Assembly (NCBI RefSeq): GCF_001586275.1
Contig: NZ_CP014545.1
Span: forward strand, 1,266,501-1,330,500
Reading direction: 5' to 3'
From: Sphingorhabdus sp. M41
GTDB taxonomy: Bacteria > Pseudomonadota > Alphaproteobacteria > Sphingomonadales > Sphingomonadaceae
DNA: 64,000 bases
The first letter of the stretch is position 1. The number at the start of each line of letters is the position of its first letter. Made by a program: the position numbers and the translations under genes. Shown one piece after another: positions 1 through 64,000 of the stretch. The notes under the pieces were generated by a model that was not told the origin of the DNA, made no database searches, and saw only the letters and a program-made list of their open reading frames with translations.

Positions 1-600
1 AGCAAGCTCGACGTGCTGCGGCAGATGGTGGAAAAAGTCGATCATCTGATCATCGGCGGCGGCATGGCCAATACATTTCTGGCGGCGCGCGGCGTCAATG
101 TCGGCAAATCCCTGTGCGAACATGAGCTGGCGGATACCGCCAACGAAATACTGGCGGCCGCAGACAGGGCCGACTGCACCGTGCATCTGCCTTATGATGT
201 GGTGGTGGCAAAGGAATTCCGCGCCAATCCGCCAACCCGCACGGTCAACGTCCATGAAGTGGCCGATGACGAAATGATCCTCGATATCGGGCCTGCCGCG
301 GTGGAAGCGCTGTCCGATGTTCTCAAGACCTGCAAGACGCTGGTCTGGAACGGTCCGCTGGGCGCCTTTGAGACGCCGCCGTTCGACAGTGCCACCGTTG
401 CGCTAGCCAGAACCGCGGCTGCCCTGACCAAAGAAGGGCAGCTTCTTTCGGTGGCCGGTGGCGGCGACACGGTCGCGGCGCTCAATCACGCCGGCGTTGC
501 CGACGATTTCAGCTTTGTATCGACCGCGGGCGGTGCCTTCCTCGAATGGATGGAAGGCAAGCCTTTGCCCGGCGTCGAAGTGCTTAACCAAATAAAATGA
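1..600 (+). CDS. pgk: Phosphoglycerate kinase, C-terminal part (5' end outside window)
   Basis: Glycolytic enzyme that transfers phosphate between 1,3-bisphosphoglycerate and ADP in the cytoplasm. The frame is open from base 1 and gives about 199 residues, roughly half of the usual ~400, so the N-terminal domain lies to the left of the window. Family motifs seen: GGGMANTF near the start, WNGPLGAFE in the middle, GGGDTVAAL, and [14 protein letters not shown] near the end, which belong to the nucleotide-binding domain. The class I aldolase gene follows after 19 bases, so the two are probably co-transcribed as a glycolysis/gluconeogenesis unit. Confidence 0.97.
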
Positions 601-619
601 AAATATCAGGGAACCAAGA

Positions 620-1507
620 ATGGCGAATAATGAAATGATGAGCAAAATCGAAAATGGCCAAGGCTTTATCGCCGCGCTGGACCAGAGCGGTGGCTCGACG
701 CCAAAAGCACTGGCTGGCTATGGCATTGGTGAAGATAGCTTCTCCAATGACGATGAGATGTTCGGTCTGATCCACAAGATGCGCAGCCGCATCATTACCT
801 CGCCCAGCTTCGGCAACGGCAAGGTGATTGGTGCCATCCTGTTCGAGAAGACCATGAATGGCGATGCCGGCGGGAAACCGGTACCGGAAGCGCTCTGGGA
901 TCGCGGCGTCGTGCCTTTTCTGAAAGTCGACAAGGGCCTCGAGGACGAAGTGAACGGTGTTCAGTTGATGAAACCGATCCCTGATCTGGATGCCCAGTGC
1001 GCCCATGCGGTTTCAAAGGGTGTTTTCGGAACCAAGATGCGGTCGGTGATCAACAAGGCCAATGCGGAAGGAATCGCTGCGGTTGTCGCGCAGCAATTCG
1101 ATTTCGGCAAACAGATCTTGAGCCACGGGCTGGTGCCAATCATCGAGCCGGAAGTGAATATCAAAAGCGAAGAGCGCGCTGAATGCGACAAGATTTTGCT
1201 CGGCGAACTGACCAAGCATCTGGACGCTCTGGCGGACGATCAGCGGGTGATGCTGAAACTGTCGATTCCGGTTGAGCCCAATCTCTACCAGTCCCTGGTC
1301 GATCACCCCAAGGTGGTTCGGCTGGTCGCTCTGTCTGGTGGCTATTCCACCGAAGATGCGTGCGAGCAGCTGGCCAAGAACAAGGGCATGATCGCCAGCT
1401 TCAGCCGCGGCTTGCTGCAGGATTTGCGGGTTTCGCAGAGCGACGAGGAATTTGATGCGGTGCTCGGCGGTGCGATTGACCAGATTTATCGCGCTTCGAT
1501 TACCTGA
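620..1507 (+). CDS. Fructose-bisphosphate aldolase, class I
   Basis: 295 residues. Predicted to cleave fructose-1,6-bisphosphate to the two triose phosphates by Schiff-base chemistry. Class I bacterial aldolase features: FIAALDQSGGSTPKAL near the N-terminus, ILFEKTMNG, VPFLKVDKGL, and VMLKLSIP, whose lysine is the likely Schiff-base residue (inferred by family comparison). The ATG at 620 is preceded by AGGGAACC. It lies 19 bases after pgk and 15 bases before the methyltransferase gene. The class I type does not need a metal ion, unlike the more common bacterial class II enzyme. Confidence 0.95.
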   Translation: MANNEMMSKIENGQGFIAALDQSGGSTPKALAGYGIGEDSFSNDDEMFGLIHKMRSRIITSPSFGNGKVIGAILFEKTMNGDAGGKPVPEALWDRGVVPFLKVDKGLEDEVNGVQLMKPIPDLDAQCAHAVSKGVFGTKMRSVINKANAEGIAAVVAQQFDFGKQILSHGLVPIIEPEVNIKSEERAECDKILLGELTKHLDALADDQRVMLKLSIPVEPNLYQSLVDHPKVVRLVALSGGYSTEDACEQLAKNKGMIASFSRGLLQDLRVSQSDEEFDAVLGGAIDQIYRASIT

Positions 1508-1522
1508 CCGGAGGGCCTAGGC

Positions 1523-2194
1523 TTGTCGCTGTCCGATCCCGGTTGGTCTGCTGTCGATGATTATATCGTTGGCAAACTGATTGGGGAGGACACGGCACTG
1601 GAAGCAGCGCTGGCAAATAACCGGCGGGCGGGACTGCCGCCGATTGACGTGTCGCTGGCGCAAGGCAAGATGCTGCAGTTGCTGGCGCGCGGTGTTGGAG
1701 CAAGGCGCATTCTCGAGATCGGTACGCTCGGCGGTTATTCTTCCATCTTTCTCGCCCGTGCGCTGGGCGAAGATGGTGTGCTGGTCACGCTGGAACTCGA
1801 ACCGGAATATGCAGCAGTGGCGTGCGCCAATATCGAGCATGCGGGTGTCGGCCGTAGCGTTGATATCCGTATCGGACCGGCATGCGATACGCTTGAAGCC
1901 ATGTGCAGCGAAGGCGAGGCGGCGTTCGATTTTGTCTTCATCGATGCCGACAAGGACAATTATCCCGCCTATCTTGACTATGCGATCCAATTGTCACGGC
2001 AGGGCACGATGCTGATTTTTGACAATGTCGTGCGGGAGGGCGAGGTGATCAATCCGCAGTCCAGCGATCCCAAGGTTTCCGGAACCCGTGCATTATATGA
2101 CGCGCTGCAAGACAATGCCAAAATCGACGCCACCGCAATCCAGACCGTTGGCAGCAAGAAATGGGATGGTTTCCTGCTCGCCTTGGTCCAATGA
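1523..2194 (+). CDS. SAM-dependent O-methyltransferase (caffeoyl-CoA/catechol OMT family)
   Basis: 223 residues. A Rossmann-fold class I methyltransferase: SAM-binding motif ILEIGTLGGYSS at about residues 60-71, the acidic loop FIDADKDNY at about 140-148 that binds a divalent metal in this family, and DNVVREGEV after it. The start is a TTG at 1523 with a good GGAGGG about seven bases upstream; no ATG or GTG fits better. The substrate cannot be told from sequence. It is probably co-transcribed with pgk and the aldolase. Its stop overlaps the ATG of an eight-codon mini-ORF leading to thiE. Confidence 0.88.
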   Translation: MSLSDPGWSAVDDYIVGKLIGEDTALEAALANNRRAGLPPIDVSLAQGKMLQLLARGVGARRILEIGTLGGYSSIFLARALGEDGVLVTLELEPEYAAVACANIEHAGVGRSVDIRIGPACDTLEAMCSEGEAAFDFVFIDADKDNYPAYLDYAIQLSRQGTMLIFDNVVREGEVINPQSSDPKVSGTRALYDALQDNAKIDATAIQTVGSKKWDGFLLALVQ

Positions 2195-2217
2195 AAGCGC
2201 TAGAAGTCTGCCCATGA
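2191..2217 (+). other. Eight-codon mini-ORF coupling the methyltransferase to thiE
   Basis: ATG at 2191 overlaps the methyltransferase stop (ATGA). The frame encodes MKALEVCP and its TGA overlaps the thiE ATG at 2214 (again ATGA). Seen directly. A role in translational re-initiation is inference. It has the same double-overlap layout as the repeat-bearing nuo junctions but contains no repeat. Confidence 0.4.
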
Positions 2218-2852
2218 CCGACATTCCCTGCCAGCTATATCTGATTTCGCCACTCGACGTCGGCGGGCGCTTTCCGGACCGTTTGCGGGAAGCCCTGCAA
2301 GCCGCTCCCGTCGCGGCTTTCCAGTTTCGTGTGAAAGACCTGGATCAGCAGGAAGCCGCACGATTGGCTGAACCGCTGAAAGCGATTTGCGATGAATTTG
2401 ACGTGGCCTTCATCGTCAATGATGATGTCGCGCTGGCCCGGCAGCTGGGCGCGGATGGCGTACATCTGGGGCAGGGTGACGAAAGCCTGAAAGCCGCGCG
2501 CGAGCAGCTGGGCAAGGATGTCCAGATCGGCATTACCTGCCACGACAGCCGTCATCTGGCGATGGAGGCGGGCGAGGGCGGCGCCAATTATGTTGCCTTC
2601 GGCGCGTTTTTCCCCACCGATACCAAGGAAACTCATCACAGGCCGGAGCTGGATATACTGGAATGGTGGTCTGAAATGATGGAAATTCCGAGCGTCGCAA
2701 TTGGCGGGATCACGCCGGAAAATTGTCAGCCGCTGATCGACGCCGGCGCCGATTTTCTGGCCGTGTGCGGAGCCGTGTGGAATGATCCGGCGGGGCCGGC
2801 CCAGGCGGTCGGGAAATTTGCCGCAAGGCTGGAAGTCGGCTCGGAAGGTTAG
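2214..2852 (+). CDS. thiE: Thiamine-phosphate synthase
   Basis: 212 residues, usual family length. Joins the thiazole and pyrimidine (HMP-PP) moieties to give thiamine monophosphate. TIM-barrel motifs: QFRVKD (usual QxRxK), FIVNDDVALA, GADGVHLGQGD, YVAFGAFFPT, and AIGGITPEN for phosphate binding. The frame extends further upstream inside the methyltransferase gene, but ATG 2214 gives the normal N-terminus (MTDIPCQLYLIS). A weak ribosome site is offset by a mini-ORF whose stop overlaps this start, suggesting coupling to the upstream gene. Confidence 0.93.
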   Translation: MTDIPCQLYLISPLDVGGRFPDRLREALQAAPVAAFQFRVKDLDQQEAARLAEPLKAICDEFDVAFIVNDDVALARQLGADGVHLGQGDESLKAAREQLGKDVQIGITCHDSRHLAMEAGEGGANYVAFGAFFPTDTKETHHRPELDILEWWSEMMEIPSVAIGGITPENCQPLIDAGADFLAVCGAVWNDPAGPAQAVGKFAARLEVGSEG

Positions 2853-3190
2853 GACGAACTGCGGGTCGTACCGATCTGCGATGCGAGATATTGGGCGACG
2901 AAACTGCTGACACGGGGCGGGGTAAAATTGGGCATCTGCTCCATGTCGCGCAAATAGCCCTCAGTCGGCTTGAACGATTGCATCTGGCCCTCACCAATCG
3001 AATAGCCGAACAGGCCAGCGGCCAGCGCAGTTTTTTCGCAAGGGCTTGCCTTCCTATCGTCGCGCCGTGGCCGGGTGATATCTGTCTGTTCCATGATCTT
3101 GTGATAGCTGCCGGGTGATTCGCCGTATTGTATGAAAAAGACCTGCGCACCATCATACTGGCTGTCATCATCGCCGGCTTTCATCGTCAC
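2849..3190 (-). CDS. Hypothetical protein, doubtful
   Basis: Up to 113 residues from a GTG at 3190 (ATG alternative at 3184), reading toward thiE and overlapping its stop by four bases. I recognise no family. It is hydrophilic with no signal peptide or membrane segment. Codon choice is moderately coding-like and the other frames look like shadows. It may be a real small gene, a decayed remnant, or chance. No good ribosome-binding site was seen. Confidence 0.3.
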
Positions 3191-3261
3191 CGGGCTTGCC
3201 TATTATCAGCCAGCAGATTACAGCGCCGCTCAATCAAACAATCTATCAAGCGAGACTAGCG

Positions 3262-3825
3262 ATGAAGATCAGCGGTGTAGATATCCGGCCGGGCAATATA
3301 TTGGAATATGAAGGTGGCCTGTGGAAGGTTGCCAAGATCCAGCATACGCAGCCGGGCAAGGGCGGGGCCTATATGCAGGTCGAGATGAAGAATCTGGTCG
3401 ATGGTCGCAAGACCAATGTCCGGTTCCGTAGTGCCGACACGCTGGAAAAAGTCCGTCTCGACACGAAGACCTTTCAATATCTTTTCGCCGATGGCGACAT
3501 GCTGACCTTCATGGACAAGGAAAATTACGAGCAGATCACTTTGCCAGCCGACTTGCTGGGCGATGCGGCGGAATTTTTGCAGGATGGCATGGATGTGCAA
3601 CTGGAGCTTTACGACGAAAAGCCGATCTCCGTGCAATTGCCAGACCAGATCGAAGCAGAAATTGTCGAGGCCGATGCGGTGGTCAAGGGCCAGACGGCTT
3701 CGTCCAGCTACAAGCCTGCCGTTCTCGACAATGGTGTTCGTGTCATGGTGCCGCCGTTCATTTCGGCCGGTACCCGGATCATCGTTGATGTCTATGCCCG
3801 CGAATATGTCGGCAAGGCCAGCTAA
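3262..3825 (+). CDS. efp: Elongation factor P
   Basis: 187 residues, the family length. EF-P binds ribosomes stalled on polyproline stretches and promotes peptide-bond formation. The N-terminal KOW-like domain ends in a loop with [10 protein letters not shown], whose lysine near residue 34 is the position modified in many bacteria. Two OB-type domains follow, ending in [18 protein letters not shown]. The frame extends upstream to 3196, but ATG 3262 ([12 protein letters not shown]) matches the family start. The gene stands alone; a repeat-derived palindrome separates it from the phosphatase gene. Confidence 0.97.
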
Positions 3826-3831
3826 TCATTT

Positions 3832-3940
3832 CCCCTCCTGCTTGCGGGAGGGGTCAGGGGTGGGCATGAGAATGCTGCTCGCCTGTTCTTTGAAAACCCT
3901 ATAGACCCAACCCAAGCCCCTCCCGTAAACGGGAGGGGGG
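3832..3940. repeat. Intergenic palindromic element between efp and the phosphatase gene
   Basis: Two short hairpins, CCCCTCCTGCTTGCGGGAGG at the left and CCCCTCCCGTAAACGGGAGG at the right, are arranged as an inverted pair within 109 bases. The right end leaves GGGAGG about ten bases before the ATG at 3951, so the element appears to supply that gene's Shine-Dalgarno. Unlike the nuo repeats, no ORF bridges efp to the next gene. Confidence 0.7.
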
Positions 3941-3950
3941 AGATTATGAA

Positions 3951-4769
3951 ATGCCAGCACATTCCGCCCTTATCACCGTCATGGAGCGCGCAGCACGCAA
4001 GGCGGGTTCGCGCCTGCGCCGCGACTTTGGCGAAGTCGAGCATCTGCAGGTCTCCAAGAAGGGTCCTGCCGATTTCGTTTCCAAGGCGGATATGCGCGCC
4101 GAGCGGATTCTTTACGACGAGCTGCTGAAAGTGCGGCCCGGCTGGGGTTTCGTGCTCGAAGAAGGCGGCATGATCGAAGGCGAGGAAGGCAAGCCGCGCT
4201 GGATCATTGATCCGCTCGACGGCACCACCAATTTTCTTCACGGCATCCCCCATTTCGCCATTTCGATCGCGGTGCAGGAGCCATCGCTCGACGGCCGCGG
4301 CTGGGGCAAGATTACCAGTGGCCTGATCTACGAGCCGCTGACCGACCTGACCTGGTGGGCGGAAATGGACAAGGGTGCCTGGCTCGGCGAACGGCGTCTG
4401 CGCGTGTCGGCCCGCCGCGATCTCTCCGAATCCCTGATAGCCACCGGCATCCCGTTCAAGGGGCATGGCGATCTTGGCGAATGGGCGCGGATTTTCGGCG
4501 CCGTTGCGCCGCAAGTTGCTGGCATCCGCCGCAACGGCTCGGCCGCACTCGATCTCGCCTGGCTCGCTGCCGGCCGCTATGACGGCTTCTGGGAAGCCGG
4601 ACTGAAAGTCTGGGACGTTGCTGCAGGCATTTTGATGGTTCGCGAAGCCGGCGGTTTTGTCACCGATTATACCGGCGGCGATCAGCCGATTGGTCAGGGT
4701 GAAATATTGGCATCGAACGAAGCGCTGCACAGCAAGCTGCACCGGATATTGGCAAAGTCGCTGCTGTAA
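3951..4769 (+). CDS. suhB: Inositol monophosphatase family protein
   Basis: 272 residues. Mg-dependent, Li-sensitive phosphatase family acting on inositol-1-phosphate or related sugar phosphates; SuhB homologues also act in rRNA transcription in enterobacteria. Motifs: ADFVSKADMRAE near residue 40, EEGG (metal-binding Glu), IIDPLDGTTNF (the hallmark motif), and near the C-terminus LKVWDVAAGILMVREAGG. ATG 3951 is chosen over the out-of-frame ATG at 3946. The symbol is by family; the physiological substrate is not proven. The nuo operon begins 104 bases downstream. Confidence 0.88.
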   Translation: MPAHSALITVMERAARKAGSRLRRDFGEVEHLQVSKKGPADFVSKADMRAERILYDELLKVRPGWGFVLEEGGMIEGEEGKPRWIIDPLDGTTNFLHGIPHFAISIAVQEPSLDGRGWGKITSGLIYEPLTDLTWWAEMDKGAWLGERRLRVSARRDLSESLIATGIPFKGHGDLGEWARIFGAVAPQVAGIRRNGSAALDLAWLAAGRYDGFWEAGLKVWDVAAGILMVREAGGFVTDYTGGDQPIGQGEILASNEALHSKLHRILAKSLL

Positions 4770-4873
4770 CTGCGAATCGCTCGCAAAAGCCCATAATTTA
4801 AGCGACTTCGCCCTTGCGGCATGGGGAGCCACTGCCTAAAAGCGGCCCCGAATATTAGCGAAACGAGTCATCA

Positions 4874-5248
4874 GTGGTCGATCTTTCCGAATATGCACCG
4901 ATCTTATTGTTCCTGTTTGTAGCCGCGGGGCTGTCCACAGCCTTTGTGTTCCTGCCGATGGGCGTGTCCCGGCTGACCGGGACCCATAATCCGAGCGCGG
5001 AAAAGCTCTCGGAATATGAATGTGGCTTTCCCGCCTTTGAAGATTCGCGCAGCCAGTTTGATGTGCGCTTCTATCTGGTGGCGATCCTGTTCATCATTTT
5101 CGATCTTGAAGCGGCGTTTCTGTTCCCGTGGGCCGTGTCTCTTGATTTGACCGGCTGGGTGGGCTGGACGACGATGATGGTATTTCTCGCGGAACTGATC
5201 ATCGGTTTTGCTTATGCCTGGAAAGTGGGAGCGCTGGAATGGGACTAG
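4874..5248 (+). CDS. nuoA: NADH-quinone oxidoreductase subunit A
   Basis: 124 residues, three predicted membrane helices (about 8-28, 64-84, 92-114). Membrane subunit near the quinone site of complex I. The conserved loop motif SEYECGF (about 47-52) is present. Start is GTG 4874. The reading frame overlaps nuoB by ten bases. It is the first gene of a complete nuoABCDEFGHIJKLMN operon; the 104 bases upstream probably hold the operon promoter, but I could not define it. Confidence 0.95.
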
Positions 5249-5811
5249 AACCCAATAATAGCGGATCGGCGATTCTGAACGCTGACGGCACGCCGATGCG
5301 GACCGAGCAGCAGCCCGATGAGGGTTTCTTCAAGGATCTGAATTCGGAAGTGAATGACAAGGGCTTTCTGGTCACCTCGACCGAAGAGCTGTTTCAATGG
5401 GCCCGTACCGGTTCGCTCTGGTGGATGACTTTCGGCCTGGCCTGCTGTGCGGTCGAAATGATCCACGTCAACATGCCGCGCTACGACATGGAGCGCTTTG
5501 GCGCCGCACCGCGCGCCAGCCCGCGCCAGTCTGACGTGATGATCGTTGCCGGAACGCTTTGCAACAAAATGGCGCCGGCCTTGCGCAAGGTCTATGATCA
5601 GATGTCCAATCCGAAATATGTGATCTCGATGGGCAGCTGCGCCAATGGCGGCGGCTATTATCATTACAGCTATTCCGTGGTTCGCGGTTGCGACCGGATC
5701 GTTCCGGTTGATATTTATGTGCCTGGATGTCCGCCAACCGCAGAGGCTTTGCTCTACGGTGTGATGCAATTGCAGCGAAAGATCCGCCGCATCGGGACGT
5801 TTGAGCGCTAA
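5239..5811 (+). CDS. nuoB: NADH-quinone oxidoreductase subunit B
   Basis: 190 residues. Carries the terminal [4Fe-4S] cluster N2 that donates electrons to quinone. Ligands are visible: tandem Cys69-Cys70 in GLACCAVEM, Cys134 in [12 protein letters not shown], and Cys164 in [12 protein letters not shown]. The N-terminal ~45 residues are a hydrophilic extension of variable sequence. It overlaps nuoA by ten bases, and its stop ends two bases before the nuoC ATG. Confidence 0.97.
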
Positions 5812-5812
5812 T

Positions 5813-6595
5813 ATGGGTCATTCAGCACCAGCAATTTCCAGCAACGAGGGCGTCGCCGCCAAGCTTGGCAAGGCGATCGGCGCTGCCTTGCTGAATACCG
5901 TAGAAGCTTATGGCGAAATCAGCTTTACCGTCGAGCGCAAAAAGCTTGCCTCGGTCCTCGACAAGCTGCGCGACAAGCATGAATATCAACAATTGGTCGA
6001 GATTGCCGGCGTCGACTATCCGGATCGGCCGGAGCGTTTCGAGGTCTGCTATCATCTGCTCAGCCTGACCAAGAACCACCGCATCCGGGTCAAGGTCACA
6101 ACGGACGAAGACACGCCGGTGCCCAGCGTCACCCATATCTGGGAAGTTGCTGGCTGGCTCGAGCGCGAAGTGTTCGACATGTATGGCGTATTGTTCGACG
6201 GCAATACCGACCTGCGGCGGATCCTGACCGACTATGGGTTTCAGGGTCACCCGTTCCGCAAGGATTTTCCGCTGACCGGCTATGTCGAGATGCGCTATTC
6301 CGAAGAAGCCAAGCGCGTGGTCTACGAGCCGGTGAAACTGGCCCAAGATTTCCGCAGCTTTGATTTCATGTCGCCATGGGAAGGCGCCGACTATATCCTG
6401 CCCGGAGACGAAAAAGTGGGTGGCGAAGCGCCGCCGCCGACTCCGAAGACCACTGACAAAACAAGCGAAACTGGCGCTGGCGCGAAAGCCGACAAGGAGG
6501 CTGCCAAGCCCTCGAAGCGCAAAGAGGCTAACGTCAAAAAGCCGGCTCCGACACGGACCAAGTCCGGGACCCAGAAAAAGGGGGAGGGTAAGTGA
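5813..6595 (+). CDS. nuoC: NADH-quinone oxidoreductase subunit C with Lys/Ala/Thr-rich tail
   Basis: 260 residues from ATG 5813 (a TTG at 5801 inside nuoB is a less likely start). Peripheral-arm subunit, equivalent to the 30-kDa mitochondrial subunit. Core motifs: [20 protein letters not shown], then [20 protein letters not shown] and [18 protein letters not shown]. After about residue 199 a tail of about 60 residues is low-complexity, rich in K, A, T, P, E, and not part of the usual domain. The stop overlaps a short ORF that runs through a repeat to nuoD. Confidence 0.95.
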
Positions 6596-6655
6596 TGGCA
6601 AGCAACGCTCCCGTTTGTGTCGCGCGTAGACGAGACACTTCTATCCACCACAACC

Positions 6656-6734
6656 GGCTTCTCGACTTCGTTCGAAGCGAACGGGAGAGTGGAACTCTGG
6701 TTCACGGCTTCTCGACTTCGCTCGAAGCGAACGG
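6656..6734 (+). repeat. Tandem 29-base repeat in the nuoC-nuoD gap, within a bridging ORF
   Basis: Two copies of a 29-mer beginning GGCTTCTCGACTTCG lie at 6656-6684 and 6706-6734, 50 bases apart, with one mismatch; each can fold at TTCGC...GCGAA. They sit in a 51-codon ORF at 6595-6750 whose ATG overlaps the nuoC stop (TGATG) and whose TAA overlaps the nuoD ATG (TAATG). I count no internal stop. Whether the peptide (starting [12 protein letters not shown]) is functional is unknown; re-initiation coupling is inferred. Confidence 0.75.
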
Positions 6735-6749
6735 AAAGGTGGGCATCTA

Positions 6750-7982
6750 ATGTCTGACTATCTCGACGAAATGGACCATATCGCGGACGAGGCCGATCCG
6801 ACGGTTGGCGATCTGGAAATCCAGAATTTCACGATTAACTTCGGGCCCCAGCATCCCGCAGCGCACGGCGTGCTGCGCATGGTGATGGAACTGGACGGCG
6901 AGATTGTCGAACGGGTCGATCCGCATATCGGTCTGCTGCACCGCGGTACGGAAAAGCTGATCGAGCACAAGACCTATTTGCAGGCCTTGCCCTATTTTGA
7001 CCGGCTCGACTATTGCTCGCCGCTGGCGATGGAGCACAGCTATGTACTGGCGATCGAGAAATTGCTCGATCTTGAGGTTCCGCTGCGCGGCCAGTATCTG
7101 CGGGTATTGTTCGCCGAGCTGACCCGGATCTGCAACCATATGCTCAACATCGGTGCCCATGTCATGGATGTCGGCGCGATGACGCCGAATATCTGGGTGT
7201 TCGAGATTCGCGAGCAGTGCATGAACTTTTTCGAACGGGCCAGCGGCGCCCGCATGCACAGCGCCTGGTTCCGGCCCGGCGGCGTGCATCAGGACGTGCC
7301 GCTGAAACTGCTCACCGATATCGCCGACTGGCTGGACGAATTCCCGAAGCTGTTCGACGATGCGATGAGCCTGGTCGTCGGCAACCGCATTTTCAAGCAG
7401 CGCAATGTCGATATCGCGACGGTTTCGCAGGACGATGCCGTGCGCTGGGGCTTTTCCGGCCCGGTATTGCGCGGCAGCGGTGTCGCCTGGGATTTGCGCA
7501 AGTCGCAGCCTTATGACGTTTACGACCGGATGGATTTCGAAGTGCCGGTCGGTACCAAAGGCGATTGCTATGACCGGTTCATGGTGCGGGTCGAGGAGGT
7601 CCGGCAGAGCGCACGGATCATGCGCCAGTGCCTGAATGAAATGCCGGACGGGCCCGTTGCCTCGACCGATCGCAAGATTGTCCCGCCCAAGCGCGCCGAG
7701 ATGAAACAGTCGATGGAAGCGCTGATCCACCATTTCAAGCTCTATACAGAGGGCTTCCACGTTCCCGCCGGCGAAGTCTATGTCGCGACCGAAAGCCCGA
7801 AGGGCGAATTTGGTGTTTATCTGGTCAGCGATGGCAGCAACAAACCTTATCGCTGCAAGATCCGGCCGACCGCTTTCTCGCATCTGCAGGCGATGGATTT
7901 CATGACCAAAGGCCATATGTTGCCGGATGCCACTGCCATATTGGGCGCGATTGATATTGTGTTCGGGGAGTGTGACCGGTGA
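6750..7982 (+). CDS. nuoD: NADH-quinone oxidoreductase subunit D
   Basis: 410 residues. The 49-kDa subunit homologue, related to the large subunit of [NiFe] hydrogenases, forming the quinone cavity with NuoB. Motifs: [14 protein letters not shown] near residue 32, [36 protein letters not shown], and near the C-terminus [13 protein letters not shown] and [15 protein letters not shown] 6750 overlaps the stop of the upstream bridging ORF. The long antisense frame on the other strand is a shadow. Confidence 0.97.
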
Positions 7983-8001
7983 AATTACGCAATTCACATA
8001 A

Positions 8002-8086
8002 CGTCATTGCGAGGAGCGAAGCGACGCGGCAATCCAGAGCCTCGCGCGCAGACGCTCTGGATTGCTTCGCTACGCTCGCAATGACG
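8002..8086. repeat. 85-base inverted repeat in the nuoD-nuoE gap, within a bridging ORF
   Basis: CGTCATTGCGAGGAGCGAAG at the left is the near reverse complement of CTTCGCTACGCTCGCAATGACG at the right, and the inner arms AATCCAGAGC/GCTCTGGATT also pair, giving a long hairpin. It lies in a 39-codon ORF at 7979-8098 whose GTG overlaps the nuoD stop (GTGA) and whose TAA overlaps the nuoE ATG (TAATG). The encoded peptide contains VIARSEATRQS and CFATLAMT, read straight from the repeat. Confidence 0.85.
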
Positions 8087-8097
8087 GGAGTACGATA

Positions 8098-8763
8098 ATG
8101 GCTGAATCCCCAACCATCCCCGATGAAATCGAAACCCGCGCCAAATGGGGCGATTTTGCGTTTACGCCGGACAATGAAAAACTCGCCAAGTGGCAGATCG
8201 CGAAATATCCGGCTGGCCGCCAGAAATCGGCGGTCATGGCGCTGCTCGACCTCGCCCAGCGGCAGGTCGGTGCGGACACCAAGACGCAAGGCTGGCTGCC
8301 GGTTCCGGTGATCGAATATGTCGCCGCCTATCTCGATATGCCCTATATGCGGGCCTATGAAGTCGCGACCTTCTACACCATGTATAATCTGGCGCCGGTC
8401 GGTCGTTTTCACGTTCAGGTTTGCGGCACCACGCCGTGCATGCTGCGCGGCAGCGACGATGTGATGGCCGCCTGCAAGAACAAGGGCATGGCCAAGGGCA
8501 AGACCACGCCGGACGGGCTGTTTACCCTGACCGAGGTCGAGTGCATGGGCAATTGCTCGAACGCGCCGATGGTCCAGATCAACGACGATAATTACGAAGA
8601 TCTCAATTATGACGTCATGACCGGGATCCTTGAGGATCTGGCCGCAGGCAAGGATATCAAAGTCGGTTCGCAAATCGGTCGCAAGACCAGCGAAGCCGAG
8701 GGTGGTCCGACGAACCTGCACGCGATGGTCGATGAAAATCACGATTACCGGGGGGAATGGTGA
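8098..8763 (+). CDS. nuoE: NADH-quinone oxidoreductase subunit E
   Basis: 221 residues. The 24-kDa subunit with a thioredoxin-like [2Fe-2S] domain (cluster N1a) in the NADH-oxidising module. Ligands: Cys109 and Cys114 in CGTTPC, and Cys149 and Cys153 in VECMGNCSNAP. The frame is open further upstream into the repeat, but ATG 8098 (MAESPTIPDE) has GGGAG eight bases before it and overlaps the stop of the bridging ORF. The stop overlaps the next bridging ORF (TGATG). Confidence 0.96.
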   Translation: MAESPTIPDEIETRAKWGDFAFTPDNEKLAKWQIAKYPAGRQKSAVMALLDLAQRQVGADTKTQGWLPVPVIEYVAAYLDMPYMRAYEVATFYTMYNLAPVGRFHVQVCGTTPCMLRGSDDVMAACKNKGMAKGKTTPDGLFTLTEVECMGNCSNAPMVQINDDNYEDLNYDVMTGILEDLAAGKDIKVGSQIGRKTSEAEGGPTNLHAMVDENHDYRGEW

Positions 8764-8782
8764 TGGGTTTTTGTGCCAATAT

Positions 8783-8865
8783 CGTCATGCTGAACTTGTT
8801 TCAGCACCCCGCGCGGCAAGAGCGCTATTCTCCGATGGAGGTCCTGAAACAAGTTCAGGATGACG
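8783..8865. repeat. 83-base inverted repeat, copy 1 (nuoE-nuoF gap), within a bridging ORF
   Basis: CGTCATGCTGAACTTGTTTC pairs with GAAACAAGTTCAGGATGACG at the other end. A second copy of the same length is at 10324-10406. It lies in a 40-codon ORF at 8763-8885 whose ATG overlaps the nuoE stop (TGATG) and which ends in another TGATG; it is followed by the small membrane ORF at 8890. The peptide carries VMLNLFQHP and LKQVQDDE from the repeat. Confidence 0.85.
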
Positions 8866-8889
8866 AAAAGCGTGGAGGATATTGATGCC

Positions 8890-8982
8890 ATGCAAGTCGA
8901 CGGATATGCAGGCTGGATCGGGCTCGCCGTGGTTGTCCTTGGCATTATCGGCGGCCTGTGGGGCCGCTGGAGGAAAAAATAA
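8890..8982 (+). CDS. Predicted 30-residue single-span membrane protein upstream of nuoF
   Basis: ATG 8890 gives a 30-residue peptide starting [11 protein letters not shown], with a hydrophobic stretch of about 18 residues ([18 protein letters not shown]) and a basic tail GRWRKK. This is the pattern of a single membrane helix with a positive cytoplasmic end. GGAGGA at 8874-8879 is ten bases upstream; an in-frame GTG at 8872 would add six residues. The stop overlaps the nuoF ATG (TAATG). It belongs to neither repeat arm and differs from them in composition, so it looks like a real gene. Function unknown; it could be an accessory or assembly microprotein of complex I (inference). Confidence 0.6.
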
Positions 8983-10304
8983 TGGCGTTTGATTTCCTTC
9001 AGGACAAGGACCGCATCTTCACCAATGTCTATGGTTTCCAGTCGTGGGACCTGAAGGCGTCGCGGAAGCGCGGTGACTGGGACAATACCGCTGATATTAT
9101 CAAGCGCGGCAATGACAAGATTATCGAGGAAATGAAGGCCAGCGGCCTGCGCGGTCGCGGCGGGGCGGGTTTTCCGACCGGTCTGAAATGGTCGTTCATG
9201 CCCAAGGAAGCGCCCAAGGACAGCCAGGGCAATCCGCGGCCGAGCTTTCTCGTCATCAACGCCGATGAATCCGAGCCGGGCAGCTGCAAGGACCGCGAAA
9301 TCCTGCGCAACGATCCCCACAAGCTGATCGAAGGCGCGTTGATCGCCGGTTTCGCGATGCGCGCGCGGGCGGCCTATATCTATATTCGTGGCGAGTATAT
9401 TTTTGAAGCCAAGGTCATGGAGGCGGCCGTCAAGGAAGCCTATGACGCGGGGCTGATCGGCAAGAATGCCGCCAAATCCGGCTATGATTTCGACGTCTTC
9501 GTCCACCGCGGCGCCGGTGCCTATATCTGCGGCGAAGAAACCGCGATGATCGAAAGCCTCGAGGGCAAGAAGGGCCAGCCACGCCTGAAGCCGCCATTCC
9601 CTGCCGGTGCTGGTCTCTATGGCTGCCCGACGACGGTGAACAATGTCGAAAGCATAGCGGTCGTTCCAACGATCCTGCGGCGTGGCGCGGCCTGGTTCGC
9701 CAGCTTTGGCCGCGAAGGCAATCACGGCACAAAGCTCTTTCAGGTTTCCGGCCATGTCGACAAACCGGCGGTGTTCGAGGAAGCCATGTCGATCCCGTTC
9801 AAGGACATGATCGAGAAACATTGCGGCGGCATTACCGGCGGCTGGGACAATCTGCTTGCGGTCATTCCTGGCGGTTCTTCGGTTCCGCTGGTGCCGGCCG
9901 AGATGATCATGGACGCGCCAATGGACTTTGACGGGCTCAAGGAAGTTGGGTCTGGTCTCGGCACGGCGGCGGTCATCGTGATGGACAAGTCGACGGATAT
10001 CGTCCGCGCCATTTCGCGGCTCAGCTATTTCTACAAGCACGAAAGCTGCGGCCAGTGCACGCCGTGCCGCGAAGGCACCGGCTGGATGTGGCGGGTGATG
10101 GAAAAAATGCGCGATGGCGACGCCGAAATTGGCGATATCGATACGCTCTATGAAGTGACGAAGCAGGTCGAAGGTCACACCATCTGCGCCCTCGGTGATG
10201 CAGCGGCCTGGCCGATCCAGGGTCTGATCAGGCATTTCCGTCCCGAGATGGAGCGTCGAATAAACGAACATAAGGGCGCGCAAGTGATGGAGGCGGCGGA
10301 ATGA
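8982..10304 (+). CDS. nuoF: NADH-quinone oxidoreductase subunit F
   Basis: 440 residues. The 51-kDa subunit that binds NADH and FMN and carries cluster N3. Motifs: [15 protein letters not shown] (nucleotide binding), [34 protein letters not shown], and the [4Fe-4S] ligands [15 protein letters not shown] near residue 350 with HTICALGD about 40 residues later. The ATG at 8982 overlaps the stop of the small membrane ORF, and GGAGG at 8969-8973 is well placed. The stop overlaps the next bridging ORF. Confidence 0.97.
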
Positions 10305-10323
10305 TGGCGATTTCAACTCCCTT

Positions 10324-10406
10324 CGTCATCCTGAACTTGTTTCAGGACCCCCAAAGGCAGTTCGCGCTCGTTTCTCACGGGGTGCTGAAACAAGTTCAGC
10401 ATGACG
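10324..10406. repeat. 83-base inverted repeat, copy 2 (nuoF-nuoG gap), within a bridging ORF
   Basis: Same family and length as 8783-8865. It sits in a 43-codon ORF at 10304-10435 that starts on the nuoF stop (ATGATG context) and ends eight bases into nuoG. Both copies of this family are read in the same frame: VILNLFQDP and LKQVQHDE here match the peptide at the nuoE-nuoF gap. Confidence 0.85.
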
Positions 10407-10427
10407 AATGTTTTTCGGAGACCATCC

Positions 10428-12443
10428 ATGCCTAAAGTCACCGTAGATGGCATCGAAATCGAAGTGCCCCAGGGCGCGACCGTGCTGCAGGCTGCAGAGC
10501 TTGCGGGCAAGGAAATCCCGCGTTTCTGTTATCATGAGCGGCTGAGCATCGCGGGCAATTGCCGCATGTGTCTGGTTGAGGTGAAGCCGGGACCACCGAA
10601 GCCGCAGGCGAGCTGTGCCTTGCCCGCCGCCGAAGGTCAGGAAATCCGCACCGACAGCGAAATGGTCAAGAAGGCGCGCGAAGGGGTGATGGAGTTTCTC
10701 CTGATCAACCATCCGCTCGATTGTCCTATTTGCGATCAGGGCGGCGAATGCGACCTTCAGGATCAGGCGATGGCCTATGGCAAGGGGGGATCGCGCTACG
10801 AAGAGAATAAGCGCGCGGTTACCGAGAAATATATGGGGCCGATCATCAAGACGGCGATGACCCGCTGCATCCATTGTACGCGCTGTGTTCGCTTTGCCGA
10901 GGAAGTCGCTGGCGTCGAGGAAATCGGCGCTATTGGCCGCGGCGAAGGGATGCAGATTACTTCCTATCTCGAAGGCGCGGTGCACAGCGAATTGTCCGGC
11001 AATGTTGTCGATCTCTGCCCGGTTGGCGCGCTGACCAGCAAGCCTTATGCTTTTGAAGCGCGTCCCTGGGAACTGACCAAGACGCTCGGCATCGATGTGA
11101 TGGACGGAGTTGGCACCAATATCCGCATCGACAGTCGTGGCCGCGAAGTGCTGCGCGCTTTGCCGCGCGTCAATGATGACGTGAACGAGGAATGGGCGAC
11201 CGACAAGACTCGCCACGCAATCGACGGCCTGATGAAGCGCCGCCTCGACAAGCCTTATGTGCGCAGGAACGGCAAGCTGGAAGAAGCGACCTGGAACGAA
11301 GCGTTTCAGGCTATCGCCGATGTCAACGCAGGCAGCTCGGTTACCGCTATTGCCGGCGATCTGGTTGATTGCGAAACAATGTACGCCGCGAAAAAGCTGC
11401 TGAAATCAATGGGATCGGATATGCTGGAAGGCCGGCAAACCGGGCTTTCCTATGATGTGTCCAATCTCGCTGCGGTGAATTTCAACTCGACCATCGCCGG
11501 TATCGAGGAAGCGGATGTGATCCTGCTGGTCTCGACCAATCCGCGCTGGGAAGCGTCGCTGGTCAACACCCGTATCCGCAAGGCGGTACGCAAGGGCAAT
11601 ACGAAAGTCTTTGGTATCGGACCGGAAGCAGACCTGACCTATCCGGTCGAATGGCTTGGTGACGATATGGGGCTGCTCGGCAAGCTGCCGAATGCGGTCA
11701 AGGATGCTCTGGAGCAGGCGGAAAAACCCGCGCTGATTCTGGGCGGCGGCGGATTGAGCGTAGATGGCGTGCATGGTGCGGCCCTGAAACTTGCGAAACA
11801 GTTCAAGCTTGTGCGCGAAGGCTGGAACGGCTTCAACGTGCTGCATATCGGCGCCTCGCGCACCGGCGGTCTGATGCTCGGCTATGCCCATGAGGGTGGC
11901 ATCAGGGCGATTGCGGAAAAGAAACCGAAATTGCTGTTCGCACTGGGTGCGGACGAAATGAATTACGAGCCGTTCAAGGACAGCTTCAAGGTCTTCATCG
12001 GTCATCACGGCGATACTGGCGCTCATGCAGCGGACGTAATCCTGCCTGGTTCCGCCTATACCGAGAAAAACGGCACTTATGTCAATCTGGAAGGCCGCGT
12101 GCAGCGTTCGAACAAGGCGATCTTTGCGCCGGGCGATGCGCGCGAAGACTGGAGCATATTGCGGGCTTTATCTGATGTGATGGGCAAGACACTGCCGTTC
12201 GACAGTTTCGCGGAATTGCGCGGCAACATGGCGATGGATCATCCTGAACTGGCCGTCGAGGGGCTTGTCTCAATGGCATGGAACCCGCCATCCGGTTTGC
12301 CGGACAAGCCAAAGGGGCAGGGCGTCCATCCGGTCAAGGATTTCTACCTGACCAACAGTATCGCCCGGGCCAGTGGCACGATGCAGCGCTGTTCCGCAGA
12401 ATTGTTGCATGCCGATGACGAGATTATGGAGGCGGCAGAATGA
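10428..12443 (+). CDS. nuoG: NADH-quinone oxidoreductase subunit G
   Basis: 671 residues, the usual alphaproteobacterial/mitochondrial 75-kDa length, shorter than the ~900 residues of enterobacterial NuoG. N-terminal [2Fe-2S] ferredoxin domain: CYHERLSIAGNCRMC then SCALP. The HPLDCPICDQGGECDLQDQ segment holds the His/Cys-ligated N5 cluster, and CIHCTRCVRFAEEVAG with CPVGALTSKP holds N4. The rest is a molybdopterin-oxidoreductase-like domain. ATG 10428 (MPKVTVDGIEIE) is chosen; the in-frame ATG 10401 lies in the repeat. Confidence 0.96.
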   Translation: MPKVTVDGIEIEVPQGATVLQAAELAGKEIPRFCYHERLSIAGNCRMCLVEVKPGPPKPQASCALPAAEGQEIRTDSEMVKKAREGVMEFLLINHPLDCPICDQGGECDLQDQAMAYGKGGSRYEENKRAVTEKYMGPIIKTAMTRCIHCTRCVRFAEEVAGVEEIGAIGRGEGMQITSYLEGAVHSELSGNVVDLCPVGALTSKPYAFEARPWELTKTLGIDVMDGVGTNIRIDSRGREVLRALPRVNDDVNEEWATDKTRHAIDGLMKRRLDKPYVRRNGKLEEATWNEAFQAIADVNAGSSVTAIAGDLVDCETMYAAKKLLKSMGSDMLEGRQTGLSYDVSNLAAVNFNSTIAGIEEADVILLVSTNPRWEASLVNTRIRKAVRKGNTKVFGIGPEADLTYPVEWLGDDMGLLGKLPNAVKDALEQAEKPALILGGGGLSVDGVHGAALKLAKQFKLVREGWNGFNVLHIGASRTGGLMLGYAHEGGIRAIAEKKPKLLFALGADEMNYEPFKDSFKVFIGHHGDTGAHAADVILPGSAYTEKNGTYVNLEGRVQRSNKAIFAPGDAREDWSILRALSDVMGKTLPFDSFAELRGNMAMDHPELAVEGLVSMAWNPPSGLPDKPKGQGVHPVKDFYLTNSIARASGTMQRCSAELLHADDEIMEAAE

Positions 12444-12460
12444 ATAATTTAACCGCCATT

Positions 12461-12597
12461 TTTCCTCCTTGTGCGAAGCACGGGGAGGGGGACCATCCGC
12501 AGGATGATGGAGGGGCACCGCGCTACCTCACTGCGTTCGGCCCCTCCGTCACGCCTTCGGCGCGCCACCTCCCCAAAGCTGCGCTTCAGGGAGGAAA
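12461..12597 (+). repeat. Long palindromic element, copy 1 (nuoG-nuoH gap), within a bridging ORF
   Basis: About 137 bases with outer arms TTTCCTCC/GGAGGAAA, and the blocks GGGGAGGGGGACCATCCGCAGG, CGTTCGGCCCCTCCGTC and GCGCCACCTCCCCAAAGC that recur at 14198-14332. It is contained in a 55-codon ORF at 12440-12607 with four-base ATGA overlaps at both ends (nuoG stop, nuoH start). GGGAGG at 12589-12594 is the nuoH Shine-Dalgarno, so the repeat provides the ribosome site. Confidence 0.85.
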
Positions 12598-12603
12598 TAT
12601 TAG

Positions 12604-13662
12604 ATGACCGAATATCTCCAAACCACCTTCCTTGGTGCCGAGCTCGGCTGGTTCGTTGCCACGCTGGCCCTGATCCTGCTGATCGCTCTGCCGCTGATGC
12701 TGGCCGTTGCGATGATCATTTATGTTGACCGGAAAATCTGGGCGGCCATGGCGCTGCGGCGCGGACCCAATGTGGTGGGTCCCTTTGGCCTGCTGCAAAG
12801 CTTTGCCGACGGTCTGAAAGTTTTCCTGCAGGAAACGATCATTCCGTCGAGCGCCAACAAGGGCCTATTCCTGCTGGCGCCGATTATCACGTTCACCGTG
12901 GCCCTGCTCGCCTGGGCGGTCATTCCATTCGGCGAAGACATGGTCCTCGCCAATATCAATATCGGGCTCCTCTATATATTGGCGGTCAGTTCGCTCGGTG
13001 TTTACGGCGTGGTCATTGCCGGTTGGGCGAGTAACTCCAAATATCCGTTCTTCTCCGCCATGCGCGCCGCCGCGCAGATGATTTCCTACGAAGTCTCGAT
13101 CGGTTTCGTCCTGATTTCGGTGGTGCTGTTTGCCGGAACCTTCAACCTTTCCGACATCATCATGGCCCAGAAGGGTCATATTTTTGGTCTGGTCAATGCC
13201 TATGGCCTGAACCCGCTGCTGTTTCCGATGGCGGTGGTGTTCCTGATCGCCTCGATGGCGGAAACGGCGCGCCATCCATTCGACCTGACCGAAGCGGAAA
13301 GCGAGCTGGTCGCCGGTTACCAGACCGAATATAGTTCGATGTCCTTCGCTCTGTTCTGGCTCGGCGAATATGCCAATATCCTGCTGATGTGCGCGCTTAA
13401 CGCGATCCTGTTCTGGGGTGGCTGGCTGCCGCCGCTGGATGTCGACTGGATTCCGTGGTTCGATATTCCGGGCATCTTCTGGCTGTTCGGCAAGATGTTC
13501 TTTTTCTTTTTCATCTTCAGCTGGGTGATGGCGACGGTCCCGCGCTACCGCTATGACCAGCTGATGCGTCTGGGCTGGAAAATATTCCTGCCGCTTAGCC
13601 TGCTCTGGGTGTTCCTGATCAGCGGCTATGTGATGATTGACAAGTTTGGATTGCCGCTATGA
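12604..13662 (+). CDS. nuoH: NADH-quinone oxidoreductase subunit H
   Basis: 352 residues, about eight membrane helices. Homologue of mitochondrial ND1; contributes to the quinone tunnel and links the peripheral and membrane arms. Motifs: [20 protein letters not shown] near residue 40, [27 protein letters not shown], and [25 protein letters not shown] 12604 overlaps the bridging-ORF stop, and the Shine-Dalgarno comes from the repeat end. Its stop overlaps nuoI directly (ATGA), one of five nuo junctions without a repeat. Confidence 0.97.
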
Positions 13663-14144
13663 ATATCGCACAAACCATCAAGGCCTTCACCCTTTGGGAA
13701 TTTATCGGCGCGCATATGCTGACGCTGAAATATTTCTTCAAGGCGAAGAAGACGATCAATTATCCCTATGAAAAAAACCCGATTTCGCCGCGGTTCCGGG
13801 GGGAGCATGCGTTGCGCCGCTATCCCAATGGCGAGGAACGCTGCATTGCCTGCAAGCTGTGCGAAGCGGTCTGCCCGGCGCAGGCGATAACGATCGAGGC
13901 CGAGCCGCGCGAAGACGGCTCGCGCCGCACCACACGCTATGACATTGACATGACCAAGTGCATCTATTGCGGTTTCTGCCAGGAGGCGTGCCCGGTCGAT
14001 GCGATTGTCGAGGGTCCGAATTTCGAATATGCGACGGAAACGCGCGAAGAGCTGATTTACGACAAATCGAAACTGCTGGAAAATGGCGACAAATGGGAGC
14101 GGGCAATCGCGGCAAACCTTGCCGCCGATGCGCCCTATCGTTAA
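13659..14144 (+). CDS. nuoI: NADH-quinone oxidoreductase subunit I
   Basis: 161 residues. Ferredoxin-type subunit carrying two [4Fe-4S] clusters (N6a/N6b): [15 protein letters not shown] and [15 protein letters not shown]. The N-terminal segment includes the conserved [20 protein letters not shown]. It overlaps nuoH by four bases. The stop codon TAA overlaps the ATG of the bridging ORF toward nuoJ (TAATG). Confidence 0.97.
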
Positions 14145-14197
14145 TGGGCGCTGTGATGAATCCAATGGGGGAAAATGTGCAAAAATATGCTGAACTT

Positions 14198-14332
14198 TTC
14201 CTCCTCGTGCGCAGCACGGGGAGGGGGACCATCCGCAGGATGGTGGAGGGGCTATGCGCCATCCTCACTTCGTTCGGCCCCTCCGTCGCGCATTCTGCGC
14301 GCCACCTCCCCAAAGCTTCGCTTCAGGGAGGT
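14198..14332 (+). repeat. Long palindromic element, copy 2 (nuoI-nuoJ gap), within a bridging ORF
   Basis: Same family as 12461-12597. It lies in a 65-codon ORF at 14144-14341 with TAATG overlaps at both ends (nuoI stop, nuoJ start). The left half is read in a different frame from copy 1, the right half in the same frame (ARHLPKASLQGG here, ARHLPKAALQGG in copy 1). GGGAGG at 14326-14331, the element's right end, is the nuoJ Shine-Dalgarno. Confidence 0.85.
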
Positions 14333-14340
14333 TGCGCATA

Positions 14341-14952
14341 ATGCAAATATTTGCTTTCTATCTATTCGCATCCATCGTGCTTGCCAGCGGTGCTTTCTGC
14401 ATCTTCGCGCGCAATCCGGTGCATAGTGTCTTGTGGCTGATCCTCGCGTTTTTCAACGCGGCGGGTCTGATGCTGCTGGTTGGCGCGGAATTTATCGCGG
14501 CGCTGCTGGTCATCGTCTATGTTGGCGCGGTTGCAGTCCTGTTCCTGTTTGTCGTGATGATGCTCGACATTGATTTTGCCGAATTGCGAGCGGGCTTCAT
14601 GAAAAACCTGCCGCTTGGTCTGTTGCTGGCGCTGGTGCTGGTGGTCGAGATTATCTTCGGCGTGGGCACCTGGCAGTCCGCGGGCATGGGCGAGGCCACT
14701 GCTGCGGTCGGCCTGCCGGAAGGCGCGCCGTCTAATATCGAACAGCTGGGTGCCTTGCTCTACAGCAAATATGTCTTCCTGTTCGAGGCCGCGGGCATGA
14801 TCCTGCTGGTTGCGATGGTCGGCGCGATCGTGCTGACGCATCGTACGCGTGGTGGCGTCCGCAAACAGAATATCGCAGATCAGGTCGCTCGCCGGCCCGA
14901 AGACGCGACCCGCAATACGCAGCCTGAAGTCGGCAAGGGAGTGGAACTGTGA
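14341..14952 (+). CDS. nuoJ: NADH-quinone oxidoreductase subunit J
   Basis: 203 residues, about five membrane helices; ND6 homologue in the membrane arm. Motifs: ARNPVHSVLWLIL, EFIAALLVIVYVGAVAVLFLF with the unusual pi-bulge helix region, and VAMVGAIVLTHR. ATG 14341 is chosen rather than the upstream ATG at 14254, which lies in the repeat. The stop codon overlaps the ATG of the next bridging ORF (TGATG). Confidence 0.95.
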   Translation: MQIFAFYLFASIVLASGAFCIFARNPVHSVLWLILAFFNAAGLMLLVGAEFIAALLVIVYVGAVAVLFLFVVMMLDIDFAELRAGFMKNLPLGLLLALVLVVEIIFGVGTWQSAGMGEATAAVGLPEGAPSNIEQLGALLYSKYVFLFEAAGMILLVAMVGAIVLTHRTRGGVRKQNIADQVARRPEDATRNTQPEVGKGVEL

Positions 14953-14976
14953 TGCAGAATCTATCGGCTCCGTCCA

Positions 14977-15063
14977 CCGTTCGTCCTGAGCCTGTCGAAG
15001 GACCCGGTTCGTCGGTAAAATCGCGTTTCGACAGCTGTGCTTCGACAGGCTCAGCACGAACGG
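14977..15063. repeat. RPELVEG-type inverted repeat, copy 1 (nuoJ-nuoK gap), within a bridging ORF
   Basis: CCGTTCGTCCTGAGCCTGTC at the left pairs with CTTCGACAGGCTCAGCACGA at the right. It lies in a 51-codon ORF at 14952-15107 that starts on the nuoJ stop (TGATG) and ends on the nuoK start (ATGA). The left arm is read as VRPEPVEGP, the same frame as at the nuoK-nuoL gap and inside trpE. Confidence 0.85.
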
Positions 15064-15103
15064 ATTTTCTTTCCGCCAGATATTCAGCAGCCGGGGATAT
15101 GTC

Positions 15104-15409
15104 ATGATCGGTATCGAACATTATCTCGTCGTCAGCTCCATCCTGTTCGTGATGGGGATGCTCGGCATATTTCTCAACCGCAAGAATATCATCATCATCC
15201 TGATGGCGATCGAATTGATCCTGCTTGCGGTGAATCTCAATTTTGTCGCGTTCAGCGCCTTTCTCGGCGATATGACCGGACAGGTGTTCGCCATGTTCAT
15301 CCTGACCGTGGCCGCAGGCGAGGCCGCCATCGGGCTGGCCATTCTCGTGATTTACTTCCGTCAGCGCGGCACCATTGCCGTCGATGATGTCAACCGGATG
15401 AAGGGGTGA
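15104..15409 (+). CDS. nuoK: NADH-quinone oxidoreductase subunit K
   Basis: 101 residues, three membrane helices; ND4L homologue. Motifs: [30 protein letters not shown] with the conserved membrane glutamate, and [13 protein letters not shown] with the second conserved glutamate of the proton path. ATG 15104 overlaps the stop of the upstream bridging ORF. The stop overlaps a GTG that opens the next bridging ORF. Confidence 0.97.
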
Positions 15410-15430
15410 ACATGAGTTCGTCTAACATTA

Positions 15431-15504
15431 CCGTTCGCCCTGAGCCTGTCGAAGGGCAGGTTGCGCGCACTCCGTTCATATTTCGACAAGCTCAGCACGA
15501 ACGG
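15431..15504. repeat. RPELVEG-type inverted repeat, copy 2 (nuoK-nuoL gap), within a bridging ORF
   Basis: CCGTTCGCCCTGAGCCTGTC at the left pairs with TTCGACAAGCTCAGCACGAA at the right. The containing ORF, 15406-15522 (38 codons from GTG, or 36 from ATG 15412), starts on the nuoK stop (GTGA) and ends on the nuoL start (GTGA). The hexamer GTGAAC occurs at both edges (15406-15411 and 15519-15524), which looks like a target duplication. Confidence 0.85.
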
Positions 15505-15518
15505 CTCCGGGGGCAAGC

Positions 15519-17528
15519 GTGAACAGCATCATCCTCATAGTTTTCCTGCCTTTGCTGGCAGCGATTGTTGCCGGTTTCGGCAATCGTATCATCGGTAATG
15601 TGCCAGCGAAAATCGTCACAACGGGCGCGCTATTCGCTTCTTGTGCCTTGAGCTGGCCGGTATTCATCGGCTTTCTGAGCGGAGCCAGCAGCGCGGAAGT
15701 GGTGCCGGTTCTGACCTGGATTATATCCGGTGACCTGAATTTTGACTGGGCCCTGCGCGTTGATGCGCTGACTGCCGTGATGCTTGTCGTGGTAACCACC
15801 GTGTCCGCTCTCGTGCATCTCTATTCATGGGGCTATATGGACGAAGATCCGGATCAGCCGCGCTTCTTCGCCTATCTGTCGCTGTTTACCTTTGCCATGC
15901 TGATGCTGGTCACGGCGAATAATCTGGTTCAGATGTTCTTTGGCTGGGAAGGCGTTGGCCTGGCGTCCTATCTGCTGATCGGTTTCTGGTTCAAGAAGCC
16001 CAGCGCCAATGCGGCCGCGATCAAGGCTTTCGTTGTCAACCGCGTTGGCGACCTTGGCTTCATGCTCGGTATTTTCGGTACGTTTCTGGTCTTCGGCACG
16101 GTGTCCATTCCCGAAATCCTCGAAGCCGCTCCGGCAATGGCCGGTTCGTCGATCACCTTTGCCGGCATGCGTCTCGATACGATGACCATTCTCTGCCTGC
16201 TGCTGTTCATCGGCGCGATGGGCAAGTCGGCACAGCTTGGTCTGCACACATGGCTGCCTGACGCGATGGAAGGGCCGACACCGGTTTCCGCTCTGATCCA
16301 CGCCGCTACCATGGTCACCGCAGGCGTATTCATGGTCTGCCGTCTTTCGCCAATGTTTGAAACCAGTCCGGTGGCTCTGATGGTCGTCACCATCGTTGGC
16401 GCTTCGACCGCGATATTTGCTGCCACGGTTGGCCTGGTCCAGCATGACATAAAGCGGGTGATCGCTTATTCTACCTGTTCACAGCTCGGCTATATGTTCT
16501 TCGCCGCTGGTGTCGGGGCATATAGCGCGGCGATGTTCCACTTGTTCACCCATGCCTTTTTCAAGGCGCTGCTGTTCCTTGGCGCCGGTTCGGTGATCCA
16601 CGCAATGCATCACGAACAGGACATGCGCTATTATGGCGGCCTGCGGAAAGAAATCCCGCTGACATTCTGGGCGATGATGGCCGGAACGCTGGCGATTACC
16701 GGTGTCGGTATCGTCGGCCTTGGCGGTTTTGCCGGCTTCTATTCCAAGGACGCGATTATCGAGGTTGCCTTTGCCAGCGGCACCGAAGTCGGCCAGTTCG
16801 CCTTCTTCATCGGCGTGCTCGCTGCGCTGCTGACCAGCTTCTACAGCTGGCGACTGATGTTCCTGACCTTCTGGGGCACGCCGCGCTGGATCCAGTCCGA
16901 GCATATTCAACATAGCGTCCATAAAACGCCCGAGGAAGCCGGCGCCGATCAAACCGGCGGCTATCATCCTCATGAAAGTCCTGTTTCCATGCTTATCCCA
17001 CTTGGCGTTTTGGCCACCGGTGCGGTTTTCGCCGGTTTCGTCTTCCACAATCAGTTTGTTGAAGCAGCCGAGGGTGCCGTTTTCTGGGCCGGAAGCCTGG
17101 CTTTCAACGAGCATCTGATGCACGAAATTCACGAAGTGCCGCTGTGGGTGAAGCTGTCCTCGACCGTCGCCATGCTGACCGGTCTCGGAACTGCCATCTT
17201 CATGTATTTCTTCGGCAAGGACCGTCCCGCGCGTCTGGCCGCGACCTTCAGCCCGCTTTACCAGTTCTTCTTCAACAAATGGTATTTCGACGAGCTCTAC
17301 AATCTGATCTTCATCCGCCCCGCTTTCTGGCTGGGACGCAAATTCTGGAAGACGGGTGACGAAGGCACGATCGACCGCTTTGGCCCCAATGGTATTGCTT
17401 CGGTGATCGCCAGCGGCTCCGGCGTGATGAAACGCTTCCAGAGCGGATATCTTTATACTTATGCGCTCGTCATGTTGCTTGGCCTCGCTGCCGCAGCGAC
17501 CTGGATTATCGTGCAGGGAGCCAGCTAA
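15519..17528 (+). CDS. nuoL: NADH-quinone oxidoreductase subunit L
   Basis: 669 residues; ND5-type antiporter-like proton-pumping subunit with about 16 membrane helices and a long lateral helix at the C-terminal end. Motifs: [74 protein letters not shown]. Start GTG 15519; no ATG fits, and the GTG overlaps the bridging-ORF stop. It overlaps nuoM by one base (TAATG). Confidence 0.97.
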
Positions 17529-19066
17529 TGAACCAGCTTGATTTCCCGATCCTGTCCCTGATGATGGGACTGCCGATGCTGGCAGCGATTATCTGCCTGT
17601 TCCTCAATGCGCAGGCGGCGCGCTGGCTGGCGCTTGTGACGACGCTGGTGCTGTTCGGCCTGGGTGTGCTGCTCTGGGCCAATTACGATATTGGCGGTCC
17701 GCAGTGGCAATATGTGGAGCGGTCCGAACTCTTCGGAAATTTTGCCTGGGCGCTGGGGATCGATGGCATTTCGATGATGCTGATCATGCTCACCGTCTTC
17801 CTGATGCCGATCTGCATCGGTGCCAGCTGGGAATCGATCCAGACCAGGGTCGGCGAATATATGGCGGCTTTCCTGTTCATGGAGGTGCTGATGATCGGCG
17901 TCTTTGCGGCGCAGGATATCTTCCTCTTCTATATCCTCTTCGAGGCTGGCCTGATCCCGATGTATCTGATAATCGGCATCTGGGGCGGCGCCAACCGGAT
18001 TTACGCCAGCTACAAATTCTTCCTCTACACTTTGCTCGGTTCGGTGGTGATGCTGATCGCGATGCTGTGGATGGTGCAGGATGCCGGAACCAGCGATATC
18101 CCGACGTTGCTCAACTATGATTTTGCGCCCGAGGCGCAGACTTGGCTGTGGCTGGCTTTCTTTGCCAGCTTTGCGGTGAAGATGCCGATGTGGCCGGTCC
18201 ATACCTGGCTGCCCGATGCCCACGTTCAGGCACCGACCGCCGGTTCGGTCATATTGGCTGGCGTATTGCTGAAAATGGGTGGCTACGGCTTCCTGCGCTT
18301 CTCGCTGCCAATGTTCCCGGAAGCGTCCGAACAGTTCATCTGGCTGGTCTTCGGCCTGTCAATGGTGGCTGTGGTCTACACGTCTCTCGTTGCGCTGGTG
18401 CAGCAGGATATGAAGAAGCTGATCGCTTATTCGTCGGTTGCCCATATGGCGATCGTCACGCTCGGCCTGTTCGCGTTCAACCGTCAGGGCATTGAAGGCG
18501 CGATTGTCGTGATGCTGAGCCACGGTCTGGTATCCGGCGCGCTGTTCCTCTGCGTCGGCGTGATTTACGACCGGCTGCACACACGCGAAATCGATCGCTA
18601 CGGCGGGCTGGCGATCAACATGCCGAAATATGCAATATTGTTCCTGCTGTTCACCATGGCCTCGATCGGCCTGCCGGGCACCAGCGGTTTCGTTGGCGAA
18701 TTTCTCTCGCTGATCGGCCTGTACAAGGTCAACAGCTGGGTCACGCTTGTCGCTACTACGGGTATCATCCTGGGCGCCGGCTATATGCTCTATCTCTATC
18801 GCCGGGTTGCCTTCGGTGAGCTTGTTCACGAGGATGTCAAAGCCATGCCGGACCTTTCTGCCCGGGAAATGGCGTTGCTCGCGCCTATCGCCGCTGCTGT
18901 GATGTGGATGGGTGTCTATCCCGAAAGCTTCATGGCGCCGATCCGCGGTGACGTGGGAGCGCTGGTTGCACGCATCGACCGCGCCGCACCGGAAGGCGAT
19001 GCGCACCTCAAAATGGGTGAGGCGAAACCGGCAATCAAAGATGAAGCCCATGGGGAGGCGCACTAA
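17528..19066 (+). CDS. nuoM: NADH-quinone oxidoreductase subunit M
   Basis: 512 residues; ND4-type antiporter-like subunit with about 14 helices. Motifs: [19 protein letters not shown] with the conserved glutamate, [54 protein letters not shown] overlaps at both ends with nuoL and nuoN, with no repeats. The C-terminal ~30 residues are hydrophilic and variable. Confidence 0.97.
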
Positions 19067-20520
19067 TGAACCTTGCATCTTCTCTCTGGCTGGTATCGCC
19101 GGAAGTCTTCCTGTCGGTCTCGAGCCTGATCCTGCTGCTGGTAGCGGCGTGGAGCCAGGAAAAGGCCGCGCGTCTGATCACCATATTGTCGGTTGCCGCG
19201 CTTTTTGGCGCTTCGATCTTGTTGATGGTGCTGGCACACAAGCCCGAATTCAAGGGCGGAGCGGAAGCCTTTGACGGCCTCTATCGCATGGATGCCTTTG
19301 GCAGTTCGGCGAAATTCCTGGTCTATCTGGCGGCGATCATATCGCTGATCGTTGCGCCGCGCTTCTTCCAGGACGGCGGGAAATATCGGTCGGAATATCC
19401 GGTCCTGATCCTCTTCGCCACGATCGGCATGGGGATGATGGTCTCTGCCACCGACATGATGACCCTCTATATCGGTCTCGAACTGAACAGCCTGTCCGCC
19501 TATGTGCTAGCCAGCTTTATTCGCACCGACATAAGATCTTCCGAAGCCGGCCTGAAATATTTTGTGCTCGGCGCGCTGGCTAGCGGCATGCTGCTCTTCG
19601 GTATCTCGCTGGTCTATGGCTTTGCCGGTTCGACCAGCTTCGCGGTGATTGGCGAAACCCTGAACGGCGATCTTTCCACTGGCCCGCTGATCGGACTGGT
19701 GCTGGTGCTCTCGGGGCTTGCCTTCAAGATCAGCGCCGTGCCCTTCCATATGTGGACGCCCGACGTTTACGAAGGCGCACCGACGCCGGTCAGTGCCTTT
19801 TTCGCCAGCGCCCCGAAAGTTGCCGCGGTAGCTTTGACAGCGCGCGTGATCATCGAAGCCTTCGGTGGCCAGACTTCGGCCTGGCAGCAGATCATCGTAT
19901 TTGTGGCCTTGGCCTCTATCATTCTTGGTGCGGTCGCCGCGATCGGACAGCAGAATATCAAGCGTCTGCTGGCTTATAGCTCGATCAACAATGTCGGCTT
20001 CCTGCTGATCGGTCTCGCTACCGGGACCGCTCAGGGCATTTCCGCGATGATGTTCTATCTGGCGATCTATGTAGCGATGACATTGGGCAGCTTTATATGT
20101 GTGCTCGAAATGCGCGACAAGGATGGCAAGCCGCTGGAAAGCCTGTCCAGCCTGGCCGGATTGTCGCAGACGCGTCCCGGTCTTGCCGCTGCTTTCGCGA
20201 TATTCATGTTCTCGCTGGCCGGCATTCCGCCGCTATTCGGTTTCTGGGGCAAGTTCATGGTCTTTGATGCCGCCGTTGCTGCGGGCATGTTGCCGCTGGC
20301 GGTCATCGGTATTGCCGCTTCGGTAATTGGCGCCTTTTATTACATCAAGGTGGTCAAGATCATCTATTTCGACAATCCTGCCAACGAGATCGTGGTCACG
20401 GGACATAAGGCGGAAAATATATTGATCGCCATATTGGCGCTCTGTGTGTCACCGCTAGGCTATCTAGCGATACCGGCGATCGCGCCTATAACTGCCGCAG
20501 CGGCAGCGGCGCTCTTCTGA
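19066..20520 (+). CDS. nuoN: NADH-quinone oxidoreductase subunit N
   Basis: 484 residues; ND2-type antiporter-like subunit, about 14 helices. Motifs: YIGLELNSLSAYVLASF, EAGLKYFVLGALASGMLLFG, VPFHMWTPDVYEGAPTPVSAFF, KRLLAYSSINNVGF, SLAGIPPLFGFWGKF. Last gene of the nuo set. Its stop is in a CTGA context that may couple it to birA, whose product follows in a common alphaproteobacterial order. Confidence 0.97.
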   Translation: MNLASSLWLVSPEVFLSVSSLILLLVAAWSQEKAARLITILSVAALFGASILLMVLAHKPEFKGGAEAFDGLYRMDAFGSSAKFLVYLAAIISLIVAPRFFQDGGKYRSEYPVLILFATIGMGMMVSATDMMTLYIGLELNSLSAYVLASFIRTDIRSSEAGLKYFVLGALASGMLLFGISLVYGFAGSTSFAVIGETLNGDLSTGPLIGLVLVLSGLAFKISAVPFHMWTPDVYEGAPTPVSAFFASAPKVAAVALTARVIIEAFGGQTSAWQQIIVFVALASIILGAVAAIGQQNIKRLLAYSSINNVGFLLIGLATGTAQGISAMMFYLAIYVAMTLGSFICVLEMRDKDGKPLESLSSLAGLSQTRPGLAAAFAIFMFSLAGIPPLFGFWGKFMVFDAAVAAGMLPLAVIGIAASVIGAFYYIKVVKIIYFDNPANEIVVTGHKAENILIAILALCVSPLGYLAIPAIAPITAAAAAALF

Positions 20521-21230
20521 CCATTGTCATAGAGAATGTTGCCGAAACCGCATCGACCAATGCGGACCTGAAAGCATTGTCTCTGAGTGGCAGCGCGCCG
20601 GAAGGGTTCTGGCTGCGGGCCGCGCAACAGACGGGTGGGGTCGGGCGTCGGGGCCGCAAATGGGAAAGTCCGCAAGGCAATCTCTATTGCAGTACCGTGA
20701 TTGACATACGGCCCTCTGACCCACCACCTTCTTCCTTGTCCTTTGTCGCCGGACTGGCCGTCCATGCGGCCATTCGTGCGGCCCTGCCGGACGTGCCGAT
20801 GCTGTTGAAATGGCCGAATGACGTTCTCGTATCGGACTCCAAGATATGCGGTATCCTGCTGGAGCGCGTTAAAGATCAGGTAGTGGTCGGCATTGGCGTG
20901 AATGTCGCTGTCGCGCCCGAAGTCGAGGGGCGGTCTGTGACCAGCCTTGCAGCGGAAGGGGCGGAAATCGACGCTGCCGGATTTCTCGACAAACTGTCCC
21001 GAGAGTTCGAGGCATGCGTAACAGAATGGCGAAATGCCGGATTGGCTCCTATTCTAGAGAAATGGCAGAGTCTGGCGCATCCGGTTGGCATGGCCGTGAC
21101 GACAAGTGACCATGGTGGCGAGAAAATCACCGGAGAATTTGCCGGCCTGCAAGCAGACGGTGCGCTGCGCTTGAGAAAAGCCGACGGAACGCTTATCGAA
21201 ATACGCGCCGGTGACATTTCAATCGGATAG
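20517..21230 (+). CDS. birA: Biotin-[acetyl-CoA-carboxylase] ligase
   Basis: About 237 residues. Attaches biotin to the biotin carboxyl carrier protein. Class I type without an N-terminal DNA-binding domain. Motifs: ETASTNADL at the N-terminus, GRRGRKWESPQGNLY (biotinyl-AMP loop), LKWPNDVLV, ICGILLE, VVGIGVNV. The only common start codon nearby is TTG 20577, which would cut off the conserved STN segment. I therefore propose CTG 20517, overlapping the nuoN stop (CTGA); ATT 20523 is an alternative. The exact start is uncertain. Confidence 0.85.
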   Translation: MTIVIENVAETASTNADLKALSLSGSAPEGFWLRAAQQTGGVGRRGRKWESPQGNLYCSTVIDIRPSDPPPSSLSFVAGLAVHAAIRAALPDVPMLLKWPNDVLVSDSKICGILLERVKDQVVVGIGVNVAVAPEVEGRSVTSLAAEGAEIDAAGFLDKLSREFEACVTEWRNAGLAPILEKWQSLAHPVGMAVTTSDHGGEKITGEFAGLQADGALRLRKADGTLIEIRAGDISIG

Positions 21231-21245
21231 AAAGACGATTCGCCC

Positions 21246-22028
21246 ATGCTTTTGGCCATAGACGCTGGAAATACCAATGTTGTCTTCGCTCTCTTCGACG
21301 GCGATGACATTCGTGCGCGCTGGCGCATCGCAACCGACGCGCGGCGTACTGCGGATGAATATGTCGTCTGGCTCCGGCAACTGCTCGAACTGGAAGGTCT
21401 TGAACTTGGCGCCGTTGACGCGGTGATCATTGGCACGGTTGTTCCGCGCGCACTCCATAATCTGACGGTCCTCTCTGAAAAATATTTTGGCGTGACGCCG
21501 TTGGTCGCTGGCCGGGGCGCAGCGGCATGGGGTGTCGCACTCGACGTGGAACAGCCCGATAGCGTTGGGGCAGACCGGGTGCTCAACGTGATCGCGGCGC
21601 ATCAGAAATATAAGCAGGACATCGTCATCATCGATTTCGGTACAGCAACCACGTTCGATGTTGCCGATTATGAAGGCGCCTATAAAGGCGGGGTCATCGC
21701 CCCGGGTATCAATCTTTCGCTCGATGCCCTGGTTGGTAAAACCGCACAATTGCCGCGAATTGCGCTGGAATCTCCGGAAGATGACAATGTGATTGGGACG
21801 ACCACCGAAAGCCAGATGCTGATCGGTATTTTCTGGGGCTATGTTGCGATGATCGAAGGGCTGGTGGCCCGTACCAAAGCGCAAATCGGTCGCCCCACGA
21901 AAATCATAGCTACCGGCGGATTAGCCGTATTATTTGACGAACATACAGATGTTTTCGACCATCTGGAATCAGACCTGACTCTTCAAGGCCTGCATTTCCT
22001 CTATCAGCGAGCAACAAGCGCTTCATGA
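21246..22028 (+). CDS. coaX: Type III pantothenate kinase
   Basis: 260 residues. First step of coenzyme A synthesis; type III enzymes are not feedback-inhibited by CoA and need a monovalent cation. Motifs: [18 protein letters not shown] (phosphate loop), [12 protein letters not shown] (pantothenate-binding), [23 protein letters not shown], and [11 protein letters not shown] at the C-terminus. It lies 15 bases after birA and overlaps rnj by four bases (ATGA). Confidence 0.95.
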
Positions 22029-23665
22029 CAAAACCTAAAAAAGAACTTCTCTTCCTGGCCCTTGGCGGGTCGGGCGAAATCGGTATGAATGTCAACCTGT
22101 ACGGCTGTGACGGCAAGTGGGTGATGGTCGATCTCGGCATGACCTTTGCCGATCCCAGCTATCCCGGCATCGACCTGATCCTGCCCGATCTCGAATTTAT
22201 CGAGAAAAACCGGAAGGATCTGCTCGGCATCGTGCTGACTCACGGGCACGAGGATCATATCGGTGCGGTTCCCTATTTTGCCGCTGATCTTGATGTCCCC
22301 TTGTTCGCGACTCCGTTTACGGCGGGCCTGATCCGTCGCAAGCTGGAAGAAGTTGGTCTTGAACGGGAAGTTGAGCTCAATATCATCCCCAATGAGGGCA
22401 GTTTTGATCTCGGCCCGTTCGGCTTCCGCTATCTGCCGATCGCCCACTCTATTGCCGAAGGCAATGCGATGCTGATCGACACGCCTTATGGCCGGATTTT
22501 CCATACCGGTGACTGGAAGCTGGACGATGAGCCTGTGCTCGGCGTGCCATCCTCACCGGAAACGCTGAAGCAGATCGGCGATGACGGCATATTGGCGATG
22601 GTTTGCGATTCGACCAATGTCTTCAACAACAAGCCCTCGGGATCGGAAGGCGAAGTTCGCCGCAACCTGATGCGGGTCGTCGACGAAATCGATACACGCG
22701 TTGTGGTGACCACCTTCGCATCCAATGCGGCACGGCTGCAGACTCTGGGCGAGGTTGCCATTCATGCAGGCCGCAAGCTCTGTGTTGCTGGCCGTTCACT
22801 CGACCGGATCATCGAAAATTGCCGCGAAAACGGCTATCTCAAGGATTTTCCGCCGACGATCGATTTTCAGGAGGCGATGAGCCTGCCACGCGGCGATGTG
22901 ATGATCATCGCAACCGGTGGCCAGGGTGAGGCGAGAGCGGCTTTAGGCCGAATTGCCGGCGACAGCCACCAGATCAAGCTGTCCGAAGGCGATCATGTGC
23001 TGTTCTCGTCGAAACAGATTCCCGGCAATGAAATTGCCATTGGTCGGATCCAGAACCAGCTGGCGGCCAAGGGCGTCGTCATGATCACCGAGCGGCAGGA
23101 ACATATCCATGTTTCGGGCCACCCGGGACAGCCGGAACTGGCGCAAATGTATGAATGGATCAGACCGGAAATATTGGTGCCGGTCCATGGTGAAATCCGC
23201 CACATGAAAACCCAGGTCGCTTTCGGCCTGGAGCAGGGAGTCCCGAAAGCGATATTCCAGCAGAATGGTGATGTCGTGCGTCTGGCACCCAATGGACCGA
23301 AAATATTGGGGCAGGAACGCACCGGACGGCTTGTCGTCGATGGCGATGTGATTATCCCTGCAGACGGCAAAACTCTGAACGACCGGCGCAAGACAGCGCA
23401 TAACGGCATGATATCGGTAGCTATCGGACTCGACCACAAGGGCAATATCTTCGGTCAGCCCGTGCTGAAAATGCACGGTGTTCCGCTTGAGGAAGACGAA
23501 GAGGATTTTCTCGATGAAGTGATCGACAAGATTGTCAGCAAATATTCCAAACCGGTTGGTGATATCGACAAGTTCAACGAGGCGATCCGCTTGCTGGTCC
23601 GGCGCAGCGCGACCGAATGGACGGGCAAGAAACCCATTGTTTCGGTGCTCACCGTGGAGGCCTAA
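22025..23665 (+). CDS. rnj: Ribonuclease J
   Basis: 546 residues. Beta-CASP metallo-beta-lactamase RNase with 5'-exonuclease and endonuclease activity in RNA maturation and decay. The zinc motif [11 protein letters not shown] is near residue 74, [12 protein letters not shown] and FHTGDWKLD follow, VCDSTNVF and the beta-[15 protein letters not shown] and [10 protein letters not shown] motifs are in order, and a C-terminal domain ends the protein. The nuoN-birA-coaX-rnj arrangement is common in alphaproteobacteria (established knowledge). Confidence 0.95.
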
Positions 23666-23671
23666 ACGACC

Positions 23672-23950
23672 ATGGAACTCACCTCTGTCCTCGCCATCTA
23701 CATATTGTTCTGGGTGACGGCTGCGTTCATCATCCTGCCGATCGGCATTCGTAACCACCACGAATCCGGGATTGACATGGTCAAGGGGCAGGCAGATGGC
23801 GCGCCGGTCAACTTCCGGCCGCTGCGGATATTAATGCTGACGACGTTGCTGGCTACGGCTGGGTTCGGGCTATTCTATCTCAACTATGCCAATGGCTGGA
23901 TCACCCTGGACACTATCGACTTCTTCAACAGCCGCGAACGGATGCGCTAG
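23672..23950 (+). CDS. DUF1467 family small membrane protein
   Basis: 92 residues with two predicted membrane helices (about 4-24 and 52-72). Residues after the first helix, LPIGIRNHHESG, with the following charged loop are typical of the DUF1467 family found near RNase J in alphaproteobacteria. Function unknown. It lies six bases after rnj and probably belongs to the same transcript. Recognition is from memory of the family pattern. Confidence 0.75.
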   Translation: MELTSVLAIYILFWVTAAFIILPIGIRNHHESGIDMVKGQADGAPVNFRPLRILMLTTLLATAGFGLFYLNYANGWITLDTIDFFNSRERMR

Positions 23951-23960
23951 GGGCGGGGCG

Positions 23961-26297
23961 CTAGTTGCGCAGGCGCTCAATAGCCTGAGCCAGCGCGACG
24001 TAAAGCTTGCCGACGTCAGAGGACAATAGCGTAACGCTGACCGCGCTGCCATCACGGGTGGCGAGCACGCCACGCAGCATCGCTTCAAAATCATGGATAT
24101 AGCGGTTCACATGCTCGCGGAATTCGTCATTGCCGGAATATTGAGCGAGGATTTCGCGGACTTCCCTGTTGTCGAGCAGGCGAACGGCTCGCCGTGTGAA
24201 GATGCCGCGATCGCCTTTCAGATAAGCGGCCCACTCGGTGTCGGTAACGTCGTTGGACAGGATCTTGCCGACATCGATCGAGATGGAATTGAGCGATTCG
24301 GTTAGCTGCGCCACCCGCCGGGTGAAATTCTCGTCGCTGCTTTGCTCCGCCTTTTCCCTGGCGAACAGGATCCGCTGCTCCAGCTTCGTCGTCATATCCT
24401 CGATTGCGGCCAGCTGCTCGGTGAGATGGGCAGCGGTGGACTGTGTGGTCACAACCGCGCTTGATACCGCCTGTTCCAGCTTCGGTGCGATCGAGGCTAT
24501 CTTGTCGTCGATAATCCGGTTCAACGCCTCTTCACTCATTTTTTCAAAAGCTTCGGTCGAGCCGGCGATGGTATTTTCAAATGCCTGGCGCGAATGTTCG
24601 GAGGCCTGTTTCGCGGTCTCTTTCACCCGCAGAAGCGCGTTGATCATCTTCTCGCCAGCGCTTTCGGCCAGCGATTCATTCTGCTCGCGCACAGCCTCTA
24701 TGGCTTTGGAAATATCGTCAATCTGCTGGACGACCGACTTGCTTGTATCGTCACTCTTGTCGCGCAGCTTGCCTAGCTGCTCCTGCTGCTTGGTGATCGA
24801 ATGGTCGGTCTGCGCAACCTGTTGTGCCACTCTGCCAGCGTCTTCCTGCGCCTTGCGCGCTTCGCGGGCGATTTGACTGTATAGTGCCAGACTTTCCTTC
24901 GATTTCTCCGACACTCGTTCGAAAGCCGTGGGCAGGGTCTCATCCATTTCCCGGGCGCTGCTGTCGAGCGCGACAAGCAATTTCTCCATCCGTTCGATCA
25001 TGCCATCGGCGACGCCATAACCATTTTCGAGTGATTGCTGCAAAGCGGCGCTATTCTGTTCCATCGCCGTCATGGCAAAGGCCAGATTCGCCGTCTTTTC
25101 GCCGCTTTCATTATCAAGATTCTCGAGGTTATCGGCAATCTCGGAAATATGCTGATTGAGCGTCGTGGCCAGAGCTTTCAACCGGACTTCCTCTTCGTCG
25201 GCAATCTGTCCGGCTGAAGCCAGCGCTGCTTCCAGTGCATCCAGATCTGACCGCATAGCCAGAGCCGATTCCGAGGCTTCCGTGGCCAGTTGAGCGCGGG
25301 TCTTGTGAATGGCGTCCACGGTTTCAGCTGTCGTTTTATGCAACAGGTTGGCGAGCTGGTGAGAACCAGCCTCCGCTTCAGCAAGCTGTTCCGCCAGACT
25401 GGTTTTGATGCGCTCAGCTTCCGCGGCCAGGCTTTCCACCGACAGAGCTGACTTGTCCGTCAGTTCGGTGAGGCTCTTCCTTGCGGCCGTGCCGACTTCC
25501 CCGATCTTTTTGAGCGTCGAGACCATGGCCACCATTTCGTTCTGGGCGGTGCGACCGGAATTGCCGATCTGGTTGGTCACGTCCTTGGCGGTGCTGATGA
25601 CTACCGGCAAATGTTCGCGCAATTGTTCGAGATTCTTAAAGGCAGAACCGCCTACGTCATCGAGCTTTTGCATCTGGCCAAGACCGTCATCGAGGGATTT
25701 CTTGATCAAACCAGCTGCAGTCGTGAGCTTGCGGGAAGACTGATCGCCTAAAAACTGCAGCTCGCGGCTTTCATGGCCCAGGAATTCGCGGGCCACACTG
25801 AGTTCGTTGTTGACTGTCTTCAACCGGGTCTCGAGCAATTCGGATTCCGCGCGCAAGGATATTGCGACATCGGCAAAGCGGTTGGCTTCGCGCGTGCTGT
25901 TGCGCATGTAGAGCAGATAGCCAATGCCAAGCGTTGCGATCGGCAAACACCATTGGACCAGCAGGTCGATTCCCGCCTTGGCCGTCGGTATTGTTGTAAA
26001 AATGTCGCGGTTGGCCCACAGGAAAAATCCGGTCCAACATGCGCCCGAAAGGACCAGCAACAATAGCGGCATATTATGGGAGCGGGCAGGGGGTGAAACT
26101 ATATCGTCGGCATAATGGTTCCAGTCGCCTTCCGAAGTGCTGTCGCTATTTTGCTGATTTTCTTCGGGAAAATCATGCATTTTCGCTTCCTGGCCATGCG
26201 CTTCGCTTTCCACGCCTGCGGTTGTTTCTCCCTGGTCACTGTCAGGGCTTTCCCCCCGGTCGCGCCACATCCCGATAATCTTAGATTCACCTGCCAT
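23961..26297 (-). CDS. Large membrane-anchored coiled-coil protein, function unknown
   Basis: 778 residues. An acidic, Gln/Ser-rich N-terminal tail of about 70 residues is followed by two hydrophobic segments (about 75-93 and 108-126). A very long heptad-rich region (about 130-690) follows, with many Glu/Ala/Lys/Gln and repeated LEQ, AEQL, KEA patterns. It ends in a compact domain with DTEWAAYLKGDRGIFTRR and a final LAQAIERLRN. I recognise no enzyme motif. The topology suggests a cytoplasmic rod anchored in the inner membrane, in the manner of chemoreceptor-like or RmuC-like proteins (analogy only). It is divergent from the Hpt-like gene; 69 bases separate them. Confidence 0.8.
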   Translation of the reverse strand: MAGESKIIGMWRDRGESPDSDQGETTAGVESEAHGQEAKMHDFPEENQQNSDSTSEGDWNHYADDIVSPPARSHNMPLLLLVLSGACWTGFFLWANRDIFTTIPTAKAGIDLLVQWCLPIATLGIGYLLYMRNSTREANRFADVAISLRAESELLETRLKTVNNELSVAREFLGHESRELQFLGDQSSRKLTTAAGLIKKSLDDGLGQMQKLDDVGGSAFKNLEQLREHLPVVISTAKDVTNQIGNSGRTAQNEMVAMVSTLKKIGEVGTAARKSLTELTDKSALSVESLAAEAERIKTSLAEQLAEAEAGSHQLANLLHKTTAETVDAIHKTRAQLATEASESALAMRSDLDALEAALASAGQIADEEEVRLKALATTLNQHISEIADNLENLDNESGEKTANLAFAMTAMEQNSAALQQSLENGYGVADGMIERMEKLLVALDSSAREMDETLPTAFERVSEKSKESLALYSQIAREARKAQEDAGRVAQQVAQTDHSITKQQEQLGKLRDKSDDTSKSVVQQIDDISKAIEAVREQNESLAESAGEKMINALLRVKETAKQASEHSRQAFENTIAGSTEAFEKMSEEALNRIIDDKIASIAPKLEQAVSSAVVTTQSTAAHLTEQLAAIEDMTTKLEQRILFAREKAEQSSDENFTRRVAQLTESLNSISIDVGKILSNDVTDTEWAAYLKGDRGIFTRRAVRLLDNREVREILAQYSGNDEFREHVNRYIHDFEAMLRGVLATRDGSAVSVTLLSSDVGKLYVALAQAIERLRN

Positions 26298-26366
26298 GGG
26301 GACTATTTAACACAATATCAGATCATAGAAACCATAAGTTAAGCATCTGGGGTGTAAGGAACAGAA

Positions 26367-26675
26367 ATGTCATTTGATTATGGAGCTTTGGATGCCGCTC
26401 TGACGGCTGCAGTGGGGGACGATCAACCTCTTATTGCGGAATTGCGCGCAGCGTTTCTGGAGAGCGCGAAGCGGCAGGTCGACTTGCTGGGAAGAGCGCG
26501 TTGTGATGCCAATTGGGAATATGCCGCGTGGCGCCTGAAGGGGCTGGCCGCCAGTTTTGCTGCGACCAATATTCTGGAGCTGGCCGATGAAGCCGCCCGT
26601 TCCGCACCGGGCGATCCGGTAATATTGCGTAAACTGGAACGCGCGGTTTCCGCAGTCGAGGCCCATCGGGACTGA
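26367..26675 (+). CDS. Hpt-like domain protein lacking the phosphorylatable histidine
   Basis: 102 residues, entirely helical by composition. The segment AAWRLKGLAASFAA (about 53-66) aligns with the Hpt signature AHxLKGSAASFGA, but the histidine position is Trp55. Flanking helices (FLESAKRQVDLLGRA before, LADEAARSAP after) fit a four-helix Hpt bundle. It would not accept phosphate in the usual way and may serve as a docking or regulatory protein (inference). It precedes the unknown membrane gene in the same direction with a gap of 120 bases. Confidence 0.7.
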   Translation: MSFDYGALDAALTAAVGDDQPLIAELRAAFLESAKRQVDLLGRARCDANWEYAAWRLKGLAASFAATNILELADEAARSAPGDPVILRKLERAVSAVEAHRD

Positions 26676-26795
26676 TATCCCGTTTCTGCGGCGCCGAAGG
26701 CAGGACAATCGGCAGATTATCGCTTGGCATGTCCGGACGCCACCATCTATGGATGAAAACACCTTTTCTTTCCATCGTTCAGGACCCCAAAATTC

Positions 26796-28001
26796 GTGAA
26801 ACTGGCACTGATTTCTCTGGCTAAAGACGATCTTGACGGGCACGGGCCGATAGCCCTGCTGCCGTTGTTCGCCGGTACTTTGCTCGATCTGCAGGTCAGT
26901 GCGGCGCAACGCTTCGGCTGCGAGAAATTCGTCTTTCTGTGTCCTGTCACCCACGGCGCGCTCTTGCAGAAGATCGACGCGATGAAGCAGCAGGGCCTCG
27001 ATGCAGAATATGTCCGTAGTCCCAGTGACCTGGTGCAATATGCGAGCGATCAGAATCATATAATCTATATCGCCGACGGAATTCTTCCCAGCGAGGAAAT
27101 TATCGATCAGTTGAGTGGCCCGCCCCAGGAACTGCTGTTCACTGTGCTGCATGCCGAGGAATATCAGGAGTTCGAGCGCATCGATCTCAACCAGCGCTGG
27201 CTTGGCATTGTCTCGTTCAACGCGGCGCGCCTCATTGCCATGATCGATATTCCGGATGAGTGGGAGATCGGTTCAGCCCTGCTCCGGACCGCGGTCCAGG
27301 CCGATTGTCCGCGCGCGATCATATCGGACCGGCGGATGGGTTCGGGAGCAATCGCTCACATCCAGAGTGAGATCAGCGCGGCTCAATTTACCCGGCGAAA
27401 GTTGAAAGAAATGCCCGCCGAAAGGGATAATTTTCTGAACCGCTTTCTTTTGCGCCCCTTGATCAAACGGAGCCTTCCCAAGCTTTGGGCAAGAAAAGCT
27501 GCGCCGCAATATCTTCAAATATTTTCTCTGGCTGCTGGATTTGCAAGCATAGTGACGGCGGTGTTCGGCTTTGCTGTGGCGTCATTATGCATATTTTTTC
27601 TGGGCAGCGTCGCGCAATTTACCCGCTCTTCCTTGGTGCAATTCGGCAGCGCCATCAAAATACAAGACTGGACAGCTTGGGTACTGGATTTGATTGTAGC
27701 AACCGTTGTAGCAATTCTTGTGGTGCAAGCGTCTGATGCGGCGACATTGGCACCCAATCTGGTGATTTTCATATTGCTGGTCGCGCATCTTGTGCTCTTG
27801 AGATTTGCGCCGGAAAACGTGCGTCTGGCGCTGACAAAACCGGATATTCGATTGCTTCTGCTGATCTTGCTCCTAGCATCAATTTTCGGGCCAATAACCT
27901 ATGGTATTTACGCAGCGGCACTATATTCTGGCCTGACGCTCATAATCGACCGCTTTTTGAGCAGGGATTCGTCGAAAAGTCCCAAGCCTGACGACGCGTA
28001 G
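26796..28001 (+). CDS. Multi-spanning membrane protein with soluble N-terminal domain, function unknown
   Basis: 401 residues from GTG 26796. The first ~230 residues form a soluble alpha/beta region: GPIALLPLFAGTLLDLQVSA and CEKFVFLCPV resemble a nucleotidyltransferase-like or GT-A-like Rossmann half, and IIYIADGILPSEE is typical of a strand ending in an acidic site. The rest has about six hydrophobic segments. The layout recalls sugar-nucleotidyltransferase plus CDP-alcohol phosphotransferase fusions, but I do not see the CDP-alcohol motif, so I make no functional claim. The DUF2336 gene follows. Confidence 0.7.
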   Translation: MKLALISLAKDDLDGHGPIALLPLFAGTLLDLQVSAAQRFGCEKFVFLCPVTHGALLQKIDAMKQQGLDAEYVRSPSDLVQYASDQNHIIYIADGILPSEEIIDQLSGPPQELLFTVLHAEEYQEFERIDLNQRWLGIVSFNAARLIAMIDIPDEWEIGSALLRTAVQADCPRAIISDRRMGSGAIAHIQSEISAAQFTRRKLKEMPAERDNFLNRFLLRPLIKRSLPKLWARKAAPQYLQIFSLAAGFASIVTAVFGFAVASLCIFFLGSVAQFTRSSLVQFGSAIKIQDWTAWVLDLIVATVVAILVVQASDAATLAPNLVIFILLVAHLVLLRFAPENVRLALTKPDIRLLLLILLLASIFGPITYGIYAAALYSGLTLIIDRFLSRDSSKSPKPDDA

Positions 28002-28014
28002 CGGTATATTCGGC

Positions 28015-28030
28015 TTATCGGCTTGTTAAC
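28015..28030 (+). promoter_or_regulatory. Possible CtrA-type site upstream of the DUF2336 gene
   Basis: TTAT-N7-TTAAC, one mismatch from the TTAA-N7-TTAAC box bound by the alphaproteobacterial cell-cycle regulator CtrA. It ends 22 bases before the ATG at 28053. Such short patterns arise by chance, so this is weak. Confidence 0.25.
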
Positions 28031-28052
28031 CACATTGAGGTACGGCCTAGCC

Positions 28053-29114
28053 ATGGCACAGCAAGTTTATCCGATGGACCGAACAAAGCACAACGATATT
28101 ATCCGGCATGCGAGAGCAATGGCCAATAAAGCCTCTTTTGTGGCTGATGATTTTGCTCAGGCCCTGTTTCCCAGAACGGACGTGGTTTTCAATGACCGCA
28201 TGCGTTCGAATGCGCAGCAATATTTGCGCAATGTCATCGGTCAGATAGAAAAGCGGATATGCCTGATCGCGACCCAGGACCTCGGTGTCAGCCAGGAAAA
28301 GCTTGTCGCAATCGCGCAGGGCGGCAATGGTCAGAGCTTCGGCTTGCTGAAACATTCCGGCTTGCTGAAAACTGCCGAAATCGTTCAGCATCTGTTTGTC
28401 AGAACCCAGCAGAGCGAGCTGGCTGCGCGATTGCTGCAGAAAATTTCACAAGAAGATCTTGAATTGACGCTGACCCGACATCTCGATCATGACGATCCTG
28501 CTGTCGCGGACGCGGCCATGGGACTTCTGGTAGCCCAATCCAAAACCACTGGTGCAGCAGGTGAAGTTGCCGCCAGTCTGGCAGATTTGCCGCCGGAAAT
28601 CGTTTACGCCTTTGCCTGGCCAGTAACCGCAGCATTGGCCCGTCTGTCCGGTTTGTCTGGCTTGCAGCTGCAACAGGCGACCGAACGGCTGCTCACCGCG
28701 CATGACGAAAGCGCCGGCGTCGCGCGCAAGGCCGAACGGCTTGCCCAGTTGCTCGAACAATCGAAGACGGAAAAGGATCCTTTTCCCCATCCGATGCGGG
28801 ACGGCCTGCCGCTGTTCGGCGCGCGTCTGGCCCGGAAATCCGGTTTGACCAGCGATCAGATCGTCGCTTTTACGGCCGAGCCGAATATGGTGCGATTTGT
28901 CGTTACGATGCGTGCGGCAGACTTTCCCGTGGCGGACGCATTGTCGATATTCGCGGCGCTTGACGGTGGCGACCAGATGCTGACTGCAGCAACCTATGGA
29001 GAGACTGATCAGGACCGGTCGTCGGCTCTGGTATCAAGCTGGGCATCACCGCATGCCTACCAAAATGCTGAGCGAATTCTGGGCAGCGACTTTCTGGGCG
29101 ATCAGGGAGCATGA
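28053..29114 (+). CDS. DUF2336 domain-containing protein
   Basis: 353 residues. The helical, HEAT-like DUF2336 pattern is seen: an N-terminal region with conserved basic residues, then ARLLQKISQEDLELTLTRHL and paired helices up to about residue 350. The family often accompanies histidine kinases and response regulators in alphaproteobacteria, but no activity is known. ATG 28053 (MAQQVYPMD) is preferred over the upstream TTG 28023. The stop overlaps the kinase-like gene by four bases (ATGA), so the two products are probably made together. Confidence 0.7.
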   Translation: MAQQVYPMDRTKHNDIIRHARAMANKASFVADDFAQALFPRTDVVFNDRMRSNAQQYLRNVIGQIEKRICLIATQDLGVSQEKLVAIAQGGNGQSFGLLKHSGLLKTAEIVQHLFVRTQQSELAARLLQKISQEDLELTLTRHLDHDDPAVADAAMGLLVAQSKTTGAAGEVAASLADLPPEIVYAFAWPVTAALARLSGLSGLQLQQATERLLTAHDESAGVARKAERLAQLLEQSKTEKDPFPHPMRDGLPLFGARLARKSGLTSDQIVAFTAEPNMVRFVVTMRAADFPVADALSIFAALDGGDQMLTAATYGETDQDRSSALVSSWASPHAYQNAERILGSDFLGDQGA

Positions 29115-30511
29115 CGACGGCGCGCCATTTGGCCGAGCCGGTGATGGGGCAGGTGGACGTTGATGGGTTGCTTCTGTCGGCGGATCCTCTGCTCATGCGC
29201 CTCCATTTGCGCTGTGGCGGCAAGGAAGGCGGGCCATTGGCAGTCCCCGAACTGGCGGAGCTATGCCGTCTCAGCCGGCGGCTAGGGATGAACCTCTCGC
29301 GTCCGGTCCAGGCATCGGACGATGACTGCCGCATCGAAATGTGGGTTGAAACACGTTTCGATTCACTGGAAAAGACAAAGCCGCTGAGCCTGTCGATCAT
29401 CGACTGGAAAGAATATAGCCATGACGATAGCGGCAAAATTGATTCCGGCCGCGAGCGTGATTTTGACAGGTTGGAAGGCCGGGGAGCGATCAGGACTGAC
29501 GCAGCCTTGCGAATCATTGCGCAGCAAATGCCCGGAGGCGCGGAACAGGATTCTGAGGGCATAGGTCAGTCTCTACTCGATATATATGATGTGATTCCAC
29601 CTTCTGCGCATGCCAAATTGCTGGAGGCTGTGGCGGAGCGTCAACCGATCCGGAACCAACGGATGCGGCAAAGAAATGCAGCGCAGCGTTTGTTTGTCCT
29701 GCAAGGTTATCCATTGATCGACAAGGCGGGCCTGTTCGCCGGCTATCGCTTCATGGCAACGCCGGAGGACGCATTGGCTGATCCGGAAGCCAGTGAAACA
29801 AACGTGAAACGCGCGACCGGAAAACTGATCAGCGACAGTCTGTTCGGCATGCAACTGGGCCCGGCTCTGCGCCAGCCGCTCGGAAAGATCATTGCCAATG
29901 CCGAAACGATCAGTGGCAAGCTGGAAGGCCCGCTGCGCGGTGACTATGCCAGCTATGCCAAGGATATCGCCTCGGCCGGCCGCCATCTGCTTGACCTCGT
30001 CAATGATCTGTCCGATCTGGAAGCGATCGAGCGGCCGGAATTTAGCGTTGCCGGCGATGATATCGATCTGGTTGATCTGGCTCACCGTGCGGCAGGCCTG
30101 CTAGCGGTCAAGGCAGCCGACCATCAGATAAGAATAGAACTTCCGGACGAGGACGAAAAGGCGCCCGCGAGCGGCGAATTTCGTCGGTCGCTGCAAATTC
30201 TCGTCAACCTGATCGGGAATGCGATCCGCTATTCGCCCGATGGTTCCGTGATCAAGCTGTTTGTCTCTAATGAACCGGGATTTTCCAGGATTTCCGTTTC
30301 CGATCAAGGCGATGGTATCGCCGAGGAAGATCAAGCTCGGATTTTTGAAAAATTCGAGCGTTTGGGTCGATCCGGCGACGGTGGCAGCGGACTGGGCCTG
30401 TTTATCTCCCGCCAGCTGGCCCGGGCGATGGGTGGAAGTTTGGCCGTTGAGAGCAAGGCGGGCGAAGGTTCAACTTTCACATTGTCGCTACCAGAGCGGA
30501 AAAAGCCATAA
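29111..30511 (+). CDS. Histidine-kinase-like protein with Pro in place of the phosphoacceptor His
   Basis: 466 residues, no membrane segment. The N-terminal ~230 residues are of unclear family (possibly PAS-like). The dimerisation helix aligns with HisKA (LGPALRQPLGKIIANAETI, about 249-267), but the His of the HELRTPL box is Pro251. The catalytic domain is intact: NLIGNAIRYSP (N box), DQGDGI (G1), IFEKFERLG (F box), GSGLGLFISRQLA (G2). It could therefore bind ATP and act on another partner, or be a pseudokinase. It is translationally coupled to DUF2336. A strong terminator follows at 30511. Confidence 0.85.
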   Translation: MTTARHLAEPVMGQVDVDGLLLSADPLLMRLHLRCGGKEGGPLAVPELAELCRLSRRLGMNLSRPVQASDDDCRIEMWVETRFDSLEKTKPLSLSIIDWKEYSHDDSGKIDSGRERDFDRLEGRGAIRTDAALRIIAQQMPGGAEQDSEGIGQSLLDIYDVIPPSAHAKLLEAVAERQPIRNQRMRQRNAAQRLFVLQGYPLIDKAGLFAGYRFMATPEDALADPEASETNVKRATGKLISDSLFGMQLGPALRQPLGKIIANAETISGKLEGPLRGDYASYAKDIASAGRHLLDLVNDLSDLEAIERPEFSVAGDDIDLVDLAHRAAGLLAVKAADHQIRIELPDEDEKAPASGEFRRSLQILVNLIGNAIRYSPDGSVIKLFVSNEPGFSRISVSDQGDGIAEEDQARIFEKFERLGRSGDGGSGLGLFISRQLARAMGGSLAVESKAGEGSTFTLSLPERKKP

Positions 30512-30539
30512 AAAAAGGGGAGCGAAACGCCCCCCTTTT
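30511..30539. terminator. Bidirectional terminator between the kinase-like gene and gltA
   Basis: AAAAGGGGAGCGAAACGCCC forms the left side of a GC-rich stem flanked by A and T runs (AAAAAAGGGG...CCCCTTTT). It starts on the kinase-like gene's stop and lies 19 bases from the gltA stop on the other strand, so it can serve both. Confidence 0.8.
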
Positions 30540-30557
30540 GCACAATTTCAATTTTTA

Positions 30558-31841
30558 TCAGCGCTTGTCGATCGAGACATAGTCGCGTTTGGCCGGGCCA
30601 GTGTACAACTGGCGCGGACGACCGATGCGCTGGCCGGGATCGGAGATCATTTCGTTCCACTGGGCGACCCAGCCGACGGTGCGGGCCAGAGCGAACAGCA
30701 CCGTGAACATCGATGTCGGGAAACCGATCGCCGAGAGGATGATGCCCGAGTAGAAATCCACGTTCGGGAACAATTTCTTGTCGATGAAATACGGATCGTT
30801 GAGCGCCATTTCCTCAAGCTTCAAGGCTACGTCGAAGACCGGATCCTTGACCTTCAGCGTTTCGAATACTTCGCGAACCGTTTCCTGCATCACCGATGCA
30901 CGCGGATCGTAATTTTTGTAAACGCGGTGGCCAAAGCCCATCAGACGGAACGGATCGTCCTTGTCCTTGGCGCGCGCGATATATTCCGGAATGCGGTCGG
31001 GATGGCCGATTTCGTGGAGCATGTTGAGCGCCGCTTCATTGGCGCCGCCATGCGCCGGGCCCCAGAGGCAGGCAATGCCGGCTGCGATGCAGGCAAACGG
31101 ATTGGCACCGGATGAACCAGCGAGACGGACGGTCGAGGTCGACGCATTCTGCTCGTGATCGGCGTGGAGGATGAAAATCCGATCCATCGCCTTTTCAATC
31201 GCCGGATGCACTTCATATTCCTCGGCCGGAACGCCGAAGGTCATGCGCAGGAAATTACCGGTATAGGACAGGTCATTGTCGGGATAGACGAACGGCTGAC
31301 CGATCGAATATTTATAGGCCATGGCGGCAATGGTCGGCATCTTGGCGACCAGACGATGGCTCGCGATCATCCGCTGAGCGGGATCGTTGATGTCGGTGCT
31401 GTCATGATAGAAAGCCGACAATGCGCCAACCACACCGCACATGATCGCCATCGGATGGGCGTCGCGGCGGAAGCCCTGATAGAAACCGCGCAACTGCTCG
31501 TGCACCATGGTGTGGCGTGTGATCGTGTTAGTGAAATCGGCATATTCATCCGCCGACGGCAATTCGCCACGCAGCAGAAGATGCGCGACTTCCATGAAGC
31601 TGCTGTTCTCGGCGAGCTGTTCGATCGGATAGCCGCGGTGCAGCAATACGCCTTCGCCGCCGTCGATGAAGGTCAGTTCAGACTCACAGCTGGCGGTCGA
31701 GGTGAAGCCCGGGTCATAGGTGAAGGCACCGGTCTGGCCATATAATTTGCGGATATCGACGACATCGGGGCCCACAGTGCCCGTCAGAACCGGATATTCG
31801 TAATTTTCACCGTTGATGCTGAATTTTGCGTTATCGCCCAC
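30558..31841 (-). CDS. gltA: Citrate synthase
   Basis: 427 residues, the length of hexameric (type II) bacterial citrate synthases. Condenses acetyl-CoA with oxaloacetate at the entry to the TCA cycle. Motifs: [18 protein letters not shown] at the N-terminus, [33 protein letters not shown] with the first catalytic His, [12 protein letters not shown] with the second, and [15 protein letters not shown]. It follows gltX by 26 bases on the same strand. Confidence 0.98.
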
Positions 31842-31867
31842 GATATTGTCCTTTCTGCTCCTGAAAC

Positions 31868-33271
31868 TCAGGTTTTTTCTATTTGATCTGCAAGACGCCC
31901 CAAAGACTCTTCCTTGCCAAGAAGTATCAGGACGTCAAAAATTCCGGGTGAACTGGTACTTCCTGTCAGTGCAGCGCGCATAGGTTGTGCGAGCTTTCCC
32001 AACCCCAATTCGGCAGACTCTGCGATCGCTTTTATGACTTCTTCCGTGGCCTCGAGCGTCCAGTCTTCCAGATCGGTCAAGCCAAGATGAATCGATTTAA
32101 GCAGCGTCCGTGCGTCAGCGTCTAGCAGATTTTCTGCCCGTTCGTCGAGGCCAAGTGGGCGTTTTTTAAAGAGAAAAAGACTGGATTCGGCTAATTCGAT
32201 CAGATTTTTTGCCCGGCTCTTCAAAACCGGCATCGCCTGACCGAGCAATTCGCTATCTGCTGATGATAATGTCCTGCCCAAATCCTTCTCGATCCACGGG
32301 GTCGCGAGCCGAACGAGGTCGGCATCATTTGCCTCGCGCATATAATGGCCGTTCAGATTCTGCAGCTTTTTCGTGTCGAAGCGCGAAGGCGATTTGCCGA
32401 CGCCTTCCAGCGCAAACCACTCGATCGCCTGTTCCCGGGAAATGATCTCGTCATCGCCATGACCCCAGCCGAGGCGCAACAGATAGTTGAACATCGCGTC
32501 GGGCAATATGCCCATATCGCGATAGGCCTCGACGCCGAGAGCGCCGTGGCGCTTGGACAATTTTGCGCCGTCATTGCCGTGGATCAGCGGGATATGCGCA
32601 TAGGCCGGTTCGGCCCAGCCCATCGCCCGGATCAGGGCGAGCTGGCGGAAAGCATTGTTGAGATGGTCATCGCCGCGAATCAGATGGGTGACGCCCATGT
32701 CATGGTCATCGACCACCACGGCGAGCATATAGGTCGGCGTGCCATCCGAGCGCAGCAGGATGAAGTCGTCGATCTCGCTGTTCTGGACCGAGACATCGCC
32801 TTGCACCATGTCAGCAATGGTTACCTTGCCAGAGGTTTCGGTTTTCAGCCGGATCACGAACGGCGCGCCTTCCGGGGCTTCAGACGGGTCGCGGTCGCGC
32901 CAGCGGCCGTCATAGCGCATCGGCTTTTTCTCGGCCCGCTGCTGTTCGCGCATTTCGGTCAGCTCTTCGGGTGTGGCGAAACATTTATAGGCATTGCCGG
33001 ATGCCAGCAATTCATGGGCAACTTCAGCATGGCGTTCGGCGCGTTCGGACTGGAAGACGGTTTCGCCATCCCAGTCGAGGCCAAGCCATTCAAGCCCTTC
33101 AGAAATCGCATCAATCGCTTCCTGGGTGGAGCGCGCCTTGTCGGTATCCTCGATGCGAAGCAGCGCTTTGCCGCCGTGATGCCGAGCAAATAGCCAGTTG
33201 AACATCGCGGTTCGCGCGCCGCCAATATGCAGGAACCCGGTTGGGGAGGGGGCAAAGCGGGTTACGACCAT
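31868..33271 (-). CDS. gltX: Glutamyl-tRNA synthetase
   Basis: 467 residues. Class I aminoacyl-tRNA synthetase. Motifs: [20 protein letters not shown] (HIGH-type), [15 protein letters not shown] (KMSKS-type), and a helical anticodon-binding C-terminal half. The frame extends to 33412, but ATG 33271 ([10 protein letters not shown]) is the family start. Transcribed divergently from comEC and probably with gltA. Confidence 0.97.
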
Positions 33272-33341
33272 ATTTGTCTCTTTCGGCTGTTCAGCATCAT
33301 TTGAATTCACGCTTGCAAGGTCCCTGTGATAGGTATTTGAA

Positions 33342-35558
33342 ATGCGGGATGGATTGAGCCCGAATGGCACCTTAGGCACCGGTTCCGGTTCGACTGGCAC
33401 CGCCCTTAGCACGCTGTTTCACCCGCGACAATTGTCTGATTTCCGGCGCGGGCCGCAACTCCCCAAATTGATTGAAATGCAGCTCGAGAAGGAGCGGGAC
33501 CAGCTTCCCTTATGGGTGCCGGTGGCGCTTGGCTGCGGCATTGCGTCCTGGTTCAATCTGGCCAACCCCGCCTGGTGGCTGGCGTTTATAAGTCTGTGCG
33601 GCGGGCTCGGCCTGATTGCGGTCATGAACGGGCGAGATACGCGCGCAGGCAAGGCTTTATTCTGGTTCGCGCTGCTGGCCGCCATAGGCTGCGCGCTGAT
33701 CTGGCTGCGTTCATGGAGCGTCGCTGCGCCGGTGCTGGAACGACCAATTGTCGTCACTTTCAACGCGGAGATCGAGCGGGTCGAGCCGGTTTTAGCGCGC
33801 GATATGGTGCGGCTGACGCTTGGCACCGGCGAAAATCCCGAATTGCCGCCGCGAGTTCGGGTGAATGTGCCGCTTGACCGGGCCAGTCCCGATTTGCAGG
33901 ACGGTGCCCTGATCCAGCTGCGCGCCCGGCTGATGCCACCGGCGATGCCGGCGCTGCCGGGGGCCTATGATTTTTCCGAAAGGGCCTGGTTTCAGGGGCT
34001 CGGCGCGACCGGCCAGGCGCTGGGCGCTATTCAGATATTGCGCCGCGCCGATCCGCTTTTCGCGCTGTCGCGATACCGACAACAGCTCTCGGCTCATGTA
34101 CAGGCGCGGATGGCCGGCGCTGCCGGTGCGATTGGCGTGACCCTGGCCACCGGGGATCGCGGCGCGATTGCCGAAGCGGATGCCGAAGCGATGCGGCGCA
34201 GCGGGCTGGCGCATCTGCTCTCGATCAGCGGGCTGCATGTCACTGCGGTTGTCGGGGCGATTTATCTGATGGTGCTCAAAAGTCTCGCTCTCTCACCGAC
34301 ACTGGCGCTGCGCTTTCGGTTACCGGTCGTGGCGGCCGGATGCGCGGCGCTGGCGGCGGTCGCCTATACCTTGTTGACCGGAGCGCAGGTGCCGACGATT
34401 CGGGCCTGTGTCGCGGCCTTGCTGGTGCTGGTGGCGCTGATGATGGGGCGCAGCGCGATCACCTTGCGGATGGTCGCTGCCGGCGCGCTCTTCGTGTTGA
34501 TTTTCTGGCCCGAATCGCTGGTGGGACCGAGCTTTCAGCTCAGCTTCGCGGCGGTTACCGCGATCATTGCGTTGCACGAGCATCCGCAGATTAAGGCGCT
34601 GGTCATGCTGCGCGAGGAAAATCTGTTGCGCCGCGCCGGACGTTTTATTTTTGCGCTGTTCCTTACCGGGCTGGTGGTGGAAATCGCGCTGATGCCGATC
34701 GCGCTCTATCATTTTCACAAGGCGGGGCTTTATGGCGCATTGGCCAATATCGTCGCTATCCCGCTGACAACATTCGTGATCATGCCGCTGGAGGCGCTGG
34801 CTCTGGTGCTGGACAGCGTGGGTCTTGGCGCGCCGGTCTGGTGGCTCTGCGAGCAGGCGCTGAGCAGCCTGATCGGGCTTGCCCATTTTGTCTCGAGTAG
34901 ACCCGGCGCGGTGACGATGTCGCCGACTATGCCGGTGCTCGCGTTCGGATTGGTGCTGCTTGGCGGGCTGTGGCTTTGTCTGTGGCGAGAACGCTGGCGT
35001 TATCTGGGGGCGATTCCGGCGATGATCGGAGCGCTGTTGATCGCCAACACCCGCGCGCCCGATATCTATATCACCGGCGACGGCCGCCATGTCGGCATTC
35101 GCAACGATCAGGGCGAGCTGGCGATGTTGCGCACACGCAGCGGTGATTTCATTCGCGACATTATCCGGGAAAATGCCGGAGTAGAAGGGGAATCGCAGGC
35201 GCTGGAAGACTGGACGAATGCCGATTGCAATGCTGACAGCTGTCTGGTCACTTTGCGCACGGACGGACGTGACTGGCATATATTGGCGACCCGCAGCTCG
35301 CATTATATTTCCGCTCTGGCTCTGTCCGCAGCCTGTCGCCGCGCCGATATCGTCGTCAGTGATCGGTGGCTGCCGGCAAGTTGCCAGCCGCGCTGGCTGA
35401 AGGCTGACCGCAACCTGCTGTCACAGGTCGGCGGCATGACCATCGATCTGGAAAGGCAGAAAATATCCACCGCGCTCGGCTGGACCGGCAGGCATATATG
35501 GACCCGCTATCGCTCCGTCAGGAATGGTGGTAACGACAGCGGCAGGCCGGATCAGTAG
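33342..35558 (+). CDS. comEC: ComEC/Rec2 family DNA-uptake channel protein
   Basis: 738 residues from ATG 33342; ATG 33477 ([12 protein letters not shown]) is a plausible shorter start giving 693. Inner-membrane channel family for single-stranded DNA during transformation. An N-terminal helix pair and a DUF4131-like periplasmic OB-like region come first, then the competence domain with [15 protein letters not shown] and [17 protein letters not shown], and about ten membrane helices. The C-terminal ~180 residues lie where the metallo-beta-lactamase-like domain is in Bacillus ComEC, but no HxHxDH motif is visible. It overlaps the lexA 3' end by seven bases (convergent). Confidence 0.88.
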
Positions 35559-36244
35559 CGGCGCAGCAATCCGGCCATCTTGCCCTGGATGCGCACTTCG
35601 CCTTCGCCATAAATCTGCGGCTCATAGGCGGCATTGGCGGGATCGAGGCGGATGCTCCGGCCATCCTTGCGGAGATATTTCAGCGTCGCTTCTTCCTCGT
35701 GGATCAGCGCCACAACAATCTCGCCATCGCGCGCGACTTCGGTTTTCTGGATCAGCGCATAATCGCCATCGAGGATACCCGCGTCGATCATCGAATCACC
35801 GGATACTTCCAGCGCATAATGCTCGCCGGGGCCGAGCAGGGCGGCAGGAACGCTGAGCGCCGACTGGCCTTCCATCGCCTCGATCGGCGCGCCGGCGGCG
35901 ATGCGGCCGTGCAGCGGGATTTCCAGGACATCATTATTGGCAGCCGGAGCAGGATTGGAAATGACTTCGCGCACCGGCGTTTCCGGGTGCAGCGAGACAA
36001 CATTTGATGGGGCCGCTTCCTGCACGCCACCTTCCGGCAGTTTCAACACTTCCAGCGCCCGCGCCCGGTTGGGCAGGCGGCGGATGAAGTGCCGCTCCTC
36101 GAGCGCGCTGATCAATCGGTGAATGCCGGACTTGGACTTGAGCCCCAGCGCTTCCTTCATTTCCTCGAACGAGGGGGAAACGCCGCTATCCTTGAGTTTT
36201 TCATCAATGAAGCAGAGGAGTTCATGTTGCTTTTGCGTGAGCAT
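35552..36244 (-). CDS. lexA: LexA repressor
   Basis: 230 residues. SOS-response repressor that self-cleaves when RecA is active. The N-terminal winged helix is [21 protein letters not shown] and following, with [15 protein letters not shown] for recognition. The cleavage site is Ala117-Gly118 (IAAGAPIEA). The catalytic pair is Ser151 ([10 protein letters not shown]) and Lys189 (EATLKYL). ATG 36244 is used; the frame extends to 36280, but that would run through the SOS box. The operator 20 bases upstream indicates autoregulation. Confidence 0.97.
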
Positions 36245-36263
36245 GTCCAGTGTCCTGTTCTGG

Positions 36264-36278
36264 GAACGAATAAAGAAC
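36264..36278 (-). promoter_or_regulatory. SOS box (LexA operator) of lexA
   Basis: On the minus strand this reads GTTCTTTATTCGTTC, a perfect GTTC-N7-GTTC direct repeat, the alphaproteobacterial LexA operator. It is 20 bases upstream of the lexA ATG. Confidence 0.85.
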
Positions 36279-36442
36279 AATTAAGAAACAAAACGGGGGA
36301 AGTCAAGCGGGAAAGCACACAGGGTCCGGGCTGTTGAAGCGCGACGGCAATCCTTGCAGCGACAGCGCGGGGAGCGCGAGGACATATTATGTATGCATAG
36401 CCTGCCAAGCAGGTTGTCGAGCAGTGTCCAGCGGACTATTGA

Positions 36443-37672
36443 TCAGCCCAATGCGCGCTTAAACCTGATTTGTTCTGATTTTAGTGGGGGCTCGGGCTCT
36501 TTCAGAGGGCGTTCCGCTTTCAGATTGCGTTCTTCGGCATTCTCGACACGGTTCCGGCCGCTCGACTTGGCCCTGTAGAGCGCAGCATCGGTTCGCGCGA
36601 ACAACTGCTCATATGTCTCCCCATTACGGGCTGTGGCCACGCCAAAACTCGCAGTCAGACGGACATCGTTGCTCAGGCCGGAATGCTCGAGACTTTCGAA
36701 TGCCCGCCGGATTCGGTCGGCCGACTGCTCTGCAGCGTTATTCGGGCAATTCCAGATGGCGATGCAGAACTCCTCTCCGCCGATTCGGCCGGCCGTGTCA
36801 CATCCACGCACCATGTTTCCGATGAGTTTGCCAATGCCCGCGATCGCCTGGTCGCCCGCCTGGTGCCCCCAAATGTCGTTCACTTTCTTGAAGTGGTCGA
36901 TATCGACTACCACCAGGCTCAGTGGCAGTCCCTCCGTCTGCGCACGTGGGAGAAGATTTCGCATCGACTCTTCAAACGCACCCCGGTTGCACAGCCCGCT
37001 GAGCGCATCACGCTCACTGCTTTCCCGCAGCGAAGTCGTCCATTCGGCGATTGTCGCACCGATCAGAACCGTGGCGGTGGTCACGCCTTTCACTCCGAGA
37101 ACAAGCCCGATTAGGGAATAATAGATCGAGTCCCGATAGACCTCGGCCGGAATCGCCTGCTCAAACAACAGGGTCAAGGTTGGTCTTAAGAGGAAATCGG
37201 CAGCATGAAACGCCATGACCGCGATGATCGCAACATCGAACACTTTGCGGCGCCGCGCGGTGAGGAGCGTCGTCACGCCCATGGCGAACATGACACCGTA
37301 GCCCATATTGACGATGACCAGCCGCGAAGCGACTTCGTTGGATAAGCTGACAGCCACTCCCAGCACCAATGCGCTAATGAGGTAAACGACTGCCATGCTT
37401 CCTAGATGAAGCCGCTGCCCGGCGCGCTCGCAGACCGAAACCAGCATCACCGTCGTGCCCATAGTGTAGAAAAACTGCGTCAAATGGAAGACGTAGAAAG
37501 CATCAGCAGGCAGCAAATGGGTGATCAGAAATCCCGCCGCAGAAAGGGTGAAGGCAATGCCGTAGCCGAGCACGTGACGCTTCATGCGTCCTACTCGCCA
37601 AAGCACTGCGAAGGTCGCCGCGAAAAATAGCACCATGAGCGGTGTTACCAGTCCAAGAATTTGCGTCTGCAT
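36443..37672 (-). CDS. Membrane diguanylate cyclase (GGDEF)
   Basis: 409 residues. Makes the second messenger cyclic di-GMP from GTP. About seven membrane helices occupy residues 5-205, without a recognised named sensor domain. A GGDEF domain at about 215-375 has VVDIDHFKKVND (metal site), the active-site GGEEF at 298-302, and RGCD at 289-292, exactly five residues before it, which is the product-inhibition I-site. It should be active and feedback-regulated. It lies between moeA and lexA, which are adjacent in many sphingomonads, so it may be an insertion. Confidence 0.92.
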   Translation of the reverse strand: MQTQILGLVTPLMVLFFAATFAVLWRVGRMKRHVLGYGIAFTLSAAGFLITHLLPADAFYVFHLTQFFYTMGTTVMLVSVCERAGQRLHLGSMAVVYLISALVLGVAVSLSNEVASRLVIVNMGYGVMFAMGVTTLLTARRRKVFDVAIIAVMAFHAADFLLRPTLTLLFEQAIPAEVYRDSIYYSLIGLVLGVKGVTTATVLIGATIAEWTTSLRESSERDALSGLCNRGAFEESMRNLLPRAQTEGLPLSLVVVDIDHFKKVNDIWGHQAGDQAIAGIGKLIGNMVRGCDTAGRIGGEEFCIAIWNCPNNAAEQSADRIRRAFESLEHSGLSNDVRLTASFGVATARNGETYEQLFARTDAALYRAKSSGRNRVENAEERNLKAERPLKEPEPPLKSEQIRFKRALG

Positions 37673-37997
37673 CGACCCTTAGTGCTCCTTTTCCAGTCGG
37701 TTAGTCCAATAAGGTTAATGGCGCGTTTCGGAATCGGACTTTGTCCATGGATTTTTAATTGTCTCACACAATTGGACGTCTCGACGACCCCACTTTGCCC
37801 AGCGCTGGCCAACCTTCTATCTGCGCACGGTATTTTTCATTCCCGTCAGATACGTTTGAAGGACACCGGATCTCAGCCGTTCAGTGCGCTATCAAGGTAC
37901 CGATAGCGGATGACGATTATGGCAAGATCAAAATAAAAACTTTGAGAAGATTATCATAAGGCACTGATTCCAAGAGATTTATTCTGGATACTATGAA
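37673..37997. other. Intergenic stretch with no convincing gene
   Basis: 325 bases between the diguanylate cyclase start and the moeA stop. The right end, around 37915-37985, is noticeably A/T-rich compared with the neighbours. It contains a TTG-initiated 66-codon frame (37759-37959) with no recognisable family or ribosome site. The diguanylate cyclase promoter must lie at the left end, but I could not define it. Confidence 0.5.
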
Positions 37998-39182
37998 TTA
38001 TATCCCAACATAGGGCACCATCTCACCAACATCAGACGCTGCCGCATGAGCTGGCCGACATAGCAGTGCATTCGCCGCCGCCAAGACCGAAAGCTTAGCG
38101 CTGTCCTGGCTGTTGAAGGGCGTGATCCCGGCCTGGTCGACCTTCGCCCGCAGAAACTGGGCGCGGGGACCGTTGGCGGGGAGGGCTTCGCGGGTCGGGG
38201 CGCTCTGATAGTCGGGCAGATAGCGGGCGGCTCCGGCCATGAAGCGGATCAGCGGCAGCAGGAACAGGGTGGCCGCGACAAAGGCGGAGGCGGGATTGCC
38301 GGGGAGCGCCAATATCACCGTCTTGCCGAGCTTTCCGGCCATCACCGGCTTGCCCGGTTTCATCGCGATCTTGTAGAAATCGATTGCGGCGCCGAGCTTG
38401 CGGAAGGCGGGGCCGACCAGATCATGATCGCCGACCGATGCGCCGCCGATGGTGACGATGATATCGCAGTCTTTTGCGCTGTCCAGCGTCTGGCACAATA
38501 TGTCCATATCGTCGGGAATGCGGCTCAGGCTGCGGGTTTCGGCGGTCAGGCCGCAGAGCATGGCTGACAGCATGACGTCATTGCTGGCGGGTATCTGGTG
38601 GGGCAGGGTGTCGCTGCCCGGCGCGACCAGTTCGTCGCCGGTCGAGACCACCGCCACGCGGGGCTGTGTGCCGACCGACAGTTCGCCATAGCCGGCGATA
38701 ACCGCTTCGCCGAGCGCCGCCGCATTGAGCAGGCTGCCTGCGGGTAATCCGACGCTTCCTTGCTTGAAATCGCCGCCCTGATGCCGGATATGCCGGCCCT
38801 TCTCGGGTGAGGGTTCTGCTGTCAGTCGGATGGTGGCGCCGTCCGCTTCGACATTTTCCTGCATGACCACGGTATCGGCGCCTTCGGGCAGCAGGGCGCC
38901 GGTGAAAATGCGGGCGGTTTCTCCCGGTCGCAGCGCGCGGCAGGGCGGGCTTCCGGCGGGACATTCGCCGATCAGGGTCCACGGGCCGTTCCGGTCCTCG
39001 AAACGGATCGCATAGCCGTCCATCGCCGACATATCGGCCGCCGGCTGCTCGCGTCTGGCGATCAGGTCTCCGGCGAGATAGCGGCCGAGCGCATCATGGA
39101 CGGAAAGCGTTTCGGCGGGCAGGCGGGACGCCAGCGCGATCAGTCGCTGCTGGGCTTCGTCCAGAGGCAGCAAGCTGCTCAT
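37998..39182 (-). CDS. moeA: Molybdopterin molybdenumtransferase
   Basis: 394 residues. Inserts molybdate into adenylated molybdopterin. Motifs: [12 protein letters not shown] near residue 50, [55 protein letters not shown] and [25 protein letters not shown]. It overlaps moaC by four bases and is the last gene of the trpG-trpD-trpC-moaC-moeA run. Confidence 0.95.
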
Positions 39183-39649
39183 TCCGCGACCCAGTCTCCT
39201 GACTTGCCGCCGCTTTTCGAGAGCAGCCGGATGTCGCTGATCACCATATCCTTCTGCATCGCCTTGGACATGTCATAGATTGTGAGAAGTGCGACCGAAC
39301 AGGCTGTTAAGGCTTCCATTTCCACGCCGGTCTTGCCGGTGAGGCGGGCCATGGACGACACCTGGATACCATCATCGAGAAAGGTGAAATCGACCGCCAC
39401 TTTGGTCAGCGCCAGCGGGTGGCACAAGGGGATGAGATCGCTGGTCTTCTTCGCCGCCATGATCCCGGCAATGCGAGCGGTCGCCAACACATCGCCCTTC
39501 TTCATGGCGTTCGCTTTTATAGCTTCCAAGACTTCCAGTTTCATCGCGATCCGGCCCTCGGCATGGGCCTCGCGGACCGTGTCGGCCTTGCCGCCAACAT
39601 CAACCATATGGGCCGCGCCGTCGCCGTCGATATGGGTCAATTTGCTCAT
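39179..39649 (-). CDS. moaC: Cyclic pyranopterin monophosphate synthase
   Basis: 156 residues, usual length. Second enzyme of the first step of molybdenum-cofactor synthesis. Motifs: [36 protein letters not shown], and [17 protein letters not shown]. Four-base overlaps with trpC upstream and moeA downstream tie molybdenum-cofactor genes to the tryptophan genes. Confidence 0.97.
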
Positions 39650-40437
39650 TGGGTTCCTGTCAGCAGTTCGCGGGTTGCGGCCTCCACATTATCCTGTCGC
39701 ATCAAAGATTCACCTACCAAAAAGGCGCGGGCTCCGGATTGGGAGAGGCGCTGGCAGTCTTCATGGCTGAAGATACCGCTTTCCGACACCATAATCCGGT
39801 CGTCGGGCACCAGCTTCGCCAGCCGTTCGGTCTGGTCGAGGCTGGTCTCGAACGTCTTCAAATTGCGGTTGTTGATGCCGAGCAGCGGCGATTGCAGCTT
39901 CAGCGCCCGTTCCAGCTCCGCTTCGTCATGCACCTCGATCAGCGCGTCCATGCCGAGCGCCAGGGCTTCCGCTTCGATCTCAGCCGCCAGAGCGTCATCG
40001 AGCACCGCCATGATGATCAGGATCGCATCGGCGCCCAGCGCCCGCGATTCGGCGACCTGCCAGGGATCGACCATGAAATCCTTGCGCAGGCAGGGCAGGT
40101 CGACCGCAGCGCGCGCAGCCACCAGATATTCGTCCGCGCCCTGAAAATAGGGCTGGTCGGTCAGAACCGACAGGCAGGCAGCTCCACCAGCCTGATAGGC
40201 GCGGGCGTGAGCAGGGGGATCGAAATCCGCGCGGATCAGGCCCTTGGACGGGCTGGCTTTCTTGATCTCGGCGATCAGGGCGAAGCCGGTGGCTGATTTC
40301 TCCCGGATCGCCGCAGCAAAACCGCGCGGCGCGCTCTGACGGGCGATGTCATCGCTCAGCTTCGACGCCGGGACATCAGCCCTCCGTTGCCGGACATATT
40401 CCCGCGTTGTCGCGCAGATTTCTTCAAGCTTGTTCAT
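39646..40437 (-). CDS. trpC: Indole-3-glycerol phosphate synthase
   Basis: 263 residues. Closes the indole ring in tryptophan synthesis. Monofunctional TIM barrel: [15 protein letters not shown] near residue 50, [51 protein letters not shown] 40437 overlaps the trpD stop (ATGA); the ATG six codons upstream is less likely. Confidence 0.96.
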
Positions 40438-41420
40438 TGATTGGCGATCCAGCAATTGAGCATGGCGTTGGCAAGCCCCTTGTCGAGCGCCTCGGCGGCT
40501 TCCTCGACGCCTTCTTCCCAGCTGTCGACTTCGCCCGCGACCATCAGCGCGGCAGCGCTGTTGAGCAACACGGCATCGCGATAGGCGGATTTCTCGCCCT
40601 GCAGCAATGCCTTGAGCGCAGCGGCGTTATATTGCGCATCGCCGCCCTTAATCGCTTCCGCCGGATGGCGGGTCAGTCCCGCGTCTTCCGGGGTGATGCG
40701 GCTGATGGTGACGCGGCCGTCGCTGATCATGGCAACGCGGCTGGGACCGGAAATGCTGAGCTCGTCGAGTCCTTCTTCGCCGGACACGATCATCGCCTTG
40801 TCATAGCCCAGTTGCAGCGCCGCTTCGGCATAGGTCTCGACCAGATCGGGCGAGGCTACGCCGATCAGCTGGCGTTTGACCTTCGCGGGATTGCACAGGG
40901 GACCGAGCAGATTGAAGATCGTCCGGCGGCCGATGGCCTTGCGGATCGGTCCCAGCGGGCCGAGCGCCGGATGATGATTGGGCGCAAAGAAAAAGGCGAT
41001 GCCGATGTCGCGCAGGCTCTGCTCGCCATTGGCCGCCGCTTTCGCCAGATCGAGACCGAGCGCCTCCAGCGTATCCGCCGCACCCGATTTGCTCGATGCG
41101 GCGCGGTTGCCATGTTTCGCCATCGGAATTTCGCAGGCGGCTACCACCAGAGCGGTGGCGGTGGAAATGTTCAGGCTGTGGCTGCCATCGCCGCCGGTGC
41201 CGCAGACATCTATGGCATTGGCGGGCGCGTCGACGCCGATCATCCGCGCGCGCATTTCCTGCGCAGCAGCGGCAATCTCGGTAGCGGTTTCGCCCCGGTC
41301 GGCCAGCGCGACCAGAAAGGCGGTGATTTCCTCTGCCGAACAGGATCCGTCCAATATCGCGGAAAAGGCTTCGCGGGCCGCGGCTTCGGACAGGGCGCTC
41401 GCCGGGTCGGGCAGGGTCAT
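40434..41420 (-). CDS. trpD: Anthranilate phosphoribosyltransferase
   Basis: 328 residues. Transfers phosphoribose from PRPP to anthranilate. Motifs: [17 protein letters not shown] (PRPP loop), [44 protein letters not shown]. Overlaps trpG and trpC by four bases each. Confidence 0.96.
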
Positions 41421-42001
41421 GCCCGTTCCTTCGCTTCGATCCCCGCGATCGCCATGAAATTGGCCAGCAGCGCGTGGCCATGTTCGGTGGCGATGCTCTC
41501 GGGATGGAATTGCACGCCGTGGATCGGCAGACTTTCGTGGCGGAAACCCATGACCGAACCATCGTCGGCGGTCGCGTTGACCGGCAGGCAGGCGGGAATA
41601 TCCTCGACGATCAGCGAGTGATAGCGGGTCGCGGTATAAGGCGAGGGCAGGCCGGCAAAGACGCCGCTGCTGTCATGGGTGACCGGCGATGTCTTGCCGT
41701 GCATCAGCCCGCCGCGCACCACCTTGCCGCCGAAATGCTGGCCGATGCTCTGGTGGCCGAGACACACGCCGAGCAACGGCTTGCCCGCATCGGCGCAGGC
41801 TGCGACCAGATCGAGCGATATGCCCGCTTCATTGGGGGTGCAGGGACCCGGCGAAATCAGGAAGGCCTGCGCGCCGGTGGCGAGAGCTTCGCTGGCGGTC
41901 AGTGCATCATTGCGCTCGACGCGCACCTCGGCGCCCAGTTCCATCAGATAATGGACCAGGTTGAAGGTGAAGCTGTCATAATTGTCGATAACGAGGATCA
42001 T
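41417..42001 (-). CDS. trpG: Anthranilate synthase, glutamine amidotransferase component
   Basis: 194 residues. Supplies ammonia to TrpE. Class I glutamine amidotransferase: [18 protein letters not shown] at the N-terminus, [13 protein letters not shown], the catalytic Cys in [17 protein letters not shown], and the His-Glu pair in [19 protein letters not shown] 42001 is used; the longer frame to 42187 runs antisense into the neighbouring gene. Separated from trpE by about 1.66 kb. Confidence 0.96.
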
Positions 42002-42089
42002 GCAAAGCTGCCTAATCGGAAATTCCGCTCTCGCCAAGCTTTGACGTGCGACCGAGTGCTGATAAAGCACCGAAAAGGGAGAATATTTC

Positions 42090-42392
42090 ATGGGCGAGCC
42101 CGTCACCGTCAACATTCCGCACAAACTGGGTCTGGCCGAAGCCAGGAACCGCATCGGCAGCGGCATCCACACGCTCAGCGATGTCATCCCGGGCGCCAGC
42201 CTGACCGACCATCACTGGGAAGGCGATCATCTCCACTTCACCCTGGAGGCCATCGGCCAGCGCATCATCAGCGACATGCATGTCCGTGAAGACGAGGTCT
42301 ACGCCGTTCTCGACCTGCCGCCGATGCTGGCGATGTTCGCCAACAAGATAAAGGCCAAGCTGCAGAAGGAAGCGCCGAAGATGCTGGAGTGA
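42090..42392 (+). CDS. Polyhydroxyalkanoic acid system family protein
   Basis: 100 residues. Resembles small proteins annotated as PHA granule/system family (polyhydroxyalkanoic acid synthesis associated): [16 protein letters not shown] at the N-terminus, [22 protein letters not shown], and a C-terminal helix [27 protein letters not shown] precedes the ATG. It lies between trpE and trpG on the opposite strand and is transcribed divergently from trpG. The assignment is by pattern only. Confidence 0.65.
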
Positions 42393-42608
42393 GTCTGGTT
42401 GGCTAAGAATAGGTTTAAGCCGTTAGTGTGCTGAAGCGCTGTTCGTCTTTGACGTCTGCTATTGGGTGGGGAGCGGTCATTCAAGATGAGCGATCCGTAT
42501 TACAGCTTCTGGGCCGGTAACGGACTATCCGCTCTTGGCGAACCACTCGGCAAAATGGACAGCCGTGGGCCGAGCGGAACTTAACCCGTTGTAAGGTGTT
42601 ACTTTCAC

Positions 42609-43388
42609 ATGACCTTACACCACACGCGCATAGGCCGCGGAAAACCACTTCTGCTTGTTCATGGACTGGGGGGAACTTACCGCTCTTGGGATACGATCTT
42701 GCCTGCGCTTGCCCAAGTGAGGGAGGTAATCGCCCTGGACCTGCCAGGGCACGGGCAGACACCCGAAGAGGCCGACAGTGGGACGTTTAACGGGCTGGCG
42801 CGCAGCTTGGACAATTGGCTCGGGGCTGAGAAACTCACAGGGATCGATATGGTTGGCAGCTCCATGGGCGCTCGCATGGTGCTCGAGATGGCGCGACGCG
42901 GCAAGGCCGGCGCGGTCGTCGCTCTGGATCCAGGTGGCTTCTGGCAAGGATGGGAGCGTAAGTTCTTCAGGACCACTATAACGGCATCGATTGCTCTGGT
43001 TCGGGCGCTGCGACCGGCGCTTCCTGCCATTACCGGAAATATCGCAGGTCGGAGCGCGCTCCTGGTCCAGCTTTCCGCAAGGCCGTGGGCGCTCGATCCC
43101 GCATTCGTCGCGCACGAACTAAGGTCATTGGCGGATACGCGTATCGTCAACTCGCTTGTGAAGGATCTCGCTACCGGCGCAAATCAGCAGGGTTCTGCGA
43201 ACACGCCTTCACCAGTTGTAATCGGCTGGGGACGCAAGGATCGGTTGTGTCTACCGCAGCAGGCGAACCGCGCGATGGCGGCCTTTCCTGGAGCAACGAT
43301 CCACTGGTTTGAGCGCAGCGGACACTTTCCTATGTGGGATCAGCCACAGGAGACGGTCAAGGTCATTCTGGAAGCAACCGATGACTAG
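42609..43388 (+). CDS. Alpha/beta hydrolase
   Basis: 259 residues. Alpha/beta-hydrolase fold with all catalytic parts: oxyanion-hole HGLGGTYRSW near residue 18, nucleophile Ser in MVGSSMGARM (about 83-88), an acidic residue in VIGWGRKDRLCLP, and His in SGHFPMWDQP near the end. The substrate is unknown; the family includes esterases, C-C hydrolases and dehalogenases. It sits between trpE and trpG on the other strand with sequence of different style on both sides, suggesting acquisition (inference). Confidence 0.85.
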   Translation: MTLHHTRIGRGKPLLLVHGLGGTYRSWDTILPALAQVREVIALDLPGHGQTPEEADSGTFNGLARSLDNWLGAEKLTGIDMVGSSMGARMVLEMARRGKAGAVVALDPGGFWQGWERKFFRTTITASIALVRALRPALPAITGNIAGRSALLVQLSARPWALDPAFVAHELRSLADTRIVNSLVKDLATGANQQGSANTPSPVVIGWGRKDRLCLPQQANRAMAAFPGATIHWFERSGHFPMWDQPQETVKVILEATDD

Positions 43389-43664
43389 TGTCATATTGAC
43401 GCTGCAATAGGCGGATTAGCAGCTCGAAGACTCCAATATGGGCTTACCCCGCATTGGCGCTTATTGGAGCGAAAGCCGCCGTCGCCTGCCACCTGAACGG
43501 GTGGCAGCTTTCAGGGTAATAAACAGGCGAGTCGAATGGCCGAAATTGGGGCGCGAAGCGGACATAAAATCGTGTTTCGGCGAATGTCTGATATTCGGAC
43601 GGTAGCCGACGGACAGGAACTGCACGCGCCATGCCCCTATTTGCGGCCATAGCGAACTTTTAAG

Positions 43665-45215
43665 CTATTGCCCGAAACCAACATCCCGCGCTCGCTTCAC
43701 CGCCTCTTTCGCCGCCGCCAGCAACGCCCCGGCCTTGGCCCGGCATTCGGCCAGCTCATAGGCGGGGTCGCTATCCGCCACGATCCCCGCGCCCGCCTGC
43801 ACATGCAGCGTGCCGTCCTTCACAATGCCGGTGCGCAGGACGATACAGCTGTCCATGCTGCCGTCGGGGGAGAAATAGCCGACGCCGCCGGCATAGGCGC
43901 CGCGGGTTTCGGGTTCGAGTTCGGCGATGATCTGGCAGGCGCGGACCTTTGGCGCGCCGCTGACCGTGCCGGCGGGGAAGCCGGCGAACAGGGCGTCGAG
44001 CGCATCCTTGTCCGGGGCCAGTTCGCCAACGACGTTGGAGACGATGTGCATGACATGGCTGTAGAACTCGACGGTATAGCTGTCGGTAACCTCGACGCTG
44101 TGCGCGGATGCCACCCGGCCAACATCATTGCGGCCAAGATCGAGCAGCATCAGATGTTCGGCGCGTTCCTTGGGGTCGGCGAGCAGGCTGTCCCGGTTCG
44201 CCTTGTCCTCGGCGGCATTCTTGCCGCGCGGGCGGGTGCCGGCGATCGGCCGGATGGTGACTTCGCCATCGCGCGCGCGGACCAGGATTTCCGGGCTCGA
44301 ACCGGTCAGGGCAAAGCCGGGCAGGTCGAGGAAGAACAGGAAAGGGGACGGATTGATCCGGCGGAGCGCGCGGTAGAGTTCGATCGGCGGCAGGGTGAAG
44401 GGCGTGGTGAAACGCTGGGCCAGCACCACCTGGAAGATATCACCGGCTTCGATATAGTCCTTGGCGCGCAGCACCATCTCGCCATATTTCTCGGCAGAGA
44501 TTTGCGGGGTGAATTCCGGGCCGTTCGGGCTGAGATTGTCGACGTTAGCCTCGTTGGTGGCTGAGACTTGTCCTTCGACAAGCTCAGGACGAACGGGGAG
44601 GGACAGTCCGCGCTGCGCCTCGTCCAGTCGTTGTTCCGCTGAAGCAATCTTGGCTTCGTTATCGCCGTCACTCTCGGGCCACACTGGTGCCACCACAAAC
44701 AATTCATCGGCCAGCCGGTCAAAGATCAGGATTACGGTGGGCCGCACAAACAGCATGTCGGGCAGGTCGAGCTCGGAATGCGGCGCGCGGGGGAGCTTCT
44801 CGACCAGCCCGATGGTTTCATAGCCGAAATAGCCAACCAAACAGGCGAGGGCGCGGGGCAGATCTTCCGGCACGTCCATCTGGCAGGCCTTGACCAGATT
44901 GCGCAAGGCCGAGAGGCTGTCGCCGCTTTCCGGGGCAAAGGCTTCGCGGTCCTGCAGCCATTTAGGGTTGATCGCGGCTTTTTCGCCATCAGCCCGGAAC
45001 ACCAGATCAGGCGCTAGCCCGATCATGCTGTGGCGTCCGCGCGTTTCCCCGCCTTCAACCGACTCGAGCAGATAGTCGCCGCGGCCTTCTTCCATCAACT
45101 TCAGGGCCGCTGACACCGGCGTTTCGGTGTCGGCAACCTGCCGTCGCCAGATCAGCGCCGGCTTGCCGCTGTCCAGTGCCGCGCGCGCCGCTTCAAGTCC
45201 GAAACTGCCCGCCAT
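43665..45215 (-). CDS. trpE: Anthranilate synthase component I with repeat-derived insert
   Basis: 516 residues. Converts chorismate to anthranilate with TrpG. The N-terminal domain includes the ESVEGGETRGRHSMIGLAP region for tryptophan feedback binding. The chorismate-binding domain has FQVVLAQRF, PSPFLFFLDLP, IAGTRPRGK, DLGRNDVGRVA, HIVSNVVGEL and GTVSGAPKVRA. The linker between the domains contains VRPELVEGQ (208-216), encoded by a copy of the repeat found in the nuo operon. It follows the PpiD-like gene by seven bases. Confidence 0.96.
   Translation of the reverse strand: MAGSFGLEAARAALDSGKPALIWRRQVADTETPVSAALKLMEEGRGDYLLESVEGGETRGRHSMIGLAPDLVFRADGEKAAINPKWLQDREAFAPESGDSLSALRNLVKACQMDVPEDLPRALACLVGYFGYETIGLVEKLPRAPHSELDLPDMLFVRPTVILIFDRLADELFVVAPVWPESDGDNEAKIASAEQRLDEAQRGLSLPVRPELVEGQVSATNEANVDNLSPNGPEFTPQISAEKYGEMVLRAKDYIEAGDIFQVVLAQRFTTPFTLPPIELYRALRRINPSPFLFFLDLPGFALTGSSPEILVRARDGEVTIRPIAGTRPRGKNAAEDKANRDSLLADPKERAEHLMLLDLGRNDVGRVASAHSVEVTDSYTVEFYSHVMHIVSNVVGELAPDKDALDALFAGFPAGTVSGAPKVRACQIIAELEPETRGAYAGGVGYFSPDGSMDSCIVLRTGIVKDGTLHVQAGAGIVADSDPAYELAECRAKAGALLAAAKEAVKRARDVGFGQ
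44571..44597 (-). repeat. RPELVEG-type repeat half-element inserted in trpE
   Basis: On the minus strand CCCGTTCGTCCTGAGCTTGT and the bases after it match the left arm of the repeats at 14977 and 15431. It is in frame and translated as VRPELVEG in the interdomain linker of TrpE (residues 208-215). Confidence 0.8.
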
Positions 45216-45222
45216 AGGTGGG

Positions 45223-47166
45223 TCAGTTTCCGCCGAGCAGCTGGTTTTTCAGCGCGGTGAGCGTTTTCTCGTTCCGTTCCACACCAATATCCGCCTTCAT
45301 CGCGTTGATGAACTGCGCGGTATATTCGTTACCGAACACCTGCTTGAACTGGGTCTTTGTCGCGTTCAGCAAATCTTCGCGTTTCGAGGCATCGCCACGA
45401 TTGAGCTTGTCGAGGGTAACCACGAACCAACCTTGATCGCGCGGCGCTGCCAGCGATTTGGCTGTGCCCTGCGCCATGCTGAACATCAGGCTGAGCGGCG
45501 CAGGAACCTGACCCTGCTGGCTTTGCCGGGCAAGGTCCGCTCTGGTCGAGCTGATCTTCTGGATGCCGGGCAATTTCACCCCGGCATCGACCACGGCCTT
45601 GGACAGGGATGTGCCACCACTGACCGCTTTGGCAATCTTGTCCGCGACGGCTTTCGCCTTCTTCGATCCCTGGTCGAGCATATAGTCGCGGGTCACCAGC
45701 TGCTCGATCTGTGCCAGCGGCGGCGGCGCGGATTCGGTGATTTCCGAGACATCGACAGCGGCATATTGCTGGCCGGGAATGATTTCGACCACCTGCGGAT
45801 CGGAATCTTCTTCCAATGCAAAAGCTATCGGCAATATCCGCTGCATTTCCGGGATTGGCCGGTAATTTTGGTCATTCGGGTTCTGGCCATTGGCGAGGAG
45901 AGCAGGAGTGGATTCAATTTTGAGCTGTTCCGCTTTGGCAATGTCGCCGAGCGTCGCTCCGTCAGCAAACTCGTCCTCCATGCGCACGGTCAATTCCGCC
46001 ATTGCCTCTTCGATCTTTTCGCGAGTCAGTTCGTTGACGATCTCGGTCCGGACCTGGTCGAGCGAGCGGGCAGGGGTCTGCTTGATATCCGTCACCTTGA
46101 TTATGTGCCAGCCAAGCGCACTTTGCGCCGGCCCGGCAATGGCGCCGGATCGAACCGCAAATGCGGCGTTGGCGACAGCCTGCGATGCGCTGCCGGCAAA
46201 GGCGGTCTTGCTGACCGATCCCACTTCGGCGGCAGACAGGCCGACTGACTGGGCAGCCTGTTCCAAAGTCGTGCCGCCATTGATCTTGGCGGCCAGTGCC
46301 TTTGCCGCTGCTTCTGTCGGCACAATGACCTGGTTGAGATTGCGGGTCTCGCTGGCAGAATAGCGGACCTTGTTGAGATTATAATAGCCGGCAATTTCTT
46401 TTTCGGTTGGCTTGATCTTGTCGTTGAACCGGGATTTTTCGAACAAAGCGTAGCGGATCGTCCGGCGTTCGGGAATCGTGTAGCGGGAGGCGTTCTTGGC
46501 ATAAAAGGCCTCAACAGCTGCCTTTGCCGGCTTGCTATTGTCAATGAACGCAACCGACGGAATGGTGGCGATCTGTCCTTCGCGGGATTCCAGCAACAGA
46601 GAGGCATAAGGTACGACCAGCTTTTGCGGAACCGCCGCCCCGAAACCTGCTGCGGTCAACAGCTGGTCAGCAAGCAGATTGCGCGTGAAATCATCGCGCA
46701 GTTGGGTTTCGTTTATACCCTGCTGCTGCAAGGCGCGCCGGAAATTTTCTTCGCTGAACTGACCATCTGCACCCTGAAAGGTCTGTATGCTGGCGATTTC
46801 GCCATCGACCAGCCGTTTGCCAGCGGCCATGCCATATTTGGTACCGAAATCGGCAATGGCAAAGCTGTTGATCAGCCGTTCCAATACATCGTCAAATCCA
46901 CCGCCGTTGATAAAGCTCTTGAGATCGAGGCCAGTATTCTCACGCTGTTCGCCGCGAAAGGCATTGTTGACCGACTGGCTGAGCTCCGCGCTGGTCAGTT
47001 TGCTGTCGCCAACTTTTGCAGCGGTGCCGGAGCCGGTGACCCCGCCGAATGTGCCGCTGCTCGACACGTCTGCCGTGGCGAAGGCAATGGCAATCAACCC
47101 GACAAAGCAGAAGGTCAGGAAAAGACCCAGCTTCGAGGAAAAAATACGGCGGAAAAAACTGATCAT
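45223..47166 (-). CDS. Peptidyl-prolyl isomerase / PpiD-like periplasmic chaperone
   Basis: 647 residues. One N-terminal membrane anchor (LGLFLTFCFVGLIAIAFA, about 14-31), then a SurA/PpiD-type N-terminal chaperone domain, a PpiC-like parvulin region around residues 260-380 (NQVIVPTEAAAKALAAKI and GPAQSALGWHIIKVTDI), and a second parvulin-like repeat toward the C-terminus. It probably assists folding of exported proteins at the inner membrane's outer face. It precedes trpE by seven bases, an arrangement seen in other sphingomonads. Confidence 0.88.
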   Translation of the reverse strand: MISFFRRIFSSKLGLFLTFCFVGLIAIAFATADVSSSGTFGGVTGSGTAAKVGDSKLTSAELSQSVNNAFRGEQRENTGLDLKSFINGGGFDDVLERLINSFAIADFGTKYGMAAGKRLVDGEIASIQTFQGADGQFSEENFRRALQQQGINETQLRDDFTRNLLADQLLTAAGFGAAVPQKLVVPYASLLLESREGQIATIPSVAFIDNSKPAKAAVEAFYAKNASRYTIPERRTIRYALFEKSRFNDKIKPTEKEIAGYYNLNKVRYSASETRNLNQVIVPTEAAAKALAAKINGGTTLEQAAQSVGLSAAEVGSVSKTAFAGSASQAVANAAFAVRSGAIAGPAQSALGWHIIKVTDIKQTPARSLDQVRTEIVNELTREKIEEAMAELTVRMEDEFADGATLGDIAKAEQLKIESTPALLANGQNPNDQNYRPIPEMQRILPIAFALEEDSDPQVVEIIPGQQYAAVDVSEITESAPPPLAQIEQLVTRDYMLDQGSKKAKAVADKIAKAVSGGTSLSKAVVDAGVKLPGIQKISSTRADLARQSQQGQVPAPLSLMFSMAQGTAKSLAAPRDQGWFVVTLDKLNRGDASKREDLLNATKTQFKQVFGNEYTAQFINAMKADIGVERNEKTLTALKNQLLGGN

Positions 47167-47319
47167 GAAAGATAGGTTCCATTGCGGGAGTTGGATTTGC
47201 GCCTGCTTTAGGCGGCTTGGCTTTGTGGTTCAAGCAAAAGACTGCGGAAGGAAATTGGCAAGCGCATGGATATTTGTTAGCGGGCGAGCATCAGGAAAAT
47301 AGAAAAGGCTGAGGGCATC

Positions 47320-48066
47320 ATGGCAAACCGCAAATATATTGTCGGCAACTGGAAAATGAACGGACTGCGCGCGCAGCTTTCGGACATAGCGGCCATTGCC
47401 GCGATCGCAGCCAATCATGAAGGCGCTGATGTAGGCATCTGTCCCCCGGCGACTTTGATTGGCCCGGCTGTGCAGGCCAACCCCGGCTTTGCCATTGGCG
47501 CGCAGGATTGCCATTTTGCCGAGAGCGGCGCGCATACCGGCTGTCTTTCCGCCGCCATGCTCAAGGAAGCAGGAGCAACCTATGCGATTCTCGGTCACAG
47601 CGAACGTCGCGCCGATCAGCAGGAAGGCGATTCCGAGGTAAAGGCCAAGGCGGAAGCGGTCCATGCGGCCGGTATGGGAGCGATTATCTGCGTGGGTGAA
47701 ACCGAAGAGGAGCGCGATGCCGGACAGGCGATAGACATTGTCACGATCCAGCTGGCCCGTTCCTTTCCCGCGCATGCCAGTGCAGATTGGCTGACTATTG
47801 CCTATGAACCGGTATGGGCGATCGGCACCGGCCGGGTTCCCGAAGCTAGCGATGTCGAAGAAATGCACGCCGCGATCCGGGCGAAGCTCGCAGAATTGAT
47901 GGGGCAGGGTAGCGACGCCGTGCGCATCCTCTATGGCGGATCGATGAACGGCGGCAATGCAGCCGAGTTGCTGGCGATTGCCAATGTCGATGGCGGACTC
48001 GTCGGCGGCGCAAGTCTGACAGCAGCGAAATTCGGTCCGATTATCGAGGCGGCTGCAGCAGCCTGA
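47320..48066 (+). CDS. tpiA: Triosephosphate isomerase
   Basis: 248 residues. Interconverts dihydroxyacetone phosphate and glyceraldehyde-3-phosphate. Motifs: YIVGNWKMNGL with catalytic Lys, AILGHSERRAD with catalytic His, ICVGETEEERDAG, IAYEPVWAIGTGR with catalytic Glu, LYGGSMNGGN, and GGLVGGASL for phosphate. Divergent from the PpiD-like gene. Confidence 0.97.
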   Translation: MANRKYIVGNWKMNGLRAQLSDIAAIAAIAANHEGADVGICPPATLIGPAVQANPGFAIGAQDCHFAESGAHTGCLSAAMLKEAGATYAILGHSERRADQQEGDSEVKAKAEAVHAAGMGAIICVGETEEERDAGQAIDIVTIQLARSFPAHASADWLTIAYEPVWAIGTGRVPEASDVEEMHAAIRAKLAELMGQGSDAVRILYGGSMNGGNAAELLAIANVDGGLVGGASLTAAKFGPIIEAAAAA

Positions 48067-48311
48067 ACAATCTCGATATGAAGGCCTATGTCCCGGTCTC
48101 GAAGAAAACGGATGGCCAATCCGTCCAGAATTTGATTTCCTTCATTTGTGAGATTCTATCTGGCAACATGTGTTCGCGGCTTTCCCTGGCCCGAAGTTTG
48201 ACAATCTTTGTCTGTTGCATGGGAGTGGATCATCGCTTGAACTCGGACGGGGCAATCGCTATGTGCGCTGCACGTCGGAGCGCTTGCTCGCTATATTAGT
48301 TCGGAAAACCC

Positions 48312-48704
48312 ATGTTTCTTTTTCTCACCGTCCTTCAAGCCATTGTAGCCGCCATGCTGGTTGGTGTCATATTGATGCAGAAATCCGAAGGCGGCGGACT
48401 GGGTGTCGGCGGCTCTCCGTCGGGCATGATGTCGGCGCGCGGCGCAGCGGATTTGCTGACCCGGACGACATCGGTTCTGGCGGTATTATTTGTCGCCTTG
48501 TCGATCACGCTGGCGGTTCTGGCTGCTGCGGAAGGCAAGGTTGAATCGATTGACCAGAGTCTGCAACGCGATACGGCGCCGATTTCCGCTCCGGCTGATG
48601 ATGTGCCTCTGGTCGGCGACGATCCACTGGCGGCAGCCGCTGCAGCAGCGGCAGAAGAAGCACCAGCAACCAGCACGGACGGTTCGATTCCGCTCGACCA
48701 ATAA
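48312..48704 (+). CDS. secG: Preprotein translocase subunit SecG
   Basis: 130 residues. Two membrane helices (about 2-22 and 53-73) with the conserved ILMQKSEGGGLGVGG between them, the SecG signature. The tail after residue 80 is Ala/Asp/Pro-rich and variable. It assists SecYE protein export. The gene lies between tpiA and pyrG; the 245 bases upstream hold its promoter but I found no clear element. Confidence 0.93.
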   Translation: MFLFLTVLQAIVAAMLVGVILMQKSEGGGLGVGGSPSGMMSARGAADLLTRTTSVLAVLFVALSITLAVLAAAEGKVESIDQSLQRDTAPISAPADDVPLVGDDPLAAAAAAAAEEAPATSTDGSIPLDQ

Positions 48705-48882
48705 GTTTTCTCAACGCTTTCGACAGAGTTTGATTCTCCAGGTGTCACAGCTGTAGCTGTGAACGTTGGTTTGTTAACCGCTCAATGAGCGGAAAATGAC
48801 CATCTCCTAATAATATTTATTTCGCTTTTCCGGATTCGCGGGATTGCCATATGTGGGGTTAACGGCTTAAGCCTTTTCTCCC
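48705..48882. other. pyrG leader region with two small hairpins
   Basis: Between secG and pyrG are TCACAGCTGTAGCTGTGA (7-bp stem) and CCGCTCAATGAGCGG (6-bp stem), then an A/T-rich stretch. These could be a terminator-like or regulatory leader, but no long U run follows either hairpin. No riboswitch was recognised. Confidence 0.35.
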
Positions 48883-50514
48883 ATGGCGCGATATATTTTC
48901 ATTACCGGCGGTGTGGTTTCCTCTCTTGGCAAAGGTCTGATGGCGGCGAGCCTCGGCGCTCTGTTGCAGGCTCGCGGATATTCCGTGCGAATCCGGAAAC
49001 TCGACCCCTATCTCAACGTTGATCCGGGCACGATGTCGCCCTATCAGCATGGCGAAGTCTATGTCACCGACGACGGGGCGGAGACCGACCTCGATCTCGG
49101 CCATTATGAGCGCTTTACCGGCGTTCCTTCGTTGCAGTCCGACAATGTCACCTCGGGCCGAATCTATCAATCGATCATCACCAAGGAGCGCCGTGGCGAC
49201 TATCTCGGTGCGACGGTACAGGTCATTCCGCACGTCACAGATGCGATCCAGGAATTTGCCGAAGACAAGCTGGATGGCATAGATTTCGTGCTGTGCGAAA
49301 TTGGCGGCACGGTTGGCGACATTGAAAGCCTGCCGTTTATCGAAGCGATTCGACAGTTGCGCAACAAGGTTGGCCGGGACAATGCAATTTCCGTCCATGT
49401 CACGCTGGTGCCTTATATTGCCGCGGCCGGTGAACTGAAAACAAAGCCAACACAGCACAGCGTCCGGGAATTGACATCGCTGGGTATCCAGCCGGACATA
49501 TTGCTCTGCCGCTGCGAGCATCCGCTGCCCGAAAGCGAACGGGCCAAGATCGCTCAATTCTGTAATGTCAGGAAAGAATCGGTGATCCCGGCTCTGGACG
49601 CGAGCAATATCTATAACGTGCCGTTGCAATATCATAGGGAAGGTCTGGACCGGGAGGTGCTGCGCGCCTTTTCCATCGATGATGCGCCGGAGCCTGACTT
49701 GTCACGCTGGTACGATGTGATGGAGCGGATCGAACATCCGGAAGGCGAAGTGATTGTCGGCGTGGTCGGCAAATATGTCGGCTTGCAGGACGCTTATAAA
49801 TCGCTCCAGGAAGCGCTTTTTCATGGTGGCCTGGCTAATCGGGTGAAAGTGCAGGTTCGTTGGCTCGATGCGGAAATGTTCGAGAATGAAGAGGATCTGG
49901 CCACCAAACTGGAGCCGCTTCACGCGATTCTTGTGCCGGGTGGCTTTGGCGAACGGGGCAGCGAAGGCAAGATCGGTTCGGTCAAATTTGCCCGGGAAAA
50001 TGACATTCCGTTTTTCGGTATCTGTCTCGGCATGCAAATGGCCTGCGTCGAAGCGGCCCGCAATCTGGCCGGCATTGACACGGCGTCGACAACCGAATTT
50101 GGTGAAACCGAAGAGCCGGTCGTGGGGCTGATCACCGAATGGATGACCGAAGAAGGTCTGCAAAAACGGGAAGCCGGTGGCGATATGGGCGGTACCATGC
50201 GACTCGGAGCTTATGATGCGATGTTGCAGCCCGGCTCAAAAATCAGCGAAATTTATGGCAGCCGCGAAATCAGTGAACGCCACCGCCACCGCTATGAGGT
50301 AAACAAGGGCTATGTCGAACGGCTGGAGAAAACCGGTCTGATCTTTTCGGGCATGTCTCCTGATGGCGAGTTGCCGGAAACCGTTGAACGACCGGACCAT
50401 TGCTGGTTTGTCGGCGTCCAGTTTCATCCGGAACTGAAAAGCAAACCTTTCGATCCCCATCCGCTTTTTGCGTCTTTCATTGCTGCGGCATTGCAGCAAA
50501 GCCGTCTCGTTTAG
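48883..50514 (+). CDS. pyrG: CTP synthase
   Basis: 543 residues. Aminates UTP to CTP using glutamine. The N-terminal synthetase domain starts [18 protein letters not shown], with [21 protein letters not shown] and [14 protein letters not shown]. The C-terminal class I amidotransferase domain has [11 protein letters not shown], the catalytic Cys in [17 protein letters not shown], and His/Glu in [10 protein letters not shown]. Confidence 0.98.
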
Positions 50515-50646
50515 GCACATAAAACAATTGTTTTCGCTAGATGTTGGCAGATGTCGAATCTGTCCAATATATTTTACAGGATGTGACTATTGTCACGCGA
50601 ATACGGTGCAAGGGAGCTGGCAAAAGCTTCCAGACAGGACCGAGGG

Positions 50647-51342
50647 ATGGGTGCAGTGAAAGCCGAAGAACTGGCAAACATATTGGCCGACCATAGTCTG
50701 TTTGCTGATTGTGACGAGGCCGAGTTGGCCGACTTGATATTGCGTGGGCATTTTGTGCAATATAAAAAAGGGGATGAATTAATAATGCAAGGCGATCCTG
50801 GAAACTCGCTCCTGATATTATTGTCAGGTAATGCGCGCACCAGCATGATCGCCAGCAATGGCTATGAAGTTGTTCTCGATTATGCGGAAGCCGGGCAGGT
50901 CCTCGGTGAAATCGCGCTACTCGACGGCGGCGAGCGGACGGCCAGCGTGACCGCCATCGAACCGACGTCGGCGCTTTCGATAACTCGGGAAGCCTTTGAA
51001 GAAATTCTGGAAAAACACAAAAGCATGGCGCTGCGGCTGCTGAAAGTCATGGCCAAGCGGATCCGCATGGCCAACAGCATGATCGAAGGTGATCGGGCGT
51101 ATACATCTGGTCCACGGCTGGCACGCTATCTGTTGAGGCTATCGGTAGTCGGCGCAGAAGAAGGGCGGCTGAAGCTGGACCTGAGCCAGAGCGAACTCGG
51201 TAACTTTGCCGGGATGTCGCGTGAACATATTAATCGGCAGCTGTCCGCCTGGTCGGAAGGCCAGATCGTGGCAGTGGAGAGCGGAAAGGTCCGGATATTG
51301 GACCATGCGACGCTTTCCAATATAGCCGAAGCAGATTCTTGA
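50647..51342 (+). CDS. Crp/Fnr family transcriptional regulator
   Basis: 231 residues. N-terminal cyclic-nucleotide-binding-type beta-barrel (about 15-125: LFADCDEAELADL, MQGDPGNSLLILLSGNART, GEIALLDGGERTASVTA), a long dimer helix, and a C-terminal helix-turn-helix (LDLSQSELGNFAGMSREHINRQL). No N-terminal Cys cluster, so not an oxygen-sensing FNR. ATG 50647 has AGGA 8-9 bases upstream; TTG 50590 is the longer alternative. Ligand and targets unknown. Confidence 0.88.
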   Translation: MGAVKAEELANILADHSLFADCDEAELADLILRGHFVQYKKGDELIMQGDPGNSLLILLSGNARTSMIASNGYEVVLDYAEAGQVLGEIALLDGGERTASVTAIEPTSALSITREAFEEILEKHKSMALRLLKVMAKRIRMANSMIEGDRAYTSGPRLARYLLRLSVVGAEEGRLKLDLSQSELGNFAGMSREHINRQLSAWSEGQIVAVESGKVRILDHATLSNIAEADS

Positions 51343-51385
51343 CGAAAATTGGCCTTTTGCGACCCGGGCTAATTATCGTCAAGAG

Positions 51386-51440
51386 TGACACCAAGCGGGT
51401 GTCAGGGGCAGTCGGATCCTCATCCGGCTGCCCCATTTCA
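51386..51440 (+). terminator. Tandem hairpins ending the Crp/Fnr gene
   Basis: TGACACCAAGCGGGTGTCA is followed at once by GGGGCAG...CTGCCCC (51405-51434) and then ATTTCATTTT. The second has a stem of about twelve pairs and a T-rich tail, consistent with a rho-independent terminator. Confidence 0.65.
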
Positions 51441-51453
51441 TTTTACAGCTGAT

Positions 51454-51490
51454 AAAAAAAGGCAGCCAGATTGCTCTGGCTGCCTCTGTT
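51454..51490 (-). terminator. Terminator of the hsp20 gene (bidirectional)
   Basis: GGCAGCCAGATTGCTCTGGC begins a 10-bp stem with a four-base loop, bounded by seven A's on the left and a T-rich run on the right. It lies 19 bases beyond the hsp20 stop on the minus strand. Confidence 0.85.
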
Positions 51491-51508
51491 TTTTGATGAA
51501 AGCCTGAC

Positions 51509-51988
51509 TTAGGCGGCCTTGTCTTCTTTCTTATTCCGCTTGTCAGCAATCTTGGTGACATTGTCGCCCTTGTTAATGGCGATTGTCTGCGGCCGCATCG
51601 CTTCCGGAATTTCCCGGACCAGGTCGATCACCAGCAGGCCATCGGCCAGCTCGGCATTCTCGACGCGGACGAAATCGGCGAGTTCGAAGCGCCGTTCAAA
51701 GTTGCGGTTGGCTATGCCCATGTGCAGGAATTGCTTGCCTTCATGGTCTTCGGCTTGCTTGTTGCCGGCCACGAGCAGCAAATTTTGCTGGGCGGTGATT
51801 TCGATTTCATCGTCCTTGAAGCCGGCGACGGCGAGCGTGATCCGATATTGATCTTCACCGCTGCGTTCGATGTTGAACGGCGGGTAATTCTCGGATTGCT
51901 GCGCGCGAGCATTATTTTCAAGAAGGTCGAACAGCCGGTCAAAACCTACGGTCGAGCGGCGGTATGGGGTAAAGTCAAAACGGTTCAT
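51509..51988 (-). CDS. Small heat-shock protein (Hsp20/IbpA family)
   Basis: 159 residues. ATP-independent holdase chaperone. The N-terminal FDRLFDLLENNARA precedes the alpha-crystallin domain: YPPFNIERSGEDQYRITLAV, GFKDDEIEITAQ, FLHMGIANRNFERRFELAD, and VENAELADGLLVIDLVREIPE. A basic tail ends the protein. A sigma-32-type promoter and a ROSE-like leader lie upstream, so it is expected to be heat-induced at both transcription and translation. Confidence 0.95.
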   Translation of the reverse strand: MNRFDFTPYRRSTVGFDRLFDLLENNARAQQSENYPPFNIERSGEDQYRITLAVAGFKDDEIEITAQQNLLLVAGNKQAEDHEGKQFLHMGIANRNFERRFELADFVRVENAELADGLLVIDLVREIPEAMRPQTIAINKGDNVTKIADKRNKKEDKAA

Positions 51989-51994
51989 ATCTAT

Positions 51995-52014
51995 ATCCTC
52001 TAAAATTGAGCAAT
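51995..52014 (-). promoter_or_regulatory. ROSE-like RNA thermometer hairpin at the hsp20 ribosome-binding site
   Basis: In the minus-strand transcript AUUGCUC pairs with AGAGGAU, the Shine-Dalgarno region, leaving one bulged G: A-U, U-A, U-G, (G), C-G, U-A, C-G, with loop AAUUUUA. The UYGCU-against-AGGA pairing with a bulged G is the signature of ROSE elements. Two further hairpins lie upstream: one with a CCGCA stem and TGCGG partner, and one pairing CATTCGGGTT with AACCGGATG. The fold was drawn by hand. Confidence 0.65.
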
Positions 52015-52086
52015 GTAAATTTGGACCCGCAAATGCGGCATCCGGTTCGTTGCTGTGAAACCCGAATGGCGTCTCACAACAATAAA

Positions 52087-52113
52087 GATATGATCAAGCT
52101 GCTGGATTTCAAG
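52087..52113 (-). promoter_or_regulatory. Sigma-32 (RpoH) heat-shock promoter of hsp20
   Basis: On the minus strand CTTGAAA (-35) is followed after 14 bases by CATATC (-10), close to the heat-shock consensus CTTGAAA-N(11-16)-CCATAT. It lies about 100 bases upstream of the hsp20 ATG, leaving room for the ROSE-like leader. Confidence 0.75.
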
Positions 52114-52159
52114 AGGAAGAAAAAGACAAATTCACAAGGGCTTAGAAAATAATCAGCGC

Positions 52160-52195
52160 AAAAAAAACGCCCGGATGCCAATAAGCACCCGGGCG
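52160..52195 (-). terminator. Orphan minus-strand terminator
   Basis: On the minus strand CGCCCGG...CCGGGCG with extra inner pairs is followed by eight T's, a strong rho-independent terminator. No annotated minus-strand gene ends here: hsp20 begins further on, and lolC is on the plus strand. Its likely client is an untranslated RNA starting to the right. Confidence 0.7.
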
Positions 52196-52370
52196 AAAAT
52201 GGTGACGAAATAATTCGCCCCCTGTTTTCCCGTCCTATTCAACGCCGCGTGTCCCCCAACATTTGGCGGAACCGGAAGGGATCCCTGAACCATGACCCGT
52301 TAATCGAGATGTTTGATTCTGTAACCATCTCTGATCGACTGACATAAATTTGTCATGATAAATTTGGGCG
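52196..52370 (-). ncRNA. Candidate small RNA ending at the orphan terminator
   Basis: The stretch of about 175 bases between the orphan terminator and the lolC upstream region has no ORF on the minus strand that I find convincing. The extent is approximate: a possible -10 (TATCAT) is near 52355, but no clear -35 is present. I match it to no known RNA family. Part of the same stretch must also hold the lolC promoter on the plus strand. Confidence 0.25.
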
Positions 52371-52495
52371 TTTCAGAAGATTGATCACTGCTTGTGTCTT
52401 ATCGGCAACAGCATATTTCCCACCATGCCACTTGCTTGCCCCGGCCAGCAACCGTAAAGGCAGGGAAACCTGATCCAAGGAAGTCGTCCCAAGTC

Positions 52496-53746
52496 ATGCT
52501 CCTATCCCGTTATGAATGGGTCATCGCAAAACGCTATCTGTTGCCCGGCAAGGGGGAAGGATTTATTTTCCTCGTTGCCAGTATCAGTCTGGTCGCAGTC
52601 ATGTTGGGCGTTGCCGCGTTGATCGTGGTGATGAGCGTCATGAATGGTTTCCGCGCGGAACTGTTTGACAAGATCGTCGGACTCAATGGCCATGCTGTTA
52701 TCCAGGGCTATGGGGGCCGTCTGCCGGATTGGCGCGAGTTGCTTGAGGAAACCCGCGAAACCAAGGGTGTGGTCTCCGCGTCACCGATGATTGAGCAGCC
52801 TTTGCTGACTACATTCAACGGACGAGTCGAGGCAGTGCTGGTGCGCGGCATGCTGGTGCCCGACATATTGAACAATGACACGCTGGACGGAAAAACTGTG
52901 GCCGGAGATTTGTCGCGCCTAGAGCCCGGCGCCGGGCGCGTCGGTATCGGCAGCCGCTTGGCAACAACACTAGGGGCACAGGTAGGAAGCCGGATCACTG
53001 TTATCAATCCGCAGGGTCGGTCCACGCCGTTCGGAACGATGCCACGAGAGATTGCCTATGAGGTGGCCGCGATATTCGAGGTCGGTGTCTATGATTATGA
53101 CAAGGCTTTGGTGATGATGCCGATGGAAGACGCTCAGACGTTACTTCTGCTGGGTGACCAGATCGGGATGATCGAGATCAAAACAGATGATGCTGACAAT
53201 GTCGGGAAAATTATTGCACCCCTGGTGCCCAGGGTAGCTGATCGCGGCGTTATCACCGACTGGCAGACGATGAACGCTTCCCTGTTTGAAACGCTGCAGG
53301 TCGAGCGGGTGGTGATGTTCGTGATCCTGTCGATCATCATTTTGGTTGCCGTCTTCAACATATTGTCGTCGCTGATCATGTTGGTGCGCGCAAAAACCAG
53401 AGACATAGCAATCCTCCGCACCATGGGTGCGTCGCGAGCGTCACTGGTGCGGATTTTCGTCACTGTCGGAACCGCCATCGGCACGCTCGGAATAGCCGCG
53501 GGAATCGTGCTCGGCCTGATTGCGATATATTTCCGCCAAAATGTAATCAATTTCGTTCAGATCATCACCGGGCAAAATCTTTGGGATCCGTCGATCCGCT
53601 TTCTGACCGAGTTGCCGGCGCGGACCGATCCGATGGAAGTCGTCGGTATCGCCGGACTGGCATTATTATTCAGTTTTCTGGCGACTCTCTATCCCGCCTA
53701 TAAGGCCGCCAGTACCGATCCGGTTCAGGTGCTTCGCTATGAGTGA
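52496..53746 (+). CDS. lolC: Lipoprotein-releasing ABC transporter permease (LolC/E)
   Basis: 416 residues. Releases outer-membrane lipoproteins from the inner membrane to LolA. One N-terminal helix (about 27-48; [19 protein letters not shown]), a large periplasmic MacB-like domain, then three helices (about 277-300, 320-345, 380-400). [14 protein letters not shown] is the conserved cytoplasmic coupling segment. ATG 52496 is chosen; the longer frame from 52394 has no family support. It overlaps lolD by eight bases. Confidence 0.92.
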
Positions 53747-54425
53747 CAAGACAATCGAAAAAACCGTCGAATTGCGCGATGTGAAGCGCAGCTTTGTGCA
53801 AGGCGACGTCGTGATCGAGGTGCTTCGCGGCGTAAATCTCGATATCCATGCGAATGAAATAGTCGCGCTGGTTGGCCCCTCTGGTTCGGGAAAGTCAACT
53901 TTATTGCAGGCGGTCGGATTGCTCGAAGGCGGCTTCGAAGGATCGATCAAGCTCAACGGCGAAGAGACCGCACAATTGCCAGCAAGCGGCCATACGCGGA
54001 TCAGGCGCGATTTGCTGGGTTTCGTATATCAGTTCCATCACCTGCTACCCGACTTTACCGCACTCGAAAATGTAGTGATGCCGCAACTGATTGCAGGGGT
54101 GAGCCAGAAAGCGGCCGAAGCACGAGCGGAAACACTTTTGCGCAGCCTGGGGCTGGGCGAGCGACTGGACCACAATCCCAGCAAATTATCCGGCGGTGAA
54201 CAACAGCGCGTTGCGGTTGCCCGCGCTCTGGCCAACGCCCCAAAACTGGTGCTGGCCGATGAGCCCACCGGTAATCTGGATGAAGCGACAGCCGATTTGG
54301 TTCTCGCTGAATTTATCGCACTGGTGCGGCAGGAAGGCAGTGCTGCATTGATCGCGACGCATAATGAACGCATGGCCGCCAAAATGGATCGGGTCGTCCG
54401 GCTCCATGAGGGAGTTTTAACCTAG
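53739..54425 (+). CDS. lolD: Lipoprotein-releasing ABC transporter ATP-binding protein
   Basis: 228 residues. ATPase partner of LolC/E. Walker [10 protein letters not shown] near residue 48, Q-loop [16 protein letters not shown], signature [15 protein letters not shown], Walker [13 protein letters not shown], and the switch His in ATHNERMA. It overlaps lolC, so both are made together. Confidence 0.96.
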
Positions 54426-54523
54426 GTTTTTCAGGTCGAAACGAGATTGGCTTTGACTTTTTACGTGTGAGTATCAATCTGTGGGCGAGCAAAACCTAAA
54501 AAAACAAACGATGCGGGGCGCAT

Positions 54524-54997
54524 ATGAAGGTTACGGAATTTCAGGTGAAGCAAGCGGATGGTTCAATGGAGGACTTGTCCGCCCATCAGGGCAAAGTGCT
54601 TTTGATAGTGAACACCGCCTCGAAATGCGGGTTTACACCGCAATATGAGGGGCTCGAAAAACTGCACCAGGAATATCAGGACAAGGGTCTCGAAATACTG
54701 GCATTTCCCTGCAATCAATTCGGGAATCAGGAGCCTGGTGATGCCGAAGAAATAAAGAATTTCTGCTCGCTCAACTACGATGTCAGCTTTCCGTTAATGG
54801 GCAAGATTGATGTGAACGGCAATGATGCCGATCCACTCTGGAAATATTTGAAATCCGAAAAATCCGGTCTTCTCGGTTCCCGGATCAAGTGGAATTTCAC
54901 AAAGTTCCTGGTCGACCGCGAAGGCAATGTCGTTGCGCGCTACGGTCCGGCGGTGAAGCCGGAACAGCTGAAAAGCGAGATTGAAGCGCTCCTGTAA
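54524..54997 (+). CDS. Glutathione peroxidase family protein (Cys type)
   Basis: 157 residues. Reduces peroxides; thioredoxin fold. Catalytic Cys in NTASKCGFTPQYEGL (about 36-50), Gln/Asn in AFPCNQFGNQEPG, and Trp in IKWNFTKFLVDREG, completing the tetrad. Bacterial Cys-type members often use thioredoxin rather than glutathione. It stands alone between lolD and dnaE. Confidence 0.93.
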   Translation: MKVTEFQVKQADGSMEDLSAHQGKVLLIVNTASKCGFTPQYEGLEKLHQEYQDKGLEILAFPCNQFGNQEPGDAEEIKNFCSLNYDVSFPLMGKIDVNGNDADPLWKYLKSEKSGLLGSRIKWNFTKFLVDREGNVVARYGPAVKPEQLKSEIEALL

Positions 54998-55173
54998 GCG
55001 CCGCCGCCCGAGGCGATTGTTCGCCGCGATCAGATCCCGATCGTTTGAAACAGACGGGGGAACGCGATCCGAATTGGCGATCCGCCAACTATACTGTGGA
55101 CAAATAGTCGATAGTTAAGATTCTGGTCACGGTCAGCATATGCAAGACCTTATTATCACGCTAGTCTGACGCC

Positions 55174-58100
55174 ATGGTCCAAATCCCTTTCGTCCATCTT
55201 CGCGCCTTTTCTGCCTATACGATCCTCGACGGTGCGATGGAGCCGGCGGTTATCGGTGCTGCAGCAAAAGAGCGTGGTTTCCCGGCGGTTGCGCTTTGCG
55301 ACAGGATTGGCCTTTTCGCTTCAATGGCTTTTGATGACGGCTGTCGTTCGCAAGGCGTGCAGCCCATCACCGGTTGCTTCCTCAGAGTTGCGCGACCGGG
55401 CAGCGGCGACCCGGCCAAGCCGGTTCTGGATTGGCTCGCACTCTACGCGCAGGATGCGGAGGGATATGAAAATCTCTGCAAGCTGGTCTCAGCGTCCCAT
55501 CTCGATCGGCCCAACGAGCTGGAAGCGCATGTCGGGATGGATATGCTGGGAAATCACAGCGCCGGCTTGATCGCTTTGACCGGTGGCGGTGAAGGCGCGC
55601 TCGCCCGATTGATCGCGGAAGAACAGCAGTCGGAAGCCGAATCCTATCTTTCATTATTACAGGAATATTTTCCCGGACGGCTCTATATAGAACTGTCCCG
55701 CCGCGAAGATCCGGTCGAAATGGCTGCGGAATCCGGTCTCGTCACACTGGCTATGGATCGCGACATTCCTCTGGTCGCCACCAACCCGAGCTGTTTTTCC
55801 GATCCTGATTTTCACGAAGCCCATGATGCGATGAAATGTATCGCGCAGTCCGCTTATGTCGAAAATGGCGACCGCGAAAAACCATCCAAACATCTTTGGA
55901 TGAAAAGCGCACTGGTGATGGAGGATCTGTTCTCCGACATCCCGGAAGCGTTACAGAACACTGTGGTCATAGCGCAAAGATGTGCATTCTCGCCGCCGAA
56001 AAGAGATCCGATCCTGCCCAGTCTGGCCGGCGATCTGGCGGGAGAGATCGAGCAATTGCGCCGTGATGCCACCGCTGGTCTCGAAGCGCGCCTGGCAATT
56101 CTGGACTTGTCGGACGAGGATGAGCGGAAAGTTTACTTCGACCGTCTGCAATTCGAGCTTGATGTGATCGTCAGCATGGGATTTCCGGGCTATTTCCTGA
56201 TCGTTGCCGACTTTATCAAATGGGCGAAAGATCAGGATATTCCAGTCGGGCCGGGTCGTGGTTCGGGCGCTGGCTCGGTTGTCGCATGGGCGTTGACGAT
56301 CACCGATCTCGATCCGATCAAACTCGGCTTGCTGTTCGAACGTTTCCTCAATCCGGAACGGGTTTCGATGCCGGATTTCGATATCGATTTCTGTGAAACC
56401 CGGCGCGGTGAAGTCATTCGCTATGTGCAGGAAAAATACGGCGACCGGCAAGTTGCCCAGATCATCACCTTCGGAAAGCTGAAGGCGCGCGCCGTGCTGC
56501 GCGACGTCGGCCGGGTGCTGCAAATGCCTTATGGGCAAGTCGACCGGCTGACCAAATTGATACCCAATCATCCCACCGATCCCTGGGATTTGAAGCGCTC
56601 GCTCAACGGTATTTCGGAATTGGCGCAGGAATATAAGCAGGCGGACGTGAAGCGGCTGTTTGATCTGGCCATGAAGCTCGAAGGTCTGCCACGACACAGC
56701 TCGACCCATGCTGCCGGCGTGGTGATCGGTGATCGCCCGCTGGACCAGCTGGTGCCGCTATACCGCGATCCACGCTCGGATCTGCCGGTGACCCAGTTCG
56801 ACATGAAATTTGTCGAAAAAGCCGGGCTGGTGAAGTTCGACTTTCTGGGACTGAAGACTCTCTCCGTGCTGAAAAAGGGCGTCCAGCTGCTCGCAGAACG
56901 CGGCGTGGAAGTCGATCTGGATAGTCTCAGCTGGGAAGACGAGAAAGTCTTCGAGCTGCTTCAGCGCGGCGACACTGTCGGCGTGTTCCAGCTGGAATCG
57001 GAAGGCATGCGCCGCACGCTGGCGGCCGTGAAGCCGACCAATTTCGGTGATATTATCGCACTGGTTTCGCTCTATCGGCCAGGTCCGATGGACAATATTC
57101 CCCTGTTCGGCGACCGCAAGAACGACCGCGTCGAAATCGCCTATCCGCATCCGCTGCTGCAAGATATTCTCAAGGAAACCTACGGGATTTTTGTCTATCA
57201 GGAGCAGGTTATGCAGGCCGCGCAGATCATCGCCGGCTATTCGCTCGGCGAAGCAGATTTGCTGCGCCGGGCCATGGGCAAGAAAATCCAGGCGGAAATG
57301 GATGTCCAGCGCAAAAGGTTCGTGACGGGTGCCGCGGAAAACGGTTTGAACAGCGAGCAGGCCAATGAGCTGTTCGACTTGATCGACAAATTTGCCGGCT
57401 ATGGTTTCAACAAAAGCCACGCTGCCGCTTATGCGCTGCTCGCCTATCAGACCGCCTGGCTGAAGGCGCATCACCCGCATGAATTTTACGCGGCCTCGAT
57501 GTGCTTCGACATGCACCAGTCTGACAAGCTCAGCATCTTTGTCGACGATATGAAGCGGCTGGGCGTCACCGTATTGGGCCCCGCGATCAACAAGAGCCGG
57601 CCCAATTTTTCCGTCGAGGAACAGCCGGAAGCTTTGCTTGCCGTCCGCTATGCGCTGGCAGGTCTGAAAAATGTCGGCGAGAAGGCGATGCAGTCCCTGG
57701 TCGCCGAACGCGCCGAGGATGGCCCGTTCTCGTCGATCGAGGATTTTGCCAACCGGATTGACCCGCACGGCCTCAACAAGCGCCAGCTGGAAAGCCTTGC
57801 TTCGGCCGGTGCGTTTGATGATCTGGAACCCAATCGCGCCGCGATTTATGACGGCGCAGACATGATCCTGTCGGTCGCCAATAGCGCTGCCGACGCGCGT
57901 GAAAGCGGGCAGGGCGGCCTGTTCGGAGAAGGCAGCGCCGGCGGCGAAATGCAGGCGATACGATTGCCGGAGAACAGCAACTGGTCGCTCAACGAGGTCA
58001 TGATCCATGAACGCGATGCCTTCGGCTTCTATTTCTCCTCGCATCCGGTTTCCCAGTTCCAGGCGGTTGCCGCTTCGCTAGGCGCGCAGACTTATGCCAG

Positions 58101-58677
58101 CCTTTGCAGTGGGGACCCGATTGGCGAAGGGATTCGCAAGCCGGCGGTCATGTCGGCGCTCGTCGAGAAAGTACGCTGGCGCGACAGCCGCAGGGGCAAG
58201 AGATTCGCGCTTTCCGACCTGTCGGACAGCAGCGGCCAGTTTTCCGCCAGTTGCTTTGATGAAGACCAGTGCAAGATTCTGGAAGAGCTCGCGCAGCAGG
58301 GCCGCTGCGCTCTGCTCAAGGTTGAGCTGGACCAGCAGTCGGAAGATGAAAATCCGCGTGTTGCGATCCGAACGGTTCAGCCGCTGGACGGACTGGAGAA
58401 AACGACCCGGACACGCATGGAACTGGAAGTCCATGATATCGCGGGATTGCATGAACTGACCAATTTGCTGGCGCCTTTGGTTGGCGGCCAGAGCGAACTG
58501 GTGGCGCTGATGGCTGGACCAGACGGCGACCCTGTTCAAGTCTGTCTAGGAAGGTCCTTCCGTCTGGATGCCGAAACCGTGGAGATGCTGGATCGGGTAA
58601 AAGGTATCTCCGGTGTCCGATTGGGCCCGGCCCGACCAATGCGGGTAGCGAAACCCAAATTAAGGCTTGTCAGCTAG
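55174..58677 (+). CDS. dnaE: DNA polymerase III subunit alpha
   Basis: 1167 residues, usual DnaE1 length. Replicative polymerase. The N-terminal PHP domain begins [15 protein letters not shown], where the metal-binding HxH of active PHP domains is not present, as in many DnaE1 proteins. The palm has [16 protein letters not shown] and [16 protein letters not shown] with catalytic acidic residues. Also seen: [31 protein letters not shown], and [23 protein letters not shown] split across the HhH/tau-binding half. It ends in an OB-fold region. Confidence 0.97.
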   Translation: [1167 protein letters not shown]

Positions 58678-58727
58678 CCCTAAACATACCAGAAACCGGC
58701 CAAATATAACTTATGTGGAGAGAAAAT

Positions 58728-60335
58728 ATGGCCGGTGCGATGCAAGCGAGTTCGCTCAAGATCACCAATCTGATCGATCATGCTGCAAGGGAGCATGGTG
58801 ACCGCGAGATTGTCAGCTATTGGGCGGATGGCAATGTCACGCGCAGCAACTGGGCCGAAATCGGGCTTGAATCGCGAAAATTCTCTCAGGCATTGCAGCG
58901 GCTTGGAATGAAGAAAGGCGATCGGATCGCCACAATCGCCATGAATCACGCCCATCATCTGATCAGCTGGTATGGTTCGGCCGGTATCGGGGGCGTCCTC
59001 CATACGGTTAATCCGCGTCTGTTCGAGGAGCAGCTGGTCTATATCATCAACCATGCCGAAGACCGCGTCTTGCTGTTCGACAAAATGTTCGCGCCAGTCG
59101 TCGAAATGCTCAAGCCTCAGCTCAAATCGGTCGAACATTATATCCAGTTTGATGGCGAGAAAGGCGACTATCCTACATTTCGCGAGCTTGTTGATGCGGA
59201 AGACGGAGAATTCGAATGGGTCGATGTCGATGAAAATGATCCTTGTGGCCTCTGCTACACCAGCGGCACCACCGGCAATCCGAAAGGCGTGCTGTACGAG
59301 CATCGCTCGAACGTCATTCATGCGATTACCGAGGTGCAGCCCGATGTGATGGATCTGGCAACCCGCTCGGTGATGTTGCCGGTCGTGCCGATGTTCCACG
59401 CCAATGCCTGGGGATTGCCCTTTGCCTGTGCCGCGGTCGGTGCAAAAATGGTCTTTTCCGCCAGCAACGAAGCACAGGTATTATGGAAATTGATCCGCGA
59501 GGAAGGTGTCACCCATAGTGCCGGTGTGCCGACGGTCTGGCTGTCGATGTTTGCCGATATGGATGAAAATGGCGGTGACTATGGCAAATTGGGCGTGGTC
59601 GTGATCGGCGGCTCGGCCTGTCCCCGGTCGATGATCGAACGGTTGATGAAAAGCGGCATTCGCGTCGCCCATGCCTGGGGCATGACCGAGACATCGCCGA
59701 TCGGAACAACCGGCGCGCTGCCGGCAAACTGGGACGAACTGAACTTTGATCAGCAGGTCGATATCATTTGCAAGCAGGGCAGGCCGCCCTTTGGCGTCGA
59801 ATTGCGCGTGGTTGATGAAGAAGGCAATGTTGCACCGCGCGATGGCAAAACCAGCGGCACGCTCGAAATTCGCGGGCCATGGATCATCAAGCGCTATTAT
59901 CGAGCGGATGAGGATGCCGTGGAAGATGATGGCTGGTTTGATACGGGCGATGTCGCCGTGCTGCATCCTGACGGCACTATGCAGATTACCGACCGGGCCA
60001 AGGATGTGATCAAGTCCGGCGGCGAGTGGATCAGCTCGATCGAACTGGAAAATGCCGCTGTCGGTTGTCCCGGGGTCGCCGAAGCGGCTGCGGTTGGCGT
60101 CTATCATCCGAAATGGGACGAGCGGCCTTTGCTGCTGGTGGTGCGCAAGCCGGGCAGCGATGTGTCGGAAACCGATGTGATCGAATATCTCGGCGACAAG
60201 GTTGCCAAATGGTGGCTGCCCGACGAAGTGAAATTTGTCGATGAGGTGCCGCACACGGCTACAGGCAAGATTCTGAAACGAGCGTTACGCGACGAATATC
60301 GGGAATATCAGCTGAAAAGCCTGGTCGAAGCTTAA
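58728..60335 (+). CDS. Long/medium-chain fatty acid-CoA ligase
   Basis: 535 residues. AMP-forming acyl-CoA synthetase that activates fatty acids. Motifs: [17 protein letters not shown] (P-loop, about 178-194), [24 protein letters not shown], the [15 protein letters not shown] hinge, [15 protein letters not shown], and near the C-terminus [11 protein letters not shown] with the catalytic Lys. ATG 58728 has GGAGAG about seven bases upstream; ATG 58713 would add five residues. The chain-length preference cannot be told. Confidence 0.92.
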
Positions 60336-61429
60336 AAAAGTTCAAACTGGCTGCCCTTGATTATCGGGCGCCGGAACAGATCGGTTCTGAGCTTGAGCTT
60401 GGCCTTGCCGACTCCGGCCTTGCGCGACGCGATGCCAATCCGGGTGCGGATCAGGTCGGCCCATGGGCCCTGACCACGCATGCGGCTGTGGAAATCGGGA
60501 TCGTTGCGCTTGCCGCCGCGGATTTGCCGGACGATGCTCATCACTTTGGATTTCCGCTCCGGATAATGGCTTTCGAGCCATTGTTCGAACAGCGGTGCGA
60601 CTTCATGTGGCAGGCGCATGGGGATGAAGGAGATGCTCGTGGCGCCCCAATCTGCCGCGGCAGCAACAATCGATTCAATCTCGTGATCGGTAATGCCGGG
60701 AACGACCGGTGCAATATTGACGTGCACATATATGCCGGCGTTGCTGAGGGCTCGCACAGCTTCCAGTCTCCGTGCGGGAGCGGGCGCTCTGGGCTCCAGC
60801 AAACGCGCCGTCTGTGGATCGAGAGTGGTGACGGAAATCGCCACTGCCGTGAGCTGTTGCGCGGCCAGCTGTGCCAGCAAGTCGACATCCTCGACCACGC
60901 GATTGGATTTGGTTGTAATCACCACCGGATGGAAAGTCTCCAGCATGACTTCCAATATCTGCCGGGTGATCTTGTAGCGTTTCTCGATCGGCTGATACGG
61001 GTCGGTGTTGGTCCCGATGGCAAGGCTGGCTGGCTGATAATTCGGTTTGGCAAATGTCTGGCGGATCAAGTCCGCAGCATTGGGTTTGGCGAACAGCTTG
61101 CTTTCGAAGTCGAGCCCGGGGGACAGGTCATGATAAGCGTGGGTAGGCCGCGCGTAACAATAGACGCAGCCATGTTCGCATCCGCGATAAGCGTTGATTG
61201 ACCGGTCAAACGGCAGGTCGGGTGACTGGTTGTAGCTGATGATCGATTTGGGATATTCGATCGTGACGTCGGTTCTCAGCTTGGCGGCGCCGTCTCCGAT
61301 AATGTCTCTTTCATCCAGCCAGTCGCCGTCGATCTCGCGGTCCTGAAGATTGAACCGTTGCGATACTTCGTTGGATGGCGCACCCCGGCCTTTTCTTGCG
61401 TCTGGATATATTCGGCTTTTGTCGCGCAT
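60332..61429 (-). CDS. PA0069-family radical SAM protein
   Basis: 365 residues from ATG 61429. Cluster motif YRGCEHGCVYCYARPTH (Cys-x3-Cys-x2-Cys), then LAIGTNTDPYQPIEKRY, VVITTKSNRV, and VAISVTTLD, typical of the PA0069/Rv2578c group related to spore photoproduct lyase. Substrate unknown; relatives are suspected in DNA repair. The frame extends to 61453, but the extra codons overlap an SOS box, so ATG 61429 is the likely start. It converges with the acyl-CoA ligase, overlapping by four bases. Confidence 0.88.
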   Translation of the reverse strand: MRDKSRIYPDARKGRGAPSNEVSQRFNLQDREIDGDWLDERDIIGDGAAKLRTDVTIEYPKSIISYNQSPDLPFDRSINAYRGCEHGCVYCYARPTHAYHDLSPGLDFESKLFAKPNAADLIRQTFAKPNYQPASLAIGTNTDPYQPIEKRYKITRQILEVMLETFHPVVITTKSNRVVEDVDLLAQLAAQQLTAVAISVTTLDPQTARLLEPRAPAPARRLEAVRALSNAGIYVHVNIAPVVPGITDHEIESIVAAAADWGATSISFIPMRLPHEVAPLFEQWLESHYPERKSKVMSIVRQIRGGKRNDPDFHSRMRGQGPWADLIRTRIGIASRKAGVGKAKLKLRTDLFRRPIIKGSQFELF

Positions 61430-61447
61430 TCGTTCTTCATACCATGA

Positions 61448-61462
61448 GAACATATAAAGAAC
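61448..61462 (-). promoter_or_regulatory. SOS box (LexA operator) of the radical SAM gene
   Basis: On the minus strand this reads GTTCTTTATATGTTC, a perfect GTTC-N7-GTTC with the same TTTAT core as the lexA box. It lies 19 bases upstream of the ATG at 61429, nearly the same distance as at lexA, and in the short gap after moaB. Confidence 0.8.
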
Positions 61463-61477
61463 AAATGAATTGAATAG

Positions 61478-62005
61478 CTATTTTTCAAGTAGCCTGGGGA
61501 TCAGTTCGACAAAATTGCAGGGCCGGTGGCGGCTGTCGAGCTGCGTATCCAATATGCCGTCCCAGCCATCTTTGACCGCGCCATTGGAGCCCGGCAGCGC
61601 AAATATATAGGTGCCGCGTGCGACCACGGCGCACGCGCGGGATTGCACAGTGGAGGTGCCGATTTTGGCAATGCTCAGATAGCGGAACAATTCGCCGAAC
61701 CCGGGAATATCCTTGTCCTTGACTGCATTAAGCGCTTCCGGGGTAATATCGCGGCCAGTCAAGCCGGTGCCGCCGGTGGTGATGATGACATCGACCTGTT
61801 CATCGTCAATCCACTGGTGGAGCTGCGCGACAAGGATGGACTTTTCGTCTCTCAACAGGTTGCGATAGAATAATATATGGCCCTTTTTCTCGATCCGCTC
61901 GGCCAATATGTCGCCCGACGTGTCTTCTTTTGGCGTGCGTGTATCGGAAACGGTCAGCAACGCGATATTGATCGGCTTGAAGGTCCGGCTTTCGTCAATC
62001 GGCAT
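61478..62005 (-). CDS. moaB: Molybdenum cofactor biosynthesis protein B
   Basis: 175 residues. MoaB/Mog family, adenylating molybdopterin. Motifs: IALLTVSDTRTPKEDTSGD at the N-terminus, DVIITTGGTGLTGRDITPEAL, GFGELFRYLS, and FALPGSNGAVKDGWDGIL. It lies far from moaC/moeA but is expected to work in the same pathway. Divergent from the divL-like gene. Confidence 0.94.
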   Translation of the reverse strand: MPIDESRTFKPINIALLTVSDTRTPKEDTSGDILAERIEKKGHILFYRNLLRDEKSILVAQLHQWIDDEQVDVIITTGGTGLTGRDITPEALNAVKDKDIPGFGELFRYLSIAKIGTSTVQSRACAVVARGTYIFALPGSNGAVKDGWDGILDTQLDSRHRPCNFVELIPRLLEK

Positions 62006-62118
62006 GGCTGTTCTCCGCTTTATTGCGACGGGAAGAATAGCTTAGTCCGTCGCGCTTTTCCAAGTCATAAAGAATAGGGGTTTTCGAAGGTTAACTATCC
62101 GTCTAATCGCAATAGTCA

Positions 62119-64000
62119 ATGTCGAGTGTTCCGGATCTCACTGCTGTAATTTTGGGCCTCATTCTTGCTGCCTGGCTCGGTGGTGCCGCTTGGGCAATTT
62201 GGACGGGCCTGGCGATGAAGGCCAGGGCGGAGTCCACCTTGCGTCAATCCGGCAGATTGGGGCGATTGCTCGAAACATCTCCTGCTTTGCCACTGCTGGT
62301 GCGATCAGACGGCAAATTGGAGGCTTCCCAACGGCTGATGCACTGGCTTGGTTTCGATCACCTGCCTGCGCATATTTCAGAATTGCACGAAGAATCCCGC
62401 GGGATGATCCGACAGGATCTCGATGCTCTGATGAAGGATGTCAATCTTGCCCAAAAAACCGGAAACAGTTTTGTTCGGGCCATTAAAATTGTCGGTTCGG
62501 ACAAGTCCCTGCTGATCCGTGGCGGACTGGCGGATCAGAAGATTGCCCCCAATGGCAGCGCTCTTTTATGGGTTTTTGATGCCACCGACAGCGAAGGGCA
62601 GATAGCGAAGCTACGCGAGGAAAACGAAGCGGCACGCGCGGCATTTGATGCGCTCTCTGCCTTGATTGAGGCAGCGCCGGTTCCGATGTGGCACCGATCT
62701 CCAGATTTGCGCCTGACATTGGTCAACAGCGCTTATGTTGCCGCTGTCGATGCCGCCAATGGCGAACAGGTGATTGCCAAGGGAATCGAGCTGGTGGAAC
62801 CGGTCGATGGCTTCAGCCCGGCACATGCCGCGGCCCGTGCGCGGGATAGAGGTGAGCCACTCGAACGGATCGTTGCGACGACGGTGGGCGGTGAACGACG
62901 CATGATGCAGGTGGTCGACGTGCCGCTGGGTAAGCCGGGCATTGCTGGCTATGCGATCGATATTCAGGAACTGGATGATGCGCGGCGGGAACAGCGACGT
63001 TTCGGTGAATCGCAGCGTGACATGCTCGACAAGATTTCCGCCGGCGTGGCCCAGTTTGGTCCGGACAAATCGCTGAGATTCTGCAATCTGCCGTTCCAGC
63101 GCATTTTTTCCATGCGTCGGCAATGGATAGCGGAGCGGCCGGAATTTCCGCGTGTTCTGGACCGCATGCGCGAAATGAACCGCCTTCCGGAGGTCCGTGA
63201 TTTTCCGGAATGGCGCGAAGAACGAACCGGCTGGTTTCAGGCCACCAGAGCAAGTGAGGAAAACTGGTTGCTGGCCGATGGTACCCACCTCAGGGTGCTC
63301 GCCAATCCGACACCGGACGGTGGATTGCTGGTCATTTTCGAAGACCGTACCGAACAGGTCCAGCTGGCGAGCGCCCGCGATACCTTGCTCAGGGTCAGGA
63401 CAGCGACGTTCGACAATCTGTTCGAGTCCCTCGCGGTGTTCGCAGCTGACGGCAAGCTGAACATCTGGAACCATCAATTTGCTAATAATTGGGGTCTCGA
63501 TGAAACCGACCTTAGCAAGCATCCGCGGGTGGATTCGCTGATGCAGAAAATGGCGGGGCAGTTGAAACAGCCAGCCCGCATTTCGGAAGTGCGGGAAATG
63601 GTGCGCAGCGCGACGACCGAGCGGCAGCAGAAGGGCGGACGTCTCAACTTCGCCGATGGCCGGCGGTTTGAATTTGCCGCGATTCCCTTGCCCGATGGCA
63701 ATGCGCTGTTCACCATGCTCGATATTTCGGACAGCTACCGGATCGAACAGGCGCTGCGCGAACGCAACGAGGCGCTGGTCGAGGCCGACTCGATAAAGGG
63801 CAGTTTCCTGTCCAACATGAGCTACGAATTCCGGACTCCGCTTACCTCCATCGGCGGTTTTGCGGAGCTTCTGGATCAGGGCATTGCCGGACCGCTGACC
63901 GATAAGGGCCACGAATATGTGCGCGCCATCCTGCAGTCGGTCAAACGTCTGGGCAACCAGATCGAAAATGTTCTCGATCTCAGCCAAAGCGAAGCCGGCG
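62119..64000 (+). CDS. divL: DivL-like sensor protein with Tyr in place of the kinase histidine (3' end outside window)
   Basis: The frame is open from ATG 62119 to the window edge, 627 residues. One N-terminal membrane helix (about 9-31), a coiled-coil linker near 165, then PAS-type regions (about 185-285, 300-425, 430-540), and a dimerisation domain with FLSNMSYEFRTPLTSIGGF. The phosphoacceptor His of the HELRTPL box is Tyr569. DivL of Caulobacter has Tyr at this place and controls CckA and thus CtrA. The ATPase domain should lie beyond base 64000. Confidence 0.85.
   Translation, partial: MSSVPDLTAVILGLILAAWLGGAAWAIWTGLAMKARAESTLRQSGRLGRLLETSPALPLLVRSDGKLEASQRLMHWLGFDHLPAHISELHEESRGMIRQDLDALMKDVNLAQKTGNSFVRAIKIVGSDKSLLIRGGLADQKIAPNGSALLWVFDATDSEGQIAKLREENEAARAAFDALSALIEAAPVPMWHRSPDLRLTLVNSAYVAAVDAANGEQVIAKGIELVEPVDGFSPAHAAARARDRGEPLERIVATTVGGERRMMQVVDVPLGKPGIAGYAIDIQELDDARREQRRFGESQRDMLDKISAGVAQFGPDKSLRFCNLPFQRIFSMRRQWIAERPEFPRVLDRMREMNRLPEVRDFPEWREERTGWFQATRASEENWLLADGTHLRVLANPTPDGGLLVIFEDRTEQVQLASARDTLLRVRTATFDNLFESLAVFAADGKLNIWNHQFANNWGLDETDLSKHPRVDSLMQKMAGQLKQPARISEVREMVRSATTERQQKGGRLNFADGRRFEFAAIPLPDGNALFTMLDISDSYRIEQALRERNEALVEADSIKGSFLSNMSYEFRTPLTSIGGFAELLDQGIAGPLTDKGHEYVRAILQSVKRLGNQIENVLDLSQSEAG

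Follow-up and report, generated by a model that had tools for sequence, protein, structure and literature searches.

The window, a 64-kb stretch of the Sphingorhabdus sp. M41 genome, contains a nuo operon whose nuoC to nuoL coding region (5813..17528, forward strand) encodes ten proteins that all match complex I subunit families in Pfam. The original prediction held that eight junctions of this operon are occupied by repeats, each crossed by an open reading frame running from the stop codon of one gene to the start of the next. Our check of the sequence found all eight of these bridge ORFs, namely at nuo C-D, D-E, E-F, F-G, G-H, I-J, J-K and K-L, all on the forward strand and each having a start codon that shares bases with the stop of the gene before it. 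The nuoC-nuoD bridge (6595..6750, with a GTG start also at 6592) crosses a family E repeat (~6612-6742), and the nuoD-nuoE bridge (7979..8098) a family D palindrome (~8002-8092) with a predicted hairpin of -55 kcal/mol (z -7.4). Between nuoF and nuoG, the bridge (10304..10435, start also at 10301) spans a family A palindrome (10313-10407; hairpin z -5.2). Family C elements (12460-12594 and 14196-14331) are crossed by the nuoG-nuoH (12440..12607) and nuoI-nuoJ (14144..14341) bridges, and family B palindromes (14977-15063 and 15431 to ~15505) by those of nuoJ-nuoK (14949..15107) and nuoK-nuoL (15406..15522). Several nuo genes downstream of bridges carry GGAG-type sites of their own; the GGGAGG 5' of nuoH is paired within the predicted hairpin of the G-H element.

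The E-F junction is composed of two ORFs. The bridge leaving nuoE (8763..8885, start also at 8757) crosses a family A palindrome (8782-8876; hairpin z -4.8) and stops 5 nt upstream of orfX (8890..8982, forward strand), which encodes a hydrophobic peptide of 30 residues, overlaps the nuoF ATG with its stop at 8982 and recurs in 13 other loci, with matches of 60-93% identity. An ATG on the bridge stop at 8885 opens a further ORF that extends to 8992. Seven bridges had been thought to end on the next start codon; this is exact for six, with TAATG at C-D, D-E and I-J and ATGA or GTGA at G-H, J-K and K-L, while the F-G bridge ends 5 nt past the nuoG ATG (10428-10430), an overlap of 8 nt. The five remaining nuo junctions are, as described, repeat-free and overlapping or nearly so (A-B -10, B-C +1, H-I -4, L-M -1, M-N -1).

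The junction repeats belong to five unrelated families (A-E), in agreement with the minimum of five proposed, and each family has more copies in the same genome (for family B, 72 candidates, 40 of them scored). Hairpin folding placed 6 of the 8 window elements at z below -4. An Rfam search of positions 4500-21000 returned no match at the gathering threshold, a promoter and terminator scan gave fewer sites than in shuffles, and a plasmid search with the G-H element retrieved 13 sphingomonad records, with 80% coverage reached by none. Families A and D are palindromic and start with CGTC-AT, as judged by eye against published text, and the F-G copy of family A ends in CCC. N. aromaticivorans is a sphingomonad. 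Excerpts of a study naming this species describe CGTC-tagged REPs of Alphaproteobacteria with a CGTC tag, an AT-starting stem and a CCA tail (PMC3733652); the comparison covers families A and D, which may belong with these, and the excerpts draw no link to coupling.

Bridging was scored strictly or under a relaxed definition, which accepts a start from -3 to +25 relative to the stop upstream. The relaxed definition and the tiling one are post hoc, introduced after strict scoring had broken down at I-J (7/17; 2/9 clusters) and K-L (7/10). Under the relaxed definition, all 8 nuo gaps of the window are bridged, as against a single one of the 12 further gaps that lie between co-directional genes and measure 60-450 nt. 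Without E-F, the chance product over the seven remaining junctions is ~2e-6 for random repeats from the same genome in random phase and 0.0018 for the same content in random phase. The counts that decide the matter are those from relatives.

To this window we added the best 80 of 553 related nuo loci, which yielded 228 junction inserts of 40-330 nt without N, including one A-B insert outside every group. Among these, 113 were classed as repeat-like by thresholds on palindrome score (67 inserts) or similarity (46 inserts). For every one of the 113, no more than three ORFs are needed to tile the insert between stop and start, where 48.9 tiled inserts would be expected from random repeat content; in 101 cases a single ORF suffices. 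The pattern is stronger than originally claimed. At normally overlapping junctions, 63 of 66 repeat-like inserts are strictly bridged, compared with 24.9 expected for the same content in random phase, 9.9 for random repeat content and 6.6 for the reverse complement. The genomes are related, and kinship is corrected in the cluster counts only, in which 42 of 44 sequence clusters are bridged by majority. E-F was excluded from the strict count because of the presence of orfX. The excess over random phase supports the proposed selection against elements that break coupling.

Individual junctions were compared in relatives with and without repeats, as had been suggested. Under the relaxed definition, the 81 G-H junctions comprise 34 overlaps (-4), 45 bridged cases, one in-frame fusion and one that is neither (a 399-nt insert in locus L062). 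Likewise, 57 of the 76 J-K junctions overlap (-4), among them the empty junctions of loci L006-L010, while 18 are bridged and one is fused. I-J is mostly a gap of ~27-50 nt in repeat-free relatives, not a -4/-1 overlap, and its repeat-like inserts are bridged at 17/17 (relaxed) or 7/17 (strict). We had regarded I-J as a negative control with mostly unbridged repeats (strict 7/17) and dropped this claim because the relaxed start gave 17/17. Two repeat-looking I-J inserts outside the repeat-like class, in L018 (235 nt) and L052 (142 nt), are untiled. Non-repeat inserts are untiled in 15 of 114 cases, three of which are mis-called C-D gaps; 41-42 nt I-J gaps are also among them, and an untranslated gap is therefore tolerated at I-J. 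These C-D gaps, which come from Sphingopyxis-type loci and measure 35 and 50 nt, were rejected as start-call errors, since the ATGA upstream opens a frame that continues to the end of nuoD. Outside the family, alphaproteobacterial G-H gaps above 40 nt are untiled in 4/4 cases (three from one family) and H-I gaps tiled in 4/4. Other inserts at the same nuo junctions are hydrophobic small ORFs that resemble real genes.

The same families were then a means of judging whether the repeats themselves bring the bridge, a check contained in the original prediction. At 34 other co-directional sites in the genome, strict bridging occurs 9 times, against 2.0-4.6 expected under four nulls. In this computational half, the refutation test proposed alongside the prediction left it standing, bridging being commoner than chance. 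In relaxed terms, bridging is found at 9/9 sites with overlapping genes in repeat-free relatives, at 4/13 where these have short non-overlapping junctions and at 0/12 where the compared relatives show no junction of ≤60 nt. Bridging is therefore not intrinsic to the repeats. An alternative reading, that of a repeat family adapted to stop/start junctions, finds no support because 25 of the 34 sites lack a strict bridge and two different frames are in use within family B.

The frame is preserved while the bridge peptides drift. Substitutions at codon positions 1/2/3 number 392/422/381 in 56 related pairs and 117/110/116 in pairs sharing no sequence, so that the lower change at positions 1 and 2 looked for in a small protein is absent from repeat-derived bridges. 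In 9 of 11 steps, homologous inserts differ in length by a multiple of 3, and some insert pairs carry compensated frameshifts with the frame still open.

The pattern had been considered undescribed, but it has precedents. Mycobacterial interspersed repetitive units (MIRUs) were reportedly described by Supply et al. in 1997. In excerpts of a review they appear as ORF-carrying repeats at stop/start overlaps (PMC12548453), and overlap of the next start by 4 or 1 nt, as in MIRUs, is exact at 6 of the 8 window junctions. Compared by description rather than sequence, MIRUs are one family that carries its own ORF to each site, whereas here five unrelated, mostly hairpin-forming families are involved, bridging is not intrinsic, and the evidence is selection on phase across many genomes. 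Short ORFs of integron attC sites and ORF-11/17/18 of attI1 also start after the preceding stop and cross a palindromic hairpin; the excerpts used report that they favour the next cassette through termination-reinitiation and that amino acid changes in ORF-11 have slight effect only (PMC8876359). Unlike our dispersed repeats in a core operon, attC sites are cassette recombination sites. ERIC/RU-1, YPAL/RU-2, RU-3 and Rickettsia palindromic elements are similar in being small palindromic repeats with ORFs kept in phase, and differ, as far as the portions cited go, in being fused in frame into genes (PMC2759123, PMC2229807); the bridges are separate intergenic ORFs without sign of peptide constraint. 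Relative to the open-licence papers compared, what is new is the involvement of several unrelated palindromic families in many genomes and the evidence that selection acts on the frame and not on what it encodes.

Selection for continuous translation is probably the best fit for the bridged inserts. Ordinary dispersed palindromic repeats would have landed at junctions that usually consist of a 1- or 4-base gene overlap, and the survivors would be those inserts, or later repairs, with an open frame from on or near the upstream stop to on or near the downstream start. A ribosome finishing one gene could restart on the bridge, melt the RNA hairpin of the repeat by translating it and terminate on the start codon of the next gene, so that the gene chain would stay coupled. 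The bridge frames, their excess over chance, their persistence despite drifting peptides and their link with overlapping junctions in relatives are observed; from the sequences, we infer translation of the bridges and re-initiation. The gain could lie in coupling, in freeing the next ribosome-binding site or in protection from Rho. In excerpts of PMC10666635, coupling is nearly abolished by a gap of ~20 nt and overlaps are enriched in complexes; the repeat-free state resembles such coupled genes at G-H (-4 in 34/81) and J-K (57/76), not at I-J.

It is a real possibility, if not the one we favour, that the gain is cover instead of coupling, with translation of the insert excluding Rho or melting the hairpin and re-initiation at the next gene incidental. 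The strong hairpins, the GGAG-type sites downstream and the complete relaxed bridging of repeat-like inserts at the mostly gapped I-J junction are consistent with this. However, bridging in the same genome follows overlapping ancestry (9/9 vs 4/25, relaxed), and bridge ends usually lie on stop/start overlaps, not merely close to them. We consider it unlikely that the repeats choose NTGA stop/start targets and duplicate them, whereby both ends would carry overlaps without selection and the open frame would be intrinsic to the element, as in the MIRU model. MIRUs are described in such terms in part of PMC12548453, and by eye ATGA, TGAT or GTGAACA-like strings are common to both insert ends relative to empty relatives; the shared letters are partly forced because a stop and a start are both required. 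Duplication accounts for the ends, but not for the phase or the absence of stops: with real ends and content and phase alone changed, 24.9 of 66 inserts bridge versus 63 observed. The 25 sites of the same families without a strict bridge and the two frames of family B also speak against it. Functional small complex I proteins are a very improbable reading of the bridges, as these lack codon-position bias and their peptide varies by frame or repeat family, even though gene-like hydrophobic ORFs occur among the other inserts and orfX is conserved. Chance combined with generous definitions is hardly credible unless the nulls are faulty: repeats are often open, with 38% bridging by the same content in random phase, but 63/66 strict and 113/113 tiled inserts stand against 25 and 49 expected.

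Selection for continuous translation suggests that, at sphingomonad complex I junctions, the only insertions tolerated are those that would let ribosomes keep moving. Such inserts make it possible to test from sequence alone where in living genomes translational coupling is important, with natural insertions in place of reporter constructs, since their phase reveals whether an untranslated gap was tolerated; this is relevant to the dispute between ribosome scanning and a need for overlaps. For annotation, the bridges explain one way in which spurious small ORFs arise, and they suggest a route to new genes. More speculatively, and with considerable doubt on our part, sphingomonad operon junctions may be filters through which an insertion of any sequence becomes fixed only if it is translatable, so that frame is selected without product; the translated bridges would then be a lasting source of new small ORFs, and it may be as bridges that the hydrophobic small proteins at E-F, D-E and G-H began.

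The nuoA-nuoN operon occupies window 4874-20520 of a genome assembled as one contig of 3.34 Mb. Ten proteins, nuoC to nuoL, matched complex I families, while nuoA, nuoB, nuoM and nuoN are presumed from gene order. Eight nuo junctions have gaps of 109-218 nt and carry inserts of five repeat families: family A at E-F and F-G, B at J-K and K-L, C at G-H and I-J, D at D-E and E at C-D. The eight bridges, i.e. ORFs running from the upstream nuo stop through the insert, are all present in the sequence. The original prediction had seven of them ending on the next nuo start codon; this is exact in six, while the F-G bridge overlaps the start by 8 nt and the E-F bridge runs to orfX, a small ORF (window 8890-8982) that overlaps nuoF. 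The window also has 12 gaps of 60-450 nt between co-directional genes outside nuo; just one of them, at 50515-50646, bridges under the relaxed definition below. Its palindrome score is low, and the bridge is possibly due to chance or a small gene.

To compare relatives, the best 80 of 553 nuoH-centred loci were fetched (up to 21 kb each) and the nuo genes placed in each; the nearest loci listed include Sphingorhabdus sp. 109 (NuoH 96% identical) and Parasphingorhabdus flavimaris (95%). Gaps of 20-330 nt equal 1 modulo 3 in 44 of 46 cases at G-H and in 16 of 16 at J-K, which is the value required by a bridge that overlaps its neighbours by 1 or 4 nt; empty junctions at both positions measure -4, i.e. 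2 modulo 3. Gaps at C-D (6, 8 and 13 at 1, 0 and 2 modulo 3, many of the last being start-call errors) and D-E (6, 20 and 2) are mixed. In those at 0 modulo 3, the bridge mostly overlaps the next gene by 8 nt, ending in ATGxCTGA 7 nt beyond its start. Altogether, 34 of 81 G-H junctions overlap and 45 are bridged, which leaves one that continues in frame into nuoH and an unbridged one of 399 nt; at J-K, the 76 junctions comprise 57 overlaps, 18 bridges and a single fusion. At G-H of locus L040 the bridge frame continues into nuoH, and the insert may form an N-terminal extension of NuoH.

Of the 228 inserts of 40-330 nt collected, 113 count as repeat-like: 67 qualify on palindrome score, and 46 resemble either a repeat copy elsewhere in the window's genome or an insert found at a different junction. 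A strict bridge has a start overlapping the upstream stop and an end within -4 to +8 of the next start. At B-C, C-D, D-E, F-G, G-H, H-I, J-K and L-M, 63 of 66 repeat-like inserts are strictly bridged (42 of 44 by cluster), against 24.9 expected for the same content and ends in random phase, 9.9 for random own-genome repeats and 6.6 for the reverse complement. Strict counts are lower at I-J (7/17) and K-L (7/10); the upstream stop at these two junctions often lacks an overlapping start. Under a relaxed definition permitting starts up to 25 nt downstream, adopted after the strict outcome was known, bridges rise to 17/17 at I-J (3.8 expected) and 10/10 at K-L (4.0 expected), and overlap-type junctions stay at 63/66 (29.1 expected). 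Tiling by chains of up to three ORFs covers 93/93 repeat-like inserts outside E-F (39.2 expected) and 20/20 at E-F (9.7), as well as 67/82 (30.6) and 32/32 (15.1) of the other inserts, respectively.

Two I-J inserts, in L018 (235 nt) and L052 (142 nt), are untiled; both fall below the repeat-like thresholds and look repeat-derived by eye. The former holds a degenerate CGTCATCCCCGCGAAA-type repeat with the frame closed between stop and start. Non-repeat I-J gaps of 41-42 nt are mostly untiled. Furthermore, other alphaproteobacterial families were sampled through 26 of 30 listed loci (246 matching genomes among 289): G-H gaps above 40 nt were untiled in 4/4, three from one family (f42), and such H-I gaps were tiled in 4/4. 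Judging from the untiled outgroup G-H and short I-J gaps, continuity is no absolute requirement of nuo genes everywhere.

Several junctions hold small ORFs of their own. OrfX encodes a 30-residue hydrophobic protein with matches of 60-93% identity in 13 other loci, and the nuoE-nuoF junction of other sphingomonads is occupied by different small hydrophobic ORFs. Sphingopyxis-type loci (L029, L034-L036, L050, L063, L068, L070-L072, L074, L081) encode at G-H a conserved 45-46 residue protein, MTPVHAIAS...NGWRNQDG with variants, chained to its neighbours through 4-nt overlaps. At D-E, L013, L029, L036, L037 and L070 have hydrophobic ORFs of ~60 residues (LRELAIL...GRYIERGL-like) with an 8-nt overlap with nuoE.

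Five family searches of the own genome gave 133 places, merged to 95 sites, 63 of them between co-directional genes called by a codon-usage script and 7 of those in nuo. The original prediction proposed setting other intergenic copies against chance, and bridging there exceeds it: 9 of 34 distinct junctions outside the window with gaps up to 200 nt are strictly bridged, where four null models predict 2.0-4.6, among them 2.6 for random repeats (simulated P 0.00015) and 4.6 for phase (P 0.007). From their protein ends, we take these repeat junctions to include hisH-hisA, glyQ-glyS, trpA-accD, pdxJ-acpS, sufC-sufD and imuB-dnaE2. Three of four located relatives were compared. Where the genes overlap in at least one relative, strict bridging occurs in 7/9 and relaxed in 9/9 (of the two sites failing the strict definition, at 3178287 the frame opens 5 nt past the stop, at 2907570 it continues into the next gene); sites whose relatives have short non-overlapping junctions give 2/13 and 4/13, and sites with no junction of 60 nt or less in the relatives compared 0/12 under both definitions. 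Bridging is not intrinsic to the repeat families. Separately, at 1936105-1936785 (L113) family C half-elements are arrayed regularly between divergent genes, spaced by 208 nt.

The arrangement, of which the original prediction knew no description, has precedents in mycobacterial MIRUs and integron attC short ORFs. The review PMC12548453, citing Supply et al. 1997, describes MIRUs that appear to insert at start codons, where an ORF inside the repeat lies at -4 to the gene and is coupled to it. In the integron review PMC8876359, short attC ORFs begin downstream of the previous stop codon, and termination-reinitiation on them relieves the hairpin. Neither unrelated palindromic families converging on one bridging solution nor phase evidence for selection maintaining bridges was found in the portions of the literature searched.

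The window's inserts have predicted minimum energies of -38 to -82 kcal/mol (four of eight trimmed to 150 nt) and six of eight fold below z -4; C-D (z -0.8) and K-L (z -1.9) are unremarkable. In the predicted G-H fold, GGGAGG before nuoH pairs with UCCUCC at the element's opposite end, so that a ribosome translating the bridge would open the nuoH site and also arrive at it. In E. coli and Haloferax experiments, as excerpted from PMC10666635, a gap of ~20 nt nearly abolishes coupling and overlap is needed. Bridges may act through re-initiation, hairpin melting or Rho protection, which sequence does not separate.

What is retained in the bridges appears to be an open frame. Across 56 related bridge pairs (at least 70% identity, nine loci), substitutions are spread evenly over the codon (392, 422 and 381 at positions 1, 2 and 3), also when counted over pairs that have no sequence in common with one another (117, 110, 116). 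Where homologous inserts differ in length, the step is divisible by three in 9/11 cases for overlap-type junctions plus K-L and in 0/4 for I-J. Some pairs, such as the window and L008 at G-H, show compensated shifts, the same DNA being read in another frame that is still open, and family B peptides are VLSLSK-like in 14 bridges and of a different type in 6. Judged from these patterns, the constraint on repeat bridges appears to act on the frame, not on the peptide.
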